From IMG/VR virus record IMGVR_UViG_3300042691_025866, positions 1 through 24,704 of that record: a stretch of 24,704 bases of DNA; one strand, written 5' to 3'. The notes under the pieces are model-generated. The model made no database searches. It was not told where the DNA came from and saw nothing but the letters and a program-made list of their open reading frames with translations. Made by a program: the position numbers and the translations under genes. Below, piece by piece: positions 1-24,704 of the stretch. Numbering within the stretch: the first letter of the stretch is position 1; each line of letters starts with the position of its first letter. The stretch is from a virus.

Positions 1-964
1 CGTTGATAGCAGGGTCAAATCCGCTTGCGCTTGCAAGGATAGATTCGTTAGAACCACCACGAGCAGAACGGTGCCAATCTAAACGCTCTGTTAGTGCATT
101 GAAAGCACCCCATGCGTTACCAGCAATCATTCCATTAAACTCGCCTGTGTAGATGTCGTTAATAACATCAACCTTGTTTTCCCACTTCTTGAAAGCACCC
201 TTAGAATCCTTTTCAGGCTTTGGGTATGCAGCAAGAATAATGTCGTTAAACATTTGTGCAGAAACCTCTTGTTGAATCATAGCATTAGCCATAAGGTCAA
301 AAGAGTCCATGTACTTATGAGCAAGACCAAGAGTTTCACGAGCAACCGCAACCTTACCGCTTGCAGTTTGTGTGTGACGAATCTTGAATGATTGCTTTAC
401 GCCACCCTTTTTACGGGTAGTGTTAAGTGCAAGATTGAGAGTGTTAGCGCACACAACACGAACAGGTGTAATGCTTGCTTGAATAGCGATTGAGCCATCA
501 TGTGATGTGTTGATGAGCAAATAAGTTTTTACCTTGTCTGCAACACCATTAGGGTCAAGAATTGTTTCACGCTCTAGTGCTAACGCACCGAATACGACAC
601 GACCACCCTTAATTGAGCCAGCCGTTTCCCAACGACCACCACCATCAAGAATGTTATCACCGAATGAAAATAAATCCTCATTCTGCATTACATGGTAACG
701 CTCACCAACGACACCAAGAATGTCGGTCTGAGAGTTATCTGTTGGGTTAGTGCGAAGAACATACTGATAGTTCTTATCGCTTGTGAGATGTGTAGGGGTT
801 TCCAAATCCTCAAGACGAACATTCCAATTAGAAAGGTTAGCCAAATCTAACATTTCTTTTGTGGTTTTTTCCTCTGTGAATACGGTACCCAATCCATGCC
901 AAGCAGGTTCACGAAATGAGGCAAAACTTGCTACGCCATTTTGTGTTTCTAGTTCATGTGCCAT
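1..964 (-). CDS. DUF932 (phage/plasmid-like) protein, 3' part missing
   Basis: The gene enters from the left edge, so only the first 321 residues are visible. The start ATG (962-964) follows a good AAGGAG site. The N-terminus has the familiar pattern of the DUF932 / TIGR03299 phage-plasmid family: REPAWHGLGT near residue 18, then YVLRTNPTD, GVVGERYHVMQNED, GGRWETAG and VVCANTLNLAL. The family is widespread in phages and plasmids and its biochemical role is not settled. It is the last gene of the leftward early arm seen here and has its own promoter at 996-1018. Confidence 0.85.
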   Translation of the reverse strand, partial: MAHELETQNGVASFASFREPAWHGLGTVFTEEKTTKEMLDLANLSNWNVRLEDLETPTHLTSDKNYQYVLRTNPTDNSQTDILGVVGERYHVMQNEDLFSFGDNILDGGGRWETAGSIKGGRVVFGALALERETILDPNGVADKVKTYLLINTSHDGSIAIQASITPVRVVCANTLNLALNTTRKKGGVKQSFKIRHTQTASGKVAVARETLGLAHKYMDSFDLMANAMIQQEVSAQMFNDIILAAYPKPEKDSKGAFKKWENKVDVINDIYTGEFNGMIAGNAWGAFNALTERLDWHRSARGGSNESILASASGFDPAIN

Positions 965-995
965 GAGTTTTCTCCTTTTTGTTGTTGTTAATTTA

Positions 996-1018
996 AGTAT
1001 ACACCTACCCACCGACAA
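996..1018 (-). promoter_or_regulatory. Box-type early promoter for the DUF932 gene
   Basis: On the minus strand TTGTCG is followed after 11 nt by TATACT, then an AT-rich leader and the Shine-Dalgarno site. It is the most divergent member of the nine-promoter family with TGTCAG, 11 nt and TANNNT. Confidence 0.55.
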
Positions 1019-1146
1019 ATGCAAATCGATCTAGTTAGACATGGGATAAAACGGACATTTCGTAAAAGATCACCCCTAGCCTACGGCGTGTCGATTTGAC
1101 AATGACTGGTCGGCGGGACGTCGGAAAATTTTGAGGGAATTGAAAG

Positions 1147-1169
1147 TGAGCAGTTTTTAAACATGCTCA
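1147..1169. repeat. TGAGCA/TGCTCA inverted repeat, one of four related copies
   Basis: TGAGCA and TGCTCA arms flank an A/T-rich loop just downstream of the 1190-1609 gene. Related copies, each reading CCTGAGCA on the minus strand, lie at 1687-1707, 2306-2328 and 7330-7350, also in spacers behind minus-strand genes. They may be weak terminators or protein sites; none has a clear T-run. Confidence 0.5.
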
Positions 1170-1189
1170 GGTTTATTAGTAGCCCCCTA

Positions 1190-1609
1190 CTAAATATCTA
1201 CTCTGTCAATGGATGATGATAGCCATGAGATATTGTCTGAGTTATATTGCACTGTGTCAAAATCAATATCGTGAATTGCATTAGTTGCTTCTTCTTCATT
1301 ACGAGCATTGACTGTAACTGAGTACATAACTGTAACTTCAACTTCAAATTCCTTTGATAGTTCAAATCCACAGATGTCTGCAATTTCTTGACCTTCGGAT
1401 TCGTTTAAGGTACCGCAGTTAATTGCTTCCAAGGTCCACTCTTGCATTGCTTCAACGATACGATTCTTATCTGCAGATTCTGCATATGAACGCTGAGTTA
1501 CTTTCTGAATGTGCTCTTCTAATTGCTGAATGCGTTCTTTGTTTGCCACTAAAGTTGTTTCCAAAAACTCTCGTGTCATGTAGTGATTGTCTATTACTGG
1601 TTGGTCCAT
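1190..1609 (-). CDS. Hypothetical protein, 139 aa
   Basis: I chose the ATG at 1607-1609 (MDQPVIDNHYM), which has AAAGAGG about 8 nt upstream; the longer reading frame would extend into the promoter. Residues about 10-50 are likely helical (LEEHIQKVTQ). The C-terminal half (EVEVTVMYSVTVNARNEEEATNAI) resembles the short beta-strand plus helix domain seen in small phage and plasmid proteins of the DpnD/PcfM C-terminal type. That resemblance is by pattern only. No enzymatic motif is visible. It is a single-gene transcription unit with its own promoter. Confidence 0.8.
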   Translation of the reverse strand: MDQPVIDNHYMTREFLETTLVANKERIQQLEEHIQKVTQRSYAESADKNRIVEAMQEWTLEAINCGTLNESEGQEIADICGFELSKEFEVEVTVMYSVTVNARNEEEATNAIHDIDFDTVQYNSDNISWLSSSIDRVDI

Positions 1610-1643
1610 AAGGGCTACCTCTTTCTGTTTGTTGGTTAATTTA

Positions 1644-1673
1644 ATTATACTAGGTACCACTGACATTTGTCAA
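1644..1673 (-). promoter_or_regulatory. Composite promoter: sigma70-type -35 plus TGTCAG box
   Basis: On the minus strand a consensus TTGACA (1668-1673) lies 18 nt from TATAAT (1644-1649), and ATGTCAG is nested with the usual 11-nt spacing to the -10. It shows directly that the box sits between -35 and -10, so it need not replace a -35. Confidence 0.7.
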
Positions 1674-1788
1674 GGACCCTTGTGGGGAGCCTTTTGGGAT
1701 CATGCTCAGGATGTCTGCGTCTTTAGGTCGGCAGTAACCTTGCTCTATAGTATTTCTATTATCGCCCTAATCAGCCTGGCGAAAGTTA

Positions 1789-1810
1789 GGTGGGGCTTTT
1801 ACACCCCACC
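1789..1810 (-). terminator. Hairpin downstream of the 1820-2242 gene
   Basis: A perfect 7-bp stem, GGTGGGG/CCCCACC, with an 8-nt loop lies 10 nt past the stop codon on the minus strand. The following sequence is not a strong T-run, so it may act mainly as an mRNA 3' end. Confidence 0.55.
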
Positions 1811-1819
1811 CAATTTCAT

Positions 1820-2242
1820 TTAGAGGTAACGAGCAACCGCATTGTAAGTGCTTGTGCTAACTACTTCCTCATCTGTCATCTTTAGAATACGAATAGCGTT
1901 AGAGATTTCCTCTTTCTGCTCACGATAGGAATAGATAGAGATTGACTCAAAATCCTTTTCAGGCTCTTTAGGCAAATCCTTTTCTGATACTGTTAGGTCG
2001 AAGTCAATGTTTAACTGATTGTTCCAAGAACGATAGTTAGTGCGGAAGTTTTCTGCCTTCTTGATGTTAGCGATTGCATACTCACTAACTTCCTTTTTCC
2101 ACTTCTCATAAGCCTTCTGATGCTTTGCTTCGTTTGCTTCTTGTGATGCGTAGTCTGCTTCTAACTTTGCTAGTGCAGTTTCTAGTGCCTTGATTACTTT
2201 AGGTGTTGCTATCTTTACTGAGATTGCTTTCTGTCGTGCCAT
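1820..2242 (-). CDS. Hypothetical coiled-coil protein, 140 aa
   Basis: The sequence is rich in Lys, Glu and Ala, with long predicted helices over residues about 15-65 (ALETALAKLEADYAS, then KAYEKWKKEVSEYAI). A more polar segment follows, then a C-terminal helix. It is hydrophilic throughout, with no signal peptide or catalytic motif, and looks like a small cytosolic coiled-coil protein. The only upstream purine stretch is AAAAGAGAAA, so translation may be modest. It is monocistronic, with a box promoter at 2278-2300. I do not recognise the family. Confidence 0.8.
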   Translation of the reverse strand: MARQKAISVKIATPKVIKALETALAKLEADYASQEANEAKHQKAYEKWKKEVSEYAIANIKKAENFRTNYRSWNNQLNIDFDLTVSEKDLPKEPEKDFESISIYSYREQKEEISNAIRILKMTDEEVVSTSTYNAVARYL

Positions 2243-2277
2243 TGGGTTTTCTCTTTTCTTTTTGTGGGTTAGTTTCT

Positions 2278-2300
2278 ATTATAGCGTGGGGGTCTGACAT
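2278..2300 (-). promoter_or_regulatory. Box-type early promoter
   Basis: ATGTCAG, then CCCCC in the spacer, then TATAAT, with exactly 11 nt between ATGTCA and the -10, reading leftward into the 1820-2242 gene. It is one of the best matches to the family consensus. Confidence 0.7.
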
Positions 2301-2352
2301 TTTGGTGAGCCTTTTTGTATCTTGCTCAGGATAGTTCCTGCCCCTTATTTAG

Positions 2353-2373
2353 AGTCGCTGTACATTGGCGACT
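2353..2373 (-). terminator. Small hairpin after the 2385-2552 gene
   Basis: AGTCGC and GCGACT form a 6-bp stem with a 9-nt loop, 11 nt past the stop codon. There is no T-run. It is followed by a TGAGC/GCTCA repeat copy (2306-2328) and the next promoter. Confidence 0.4.
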
Positions 2374-2384
2374 TAGTAACTAGA

Positions 2385-2552
2385 TTACTTTGCTGTCCAA
2401 GTTGTCCAGCGAGTATTTCCATTTACATCTAACTTAACACGAACTGTGTCGCCTGTCTTGCTAGGTGCGATTTCCAAGATTGTTCCTGTAACCTTTGACT
2501 TCTGTGAAGTGTATAGGTCGCCTACCTTGTATGTTGCGGTTGCTACTGTCAT
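2385..2552 (-). CDS. Small beta-rich protein, 55 aa
   Basis: The start at 2550-2552 (MTVATATYKVGDLYTS) has a strong AAGGAG site; the longer frame upstream would run through the promoter. The pattern KVGDLYTSQKSKVTGTILEIAP followed by RVKLDVNGNTRWTT resembles the small SH3/KOW-like beta barrels common among phage early proteins. It is probably a nucleic-acid- or protein-binding module, but that is inference from pattern. Confidence 0.75.
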   Translation of the reverse strand: MTVATATYKVGDLYTSQKSKVTGTILEIAPSKTGDTVRVKLDVNGNTRWTTWTAK

Positions 2553-2593
2553 TTTGTTTCTCCTTTTGTTAGGTTGGTTTTGCTTATGTATTA

Positions 2594-2622
2594 AGTATAG
2601 CAAAAAATCTAAGAAATAACAA
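2594..2622 (-). promoter_or_regulatory. Sigma70-type promoter without the TGTCAG box
   Basis: TTGTTA (2617-2622), 17 nt, then TATACT (2594-2599) on the minus strand. The centre of the CRP-like palindrome at 2663-2678 is 71.5 bp from the -10 edge. Confidence 0.6.
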
Positions 2623-2662
2623 ATCCATTTCCAAATAATCTCAAAATGTGAGACATTATCTA

Positions 2663-2678
2663 TGTGATTTGCGTCACT
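2663..2678. promoter_or_regulatory. CRP/GlxR-like palindrome
   Basis: TGTGA-N6-TCACT, one mismatch from the CRP-type consensus, upstream of the 2594-2622 promoter. Confidence 0.55.
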
Positions 2679-2748
2679 AGGTTTTCTGCGTATAATACAA
2701 TTTTAGCAGAAAAATCTCAAAAATACAAATCCTGCCTCAAATTCTGGG

Positions 2749-2764
2749 GGTGATAAACATCACA
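2749..2764. promoter_or_regulatory. CRP/GlxR-like palindrome
   Basis: GGTGA-N6-TCACA, one mismatch from consensus. It is the second such box in the 2604-2840 spacer, too far from the promoter for a simple activation geometry. Confidence 0.5.
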
Positions 2765-2840
2765 TCGTAAACCCCTGCGTGTCTGTGCGTGTCTGACTTG
2801 ACAAATGACTGGTCAGCCGACGTCCCGTTTTTTCAGGGGA

Positions 2841-2909
2841 TCAGCCACTGCCTCCCAAAATAGAAATCATTACTATTAGTATCATTAGTACATATAGCCA
2901 TGCACTCAT
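2841..2909 (-). CDS. Possible 22-residue membrane microprotein
   Basis: An ATG begins directly after the stop codon of the GP88 gene and opens a frame of MSAWLYVLMILIVMISI, then GGSG and TGA. It could form a single transmembrane helix. The position, with zero spacing to the upstream gene, matches the tight coupling elsewhere in this arm, and another one-helix microprotein lies at 9683-9775. The ribosome-binding site is weak and the frame is short, so it may be chance. Confidence 0.4.
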   Translation of the reverse strand: MSAWLYVLMILIVMISILGGSG

Positions 2910-3650
2910 TTATTTTTTACTCGCAGAGAATATGATATCACTCTTAGAGTATACACAAAGTGAGCAAGAAACGCAAGCGCTACCAGCAGTTGAGATAAGT
3001 GGAATTTGTTTATTATTCTCAGGACACTTAGCAGCAGGTCGTCCAGTCATTTCTTTTACATCGGCTTGACCAATAGCAAAATTCTTAGCAAGGTATGCCA
3101 TGCGTACGCCACTATTAATTTTTAGGTCTACCGCTGTTTTTACATTCTCGCTATCTGCAGAGAAATATAATGATAGATTAGATACATCCTTAAGAATAAG
3201 AGCAGCAGACTTTACACGAGTGTAAACCCAGAATTGAATATCAGGGTGCTTATCAATAACTACTTTCCATGCATATGTATAAGTATCGTTAAAGAAATCT
3301 CCGTCCCAGTGGATACGGAATAGCATGGGTGCGTCTTTCTTTTTGCAGTCATTCTTGAAATCAATAATCATCTCATTAATCAAGCGGACCATGGTTTCTC
3401 CGTCTGCGTCTTTAAGAAGATCCCAATTGTGTAATAGGTTAGCCTTTACACCCTTGAAGAGTTTTTCAAGTTTTCCTGCGTAGCAAACACTTTCACAAAC
3501 ACTAGTGGCACCAGGGCACGAGAAAGCCTTTCCAGCAGGTAGACCAAAGGTATTTGCGATTGCGGCTTGTTTTCCATTTTTTGTGACAAGATTAGCCACC
3601 TTTCTATCGTTAGAGCGTTTTAGTTTAAGTGTATTAGTAGTCAAGGCCAA
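2910..3650 (-). CDS. GP88-family protein (mycobacteriophage gene 88 type), 246 aa
   Basis: It shows the features of the actinophage GP88 family: an N-terminal FGLPAGKAFSCPGATSVC segment, ESVCYAGK, a central RIHWDGDFFNDTYTYAW with QFWVYTRV, and a C-terminal Cys cluster (AKCPENN, ACVSCSLCVY). The cysteines at both ends suggest metal or cluster binding; the family function is unknown to me. The reading frame starts at TTG (3648-3650), inside the 3' end of the preceding gene, so translation is probably coupled. There is no ATG in frame nearby. It is the main product of its transcription unit. Confidence 0.82.
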   Translation of the reverse strand: MALTTNTLKLKRSNDRKVANLVTKNGKQAAIANTFGLPAGKAFSCPGATSVCESVCYAGKLEKLFKGVKANLLHNWDLLKDADGETMVRLINEMIIDFKNDCKKKDAPMLFRIHWDGDFFNDTYTYAWKVVIDKHPDIQFWVYTRVKSAALILKDVSNLSLYFSADSENVKTAVDLKINSGVRMAYLAKNFAIGQADVKEMTGRPAAKCPENNKQIPLISTAGSACVSCSLCVYSKSDIIFSASKK

Positions 3651-3810
3651 GACTCATTTCTAGAGCAATGTCTTCGTTATAAGTATATGACATTTCTTCG
3701 AGAAGGCAATGAGTGCACTTATCTTCATATGCGTCAACGGCATTTTCTTTACATGAAGGGCACACTGTTGCATAGTACTCATCAAGAATTTCATCATTTT
3801 CGTAGGTCAT
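3634..3810 (-). CDS. Small zinc-ribbon-like acidic protein, 58 aa
   Basis: ATG at 3808-3810 follows GGAGAATAGCCC. The protein has CPSC near residue 17 and CTHC near residue 32, a spacing typical of a small zinc ribbon, in a strongly acidic background (MTYENDEILDEYY). It overlaps the TTG start of the GP88 gene by 17 nt. The overlap and spacing suggest the two are translated together. Confidence 0.75.
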   Translation of the reverse strand: MTYENDEILDEYYATVCPSCKENAVDAYEDKCTHCLLEEMSYTYNEDIALEMSLGLDY

Positions 3811-3813
3811 GGG

Positions 3814-3960
3814 CTATTCTCCTTTTTGTTGATATTTTAATTGTATCAGTTCGGACTGACATTTCTTTCGATTGTAAGCCTTTTTAGAAGGTACGGCAGA
3901 GGCAGCGTTGCTACGGCGTAGTTCCATAAGCCTGCGTAGTTCCTCATCTGTTTTCTTCAT
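3814..3960 (-). CDS. Small basic protein, 48 aa, leaderless
   Basis: MKKTDEELRRLMELRRSNA, followed by KKAYNRKKCQ and a Lys/Gln-rich tail. The N-terminus is likely helical. The ATG lies exactly 6 nt after TAATAT of a promoter with TTGACA (3991-3996), so the transcript would be leaderless; this supports the start. The stop codon lies within the Shine-Dalgarno region of the next gene. A box promoter (3840-3862) is embedded in its 3' half. Function unknown. Confidence 0.6.
   Translation of the reverse strand: MKKTDEELRRLMELRRSNAASAVPSKKAYNRKKCQSELIQLKYQQKGE
3840..3862 (-). promoter_or_regulatory. Box-type promoter inside the 48-aa gene
   Basis: ATGTCAG, 11-nt spacing, TACAAT on the minus strand, about 30 nt upstream of the 3810 start. 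It sits within the coding region of the leaderless 48-aa gene. Confidence 0.6.
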
Positions 3961-3966
3961 ATAACA

Positions 3967-3996
3967 ATATTAACACACATCTACTAAAAATGTCAA
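3967..3996 (-). promoter_or_regulatory. Sigma70-type leaderless promoter
   Basis: TTGACA (3991-3996), 18 nt, TAATAT (3967-3972), then 6 nt to the ATG of the 48-aa gene. The CRP-like box at 4007-4022 is centred 42.5 bp from the -10 edge. Confidence 0.6.
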
Positions 3997-4006
3997 ATCT
4001 GAATCG

Positions 4007-4022
4007 TGTGATTAAAATCACA
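4007..4022. promoter_or_regulatory. CRP/GlxR-like palindrome, perfect
   Basis: TGTGA-N6-TCACA with all ten consensus positions matched, just upstream of the 3967-3996 promoter. Its right edge touches the T-run of the terminator at 4028-4053. Confidence 0.65.
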
Positions 4023-4027
4023 AAAAA

Positions 4028-4053
4028 TTTTCCCCGCCCAGGATCGGGGAAAA
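4028..4053 (-). terminator. Strong intrinsic terminator
   Basis: A perfect 9-bp stem (TTTTCCCCG/CGGGGAAAA) with an 8-nt loop, followed on the minus strand by a six-T run. It is the second hairpin behind the 4717-4186 unit, after the one at 4155-4178. The A-run on the other side could also make it work on the plus strand. Confidence 0.8.
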
Positions 4054-4108
4054 GAAAAATAGCCTTCTTAAAGATATTTTATATAGGTTACTGGTGAGTA
4101 GGGCATAG

Positions 4109-4128
4109 TTATCCACAGGTTATCCCCA
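4109..4128 (+). promoter_or_regulatory. Paired DnaA boxes
   Basis: TTATCCACA at 4109-4117 and TTATCCCCA at 4120-4128, with start points 11 bp apart. The same arrangement recurs at 4849-4868 and 8912-8931. Confidence 0.6.
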
Positions 4129-4154
4129 GACACACCCGAACGCGACGTCCAAAA

Positions 4155-4178
4155 TTTGCAGATTTTTAGATCTGCAAA
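4155..4178 (-). terminator. Intrinsic terminator after the 4186-4275 gene
   Basis: TTTGCAGAT/ATCTGCAAA, a 9-bp stem with a 6-nt loop, followed on the minus strand by TTTTGG and then the GACGTC element at 4144. It lies 7 nt past the stop codon. Confidence 0.75.
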
Positions 4179-4185
4179 ATTGGTT

Positions 4186-4275
4186 TTATTCTTTTTCGAT
4201 TTCTTCTAACAATTCCCAAAGTATTGGTTCTAATTCTTTAGAAACTAAATCTAATTTTTCTTGTAGTGTTTTCAT
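4186..4275 (-). CDS. Acidic helical microprotein, 29 aa
   Basis: The ATG overlaps the stop of the upstream gene as TAATG. The product (MKTLQEKLDLVSKELEP, then ILWELLEEIEKE) would form one amphipathic helix. It is the last gene of a four-gene chain that ends at the hairpin 4155-4178. The precise coupling supports it being real despite its length. Confidence 0.6.
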   Translation of the reverse strand: MKTLQEKLDLVSKELEPILWELLEEIEKE

Positions 4276-4469
4276 TACTGAACCAACCCTTCGAACCATT
4301 GAGAAAATCCACCTGTGAAAAATACTTCTTCACCTTTAGAATTAGTGAGTGTTGCGATTACATACTCAGTTTCATCATTAACCTCAAGAATCTCTTTTAC
4401 AAGATAATTTTGGTCATTGGAAATAAACAGTTTTCCAACAGTGATTTTATTTATTATTGATAGTGACAT
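4275..4469 (-). CDS. Hypothetical small beta-rich protein, 64 aa
   Basis: MSLSIINKITVGKLFISNDQ, then VKEILEVNDETEYVIAT and a GEEVFFTGGFSQWFEG segment. The alternating hydrophobic strands suggest a small beta barrel, as in other early proteins of this arm. The ATG overlaps the stop of the 48-aa upstream gene as TAATG, with AAAGAAAG upstream. Function unknown. Confidence 0.75.
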   Translation of the reverse strand: MSLSIINKITVGKLFISNDQNYLVKEILEVNDETEYVIATLTNSKGEEVFFTGGFSQWFEGLVQ

Positions 4470-4615
4470 TAGTTTTCTACTTTCTTTAGTTCATGATTAT
4501 TATTAAGGGGGCGATTGTTATTGGAGAACATGGCTTCAATAACCGCTTTATCTTTTATTGATTGAGCAATTCTTTTTTCTTGTTGCTCTTTTAGTATTCT
4601 GTTATAAGTATCCAT
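4469..4615 (-). CDS. Small hydrophilic helical protein, 48 aa
   Basis: MDTYNRILKEQQEKRIAQSI followed by KDKAVIEAMF, an Asn-rich stretch and a basic end. It is likely helical in its first 30 residues. The ATG follows AAAGAAAGG in the spacer after the 26-aa gene, and its stop overlaps the next start as TAATG. Function unknown. Confidence 0.65.
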   Translation of the reverse strand: MDTYNRILKEQQEKRIAQSIKDKAVIEAMFSNNNRPLNNNHELKKVEN

Positions 4616-4636
4616 TTATTCATTACCTTTCTTTTA

Positions 4637-4717
4637 TTAGCAATAGCAGTATTCGTTATCGCAATCGCATGAGCGTTGCTCAATACCATCAAAATCTTTT
4701 AATTCATTGTTAGTCAT
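4637..4717 (-). CDS. Cys-rich microprotein, 26 aa
   Basis: MTNNELKDFDGIEQRSCDCD, then NEYCYC. Four cysteines in the last ten residues (CDC...CYC) suggest metal binding. It is the first gene of its unit, with AGAAAGGGTC upstream and the box promoter at 4768-4790. Short, but in the right place for a promoter-proximal gene. Confidence 0.6.
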   Translation of the reverse strand: MTNNELKDFDGIEQRSCDCDNEYCYC

Positions 4718-4767
4718 TTTTGACCCTTTCTAGTTCAGAAACCTTTTCTGACTTTCTTTATACTGTA

Positions 4768-4790
4768 AGTCTAGCATGGGGGACTGACAA
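4768..4790 (-). promoter_or_regulatory. Box-type early promoter
   Basis: TTGTCAG with CCCCC in an 11-nt spacer, then TAGACT, followed by the conserved start region TTACAGTATAAAGAAA. It drives the 4717-4186 unit. The CRP-like box at 4829-4844 is centred 63.5 bp from the -10 edge. Confidence 0.7.
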
Positions 4791-4828
4791 ATAGCCAGCG
4801 TGTCGCATGGTCTGACTAGTCAAAGAAT

Positions 4829-4844
4829 TGTGATAAGCGTCACA
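4829..4844. promoter_or_regulatory. CRP/GlxR-like palindrome, perfect
   Basis: TGTGA-TAAGCG-TCACA, directly next to the DnaA box pair and upstream of the 4768-4790 promoter. Confidence 0.65.
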
Positions 4845-4848
4845 CAGG

Positions 4849-4868
4849 TTATCCACAGGTTATCCACA
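4849..4868 (+). promoter_or_regulatory. Two perfect DnaA boxes, 11 bp apart
   Basis: TTATCCACA at 4849-4857 and again at 4860-4868, each followed by GG. They lie between the CRP-like palindrome and the GACGTC element at 4872. Confidence 0.7.
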
Positions 4869-4881
4869 GGCGACGTCGATT

Positions 4882-4907
4882 TTTTTATGCGGGGAAGTGC
4901 ATAAAAA
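4882..4907 (-). terminator. Intrinsic terminator after the 6066-4908 operon
   Basis: TTTTTATGC/GCATAAAAA, a perfect 9-bp stem with an 8-nt loop, abutting the stop codon of the last gene. The 3' arm runs into further A residues and then the GACGTC element. Confidence 0.75.
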
Positions 4908-5150
4908 TTATTCCTCTTGCTCTATAAAAACATAAAGAGGAATTGTATCAGTGTAACTATACTGCGTTACTTCTTTTTCTCCAAATTCATTTTCTGTTTG
5001 TACATCATAGTTATCGCCAGTGGAATCACTTTCAATAAAAAGAATTTCAACAATGTCATCTCCAATTTTTATTAAATCGCCTAGCATTAGTTGATCTGGC
5101 TGCAAGTTATCAGCGTGTATTAAATCCATAGCAATCATTGTATCAGACAT
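4908..5150 (-). CDS. Acidic small protein, 80 aa
   Basis: The start at 5148-5150 (MSDTMIAMDLIHADNLQPDQ) has GAGGAAT about 4 nt upstream, at the end of the preceding gene, and is preferred over an upstream ATG lying within that gene. The core LMLGDLIKIGDDIVEILFIE plus strands (NYDVQTENEFG) resembles a KOW/SH3-like barrel. It ends a five-gene operon and runs straight into a terminator. Function unknown. Confidence 0.78.
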   Translation of the reverse strand: MSDTMIAMDLIHADNLQPDQLMLGDLIKIGDDIVEILFIESDSTGDNYDVQTENEFGEKEVTQYSYTDTIPLYVFIEQEE

Positions 5151-5151
5151 T

Positions 5152-5439
5152 TTATTCCTCATCTTCAAATTCATTTACTGGGTCAATAAACCAAGATAGG
5201 TGGTGTTGGTCTACAATTGCGTGTGCTGGTGCATGACTCATGCCCTTATAGAATACGCCTTCGGGCATAGCAATAAATCGGTCATAGTCCTCATCATAGT
5301 ATGCATCAATTGCTTCGATGCAAGGTTGCACCATGCTTAGCGGTACTGGAGGATAGTGATTACCCTGTAAGTGATACGCTAATTGCGTTTCTAAATCTAA
5401 TACTGAGTCTGCTAATCCAATTGCTGTAACACTTCCCAT
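5152..5439 (-). CDS. Conserved phage early protein, 95 aa
   Basis: LAYHLQGNHYPPVPLSMVQP, then CIEAIDAYYDEDYD and HAIVDQHHLSWFIDP. The NHYPPVP segment is one I associate with a family of small actinophage proteins of unknown function; this is recall, not a search. The strong AGGAGG site lies at the end of the preceding gene. The last residues (EFEDEE) overlie the ribosome-binding site of the next gene. Confidence 0.82.
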   Translation of the reverse strand: MGSVTAIGLADSVLDLETQLAYHLQGNHYPPVPLSMVQPCIEAIDAYYDEDYDRFIAMPEGVFYKGMSHAPAHAIVDQHHLSWFIDPVNEFEDEE

Positions 5440-5658
5440 TTACTTACCTCCTACAATTCCACTGCGATACAAAATCTTTGTATGCATTTTGCCACTAGGC
5501 TCTGATAAATTTATTGTACGGAATTCATTAGCAAATCCGTGGTCAATAAATCTCTGATAAACTTCAACGGCAGATAAAGCATCTGAGTAGCGACCAATCC
5601 AATTAGGCTTAGCCTCTCCGTCATTAGTAGTAGTTACTGAGTATAGGTATTCGTTCAT
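5440..5658 (-). CDS. Hypothetical protein, 72 aa
   Basis: MNEYLYSVTTTNDGEAKPNW, then IGRYSDALSAVEVYQRFID. The layout of a strand, a helix with EVYQRF and then strands suggests a small alpha/beta domain similar to modification-state or inhibitor microproteins, but no family is recognised. AAGGAG precedes the ATG, and the ATG overlaps the stop of the upstream gene as TAATG. Its own stop codon abuts the next start. Confidence 0.8.
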   Translation of the reverse strand: MNEYLYSVTTTNDGEAKPNWIGRYSDALSAVEVYQRFIDHGFANEFRTINLSEPSGKMHTKILYRSGIVGGK

Positions 5659-5849
5659 TAGTTATTCTCCTTATAGTTTTCGTTCATGATACTTTCAGCA
5701 TACCATGCACAGTATTCATTTTCAAGCGACACGCCTTTATTGCAATCGCAAAATTCTGAGTCATACTCACCCGATGAGTTTCCCCAAAAAATTACGCCTT
5801 CATCATGGCAATCAACACAATCAACCAAAAATTCGATTAAGTTTCCCAT
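5658..5849 (-). CDS. Cys-rich acidic protein, 63 aa
   Basis: It contains CVDC near residue 11 and FCDC near residue 33 with a further Cys in EYCAWY, a likely zinc-binding arrangement. The sequence is otherwise acidic and polar. TTGGAG precedes the ATG. It is the second gene of the 6066-4908 operon and overlaps the next start by one base. Confidence 0.78.
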   Translation of the reverse strand: MGNLIEFLVDCVDCHDEGVIFWGNSSGEYDSEFCDCNKGVSLENEYCAWYAESIMNENYKENN

Positions 5850-5853
5850 TTAT

Positions 5854-6066
5854 TTATTCTCCAATTCTTACTGATAGAATACGATAAGTATCCTTTAGAT
5901 TAAATACTGAAGGATAGTGTGGGCGAACCTGAACACGATAACTTTCTAAACCTGCGCCATAAAAGACATCAGACTTTTCTGCATCTATAATTTCGCCTGT
6001 TAAAGTGCGTGACTTATAAGTTTTTCCTACAAGTAGGTTTTCTATTGTATAGACATTTGCTGACAT
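5854..6066 (-). CDS. Hypothetical small beta protein, 70 aa
   Basis: MSANVYTIENLLVGKTYKSR, then TLTGEIIDAEKSDVFYG and YRVQVRPHYPSVFNL. Strand-rich, perhaps SH3-like. AAAGAGG precedes the ATG. It is the first gene of the operon, with tandem promoters upstream at 6152-6180 and 6099-6121. Confidence 0.8.
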   Translation of the reverse strand: MSANVYTIENLLVGKTYKSRTLTGEIIDAEKSDVFYGAGLESYRVQVRPHYPSVFNLKDTYRILSVRIGE

Positions 6067-6098
6067 TTGCCAACCTCTTTCTTTTTGTTATTAAATCT

Positions 6099-6121
6099 AT
6101 CCTACCATTAGGGTCTGACAA
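6099..6121 (-). promoter_or_regulatory. Box-type early promoter (downstream of a tandem pair)
   Basis: TTGTCAG, 11-nt spacing, TAGGAT. It follows a sigma70-type promoter 50 bp upstream. Confidence 0.65.
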
Positions 6122-6151
6122 ATCTTTGTTATTTATTTTTCTTACTATGTA

Positions 6152-6180
6152 AGTTTAGCCTATTAACCATAAATTATCAA
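6152..6180 (-). promoter_or_regulatory. Sigma70-type promoter (upstream of a tandem pair)
   Basis: TTGATA (6175-6180), 17 nt, TAAACT (6152-6157). The downstream sequence TTACATAGTAAGAAAAAT is shared with the rightward promoter at 9285-9313. The CRP-like box at 6222-6237 is centred 72.5 bp from the -10 edge. Confidence 0.65.
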
Positions 6181-6221
6181 GTTACTAGCGAGTAAATCCA
6201 AATAGTGAGACGCTCAGCCTA

Positions 6222-6237
6222 TGTGATAAATCTCACA
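6222..6237. promoter_or_regulatory. CRP/GlxR-like palindrome, perfect
   Basis: TGTGA-TAAATC-TCACA between the tandem promoters of the 6066-4908 operon and the GACGTC element at 6260. Confidence 0.65.
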
Positions 6238-6273
6238 GCGTGGCGACACGCCCGAACGCGACGTCCCGTTTTT

Positions 6274-6363
6274 CTACTCTTTTACAAATAAATAAAATCC
6301 GCTTGCTAAACAGATCATTGAAAACCAAAAGAGTGCATTTCCATTTACAAAAAAGTCAATCAT
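6274..6363 (-). CDS. Single-helix membrane microprotein, 29 aa
   Basis: MIDFFVNGNALFWFSMICLA followed by SGFYLFVKE. One hydrophobic helix with a short charged tail. The ATG follows AAAGAGGAAAACTAA at the end of the previous gene, with zero spacing after its stop. It is the last gene of the 7113-6274 operon. Confidence 0.62.
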   Translation of the reverse strand: MIDFFVNGNALFWFSMICLASGFYLFVKE

Positions 6364-6525
6364 TTAGTTTTCCTCTTTTTCTTTTAGTATTCCAAGAATT
6401 AACTCTAATTGTTTTGCAGTTAGCAATCCTTGAGCGCAACCCCAAGAAAATGCTAAATCCATTTCACCATAGTGTTTTTTTGCAAGAGTGTTAATTTCTT
6501 GCGCTATCTCAAAGTTAGTTTTCAT
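6364..6525 (-). CDS. Hypothetical helical protein, 53 aa
   Basis: MKTNFEIAQEINTLAKKHYG, then EMDLAFSWGCAQGLLTAKQLELILGILKEK split between two helices. AAAGGAGAAATAG precedes the ATG. The start lies inside the 3' end of the upstream gene (11-nt overlap). Function unknown. Confidence 0.7.
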   Translation of the reverse strand: MKTNFEIAQEINTLAKKHYGEMDLAFSWGCAQGLLTAKQLELILGILKEKEEN

Positions 6526-6667
6526 CTATTTCTCCTTTCATTTCTCTATAGTCAATAACATGAAAGTCTAATTGTCTCTCAAGTGGCATAGCCTTTAGCC
6601 ATGATAGTGCAGACTCAAAATCATCTGCTTCGACATCAACGAATAACTCAAAATTAAAAATAGCCAT
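6515..6667 (-). CDS. Hypothetical small alpha/beta protein, 50 aa
   Basis: MAIFNFELFVDVEADDFESA, then LSWLKAMPLERQLDFHVIDY. A strand, a helix and a strand, with acidic loops. The pattern resembles small DpnD-like or ferredoxin-fold microproteins. GGAGAATAACTAA precedes the ATG. Function unknown. Confidence 0.68.
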   Translation of the reverse strand: MAIFNFELFVDVEADDFESALSWLKAMPLERQLDFHVIDYREMKGEIDEN

Positions 6668-6671
6668 TTAG

Positions 6672-6836
6672 TTATTCTCCTTTCTTGTATAGAAAATCCC
6701 AAGCCTTACGGCATAGAATAATTGACTTGCAGTTATCGCAACAGATAACACCATGAGGGTTTAGGTCAAGGTCATAGATGTCTATGCTAGTGCTAACCGC
6801 ACCGCATACTGATTTGATTGGTACAAATGTGCTCAT
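6672..6836 (-). CDS. Cys-rich zinc-binding-like protein, 54 aa
   Basis: A single Cys near residue 11 (KSVCGAV), then ICCDNCKSIILC near residues 31-42. The CxxC-type spacing suggests zinc binding. GGAGAATACAA precedes the ATG, which overlaps the upstream stop as ATGA. Function unknown. Confidence 0.7.
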   Translation of the reverse strand: MSTFVPIKSVCGAVSTSIDIYDLDLNPHGVICCDNCKSIILCRKAWDFLYKKGE

Positions 6837-6943
6837 TTGTATTCTCCTTTTTTTATTAGTTCATCTAGCATTTTTGCTAGTGGGTCTATCTGCTCGTCTG
6901 CAAGATAGTTATTTAATTCTAATTGTTTTACGAAGTCTATCAT
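6833..6943 (-). CDS. Helical microprotein, 36 aa
   Basis: MIDFVKQLELNNYLADEQID, then PLAKMLDELIKKGEYK. Two short amphipathic helices. ATGA overlaps at both ends link it to its neighbours. The coupling at both ends is the main support. Confidence 0.6.
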   Translation of the reverse strand: MIDFVKQLELNNYLADEQIDPLAKMLDELIKKGEYK

Positions 6944-7113
6944 TGAGATACCTTCCAATCTGACCACATAGGTAGTCGTTCTGGGTCGGTATCGTTATAC
7001 CAACGCTCAATGTTCTGCTCACAATTTTGGCAGAAGGTAAATTGCTCATCACCGATTTCGGAGATAGCAGATTTCATAGGGTTATGCTCAACGCATTTTG
7101 TTAATGTAGTCAT
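6940..7113 (-). CDS. Zinc-ribbon-like protein, 57 aa
   Basis: MTTLTKCVEHNPM gives a Cys and a His, followed by FCQNC near residue 28 and an acidic/aromatic tail (ERWYNDTDPE). The CxxC with a second Cys/His pair suggests a small zinc site. A strong AAAGGTGG site lies 9 nt upstream; the same site precedes the first rightward gene at 9477. It is the first gene of a six-gene operon. Confidence 0.72.
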   Translation of the reverse strand: MTTLTKCVEHNPMKSAISEIGDEQFTFCQNCEQNIERWYNDTDPERLPMWSDWKVSQ

Positions 7114-7168
7114 TTTAGACCACCTTTCTTTAAGGGATTTCTTTACCCTTATTTTTCTTTATACTGTA

Positions 7169-7191
7169 AGTGTAGCATGGGGGTCTGACAT
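7169..7191 (-). promoter_or_regulatory. Box-type early promoter
   Basis: ATGTCAG with CCCCC in an 11-nt spacer, then TACACT and the conserved start region TTACAGTATAAAGAAA. Drives the 7113-6274 operon. Confidence 0.7.
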
Positions 7192-7229
7192 CTACTGACC
7201 AGTAATGCCACAAATCGGACATTTTGAAA

Positions 7230-7245
7230 TGTGATACAGGTCATG
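7230..7245. promoter_or_regulatory. CRP/GlxR-like palindrome, degenerate right arm
   Basis: TGTGA-N6-TCATG. Its centre is 63.5 bp from the -10 edge at 7174, the same as at 4829. Confidence 0.5.
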
Positions 7246-7252
7246 TGGATAA
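7244..7252 (-). promoter_or_regulatory. Single DnaA box, reverse orientation
   Basis: TGTGGATAA, the complement of TTATCCACA, overlapping the right arm of the CRP-like box by two bases. Confidence 0.5.
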
Positions 7253-7270
7253 CTTACGCTCAATTTTGAG

Positions 7271-7286
7271 TGTGATCTGCGTCATG
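7271..7286. promoter_or_regulatory. CRP/GlxR-like palindrome, degenerate right arm
   Basis: TGTGA-TCTGCG-TCATG, a second box 41 bp from the one at 7230. Confidence 0.45.
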
Positions 7287-7362
7287 TGGACGACACGCCC
7301 GACAGCGACGTCCCAAAATTTTGAGTGTGGAGCAGTTTTAAATCATGCTCAGGATTTTTTTA

Positions 7363-7554
7363 TTATGAATTACTATTTGCTAAATCATTTACACCACACG
7401 CAATTTTAAAAGTCATTGGGTTAAAGCGTGGGTTATCTGATAAAAACATGTCTGAAAAATCATAGATTAAATCTTCAAAAGTAAATTGGTCAATTAACTC
7501 TGAATAACTTTTTAGAATTTCAGCAGTTGCTACATAGTCTTTACGAGTCATCAT
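7363..7554 (-). CDS. Conserved small phage protein, 63 aa
   Basis: MMTRKDYVATAEILKSYSEL, then FSDMFLSDNPRFNPMTF and KIACG. The segment with FSDMF and DNPRFN plus a C-terminal AC is one I have seen in many small phage proteins of unknown function. Two ATGs are possible (7554 or 7551); the first overlaps the upstream stop as TAATG. It is last in a three-gene unit and is followed by the inverted repeat at 7330-7350. Confidence 0.82.
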   Translation of the reverse strand: MMTRKDYVATAEILKSYSELIDQFTFEDLIYDFSDMFLSDNPRFNPMTFKIACGVNDLANSNS

Positions 7555-7760
7555 TATTCGACCACCTTTAGAATTGCATAAGTGCCTCGCTCATTTATTT
7601 CATCAAGGACAGGACCGATTGCAGGCACAAGAAAATCTTTTAGCATTCCCTCAAGCATGGCAACCAAATCTGCATGAGGGATAGCGAGGGCCTGTTGTGC
7701 TACTGGGTGAGTTTCATCGAACTCTGTTACGAACTTTAGTGAGTGTTCTACTTTAGTCAT
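7554..7760 (-). CDS. Hypothetical protein, 68 aa
   Basis: MTKVEHSLKFVTEFDETHPV, then PHADLVAMLEGMLKDFLVPA and GPVLDEINERG. Mostly helical and acidic. AGGAAATAAAATAA precedes the ATG. Overlap with the next start (TAATG) suggests coupled synthesis. Function unknown. Confidence 0.75.
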   Translation of the reverse strand: MTKVEHSLKFVTEFDETHPVAQQALAIPHADLVAMLEGMLKDFLVPAIGPVLDEINERGTYAILKVVE

Positions 7761-7779
7761 TTATTTTATTTCCTATTCT

Positions 7780-7977
7780 TTAGTTTGATTTTGAGGGTGT
7801 AAGAGTGCCACGAAGTGTGCCACTAATTCCGAGAGTGTCGCAAGCAACCTTTACTGCAACGCCAACAGGTAACTGTGTTGGATAAGTTGAGATGAATTGA
7901 GCAACCGCACCTTTTGAGGCAAGGTTGATTTTTTTGGTAGAACCATTAAAGGTTTCTAGTGTTATAGTGTAAGTCAT
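7780..7977 (-). CDS. Hypothetical beta-rich protein, 65 aa
   Basis: MTYTITLETFNGSTKKINLA, then SKGAVAQFISTYPTQLPVGV. Alternating strand pattern, no Cys, no signal sequence. AAAGGAAG precedes the ATG. It is the first gene of the unit and has tandem promoters at 8132-8160 and 8011-8033. Function unknown. Confidence 0.75.
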   Translation of the reverse strand: MTYTITLETFNGSTKKINLASKGAVAQFISTYPTQLPVGVAVKVACDTLGISGTLRGTLTPSKSN

Positions 7978-8010
7978 TTATAGACTTCCTTTCGTTAAGT
8001 TGATAAGACT

Positions 8011-8033
8011 ATCTTATCATGGGGGGCTGACAT
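8011..8033 (-). promoter_or_regulatory. Box-type early promoter (downstream of a tandem pair)
   Basis: ATGTCAG, C-rich 11-nt spacer, TAAGAT. The CRP-like box at 8061-8076 is centred 52.5 bp from the -10 edge. Confidence 0.68.
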
Positions 8034-8060
8034 TTTTGCCACTTATTTGCTAAGGCTCAC

Positions 8061-8076
8061 TGTGATACTGGTCACA
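8061..8076. promoter_or_regulatory. CRP/GlxR-like palindrome, perfect, between two iteron-like repeats
   Basis: TGTGA-TACTGG-TCACA. On the minus strand it is flanked on both sides by GAGCCT-AGCAAATAA-type sequences (about 8042-8060 and 8077-8095), the same unit repeated at 9181-9404. Confidence 0.65.
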
Positions 8077-8131
8077 TTTATTTGCTTAGGCTCATTGGCT
8101 AAACTGTCATTATTTAATTGTTATAGTAGTA

Positions 8132-8160
8132 ATACTAGCAGATAAAAGTCAAAAAGTCAA
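8132..8160 (-). promoter_or_regulatory. Sigma70-type promoter (upstream of a tandem pair)
   Basis: TTGACT (8155-8160), 17 nt, TAGTAT (8132-8137). A second TTGACT lies at 8147-8152. The CRP-like box at 8192-8207 is centred 62.5 bp from the -10 edge. Confidence 0.6.
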
Positions 8161-8191
8161 GTTTAGACACGCACAAAACGGACATTTTTGA

Positions 8192-8207
8192 TGTGATTTA
8201 CATCATA
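8192..8207. promoter_or_regulatory. CRP/GlxR-like palindrome, degenerate right arm
   Basis: TGTGA-TTTACA-TCATA, abutting the LexA-type box at 8208. Confidence 0.5.
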
Positions 8208-8221
8208 CGAACATCTGTTCG
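8208..8221. promoter_or_regulatory. Cheo-type LexA (SOS) box
   Basis: CGAAC-ATCT-GTTCG, a perfect match to the CGAAC-N4-GTTCG palindrome bound by LexA in actinobacteria and Bacillus. It lies 48 bp upstream of the -35 at 8155-8160, farther than a classic overlapping operator. It is the only one I found. Confidence 0.5.
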
Positions 8222-8237
8222 AAACGACGTCCCAAAA

Positions 8238-8262
8238 ATCGCAGATTTTTTATTTCTGCGAT
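8238..8262 (-). terminator. Intrinsic terminator after the 8779-8271 unit
   Basis: ATCGCAGA/TCTGCGAT, an 8-bp stem with a 9-nt loop, followed on the minus strand by TTTTGGGACGTCG. It has the same layout as the terminator at 4155-4178. Confidence 0.75.
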
Positions 8263-8270
8263 CTTGGTTT

Positions 8271-8456
8271 TTATTCGTTTTCTAAATAAGATTCAAAATC
8301 ATTTAAGAAAACACGATAAGCAATTGGGTCGCATTCTTTTAGAATGTCGGCAGGATAAAATAAAATTCCTGCAATCATTACTGGGTCATGCGAATCATTT
8401 AGGTATTCGTTAAATTGCTCTTGCAATTCTTGTTCTAATTCATAGTCAGTTTTCAT
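8271..8456 (-). CDS. Conserved small phage protein, 61 aa
   Basis: MKTDYELEQELQEQFNEYLN, then MIAGILFYPADILKECDPIA and YRVFLNDF. The segment AGILFYPADILKECDPIAYR is a pattern recurrent in small phage proteins of unknown function. AAAGAAAG lies upstream. It is the last gene before the terminator at 8238-8262. Confidence 0.82.
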   Translation of the reverse strand: MKTDYELEQELQEQFNEYLNDSHDPVMIAGILFYPADILKECDPIAYRVFLNDFESYLENE

Positions 8457-8548
8457 TTATTTGTTTCTTTCTTTAGTAAGGATAGGGCAATTGCAAGGCT
8501 TTCCTTGCGTTGCGCTTCTACAAGCGCCTTGTATTCATCTAGTGTCAT
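8453..8548 (-). CDS. Helical microprotein, 31 aa
   Basis: MTLDEYKALVEAQRKESLAI followed by ALSLLKKETNK, one long amphipathic helix. GAAAGGTCG precedes the ATG. The stop overlaps the next start as ATGA. Function unknown. Confidence 0.6.
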   Translation of the reverse strand: MTLDEYKALVEAQRKESLAIALSLLKKETNK

Positions 8549-8596
8549 TTATTTAACGACCTTTCTTTTTAGTTAGTTTTGTTTTTCTCTAATTAC

Positions 8597-8779
8597 TTAG
8601 AGAGAGCGACCACATTGTGAGTGGTAGCAAGTACGACCATAAGAGTCGCCATTTGTTGTACAAATGTCATGAATTGTAGCGGGGGCGAGTATTACCTGAC
8701 CGCATTGGCATAAGTTCATCATGCCTTTAGGGTAGTCGCTAAGTGTAGCGAACCCTTGTCCAAATAGTGAGTTAGTCAT
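8597..8779 (-). CDS. Zinc-ribbon-like protein, 60 aa
   Basis: CQCG near residue 24, then a Cys near residue 40 and CYHSQCG near residue 51. The CxC and CxxxxC arrangement with His suggests a zinc site. A strong AAAGGAG lies upstream. First gene of the leftmost-reading unit next to the divergence region. Confidence 0.78.
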   Translation of the reverse strand: MTNSLFGQGFATLSDYPKGMMNLCQCGQVILAPATIHDICTTNGDSYGRTCYHSQCGRSL

Positions 8780-8831
8780 TGACTATCTCCTTTCTTGTTA
8801 AAGACCTTCTTTAACTTTCTTTATACTAGTA

Positions 8832-8854
8832 AGTATAACAGGGGGGTCTGACAT
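8832..8854 (-). promoter_or_regulatory. Box-type early promoter at the divergence region
   Basis: ATGTCAG with CCCCCC in the 11-nt spacer, then TATACT. Drives the 8779-8271 unit. The CRP-like box at 8892-8907 is centred 62.5 bp from the -10 edge. Confidence 0.7.
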
Positions 8855-8891
8855 TTTGGGGTGTTTTTCGGGCGTGTCGGAAAAGTATTTT

Positions 8892-8907
8892 TGTGATAAG
8901 CATCACA
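8892..8907. promoter_or_regulatory. CRP/GlxR-like palindrome, perfect
   Basis: TGTGA-TAAGCA-TCACA, next to the DnaA box pair, the same order as at 4829-4868. Confidence 0.65.
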
Positions 8908-8911
8908 TTAG

Positions 8912-8931
8912 TTATACACAGGTTATCCACA
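8912..8931 (+). promoter_or_regulatory. Two DnaA boxes, 11 bp apart
   Basis: TTATACACA (8912-8920) and TTATCCACA (8923-8931), followed by the GGGGACGTCCCC palindrome at 8932-8943. Confidence 0.65.
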
Positions 8932-8943
8932 GGGGACGTCCCC

Positions 8944-8988
8944 ATATACCCCCTATATATACCCCCCCTATATACACCCCCCTATATG
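8944..8988 (+). repeat. TATATACCCCC-like short tandem repeats
   Basis: Four imperfect units of alternating TA runs and C runs. On the complementary strand they read GGGGG-TATATA. Alternating TA tracts melt easily and the G runs could form unusual structures. Confidence 0.6.
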
Positions 8989-8998
8989 GGCGTATACG

Positions 8999-9070
8999 CC
9001 TAAGACTGGTCATGTGCATATGCACCTAAGATCAGTCATGTACCTATGCACCCAAGACTGGTCATTTAGA
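8999..9070 (+). repeat. 26-bp tandem repeat, 2.8 copies
   Basis: Units start at 8999, 9025 and 9051, each beginning CCTAAGA or CCCAAGA and containing GGTCATG or CAGTCATG. The core GACTGGTCA also appears at other unit boundaries, for example near 1103 and 2807. Confidence 0.7.
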
Positions 9071-9077
9071 CGTCCCG

Positions 9078-9093
9078 TGTGATGCATATCACA
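9078..9093. promoter_or_regulatory. CRP/GlxR-like palindrome, perfect
   Basis: TGTGA-TGCATA-TCACA. Its centre is 52.5 bp from the -10 edge of the rightward promoter at 9115-9143. Confidence 0.65.
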
Positions 9094-9114
9094 TGCGACA
9101 CGCCGTGTTATAAC

Positions 9115-9143
9115 TTGACTTTTAGTGGTAGATGTGTTATTAT
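9115..9143 (+). promoter_or_regulatory. Rightward early promoter 1
   Basis: TTGACT (9115-9120), 17 nt, TATTAT (9138-9143). A match to the sigma70/SigA consensus. The spacer is related to that of the leaderless promoter at 3967-3996 (both contain GTAGATGTGT or AGTAGATGTGT). Confidence 0.7.
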
Positions 9144-9228
9144 ACTAGTATAAGAAAAATTAAATAGAGATAAAAGGTTATGAGCCTAGCAAATAAGATA
9201 ACGAATTGTTATATGAGCCTAGCGAATA

Positions 9229-9244
9229 AGTGACCTAAATCACA
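9229..9244. promoter_or_regulatory. CRP/GlxR-like palindrome
   Basis: AGTGA-CCTAAA-TCACA, one mismatch. Its centre is 71.5 bp from the -10 edge of the promoter at 9285-9313. Confidence 0.5.
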
Positions 9245-9284
9245 TAGTACACGCTCCACATAGTGAGACTACTGGTGAGTATAC

Positions 9285-9313
9285 TAGACAGTATGACATT
9301 TATCTGTTACACT
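9285..9313 (+). promoter_or_regulatory. Rightward early promoter 2
   Basis: TAGACA (9285-9290), 17 nt, TACACT (9308-9313), then TTACATAGTAAG. Likely drives the small rightward genes 9477-10393. Confidence 0.65.
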
Positions 9314-9476
9314 TACATAGTAAGAAAAATTAAATAAAGATAAATCCTAGTGAGCCTTTGAGCCTACCAAATAAACCTAGCAATAGGGTGAGCGTAGCAA
9401 ATAAAAAGCAAATAACCTAGGCAAGGAAAAAGGGTATCAAATAGATACCATAGAAAAAAAGAAAGGTGGTCATTAA

Positions 9477-9683
9477 ATGACTACATTAAGTAACTACGAT
9501 AACATCGAGGTAGGCGATACCATTACCCTACCTAATTGCATGAACCTTGTTAAGTCGGGGGTAGTGTTAAAGATTAGAAAATGGAATGGTAGCGCTATGC
9601 GTGTTATCTGTACCAATGGTGCTATTTTTGAGTTAAATCGCCATAAGCGCGACTTTATCCTAACTAGAGAGGAAAATAACTAA
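9477..9683 (+). CDS. Hypothetical small beta-barrel-like protein, 68 aa
   Basis: NIEVGDTITLPNCMNLVKSG, then VVLKIRKWNGSAMRVICTNG and a basic C-terminal part (ELNRHKRDF). The strand pattern with VGD and a turn suggests a KOW/SH3-like barrel. The strong AAAGGTGG ribosome-binding site is the same as for the minus-strand gene at 7113. It is the first gene of the rightward early arm. Function unknown. Confidence 0.8.
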   Translation: MTTLSNYDNIEVGDTITLPNCMNLVKSGVVLKIRKWNGSAMRVICTNGAIFELNRHKRDFILTREENN

Positions 9684-9775
9684 TGAGCCTACCTATGATC
9701 ATCCTAGCCTTGTCAGTGCTATGCACTATAATTGTACTTATCCCAACAGTACTAGATAAGGATAGTGAATACTAA
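9683..9775 (+). CDS. Single-helix membrane microprotein, 30 aa
   Basis: MSLPMIILALSVLCTIIVLI, then PTVLDKDSEY. One transmembrane helix with an acidic tail. TAATG overlaps link it to both neighbours. The start is inside the stop of the upstream gene and GAGGAAAATAAC lies before it. Confidence 0.68.
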   Translation: MSLPMIILALSVLCTIIVLIPTVLDKDSEY

Positions 9776-9879
9776 TGCACTTATACTTATGCTCCTCATG
9801 CAATACCCTAGCAATAGTTACGCAAAAAGGAAAACAAATAACAATCAACCCCTGCTCATGCACTAAAGAAAAGAGATAA
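9775..9879 (+). CDS. Cys-rich microprotein, 34 aa
   Basis: MHLYLCSSCNTLAIVTQKGK, then a second Cys pair CSC near residue 27. CxxC and CxC suggest a tiny zinc ribbon. TAATG overlap at the start and a 4-nt gap to the next gene. Confidence 0.66.
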   Translation: MHLYLCSSCNTLAIVTQKGKQITINPCSCTKEKR

Positions 9880-9883
9880 ATAA

Positions 9884-10093
9884 ATGAACACAAATACATG
9901 CAAGGTAATTAACTGCGACTCAACAGAGTTGGTTTATAGCGGTACAGATGCCTTTATGCTAGGAATCAACACAGAAACCTATTGCTATAAGTGCGCTAAT
10001 GCTTACGCACAAATAGATAGAGTTATGTCTAAGGTAAGACAAGATTACCTAGACTCACTCACTCCTGTATCAACACTCACTACATCAGACTAA
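9884..10093 (+). CDS. Zinc-finger-like protein, 69 aa
   Basis: CKVINC near residue 6 and CYKC near residue 34 suggest a treble-clef or ribbon-type zinc site; a helix follows (AQIDRVMSKVRQDYL). AAAGAGATAAATAA precedes the ATG. Function unknown. Confidence 0.76.
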   Translation: MNTNTCKVINCDSTELVYSGTDAFMLGINTETYCYKCANAYAQIDRVMSKVRQDYLDSLTPVSTLTTSD

Positions 10094-10102
10094 GGAGAAT
10101 AA

Positions 10103-10393
10103 ATGTTCGATTTTATTTCTGCACCATTCGAGTGGTTTGCTAATGTAGTTCAGTACTCACTTATCTTCATGGCGGTTATGATGCTAGTGCTAACAATCGG
10201 TGCGGTGGTCGCAATTCCTTTAGGGTTAAAACTTTTAGGTGTTGCTTTCGCTAAAACTATTGTAGTAGAAACTAGCAAAGTAGTTAGAGATTTAGGTATC
10301 ACTAGCATTGACCTAAAGCAAGCCAAAGACACTGAAAAAATGAAGGCGTGGGTTGATAGAAAAGTGGTGCCCATACTAAGTAAATCTAGTTAG
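10103..10393 (+). CDS. Membrane protein, 96 aa
   Basis: A long hydrophobic region (SLIFMAVMMLVLTIGAVVAI, extended by PLGLKLLGVAFA) spans residues about 18-55, enough for one or two helices. The remainder is a polar, basic C-terminal tail (KQAKDTEKMKAWVDRK). TAAGGAG precedes the ATG. It is the last gene of the small rightward unit. A holin-like or membrane-stress role is possible, but nothing specific supports it. Confidence 0.75.
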   Translation: MFDFISAPFEWFANVVQYSLIFMAVMMLVLTIGAVVAIPLGLKLLGVAFAKTIVVETSKVVRDLGITSIDLKQAKDTEKMKAWVDRKVVPILSKSS

Positions 10394-10419
10394 CACCACC
10401 CACTAATATTTATTAGGTA

Positions 10420-10454
10420 GGTACCAGTAGTTAAATAAAAAAACTATTGGTGCC
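10420..10454. terminator. Long imperfect hairpin after the rightward early unit
   Basis: GGTACCAGTAGTT and AACTATTGGTGCC pair with two G-U positions across a 9-nt A-rich loop. There is no downstream T-run on the plus strand. It is a likely 3' end for the 9477-10393 unit. Confidence 0.5.
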
Positions 10455-10637
10455 TCCTAGTAAATTAAATTAAAATAATTTAAATTAAAAATAAATTAAA
10501 ATAAAAAACATCAAAATTTTGGGACGTGTATGTGCTCACTATATTTTTACCCCACATCCTTTAAAAACCTGCATCATACATCTGGTAAAAATATTCAGAT
10601 TTTGGGGTATTTGGATTTTTAAATTTTTTCAGAATAG

Positions 10638-10679
10638 TGATATAATTGATAAATAACCAAGGCTGCTTAGGAGTCTCCT
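10638..10679 (+). promoter_or_regulatory. Extended -10 promoter and palindromic ribosome-binding site
   Basis: TGA-TATAAT (10638-10646) with no clear -35. The leader contains AGGAG-T-CTCCT (10669-10679), so the Shine-Dalgarno sequence can pair with the CTCCT next to it. Confidence 0.5.
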
Positions 10680-10682
10680 GAA

Positions 10683-11327
10683 GTGTACATACATATAGAA
10701 TCGCTGGAAAGAAGTGGAAGCACATTCTTTGCCTATGCAATTTCTTTAGCAACGGGAATAGATGTTATATCAAGCCCAGATCACAAACTATACCCACTAC
10801 AAGTATATGACGGTGTAGAGCCTTTTATAATCACACTGAGAGATGCTCTCCCATCTATAGTGTCTGCAAAAATATATAGAGACTATTTTTACAATAACAA
10901 ACTTTCCAATTCGTATGACATAGAAAATACGCTACTAGAGAACATAATCGCCAGGTATAAAGAGTACACCCAATACCTAATAGACAATCCAAAATTCTTT
11001 ATAGCCCCATTTCAGGAATTTACAAAAGATCACAACAAGGTTATAGATCTGATAGCCTACACATATCCAGTCCTAGAAAATGTAAGGCCAGTAACCTATG
11101 AAGAGATTTCTGAGAGAGCATCATCTATAATTAAAACAATCTATGAGCCTGAAATTGGAAACCTTCCAAGAGAAAAGTATGAACTAAAAGACGAAATAGA
11201 AGAACTCATATTAAAAGATTATTCAGATGACATAGATCATATTCAGTCTAATATAAACAAACTATATAATAGATATTATGCTCTAGAGTTAGAGTATAAC
11301 AAAAATACGACGGGAGATAGAAAATAA
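10683..11327 (+). CDS. P-loop sulfotransferase-like protein 1, 214 aa
   Basis: The N-terminus LERSGSTFFAYAI (residues 8-20) matches the 5'-PSB loop of sulfotransferases (RSGTT-type), and TLRDALPSIVSAKIYRDY (51-68) matches the 3'-PB region (RDP...S). A His-containing segment (SPDHKLYPL) lies between. Sulfotransferases move sulfate from PAPS to hydroxyl or amino groups; a related P-loop kinase is the alternative. GTG is the start: it lines up with the start of its paralogue at 12110, which shares the same layout. It leads an operon with the 69-aa protein and the oxygenase. Confidence 0.68.
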   Translation: MYIHIESLERSGSTFFAYAISLATGIDVISSPDHKLYPLQVYDGVEPFIITLRDALPSIVSAKIYRDYFYNNKLSNSYDIENTLLENIIARYKEYTQYLIDNPKFFIAPFQEFTKDHNKVIDLIAYTYPVLENVRPVTYEEISERASSIIKTIYEPEIGNLPREKYELKDEIEELILKDYSDDIDHIQSNINKLYNRYYALELEYNKNTTGDRK

Positions 11328-11537
11328 ATGGGAATATTAGAAAATTTTGAAAACGCCTGGGACTTAGATTTCCAGGAAGAGCCAAAGGCACCTGAGTTTG
11401 AATCTAAGCCTATGCCAATAACAGATAACATGGGAAGAGAATCTTTTTGGGAAGATGCAGGAAGACCAGAAGAGACATCCCTGTCTGTAAAATTATTTTC
11501 AGATAATATCTGCTCAAACTGCTCTTGCAAAGACTAA
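11328..11537 (+). CDS. Hypothetical acidic protein with C-terminal Cys cluster, 69 aa
   Basis: MGILENFENAWDLDFQEEPK, a Pro/Glu-rich middle, then ENICSNCSCKD-like Cys-rich end (three Cys in the last eight residues). The ATG follows directly after the stop of the sulfotransferase-like gene. Function unknown. The acidic, low-complexity look suggests an accessory or structural peptide. Confidence 0.72.
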   Translation: MGILENFENAWDLDFQEEPKAPEFESKPMPITDNMGRESFWEDAGRPEETSLSVKLFSDNICSNCSCKD

Positions 11538-11540
11538 GTC

Positions 11541-12089
11541 ATGCAAGAACTCGCTCCAGGAATAATGCTATACAAGGATGTAATTAAAAATTATTCTGAA
11601 ATAACAAATAGAATACAATCTTCTGAGCCAATCTGGGAAGCAGCAAAAACAATGGCTGGTGAAGAGAAGAAATATAGAGATACAGACCTATCTGTCGTTA
11701 AATATAAAATTTCAGAAAATAGCAACGATTTTGCTAAAGACATGTCTAGAACATTTTCTGATTCTTTTGAAAGAATAGAAAAAGAATACATGGCTTCCTA
11801 TAAGACCTATTGTCCAGATCACACAAACTATGCCATATTAAGATATGGACAAGGACAATTTTTTACAGACCACATTGATGATTTTCACGGTATGAATAGA
11901 CGCATATCTTCGGTATACTATTTGAACGATAACTTTACTGGAGGAATAATCTCATTTCCAAGATTTGGCATATCTTACCAGCCAGTAGCAAACGAGTTGC
12001 TTCTATTTCCATCTACATACGTATATAATCACTCTATAAGCCCAGTAGAGGAAGGAACTCGCTATTCTGTTGTCTCTTGGATAAACTAA
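11541..12089 (+). CDS. 2-oxoglutarate/Fe(II) oxygenase, prolyl-4-hydroxylase-like, 182 aa
   Basis: The double-stranded beta-helix metal site is visible: H111-I-D113 (TDHIDDF), H164 (YNHSISPV) and R174 (GTRYSVVSW), which is the HxD...H plus Arg pattern of the P4H/PKHD-type family. Such enzymes hydroxylate prolyl or lysyl residues, nucleotides or small molecules, using 2-oxoglutarate and O2. It sits between the two sulfotransferase-like genes and 3 kb from a collagen-like fibre gene, so a protein substrate is a reasonable guess. A second such enzyme lies at 22851-23414. Confidence 0.82.
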   Translation: MQELAPGIMLYKDVIKNYSEITNRIQSSEPIWEAAKTMAGEEKKYRDTDLSVVKYKISENSNDFAKDMSRTFSDSFERIEKEYMASYKTYCPDHTNYAILRYGQGQFFTDHIDDFHGMNRRISSVYYLNDNFTGGIISFPRFGISYQPVANELLLFPSTYVYNHSISPVEEGTRYSVVSWIN

Positions 12090-12094
12090 ATTGA

Positions 12095-12103
12095 TGGTAA
12101 AAT
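12095..12103 (+). promoter_or_regulatory. Extended -10, leaderless promoter
   Basis: TGG-TAAAAT, then 6 nt, then the ATG of the 12110 gene. The 6-nt spacing would place the transcription start on the ATG. Confidence 0.55.
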
Positions 12104-12109
12104 GGTAAT

Positions 12110-12706
12110 ATGAAAATATATGTTGATGGTTTCGAAAGATCTGGTAACACATTTTTGGCGGGATCAATAGGCTACACACTTGGTATAGAAGCAGTACCAC
12201 TATGGTCACATAAAGTTGAAACACTAGAGAACAGAGATAAAGACTATCCATTCGTAGTTCCTCTAAGAGATGCATTGCCATCCATGACATCTGCAAAGTT
12301 GTATAGAGACTATGTGGTGGAAAACAACATTCAGACTAACAAAAGAACTGGTGATCCAGAAGAACTTATTGAAAGATATTCATCTTATATAGAATATCTG
12401 CTAAATGATAAAAGCCTGTTTATTGCTCCATTTTCAGAATTTACAAAAGACCACAACGCTGTAATTGATGTTATTGCTAAAGAAAATGACTTGCCCATAA
12501 ATCAAATATACACAGCAGAGGAAATCATCAAAAAAATAGGTGAAAACCCAAAGTTTGATAACCCATATACTGGAAACTTTCCGAGAGAACGTGCAAAAGA
12601 ATATAAAGATGTAGAAAATTTATTTCTTTCAGAATATAAATCAGAAATAGATGGTTTGCAAAAATCTATAGACACACTATACAAAAGATATTACGAAAAG
12701 TTATAG
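12110..12706 (+). CDS. P-loop sulfotransferase-like protein 2, 198 aa
   Basis: A paralogue of the 10683 protein: FERSGNTFLAGSIG (residues 8-21) and PLRDALPSMTSAKLYRDY (51-68) match the PAPS-binding loops. WSHKVETL lies between. The C-terminus is a long charged helix (KSIDTLYKRYYEKL). The two paralogues flank the oxygenase gene. A leaderless promoter precedes the ATG. Sulfotransferase is the best fit; a P-loop kinase or adenylyltransferase is the alternative. Confidence 0.68.
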   Translation: MKIYVDGFERSGNTFLAGSIGYTLGIEAVPLWSHKVETLENRDKDYPFVVPLRDALPSMTSAKLYRDYVVENNIQTNKRTGDPEELIERYSSYIEYLLNDKSLFIAPFSEFTKDHNAVIDVIAKENDLPINQIYTAEEIIKKIGENPKFDNPYTGNFPRERAKEYKDVENLFLSEYKSEIDGLQKSIDTLYKRYYEKL

Positions 12707-12711
12707 AACAA

Positions 12712-12760
12712 GTTGGTTTGGTGATCGACCCTATATTCTTGATCGATCAACCAATCCTTG
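12712..12760. terminator. Bidirectional hairpin between convergent genes
   Basis: TGATCGA (12722-12728) pairs with TCGATCA (12743-12749), and flanking TTGG and CCAA segments extend the stem imperfectly. It separates the plus-strand gene ending at 12706 from the minus-strand gene ending at 12771. Confidence 0.6.
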
Positions 12761-12770
12761 TCTTAACCTA

Positions 12771-12980
12771 TTAATCTTCGATACGGTCTAATTCCCACAT
12801 ACGGATATCAGTAATTCCAACTCTAATAGCAAGTGACTGTTCTGGACTGTCAGCCTCAATAGTTAGTTCTGCATTAAACGCTTGGCGCTCTTCTTCTGTA
12901 TTAAAAAATACTTTTCCTGCATTTTGAAGATATAGATCTTCCATTGGCTGCAAGACAACCTTATATATATACTTAGACAA
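12771..12980 (-). CDS. Hypothetical protein, 69 aa, TTG start
   Basis: MSKYIYKVVLQPMEDLYLQN, then VFFNTEEERQAFNAELTIEA and a C-terminal DSPEQSLAI segment. Looks like a small alpha/beta domain. The TTG at 12978-12980 overlaps the stop of the upstream gene and has AAAGGAGG about 10 nt upstream, which makes it credible. Function unknown. Confidence 0.7.
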   Translation of the reverse strand: MSKYIYKVVLQPMEDLYLQNAGKVFFNTEEERQAFNAELTIEADSPEQSLAIRVGITDIRMWELDRIED

Positions 12981-13158
12981 TTACGCCAGCCTCCTTTAGT
13001 TTCTTGTATAGGTTTGCTGTAATAAAAGTAAGTGCTGGCTGACTCTGATCGATCTGCTTTTGAGTATCTTCTTCACTTAGGCCATTATTCTTACACATTT
13101 CCCTGTTATCTGAATTGATGCTATCTAGCATGAAATCGATAATTTCTTCTTTATTCAT
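12973..13158 (-). CDS. Hypothetical acidic helical protein, 61 aa
   Basis: MNKEEIIDFMLDSINSDNRE, then EDTQKQIDQSQPALTFITAN. Helical and acidic. AGAGAGACGG precedes the ATG. Eight bases overlap with the next gene. Function unknown. Confidence 0.7.
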   Translation of the reverse strand: MNKEEIIDFMLDSINSDNREMCKNNGLSEEDTQKQIDQSQPALTFITANLYKKLKEAGVIV

Positions 13159-13187
13159 TTTCTACCGTCTCTCTCTTTGATATTTTA

Positions 13188-13209
13188 AAGTGATTTATAT
13201 AAACCACTT
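13188..13209. terminator. Palindrome after the DHH-like gene
   Basis: An AT-rich palindrome of 22 bp (AAGTGATTTA then TATAAACCACTT) with one mismatch, touching the stop codon at 13208. It may form a terminator stem in either direction, or mark a promoter region for the two-gene unit downstream. Confidence 0.4.
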
Positions 13210-13978
13210 ACTTCCATTCTATTTCTTGATCATATGTAACAGAATACTCTCCACCGAATATCTCAGCATACGAAATGATATCTCTATTATACCTTATAAC
13301 GGTGTTGATACCTACTTTATCGCACATGTACTTCATACCCTGGACTAGTGGCTCAAAAGCCATCTCCTGGCCTGCTAGGGCATTGTTTAGGGTATCCAGG
13401 TATCTTTCCTTGCCGTATCTTTTGGATGTAAAAGATTGGTCAACATAATCAAACCTTGCTTGTGCATCATTTCTTTTTGCAATGTCCGAATTGTCTGTTA
13501 TGTACTTTACTGCAGGATGATCCATCCGTGTAGACCAGTTTCGCATGTTATCGCTGTACTTCTCCATGTTCTTTAGAGTTGAATCAGCGAAAGCCATGCG
13601 TATAAGGTCTATATCGGAGGTTTGAACCTCTGTTGCGAAACTTACCAAAAAAGCGGTTGCGAAAGGAAACTTGTCGCTATATGTCGAAACGCCAAAGTGC
13701 ACATTTGGATTAAACGACTCGACTGACATATTGTCCTCAAGTAAGCGCATATGATTTCCGAGAGAAACAAACTCTTGTCGATTCATATCGCAGTCGACGA
13801 ATAAACAATCTTCTGCATTGATACCGTCGGCGAGACATAAAATATTTTTATCATATGAACCGACTATTTTCGAACCGTTAAAACGCTCTAATAATTTTGC
13901 GGTCATAAAACCATCCATGTCGGGGGATATAATTAGATTCTTAGAATACTCAAGTGTTTCGAGTATGGCTGTTTTCAT
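13208..13978 (-). CDS. Diverged DHH-phosphoesterase-like protein, 256 aa
   Basis: The N-terminus has SPDMDGFMTAKLLERF (residues 18-33), resembling DHH motif I (DxDG with a following helix); CLFVDCDM (58-65) fits the next Asp-containing strand; LGNHMRLL (73-80) sits where the DHH motif would be, but only one His is present. If related, it would be a nuclease or phosphodiesterase of the RecJ/NrnA type, perhaps inactive or altered. The family link is by motif order only. AGGGG precedes the ATG; the promoter region is shared with the divergent gene at 14011. Confidence 0.55.
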   Translation of the reverse strand: MKTAILETLEYSKNLIISPDMDGFMTAKLLERFNGSKIVGSYDKNILCLADGINAEDCLFVDCDMNRQEFVSLGNHMRLLEDNMSVESFNPNVHFGVSTYSDKFPFATAFLVSFATEVQTSDIDLIRMAFADSTLKNMEKYSDNMRNWSTRMDHPAVKYITDNSDIAKRNDAQARFDYVDQSFTSKRYGKERYLDTLNNALAGQEMAFEPLVQGMKYMCDKVGINTVIRYNRDIISYAEIFGGEYSVTYDQEIEWK

Positions 13979-13995
13979 TTTTGTAAAATACCCCT

Positions 13996-14001
13996 TATAA
14001 T
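13996..14001 (+). promoter_or_regulatory. -10 element in the divergent spacer, 13979-14010
   Basis: TATAAT, then 9 nt, then the ATG of the 14011 gene. The complementary strand reads ATTATA, so the same AT-rich core may serve both directions. Confidence 0.45.
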
Positions 14002-14010
14002 AATCTAGTT

Positions 14011-14280
14011 ATGACAATCCAAGACTGGGCTTCGTTAATCGTCGCAATACTTACAATTGTATCATCAATCGGTCTATCTATCAAGTGGATGGTAAAACAT
14101 TATTTAAGCGAACTTAAGCCAAATTCTGGATCATCATTAAAAGACCAGGTTTCAAGATTAGAGAATGCATTAGACGAACAGAGAATAGATTCTGAAAGAT
14201 CAAGAGATAGACAAGAAAAGAAACTCGACGAAATGTATAGAATTTTAATTGAGCATATTGCCAAAGTTGATAAGAAGTAA
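14011..14280 (+). CDS. Holin-like membrane protein, 89 aa
   Basis: One hydrophobic helix (residues about 7-28: ASLIVAILTIVSSIGLSIKW) precedes a charged region with a coiled coil (LKDQVSRLENALDEQRIDSE and beyond). This topology, an N-terminal transmembrane segment plus a coiled coil, occurs in small phage holin-associated proteins. It is next to tail genes and could help in lysis, but nothing proves it. The short spacing from the -10 suggests a near-leaderless message. Confidence 0.68.
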   Translation: MTIQDWASLIVAILTIVSSIGLSIKWMVKHYLSELKPNSGSSLKDQVSRLENALDEQRIDSERSRDRQEKKLDEMYRILIEHIAKVDKK

Positions 14281-14465
14281 TTCTCCTATATACTATATAT
14301 AAGATATCTTGTAAATACAAACCTTAAAGATAGTTCTTCTTTCTTATATATTTTAAGTATACACTATCCGACATCCTGACTATTAAGACTTATTATGACA
14401 AAACGGACATTACCTATTATAACAATTTGATAACTTTAAATATCACTGTCCGAATTGTACCTATA

Positions 14466-14537
14466 TGATATACTTTAAGTTGACTAGTACTCTGGTTTGT
14501 CTCTCATACCCACCAGCCTGAGTACTAGTCTTTTTTT
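14466..14537 (+). ncRNA. Candidate small stem-loop RNA with its own promoter
   Basis: TGA-TATACT (14466-14474) is followed 7 nt later by an 11-bp perfect stem, GACTAGTACTC (14482-14492) with GAGTACTAGTC (14520-14530), then seven T residues. An inner TGGT/ACCA pair shortens the loop. A transcript starting near 14481 would be about 57 nt and little more than the hairpin. It could also be a terminator for upstream transcription. The next promoter begins immediately after the T-run. Confidence 0.5.
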
Positions 14538-14538
14538 A

Positions 14539-14547
14539 TGGTATAAT
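14539..14547 (+). promoter_or_regulatory. Extended -10 promoter for the tail module
   Basis: TGG-TATAAT, then 9 nt, then the ATG at 14557. No -35 and no Shine-Dalgarno site. Confidence 0.55.
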
Positions 14548-14556
14548 CTAGATATT

Positions 14557-14937
14557 ATGAATTTATGTTCACCTGAGATATTTGGAGCAGATCCAGCCAG
14601 AATTAAATGGCAGATTGTAAGAGGAGATACTTCTCCCCTACGTGTTGAATTTTTACAGGATGATGAACTAACATATTTTGATACATCTGATTGGACTTAT
14701 GAGGCTACTACTTATGATCCTCAGTCTGATGTTCTAGATTCCCTGGAAATTACCCCTGGAGCAGGTTATGTTGACATTATGGCTCCAGCATCAATTACTG
14801 AACTATGGGGTAAGGGTTTTAAATCAGTTGTAACAGAATTAACATTTGATCTACAGGTAACTATTGATGGAGAAACAATTTGGACACCCTTGATTGGAAC
14901 TATCTCTGTACTTGGAGATATTACAGGTAGTCTATAA
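14557..14937 (+). CDS. Putative tail/baseplate-associated protein, 126 aa
   Basis: MNLCSPEIFGADPARIKWQI, then VRGDTSPLRVEFLQDDELTY and ATTYDPQSDVLDSLEITP. It has the feel of the N-terminal beta-sandwich found on phage fibre-associated proteins: an RGDT-type strand, then strands with an acidic loop, like the protein at 15780 (YKGDTHEFKIYP). The start at 14557 is chosen because of the extended -10 and because the longer frame runs through the terminator. First gene of the fibre module. Confidence 0.7.
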   Translation: MNLCSPEIFGADPARIKWQIVRGDTSPLRVEFLQDDELTYFDTSDWTYEATTYDPQSDVLDSLEITPGAGYVDIMAPASITELWGKGFKSVVTELTFDLQVTIDGETIWTPLIGTISVLGDITGSL

Positions 14938-15023
14938 TGGCAGTAGTAAAAGTTACAATTCCTAGACCTGAGTTGCCACCAGTAGTTAGAATTAAGAATA
15001 AAATCTTTAAAGTAAGCAAATAA
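14937..15023 (+). CDS. Basic proline-containing microprotein, 28 aa
   Basis: MAVVKVTIPRPELPPVVRIK, then NKIFKVSK. TAATG overlap with the upstream gene. The sequence has a PRPELPP segment. Short, but its position in a tightly packed module and the exact overlap support it. Confidence 0.55.
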   Translation: MAVVKVTIPRPELPPVVRIKNKIFKVSK

Positions 15024-15028
15024 TACCG

Positions 15029-15037
15029 TGAGATAAT
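15029..15037 (+). promoter_or_regulatory. Extended -10, leaderless promoter
   Basis: TGA-GATAAT, 6 nt, then the ATG of the collagen-like gene at 15044. Confidence 0.5.
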
Positions 15038-15043
15038 ATCTTT

Positions 15044-15772
15044 ATGGCTGCTTCTAAATCTATGGACTTTCCTGGTGCAAAAAAATCTAGTTATGCTGCA
15101 CAGGTAGAACAAAGCCAAGCCTCTCCATATCAAGAAAATGCTCTGTCATTTCTTCCAGTCCCTGGGCCACAAGGACCACAAGGACCTGCAGGCAAAGATG
15201 GCAAAGATGGAAAAGAAGGACCTCAAGGACCAGTAGGAATTCCAGGACCAGCAGGGCAAACAGGAAAGACAGGCAAAGAAGGTTTAAGTTCTTTGTCTTC
15301 TTCAGGCCAGCAAGCAGGTTGGGCCTCATACCACAACAAAATAGAAAAACCTTTTAAACTTGGTATTTCTGAAGGAGAAGATGGTTGGGTCACAACATTT
15401 GTTTTATCTGAAGGTCTATCAAACGAAAAATATCTTCCAAAAGGATGCACTCCACTATGGAATGATCACGCCCGAGCATTTAGTTTTAGAGGACTTAAAG
15501 AAGGAGCCCAAGTATTCATAACGTATAGTTTTGAACTAACAACTTATAGCAGCAATACAGAGGCATGGATTAGAACCTATTCACCTAGTAGTGGTTTAGA
15601 CATTGCCCAATTTATAGGATCAATGAAATACCAGCATACATATCCAATAACTGTAACACAGCAGGTATTTATTGAAAACCAGCAAATTTGGGGTAACGGA
15701 GCAGTACCTCAAATTAGAACTGACTATGACGCATCAGTAATTCTCAAATCTATATATGTCAGCGTGGTATAA
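15044..15772 (+). CDS. Collagen-like tail fibre protein, 242 aa
   Basis: An N-terminal segment (residues 1-40) is followed by about 13 continuous Gly-X-Y triplets (41-79: GPQGPQGPAGKDGKDGKEGP and onward to KTGKEG), then a beta-rich C-terminal domain (about 90-242, with VTTFVLSEGL, FSFRGLKEG and VTQQVFIENQQ). Such Gly-X-Y stretches form trimeric collagen helices in phage fibres and the end domain would be the host- or surface-binding tip. The GIPGPAG segment has a proline in the Y position, the classic site for prolyl-4-hydroxylase. Two such enzymes are encoded nearby. Confidence 0.85.
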   Translation: MAASKSMDFPGAKKSSYAAQVEQSQASPYQENALSFLPVPGPQGPQGPAGKDGKDGKEGPQGPVGIPGPAGQTGKTGKEGLSSLSSSGQQAGWASYHNKIEKPFKLGISEGEDGWVTTFVLSEGLSNEKYLPKGCTPLWNDHARAFSFRGLKEGAQVFITYSFELTTYSSNTEAWIRTYSPSSGLDIAQFIGSMKYQHTYPITVTQQVFIENQQIWGNGAVPQIRTDYDASVILKSIYVSVV

Positions 15773-15773
15773 T
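15765..15773 (+). promoter_or_regulatory. Extended -10, leaderless promoter
   Basis: TGG-TATAAT, 6 nt, then ATG at 15780. It overlaps the stop codon of the collagen-like gene. The cleanest leaderless example here. Confidence 0.6.
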
Positions 15774-15779
15774 AAAACT

Positions 15780-16412
15780 ATGGCATTTCCAGGAGAACTT
15801 AATATAAATTACTACAAGGGTGACACCCATGAGTTTAAGATATACCCTCAAAAAACTGACGGATCAATATTTTATCTAGATGACTATAGTAATGCGACTT
15901 TTACTATTGCAGAGATTAGAGGTTCAGCGGGAGTTTCTGGACAAATAGTTGGAAGCGCAAAAATTTCACTAGACGGAACAAACATAACTTGTGCAATCAC
16001 TCCTGAAAATGGAAAATTGATGGACCCTGAAAAAACATATGTATATGATGTTCAGGTATATGCTCAAGGACCAGACACCTACGACAAAATCTTTACTATT
16101 TTAACTGGATCTATTTCAGTAACAGACGATGTAACACAAGATATTGGAACTCCTAACAGAGCAATTCCAACATATAGAATTATTTACAACAATAGCAATG
16201 CAACAAGCGGAGTTGTTCCAGTAGACACAAATGGATATCTTCCAGGACAAAATGCAATTGTTGCAAATAACGGAACGCTTGCAAGAATTGGATATACTTT
16301 TTCTGGCTGGACAAAGTTCTCTGATGGAACTGGAACACTATATACTGCAGGATCTTCAATTCCAGTTGCTTCCTTAGATATAAAACTTTATCCTAAATGG
16401 ACAGCAGTATGA
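15780..16412 (+). CDS. Tail fibre-associated protein with InlB-type repeat, 210 aa
   Basis: The N-terminal domain (residues 1-125) is a beta sandwich with YYKGDTHEFKIYP and TFTIAEIRGSAG, as in the 14557 protein. The C-terminal part (about 133-210) has YRIIYNNSNATSG, then GYLPGQNAIVAN, RIGYTFSGWTKFSDGTG and LYPKWTAV. This matches the Listeria-Bacteroides/InlB B-repeat (PF09479 type), a small beta domain used in cell-surface and secreted proteins. The start is the ATG 6 nt after the -10. The gene overlaps the next by ATGA. Confidence 0.8.
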   Translation: MAFPGELNINYYKGDTHEFKIYPQKTDGSIFYLDDYSNATFTIAEIRGSAGVSGQIVGSAKISLDGTNITCAITPENGKLMDPEKTYVYDVQVYAQGPDTYDKIFTILTGSISVTDDVTQDIGTPNRAIPTYRIIYNNSNATSGVVPVDTNGYLPGQNAIVANNGTLARIGYTFSGWTKFSDGTGTLYTAGSSIPVASLDIKLYPKWTAV

Positions 16413-16996
16413 CAGAAGTATTTGTATCAACTGACGATGTAAAAGTTATTGGTGGTACAGCCAATGTAAATGTTGAAGTTGATTTTGGTCCGCAAGGAGA
16501 TAGAGGAAATTTGTTTTTAGTGGGCTATGGAGATCCAAATGCAATAAATCATTCTACAGAAGTACAGGCTTTAGATATATATATAAATATAGACACAACA
16601 GATGAAAAATATTTGATGATCTATCAACTACAAAATGTTAATGATACAACTCAATGGGAAGAAGTGTCTAAGTTAACTACAGATAAATATAGCACAACAA
16701 GAGATGTTGCTTTTTTAAACGGAGTGTCTGTAGATAGTGAAGATTTCAAGGTTTCAAATATAATACCCGCAAGTCTTTTTAGCACTATATCTGAATCAAG
16801 ATTCAACATTCAGTGCACATTTTCAAATCCCACAAAGCCAGTTGCCAACTCTATAGTTGTTAAGCCAATAACCACAGAGCCAGTAAGTGGAGACATTGTA
16901 TTGCCAGTAAGCATAAATGCTGCTGAATTTTCAGGAAGTAGTTGGTCTGCACTAAACGGAACCCACAAAGTGCATTTCCTAATTACGGTGGTATAA
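16409..16996 (+). CDS. Tail fibre-associated protein, 195 aa
   Basis: MTEVFVSTDDVKVIGGTANV then NVEVDFGPQGDRGNLFLVGY. The middle section (PQGDRGNLFLVGYGDP) has a GPQGDRG motif often found at the shaft start of phage collagen-like fibres. The rest is beta-rich (YLMIYQLQNVNDT, FNIQCTFSNP, HKVHFLITVV). The ATGA overlap with the upstream stop fixes the start at 16409. Confidence 0.75.
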   Translation: MTEVFVSTDDVKVIGGTANVNVEVDFGPQGDRGNLFLVGYGDPNAINHSTEVQALDIYINIDTTDEKYLMIYQLQNVNDTTQWEEVSKLTTDKYSTTRDVAFLNGVSVDSEDFKVSNIIPASLFSTISESRFNIQCTFSNPTKPVANSIVVKPITTEPVSGDIVLPVSINAAEFSGSSWSALNGTHKVHFLITVV

Positions 16997-16997
16997 T
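16989..16997 (+). promoter_or_regulatory. Extended -10 promoter for the proline-rich fibre gene
   Basis: TGG-TATAAT, overlapping the upstream stop; the ATG at 17016 lies 18 nt after the hexamer, with an out-of-frame ATG at 17003 in between. No clear ribosome-binding site. Confidence 0.5.
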
Positions 16998-17015
16998 CTA
17001 AGATGGTGATATGTA

Positions 17016-18611
17016 ATGGCTGATAACTATATTGATGAAACGGAAACTGGCACTGGGTTATACTCAACCAGGGTTCCTGGCTATGAAGATGCAGCAGATA
17101 TTCAGGAGGCTTTAAGACTTTATCATTATGGATCACTAAGTATCCCAACTGTTGATTCACTTGGAACGGCAAATGGAATAAGTCCAAAATCTATAGCAGG
17201 GCACCTAAAAACCTTATCAAATACAGACATAGCCAATGCATTATTGGCAGCAAATGCTCTTGCACAAGAGATAACAGATAGAACAACTGCAGATACAGGT
17301 CTTCAAACACAGATAAATAACCTTTCAGCAACCATAGGGTTGCAAACCACTTTAACTACAAAAACTTCTAACTTTACCCTGGCTCTTTTGGATGCTGGAA
17401 AAACAATTTTACTTGATACTGCATCACCAATGACATTGACAGTCCCTACAAATTCATCAGTTGAAATACCTGTTGGATATCAGTATTTTGTTATAGAAGC
17501 AGGATCAGGAAGAACAACTTTTACACCAGCATCAGGTGTAACAATTAATAGCAAAAATTCACAAATGTATATTGATAATCAATATGGTAGAGCAACGCTT
17601 TTAAAGGTTGGAACTGATTCATGGATTGCCTATGGAGATATTTCTGAAAATGCTGTCCCAGTGACACCACCAGTGACACCACCAGTGACACCACCAGTGA
17701 CACCGCCAGTGACACCACCAGTGACACCACCAGTTACTCCACCGCCACCACCAGTGACACCACCAGTTACTCCACCAGTAGTAGTGACACCACCTGTAAC
17801 TCCACCAGTAGTAGTGACACCACCTGTAACACCACCAGTAACAACAGGAACAGCCTATCTCTCATACTGCTTTAATGGAACTCCTACACAAGAATCATTC
17901 CCCGTTAATTCTGAAAATGTAGTTGTACAAGATATTAACCAAGCAGTTGCTGCTTACACTTCACTTCTTCAAGGTTTAAATCCTCCAGCAACAAGCATTT
18001 CTGTTTCAATAAGTTCAATGCCAGCAGCACCAACTAACTGTCCAGCAGCACCAGTGACACCACCAGTTACACCCCCAGTAGTTACTCCACCAGTAACACC
18101 CCCAGTAGTTACTCCACCAGTAACGCCACCAACAGGTGGATTCTTTGCTTCATTCTGTTCTAATGGAATTGCTATGTCAGATGGAGGACCTCAGTACTCA
18201 TCTGCAGGAGCCATTCAAGCATGGGTAAATGGCAATTATCCTAATGTAAACAATCTTACTACTCAAGAAGGGTCCGCACCAGCATTACCAAATTGTACAC
18301 CAGCAGTTACTCCACCAGTTACTCCGCCTGTAACTCCACCAGTTACTCCACCACCACCAGTGACTCCACCAGTTACTCCACCACCACCAGTGACACCACC
18401 AGTTACTCCACCAGTAGTAGTGACACCACCTGTAACTCCACCTGTAACTCCGCCTGTAACTCCACCTGTAACTCCACCTGTAACTCCACCTGTAACTCCA
18501 CCTGTAACTCCACCTGTAACTCCACCAGTTACACCACCAGCAGGCGGTTGTAATCCAGACACAGTAGGATGCCAAGGAGACTTTGGTTCTTGCGGAGGGT
18601 GCTTTGCATAA
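17016..18611 (+). CDS. Long tail fibre/spike with TPPV repeats and Cys domains, 531 aa
   Basis: Residues 1-210 have a small helix region (EALRLYHYGSLSIPTVDSLG, then coiled-coil-like NALAQEITDRTT) and a beta domain with LLDAGKTILLDTASPM. Three TPPV/VTPP repeat blocks follow (about 214-278, 345-374, 429-508). Between them are two related domains, each with a pair of Cys (SYCFNGTPTQ...NCP and SFCSNGIAMS...NCTP). The tail has GGCNPDTVGCQGDFGSCGGC. Repeated Thr-Pro-Pro-Val would be an extended, stiff linker and a good substrate for proline hydroxylation or O-glycosylation. The repeat DNA could vary in length by slippage. Confidence 0.82.
   Translation: MADNYIDETETGTGLYSTRVPGYEDAADIQEALRLYHYGSLSIPTVDSLGTANGISPKSIAGHLKTLSNTDIANALLAANALAQEITDRTTADTGLQTQINNLSATIGLQTTLTTKTSNFTLALLDAGKTILLDTASPMTLTVPTNSSVEIPVGYQYFVIEAGSGRTTFTPASGVTINSKNSQMYIDNQYGRATLLKVGTDSWIAYGDISENAVPVTPPVTPPVTPPVTPPVTPPVTPPVTPPPPPVTPPVTPPVVVTPPVTPPVVVTPPVTPPVTTGTAYLSYCFNGTPTQESFPVNSENVVVQDINQAVAAYTSLLQGLNPPATSISVSISSMPAAPTNCPAAPVTPPVTPPVVTPPVTPPVVTPPVTPPTGGFFASFCSNGIAMSDGGPQYSSAGAIQAWVNGNYPNVNNLTTQEGSAPALPNCTPAVTPPVTPPVTPPVTPPPPVTPPVTPPPPVTPPVTPPVVVTPPVTPPVTPPVTPPVTPPVTPPVTPPVTPPVTPPVTPPAGGCNPDTVGCQGDFGSCGGCFA
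17656..18540 (+). repeat. TPPV-coding repeat DNA in three blocks
   Basis: Blocks at about 17656-17848, 18049-18136 and 18301-18540 consist of repeated 12-bp units such as CCACCAGTGACA, CCACCAGTTACT or CCACCTGTAACT. Block 3 has a long run of almost identical CCACCTGTAACT units (about 18424-18530). Synonymous mixing in blocks 1-2 suggests older repeats; the uniform run suggests recent expansion. Confidence 0.75.
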
Positions 18612-18643
18612 ATGATACAATTAAATATAAACAAGGAGAAATT

Positions 18644-19060
18644 ATGTATGCTTTTATAGTAAAAAATAATGCAGGTACTTGGGATGTTTGGTCTACGCTT
18701 TTAGATATTCCAATTATTGAAAGAAAAGAAAGAGTTGAGTCTGCCATAGCAAGTGGTCTTCCTATTACTGGAAAAAATGTAACGGAACATAAAGAATCAG
18801 TTAAAAATGGTGCTATCTGGGATGGAACGCAATGGTCTGGTGGAGATTCTATGTCAGTGTCACAAGAAATGGCATTAAACTTGTTTGCATATATTTGTAA
18901 TAATACAATTATCCTTATACACATATCTTCACCAAACAGTGCTTCTGATATACAGATGGCAGCAATTTTTGAAAGCGATAATAGCATGATTAAAGTTCCA
19001 GAAGGCCAAACTGCTAAAATTGGAGATATCTGGGATGGCGAAAATATAATTACTATATAA
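18644..19060 (+). CDS. Possible tail-fibre-associated or chaperone protein, 138 aa
   Basis: MYAFIVKNNAGTWDVWSTLL, then ITGKNVTEHKESVKNGAIWD and GTQWSGGDSM near the centre, and a C-terminal IGDIWDGENIITI. The repeated IWDG...W/DG pattern near the end resembles short tail-fibre assembly or fibre-tip proteins. Strong AAGGAG before the ATG. The start is chosen by this site. Function unproven. Confidence 0.7.
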   Translation: MYAFIVKNNAGTWDVWSTLLDIPIIERKERVESAIASGLPITGKNVTEHKESVKNGAIWDGTQWSGGDSMSVSQEMALNLFAYICNNTIILIHISSPNSASDIQMAAIFESDNSMIKVPEGQTAKIGDIWDGENIITI

Positions 19061-19078
19061 AATAAAAATGGGGCAAAC

Positions 19079-19306
19079 ATGTCAAAATGGGAAGAGTGGA
19101 AAAAGGCTCAAGGAGAAGCAAGGCCTTGGCATTTATTAGATCACAACAAGTTGGTAGATGATGAATCTATATCTGATTCTAGACTAAGCATATGTAAAAC
19201 ATGTCCAGAGTTGATCAAACTTACAACAACATGTAAAAAATGTGGGTGTTTTATGGTAGCAAAAACAAAACTAGAAGGGGCAGCCTGCCCAATAGGGAAG
19301 TGGTAA
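19079..19306 (+). CDS. Cys-rich zinc-ribbon-like protein, 75 aa
   Basis: The C-terminal half reads SICKTCPELIKLTTTCKKCG, then CFMVAKTKLEGAACPIGKW. Six cysteines in CxxC and CxxCxC spacing suggest one or two zinc sites. I recall the pattern (CPIGKW end) from small phage proteins, including ones near modification genes, and perhaps from DUF6171. Role unknown. Confidence 0.7.
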   Translation: MSKWEEWKKAQGEARPWHLLDHNKLVDDESISDSRLSICKTCPELIKLTTTCKKCGCFMVAKTKLEGAACPIGKW

Positions 19307-19309
19307 AAA

Positions 19310-19357
19310 ATGATTAGGCAATACCATAATAGAATCTCTTTAATTGTGCAATTATGA
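19310..19357 (+). CDS. Possible 15-residue leader peptide
   Basis: A frame of MIRQYHNRISLIVQL starts 3 nt after the previous stop and ends in a TGA that overlaps the ATG of the radical SAM gene. AGGGAAG lies about 9 nt before it. It could couple translation into the radical SAM gene. It is very short and may be chance. Confidence 0.25.
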   Translation: MIRQYHNRISLIVQL

Positions 19358-20208
19358 TAAAAGATTGGTTTAAGAAGCAACTAGGCCTTATAGAGATAGA
19401 GGTATATTCTTACTGCAATAGGAAGTGCTGGTTTTGTCCTAACTCTTTTATAGACAGACACTCTGATAACAATGTTATGCCAGAAGAAATGTATTTGTCT
19501 ATACTTAATCAGTTATCAGAAATAGACTATGATAAAGAAATTACGTACAGCAGATATAACGAGCCACTAGCCTATAGAGAGATAATACTAAAGCGTATTT
19601 CTCAAGCCAGAGAGATATTGCCAAAGGCCAAACTAAGAACCAATACCAATGGCGACTATGTTACACTTGACTATATTCATGCTCTTAGAAACGCAGGACT
19701 TAATGAGTTGTTTATTCAACAATACCTGGCAAATAATGAGCAATACAATCATGCCAAGATGAAGAAACGTATGCTTGAAAAGATCAAAGGTTTTGGTGTT
19801 GAGTACACAGTTATTTCTGATGTAGAAAATCACAGAATAGAATATGACCTAGCAATAGATGGAATAGTTGTACACCTAAGAGCAAGAAACTTTGCTGTAG
19901 AGGGAACTGCTAGAACTGAAAAGGTTGCGGGATTTAACGAAGAATATGTAAGAACTAAGGCATGCACACAGCCATTTAAAAACATGTACATAGACTACAA
20001 TGGTAGCGTAATGGTGTGTTGCAATACAAGATCAGATGTGCCTGAGCATAATAATGGAATTATGGCTCATGTAAACGACGCTCCTTTGTGGGAAATCTAC
20101 AGAAATGAAAAATATAAGCCTTGGAGAGACCACCTTGAGAAAGATGGCCCTAAGTCTGGTATTTGCAAGGGTTGTAAAATTGATATTAACTTTAAGGAAA
20201 TGATTTAG
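19354..20208 (+). CDS. Radical SAM/SPASM-type enzyme, 284 aa
   Basis: The N-terminus has C21-x3-C25-x2-C28 (YCNRKCWFC), which binds the [4Fe-4S] cluster that cleaves S-adenosylmethionine. NTNGDYV near residue 96 is typical of the barrel. The C-terminus has ACTQPFKNMYIDYNGSVMVC followed by further Cys (CN, GICKGCK), as in SPASM or twitch auxiliary-cluster domains. SPASM enzymes often modify peptides or proteins, but sugar-modifying ones exist. It heads the right-hand modification cluster with two glycosyltransferases. Substrate unknown. Confidence 0.82.
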   Translation: MIKDWFKKQLGLIEIEVYSYCNRKCWFCPNSFIDRHSDNNVMPEEMYLSILNQLSEIDYDKEITYSRYNEPLAYREIILKRISQAREILPKAKLRTNTNGDYVTLDYIHALRNAGLNELFIQQYLANNEQYNHAKMKKRMLEKIKGFGVEYTVISDVENHRIEYDLAIDGIVVHLRARNFAVEGTARTEKVAGFNEEYVRTKACTQPFKNMYIDYNGSVMVCCNTRSDVPEHNNGIMAHVNDAPLWEIYRNEKYKPWRDHLEKDGPKSGICKGCKIDINFKEMI

Positions 20209-20214
20209 AAGGTT

Positions 20215-21213
20215 ATGGTGCTTGTATTACCAGGAGAAGAGTATCCTAACTATGACTCTATGTCATATATTAAAACTGATGGTGGACCATTTTACACTTT
20301 TAATAATTTTTATCTTGACAATGCAAGTGATGTTCAAATTGACTTAAAAGGTTCTTGGATTTTAATTCCAAAAGGATATCAGTACCATCATTTTTTAAAA
20401 GAAATTTTTGGTACTTACTTATACTATAAAAATAATGTAGATAGAGATATTAATGTTTTGTGGGTTGAGCAACCTATTGACTCTCCTACAGGTCACAATT
20501 TAGAACTTGTTAATAATGAATTGTCTTCTTCAATAAAGCCAGATAAAATTCATAAAATACAGATTTCCGATATTGTTACTAAAAATATAAAAATAGAAAA
20601 GTTAATTATTTTTTCTTGCAACACCAGATATTTCTTTTCTTTAGAAAGTCCAAATCTTTTTATAAAAAATTATACATTTAATAATTTAGGATATTACCAT
20701 TTTCCAGAAGTGAATAAAGAACTTAGAAAATTTTTTGAAATGTATATGCATGAAGATATAAGAAAACCAAAAAAGATTTTTATAACAAGAAGAGATGCAA
20801 ACAATGCAATTAGAAAAAACAACAGGTTAAAAGATTTTGACAACAGATATATGGATGAGTGGTTAGATGACACTTTAGAAAACTTCTTTTCTAGTCGTGG
20901 TTTTGAGATAGTAACACTTTCGGGAATGTCAATTAAAGATCAGATTTCTTATTTTTATAATGCAGATGTAATTGCTGGGGTTCGTGGAGGAAATCTTTGT
21001 AATACTATTTGTTCAAAAGACGGAACAGCATTAATGCAGATAAATATTAATAAACTTTACTCTTACCCATGGGAAAAAGAGTTTGACAGTGTTGTAGGTT
21101 TGAACTATATGGATCTTCATTTATATGAAGACATATCTGCTGAAACAGTCGAAAATGCTTTATTGAAAGAGTACGATGAATTTTTAAAAAAATATGATTT
21201 AGGAGTTAAATAA
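20215..21213 (+). CDS. GT61-like glycosyltransferase 1, 332 aa
   Basis: The second half has IFITRRDANNAIRKNN, DDTLENFFSSRGFEIVTLSG, MSIKDQISYFYNADVIAGVR and GGNLCNTICS. The order of an RRD strand, GFEIV, the QI-F--ADVIAG helix and strand, and GGNLCN matches the DUF563/GT61 family of glycosyltransferases (the usual motif is HGAGLTN; here RGGNLCN, so the His is missing). These add sugars to proteins or glycans. AGAAGG lies before the ATG. It is followed by a paralogue. The lost His may change the donor or the activity. Confidence 0.72.
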   Translation: MVLVLPGEEYPNYDSMSYIKTDGGPFYTFNNFYLDNASDVQIDLKGSWILIPKGYQYHHFLKEIFGTYLYYKNNVDRDINVLWVEQPIDSPTGHNLELVNNELSSSIKPDKIHKIQISDIVTKNIKIEKLIIFSCNTRYFFSLESPNLFIKNYTFNNLGYYHFPEVNKELRKFFEMYMHEDIRKPKKIFITRRDANNAIRKNNRLKDFDNRYMDEWLDDTLENFFSSRGFEIVTLSGMSIKDQISYFYNADVIAGVRGGNLCNTICSKDGTALMQININKLYSYPWEKEFDSVVGLNYMDLHLYEDISAETVENALLKEYDEFLKKYDLGVK

Positions 21214-21216
21214 AAA

Positions 21217-22209
21217 ATGATTTTAAAATGTGATTATATATATCAAGAAAAGTTTTTAAATTATGAGTTTGATTCTGTTAATATTAAAAATTTTTCAATA
21301 GTCAATGACAATACAGAAGTGCTTTTTGTTCCTGGTAAAACATATCTTTTTTCAACATTTTCTCCATATGGACACTCATTGATAGATATTTATGGACAGT
21401 ATAAAGTTTTAAAGTTAAAGTATCCAGATATACAGCCATTCTTTTTTGAAAATGGAGAAAAAGGTTATTTGTTTAATAATAATAAAATTACAAAAGACTT
21501 GATGAGCACATTTATCGATATTCCCAACACAGTCTTTGATATATCAAAAAACAATTATCTATTTGAGGAAGTTGTGATGTTCTTTGATATGAATAATACA
21601 TTTCCTCAAAATTTTTATCAAGATCATGGAATTACAAGAAGTCTAAACTATTTCCCATTTTGTTCTTGCTACATGGGAACTGATATTTGTGGACAAAGTG
21701 AGTACTTTAAGTACAACTACTTAGCAATTGATTTGGTTATAGAAAGTTTTTCATATATGTTTTATAAAAATAAAGAAAAAAAATATTTTATATCTAGAGA
21801 AAGATATAACGCTCAGTATAAAAATGACATAGATTATTTTTCAGCAAAGACTGTTTTATCTGCAGAAGAAGAATCTCAATTTTATAGAGCAAAAATAAGA
21901 TATTGTGAAAAAGAAAAAGATATACAAGACATATTTGTAAAAAATGGCTATGAGGTTATTTATCCAGAGGACTATGGACTATTTGATCAAATAAAATTTT
22001 TTAGCCAAGCAAAAGATATTGCTTCTATATCTGGTGCAAGTTTGTTTAATGTTTTGTGGTGCAACAACGAATCTTCTATTACTGAAATTCTTGCTGTTCC
22101 AGGGTATAGGTACCACTACAAAGAGTTTGCAGAACACATAGGTGCAGGTCATAGGCAGATCTTGGCGATAGATCAAGACATGCTTCTACTTGAAAAATCC
22201 TTGTTCTAG
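21217..22209 (+). CDS. GT61-like glycosyltransferase 2, 330 aa
   Basis: Related to the upstream gene: KKYFISRERYNAQYKN, DIFVKNGYEVIYPEDYGLFD, QIKFFSQAKDIASISGASLF and NVLWCN. The SGASLFN segment replaces HGAGLTN. A FSTFSPYGHSLIDIYGQYKV segment near residue 48 may be the family's N-terminal helix. The gene starts only 4 nt after the first. Two adjacent diverged copies suggest a short glycan built in two steps or two acceptors. Confidence 0.7.
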   Translation: MILKCDYIYQEKFLNYEFDSVNIKNFSIVNDNTEVLFVPGKTYLFSTFSPYGHSLIDIYGQYKVLKLKYPDIQPFFFENGEKGYLFNNNKITKDLMSTFIDIPNTVFDISKNNYLFEEVVMFFDMNNTFPQNFYQDHGITRSLNYFPFCSCYMGTDICGQSEYFKYNYLAIDLVIESFSYMFYKNKEKKYFISRERYNAQYKNDIDYFSAKTVLSAEEESQFYRAKIRYCEKEKDIQDIFVKNGYEVIYPEDYGLFDQIKFFSQAKDIASISGASLFNVLWCNNESSITEILAVPGYRYHYKEFAEHIGAGHRQILAIDQDMLLLEKSLF

Positions 22210-22227
22210 GATTTAAAATCCCAATTG

Positions 22228-22248
22228 TGCTATAATTTATTAAGGAGG
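22228..22248 (+). promoter_or_regulatory. Extended -10 promoter and strong ribosome-binding site
   Basis: TGC-TATAAT (22228-22236), then AAGGAGG (22242-22248), then the ATG at 22253. It likely drives the last three modification genes. Confidence 0.55.
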
Positions 22249-22252
22249 AAAA

Positions 22253-22849
22253 ATGTCTACTTTAAATTATTCTGATGTAATAAATCAATCAGATATAGAT
22301 CTAGCAATAAAAGAAAATAGAATCCATGTATTTAAGAATCCGTTTCCAGAGTTACCAACATGGGACACCATTTTAAATGTTATATCCACATATGTTGATA
22401 TAGATTTAGAAAGATTCCCAGATAGATCATATCTAGACAGCAAAAACTTAGAAGAAGAGTATTTAAGTTTTGATCTAAAATGTAGGTTTTGGTCCAGACT
22501 TGCTTTTCAGTTAAATGATCCAGAGGATCCATATATGGAGATAATCCCAGAACTAAAGCCAGTAACTGAGTGGGGACTTTCAAAATATTCAAAACATATA
22601 TATTCAAATAACTTTGGCCTAGTAACCTTTATGAAAAATAAAGGGGTCGTTGGAAATAAACACCATGACCTAGTAGACCAATTTCAGTGGGTGGTAAAGG
22701 GAGAAATGATCTGGCGTACTGGAGAAAATTTAGAAAATGAAACCCATGTTGTTGAGGGTGATTTTGTTTTTGTACCAAAACTTTTAGTTCATGAAGTCGA
22801 AACTTTTAAAGCACCACGTGCATGTATTAACTTAGCGATTAGGAATTAG
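22253..22849 (+). CDS. Cupin/JmjC-like oxygenase-type protein, 198 aa
   Basis: Residues 137-139 (HHD) and H180 (VPKLLVHEVE) give an H-x-D...H-like pattern inside a cupin fold: NKHHDLVDQFQWVVKGEMIW, then GDFVFVPKLLVHEV, with the G...P...H motif of cupin strand 2. This fits JmjC/cupin-8-type 2-oxoglutarate oxygenases, which hydroxylate proteins, or a non-enzymatic cupin. The strong ribosome-binding site and promoter set it as the start of a unit with the P4H-like enzyme. Confidence 0.7.
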   Translation: MSTLNYSDVINQSDIDLAIKENRIHVFKNPFPELPTWDTILNVISTYVDIDLERFPDRSYLDSKNLEEEYLSFDLKCRFWSRLAFQLNDPEDPYMEIIPELKPVTEWGLSKYSKHIYSNNFGLVTFMKNKGVVGNKHHDLVDQFQWVVKGEMIWRTGENLENETHVVEGDFVFVPKLLVHEVETFKAPRACINLAIRN

Positions 22850-22850
22850 T

Positions 22851-23414
22851 GTGTTTAATGCAAAGGTTGCAAAAAATTTTATTTCTAAAGATGATTGTAA
22901 ATATTTAGTAAACATTGCAACATCTTATGATTTATGGGAAGGCGGAGGATCAAGTTTCTGGGAAGGAAGAGTTGTAAACTATCAATCAATTTTAAAGTTT
23001 GATAAAAAAGCAGGAAAAATTATGCTAGATGCAAATAATGCTTGTGGAAAACTAATTAAAGAAAATTATAATCTAAGTTTGCCAGTTTATTCTGATACCC
23101 TTCAAGTAATTAGATGGTTTCCAGGAATGGAACAGCCACCGCATGCAGACGACATGAGTAATACTGAGCACCATGGATTTGAGCACAGAGCCTTTGGATC
23201 AATAATTTATTTAAATGATGATTATAGTGGTGGTCATACATTTTATCCAAATTTTGATATAGAGGTAATTCCAGAAACTGGTTCTCTTGCAATTCATCCA
23301 GGGGACCCAGAACATCTTCACGGAGTAACAAAAATAGAAGACAGCATGAGGTACACAATTGCATCCTTCTGGACTTTTGATAAGGAGAAAAGCCATGAAT
23401 GGCCAGTACCTTAA
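22851..23414 (+). CDS. 2-oxoglutarate/Fe(II) oxygenase, prolyl-4-hydroxylase-like 2, 187 aa
   Basis: QPPHADDM has H98-x-D100, and EHLHGVTKIEDSMRYTI has H157 and R167. The H...R spacing of ten residues is the same as in the 11541 enzyme (H164, R174). SIIYLNDDYSGGHTFYP is the typical strand and loop of the P4H family. GTG is used as start, directly after the upstream stop. Substrate unknown. Two such genes in one phage segment are notable. Confidence 0.82.
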   Translation: MFNAKVAKNFISKDDCKYLVNIATSYDLWEGGGSSFWEGRVVNYQSILKFDKKAGKIMLDANNACGKLIKENYNLSLPVYSDTLQVIRWFPGMEQPPHADDMSNTEHHGFEHRAFGSIIYLNDDYSGGHTFYPNFDIEVIPETGSLAIHPGDPEHLHGVTKIEDSMRYTIASFWTFDKEKSHEWPVP

Positions 23415-24147
23415 TAATCCTGGATACGAAGTTCCAGACAATACAATTTTAATTGTCCCCCACCGTCTTGAAGATGATGGGTTTTATAAAGAAGTTATTT
23501 TGCCACTAAAAGGAGAGAGCAAAAGAGATTGGTTTACACCCCACTTCTATTACTGTCTTCCTTTAAATATTGGAAATCAGTATGGATTTTTAATACAGTC
23601 TTTAAGAGATTTTGAAATTATTTGGGATGGATCACCAGCAGACCCAGTGATAACCTTTTTAAACTCAGATAATGAAAACAAGCAGTTTATAACTGGAGGT
23701 TTTGGAAGTGGAATTGTTACGGTTCAAAATTGTTTTGCTATAAAAACTCCAATAGGAACAAATGTTATGACTATTCAGCCACCCAATATGTTTATTCCTG
23801 GATGTATTTCTATGGCTGCTGTTATTGAAACAGACAACATAAAGAGAGACTTTACTTTTAATATTAAAATGACAGTTCCAAACTTAAAGGTAACTGTAAA
23901 AAAGGGAGACCCCTTGGGAGCCTTTATACCAATTCAAAGACATTATGTAGATGAGTTTGATGTGAAACTTATTAGTGAGTTTTTCTCAAAAGAGGTTCAT
24001 GAAAATGAAATAAATGAACAACTTGCTCTAAGCATTGAAAGAACTACTGTCGACAAAGAAAAGCCTCATGAATCTGGAAGGCGATACTTTAAAGGCATAA
24101 ACACCGATGGTACCGCCTATCCAGATCATCAAAAAAAACTTACTTAG
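23395..24147 (+). CDS. DUF6065-like protein, 250 aa
   Basis: The ATG at 23395 follows AAGGAG. Recognisable pieces are DFEIIWDGSPADP, FGSGIVTVQNCFAIKTPIGT, IQPPNMFIPG, IETDNIKRDFTFNIKMTVP and KKGDPLGAFIPIQRH, which are in the order I remember for DUF6065, a family of unknown function often found with oxygenase or biosynthetic genes. It ends with a SGRRYFKG segment. It overlaps the P4H-like gene by 20 nt. The name rests on recall, not on a search. Confidence 0.62.
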   Translation: MNGQYLNNPGYEVPDNTILIVPHRLEDDGFYKEVILPLKGESKRDWFTPHFYYCLPLNIGNQYGFLIQSLRDFEIIWDGSPADPVITFLNSDNENKQFITGGFGSGIVTVQNCFAIKTPIGTNVMTIQPPNMFIPGCISMAAVIETDNIKRDFTFNIKMTVPNLKVTVKKGDPLGAFIPIQRHYVDEFDVKLISEFFSKEVHENEINEQLALSIERTTVDKEKPHESGRRYFKGINTDGTAYPDHQKKLT

Positions 24148-24703
24148 GAAATTTAGTCATCCAGAACTTAGTTCTTGGCGTAATGCCTTTCCAAGAAGAC
24201 CAATCTTCTCCACCATTTGTCATGTAGTATGCAATCTCTGCATTCTTGACGGGATTGAATAGTTCAGCATTTGAGTCAAGATCAAACTTAGTTCTACGAT
24301 CAGGACCAAGAGCGTCAATCATATTTATTTGAAACATTCCATAAGACGAGTCACCAGTCTTGTGGTTGCCGTTAAAAGCCAATGGACGGCCATTAGACTC
24401 CTTTTTAGCAACTGCCCAAGCAACTACAAGGTCTTTGCCCTTGAAGCCTACTAGAGAAAGCAGTTCTTTTAGTTCTAGATCAGTAAGAGAAACCTTATTC
24501 TCAAAACTCTCTAGTTTTTTTGCTTTAGAAACCAAAAAAACCTCTTTCGAGGCGGTTTCCGATGTCTGAGCCTGTTCCAGGCTAAGGTTATTCTTTGTAT
24601 CAAGATCTGAAATAGCATTAGCAGAGTTAGACATAACCGTTACTAGTGCTACGATACTGAGTGTGCTAATGATCTCTTTGTTTCTTTCGATAAATTTAAT
24701 CAT
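24140..24703 (-). CDS. Secreted lytic-transglycosylase-like protein, 187 aa
   Basis: A signal peptide (MIKFIERNKEIISTLSIVAL, ending SNSANA at residue 30) is followed by a linker with a short coiled region (about 31-70), then a lysozyme-like SLT domain. AWAVAKKESNGRP holds the catalytic Glu (E102), and TGDSSYGMFQIN is the GxSxGxxQ-type motif. It cuts peptidoglycan and would act outside the membrane. The ATG at 24701-24703 is the last codon in view, so the start could be upstream. It converges with and overlaps the DUF6065-like gene by 8 bp. Confidence 0.78.
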   Translation of the reverse strand: MIKFIERNKEIISTLSIVALVTVMSNSANAISDLDTKNNLSLEQAQTSETASKEVFLVSKAKKLESFENKVSLTDLELKELLSLVGFKGKDLVVAWAVAKKESNGRPLAFNGNHKTGDSSYGMFQINMIDALGPDRRTKFDLDSNAELFNPVKNAEIAYYMTNGGEDWSSWKGITPRTKFWMTKFPK

Positions 24704-24704
24704 A

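Follow-up and report, generated by a model that had tools for sequence, protein, structure and literature searches.

Why would a phage crowd so many short repeats into the stretch from which its two arms diverge? The window analysed here, a linear IMG/VR virus record of 24,704 bases that carries DUF932 and GP88 genes, holds at this point DnaA-like boxes, a palindrome, tandem repeats and four copies of TGAGCCTAGCAAATAA, and all the features that a first-pass annotation had listed are present, at or near the positions it gave them (Table 1). That annotation took the complex for a replication origin or a master switch, and the TGAGCCTAGCAAATAA copies for DNA iterons. The repeats are real: TGAGCCTAGCAAATAA, found on the (+) strand at 9181, 9214, 9359 and 9389, is expected 0.35 times, and none of 100 dinucleotide shuffles reaches four copies; TTATNCACA occurs seven times in the whole window against 1.91 expected (0/100 dinucleotide shuffles are as high), and GACGTCC nine times against 0.48. 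The DNA-iteron meaning is what fails, because changes in one copy are compensated in another; at the level of sequence, this establishes the supposed iterons as paired strands of a modular structured RNA and not as DNA repeats.

Table 1. Features at and around the divergence point of the window. Bit scores and E-values are those of model R1; the E-values are not independent, as close relatives of these elements are included in the model.
Feature	Position	Strand	Details or basis
RecA-NDp/PafBC-like promoter	8011..8032	(-)	just after the leftward element
Element, leftward unit	8031..8106	(-)	two modules head to head; 63.9 bits, E 1.7e-14
Promoter-like TTGACT-17-TAGTAT, leftward	8132..8160	(-)	promoter scan
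RecA-NDp/PafBC-like promoter	8832..8853	(-)	at the divergence point
CRP/GlxR-like site TGTGATAAGCATCACA	8892..8907		motif scan
DnaA-like boxes	8912..8931	(+)	TTATACACA 8912-8920, TTATCCACA 8923-8931
Palindrome GGGGACGTCCCC	8932-8943		direct reading of the sequence
TATATACCCCC-type (ATATACCCCC) repeats	8944-8987		3.1 copies
26-bp repeat	8986-9065		3 copies; array of dyads, operator-like DNA
CRP/GlxR-like site TGTGATGCATATCACA	9078..9093		upstream of the rightward promoter; motif scan
Dyad ACACGCCGTGT	9098..9108		just upstream of the -35
Promoter-like TTGACT-17-TATTAT, rightward	9115..9143	(+)	promoter scan
Element 1, rightward unit	9169..9241	(+)	two modules head to head; 65.4 bits, E 7e-15
Promoter-like TAGACA-17-TACACT, second rightward	9285..9313	(+)	between elements 1 and 2
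Element 2, rightward unit	9347..9416	(+)	nested three-module FFR; 66.5 bits, E 3.5e-15

Control sites at the divergence point

How much of the complex belongs to replication? The case for a phage origin made up of DNA iterons and DnaA boxes, a reading we regard as very improbable, lies in the repeats, the DnaA-like boxes and the AT-rich DNA at the divergence point. Yet members of the iteron/DnaA class would be expected to have copies with the same letters and DnaA boxes kept in relatives; here the letters of the copies change in compensating ways, and of 17 relatives 8 have DnaA boxes in the 680 bp before the orthologous gene and 9 have none (identical pairs are included among the 17; two more of the 19 relatives found, L134 and L143, have no upstream DNA and were left out). 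The boxes are also repeated at another promoter: the 50-bp module of CRP site, DnaA boxes and GACGTC at 8891-8940 has a second copy, 88% identical, at 4828-4877, near a further leftward promoter-like site, and therefore looks like a promoter module. On these comparisons a replication origin in this region is not supported, and we read the CRP, DnaA, 26-bp and GACGTC repeats as transcriptional control sites.

What can be kept of the master switch is a phage control region with two divergent arms, in which promoter-like sites lie together with CRP-like boxes, an operator-like array and dyads. CRP-like sites number six in the window against about 0.02 expected, and a TGTGA-N6-TCACA site is present in 16 of the 17 relatives. 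The second and third copies of the 26-bp repeat are 75% and 79% identical to the first; two or more copies are found in 11/17 relatives, where the array of GACTGGTCAT-type dyads has up to five copies (L129, L131, L136, L140-L142), and the array is probably a set of operators for some regulator. The string TTGACTTTT...TATTAT, or one similar to it, lies upstream in relatives too and matches the first rightward promoter-like site; the second has 9 of 12 matches, in a promoter scan whose overall yield does not exceed that of shuffles. Sites of the form TGTC[AG]G-N10-TAnnnT, which we take to be the RecA-NDp/PafBC-type promoter consensus, occur 13 times in the window against 1.33 expected, ten of them leftward within 996-8853; their number suggests that many small phage genes use a host promoter of the DNA-damage type, putatively that of PafBC.

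A modular structured RNA

If the TGAGCCTAGCAAATAA copies are not iterons, how do they fit together? They form same-strand pairs around a variable hairpin, with compensating changes that are beyond detection by eye. The layout is P1 - UGAGC - helix - CAAAUAA - P2 hairpin - UGAGC - helix - CAAAUAA - P1: the UGAGC of each copy faces the CAAAUAA of its partner across a central helix of 4-5 bp, and the second internal loop is the first, inverted. An A.G or G.A mismatch usually borders the UGAGC/CAAAUAA loop (43/51 outer and 38/39 inner A-type cases), a rule that the B-type and unresolved cases (16 outer, 15 inner) do not obey. The GAG facing UAA could form part of a loop like the UAA/GAN internal-loop motif; this is a likeness of letters, and the element's loop is larger than that motif and is kept as a unit.

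In the window, the copies at 9181 and 9214 belong to the first rightward element, and those at 9359 and 9389 to the second. The first-pass annotation had also placed the unit around a CRP-like box, and it is indeed there, on the minus strand at 8061-8076 with one extra base per copy; the box is the UGUGA/UCACA P2 hairpin of the leftward element. Covariation is visible within the window itself: the central helix is CUAC/GUAG in the second (+) element and CUAAG/CUUAG, with a compensatory inserted pair, in the (-) element. Folded one at a time, the elements have unremarkable energies: z is -1.60, +0.63 and -2.21 for those of the window, and two consensus-like stretches have -0.10 and -0.26. For the third window element (stretch 9335-9430), 144 of the 200 shuffles are as stable or more so.

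The pairing is backed by tests that could have failed. A1, an alignment that MAFFT made blind to structure from 43 elements (picked by hand out of 58 diverse ones), has 88.2% of its cells paired against 62.6% when shuffled, and 114 double changes against 33, neither value being reached by any of 500 shuffles; shifting the partners by 1-3 columns abolishes the signal. In a second alignment, which unlike the blind A1 was fitted to the structure, the central helix is paired in every lettered cell (124 model matches, 88 loci, 119 distinct rows). Because the core letters were the search pattern, which makes their invariance partly selected, the pairing tests were run with the helix letters free. 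In counts that include related sequences with a common history, and so are not that many independent events, (i) forcing position a9 off G with its partner free gave 96 matches in viral contigs (89 loci), all of them Watson-Crick, the 72 distinct contexts comprising 64 C-G and 8 U-A pairs; (ii) an extra base in each strand, both free, gave Watson-Crick pairs in 113/113 among the matches listed (113 loci examined, of at least 120 stretches), with U-A 45, A-U 33, G-C 3 and C-G 3 in the 84 distinct cases; (iii) forcing a8 off A gave five matches, some close copies of one another, with CUCG facing CGAG in all five; and (iv) forcing a6 off C gave two, both compensated. Forcing a7 off U gave no matches in the viral contig scan.

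Could a CRP site be the cause of the hairpin pair? P2 has 54 distinct sequences among 117 distinct elements, only 33 of which (14 of the hairpins) have a CRP-consensus P2; the non-CRP hairpins have unrelated letters, and one near-CRP hairpin off the consensus still pairs via G-U. The explanation was rejected, and within the CRP-consensus subfamily P2 could still serve both as CRP site and as hairpin. An asymmetry of G-U over A-C in P1 was likewise dropped as a strand argument: it stands at 11:1 when the register is set on standard pairs including G-U and falls to 9:3 with Watson-Crick pairs only. Because it shrinks with the choice of register, the claim to the sense strand rests on orientation to promoters. 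A leader peptide, in which the A or G that usually stands before the copies would make ATG- or GTG-like starts, is rejected as well: the spacing hits all residues mod 3 (42, 25 and 24 of 91), and the preceding purine faces another purine, in the A-type proportions given above for the mismatch.

There is little left to recommend repressor sites on the DNA, operators or stoperators aligned with the direction of transcription, and we give them next to no credence. They would explain why asymmetric repeats lie on the sense strand in both arms, and GP88 relatives are present in many mycobacteriophages, whose stoperators are reported to be asymmetric, numerous genome-wide and able to stop elongation (PMC9283540, PMC6550527). 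But stoperators are DNA sites for a repressor, many single sites over a genome, whereas the elements are RNA-pairable sets at operon heads, 1-4 per record, with letters that covary; the tests with free helix letters contradict DNA sites of this kind, barring a ligand that is itself a DNA hairpin.

Distribution, carriers and placement

How common is the element, and where does it occur? An exact scan of viral contigs for TGAGCCTAGCAAATAA returned at least 120 stretches, and the loci then in hand held 171 same-strand pairs (119 distinct) and 7 lone near-exact copies; the pairs have a short variable inverted repeat between the copies and another around them. Over 332 loci (312 from pattern scans, 19 from a protein search, and the window), a descriptor called 332 FR (head-to-head) pairs, 84 FFR (nested) triples, 42 single F, 18 single R, 14 FF and 9 other arrangements. 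At least one element was called in 327 of these loci, which is no prevalence, as they were mostly fetched with the element's own pattern. Among the remaining five, L044 and L074 have a single lone copy each in the same context, probably by chance; L061 has a variant letter outside the descriptor; and L089 and L113 are truncated where their loci stop. In 1.18 Mb, the same kind of descriptor found 297 modules, compared with one in a Markov-resampled control. Whole records of 62-116 kb, picked for carrying the element, have one or two R1 matches each (20/20), and three records from variant scans have 2, 2 and 4 elements, the last (G025) with four on one strand. Model R2, for single modules and built from 11 sequences, has lower specificity, with many weak matches among those up to E 1.

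Because WhiB (PF02467) is found in 15 of 20 element-carrying records, the carriers probably infect actinobacteria. The portal protein of one carrier is 46% identical to a Streptomyces phage portal, and the window's DUF932 protein 50% identical to a Streptomyces phage counterpart; three of these Streptomyces phages belong to Samistivirus, Stanwilliamsviridae. From the low G+C we guess at a freshwater host of the Nanopelagicales. Models R1 and R2, at E up to 1, have no match in these three Streptomyces phages and one mycobacteriophage, and blastn of one 65-nt element, a weak search for so short a query, found nothing in phage records. In genome_contigs (84,980 species), a strict search for two copies returned only L144 and L145, both false; these are tandem DNA repeats scoring 17-21 bits with R1 and were dropped as bacterial copies. 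It is by this strict two-copy pattern that the element is confined to viral contigs. It is common for elements to be located no more than a few kb from where a contig stops (G003, G010, G011, G015, G016, G017), and the DUF932 gene stands at two places per record in the listed Streptomyces relatives; for these reasons, the element region may be part of long terminal repeats at which assemblies break. The window also encodes, at 17016-18611 (+), a 531-aa protein with long PVTPP repeats, perhaps a virion fibre.

Is the element tied to a gene or to a promoter? A promoter-like match is present in 81 of 91 non-redundant upstream regions, themselves drawn from 124 distinct ones, compared with 1.1 in mononucleotide shuffles: 36 are of the TTGAC type, 46 of the TGTC[AG]G-N10-TAnnnT type, and one region has both. 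By eye, five of the ten regions left without a call have a weaker promoter and five have none. The element usually lies 16-53 nt downstream of the promoter-like -10, and the distance from -10 to UGAGC is 33.2 +/- 6.9 nt versus 79.9 +/- 73.1 nt from the element to the first start codon (n = 78). The latter distance is widely spread, with a median of 65 nt, and a further promoter-like site intervenes in 33/91 regions. By these measures, the element is shown to be placed relative to promoter-like sites, as the sequences define them, and not relative to the start codon or a particular gene. First genes, assigned with a crude ORF rule to 168 of the 173 elements, encode 134 distinct proteins in 29 families, most of which are of unknown function.

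A probable leader in search of its reader

What would a folded RNA do in such a place? With high confidence, we take the element to be a cis-acting structured RNA leader near the 5' end of transcripts from early promoters, acting on those same transcripts; the confidence applies to an RNA leader acting in cis and leaves the put-like mode discussed below outside. That the genes served are early we infer from gene content and from the analogy with HK022. The element likely controls how early messages are made or kept. Under this model, the folded RNA would sit near the 5' end of early transcripts, with elements on both divergent arms; its conserved loops would be read as RNA by a component shared among these infections, be it RNA polymerase, an RNA-binding protein of the host or a protein of the phage; and their recognition would alter what becomes of the transcripts started at those promoters. 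The question that the element raises is which cellular component recognises the UGAGC/CAAAUAA loop.

The closest precedent is HK022 put. There, putL and putR lie downstream of PL and PR, and put is an antitermination RNA of about 70 nt with two stem-loops (PMC9378689). Like put, the element is a structured RNA of ~70 nt downstream of early promoters, with copies on both arms: in the window and in all 80 both-strand loci (52/52 distinct sets), the copies diverge and stand downstream of both divergent promoters, presumed to be early. Unlike put, with its two separate stem-loops, the element is one stacked hairpin column with loops in 1-3 modules; no sequence relation is seen, the hosts differ, and antitermination by the element in the manner of put, without further factors and by binding RNA polymerase, is putative. 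We tentatively propose that the element is a functional analogue of putL and putR, in which the folded leader would make the transcribing RNA polymerase resist pauses and terminators in early operons. Against this mode, leftward transcription offers few terminators to act on: the leftward half of the window has few strong intrinsic ones, with one clear case at 4053-4028. Against one element per early arm, some records have several on one strand. A broader claim, that a new class of cis-acting RNA, with one to three copies of one 12-nt internal-loop module and related to put neither in sequence nor in fold, programs RNA polymerase or a common host factor for put-like antitermination on both arms of a large group of uncultured actinophages, is a possibility we advance with more doubt than belief.

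If the leader does act on its own transcript, need polymerase be the reader? A simpler role would be to stabilise the 5' end, the folded leader, perhaps protein-bound, shielding messages from decay initiated there. This fits an element that starts close to the inferred transcript start, at a distance that is kept, and that serves ahead of many different genes; but a plain stem would suffice for it, and loops with conserved letters in as many as three modules suggest that recognition is specific, so that we judge it unlikely. Modules that occur one to three times, in either orientation, do resemble repeated protein sites, and each loop might bind one molecule of a phage or host regulator of translation or mRNA decay. 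Such an RNA operator would be expected to overlap the ribosome site, which the distance to the start codon, judged by itself, and the promoters in between speak against, and no candidate protein was identified; its chances seem slimmer still.

A conserved 12-nt loop in 5' leaders is also what a riboswitch would present, with each loop a small-molecule aptamer, and a structured, aptamer-like leader is what is found. Tandem aptamers are a known riboswitch design, and the element shares with tandem riboswitches and modular aptamers the repeated conserved modules in a 5' leader. As far as T5 runs (between element and start codon in 3 of 91 regions) and, for a sequestered ribosome site, distance can tell, no expression platform is seen. 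The element differs from them in having no link to a gene or a single pathway, given the 29 first-gene families, and in being absent from bacterial genomes by the strict pattern used above. A riboswitch is accordingly an improbable solution, and we favour the put-like leader over the 5'-end stabiliser, the protein operator and the riboswitch.

Has such an RNA been seen before? Rfam 15 gave five weak matches in the window when searched to E 10, none of them on an element; only tRNAs in 12 loci at gathering thresholds; and no match on an element in three loci searched to E 5. The element is likewise absent from the literature searched, mostly without subscription papers, a scope that does not establish absence from print. 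Because no Rfam match and no description came to light, we class the element as a new family within a known general kind of RNA, the cis-acting phage leader, with an unusual modular build; as a folded RNA heading early messages, it is apparently undescribed. It marks control regions in uncultured, probably actinobacterial phages and helps to annotate them, and should RNA polymerase prove to be its target, it would represent RNA-based antitermination of a type other than that of HK022.

The leaders hold other recurrent features. Between promoter and element, AUUAAAUA is found in 47 of the 91 upstream regions compared with 1.0 in shuffles (in the window, within 9144-9168), and it may belong to the element. 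A second hairpin, GGTATC-AAATA-GATACC, lies at 9433-9449, before the first rightward gene, and relatives have hairpins of different sequence at the same site.
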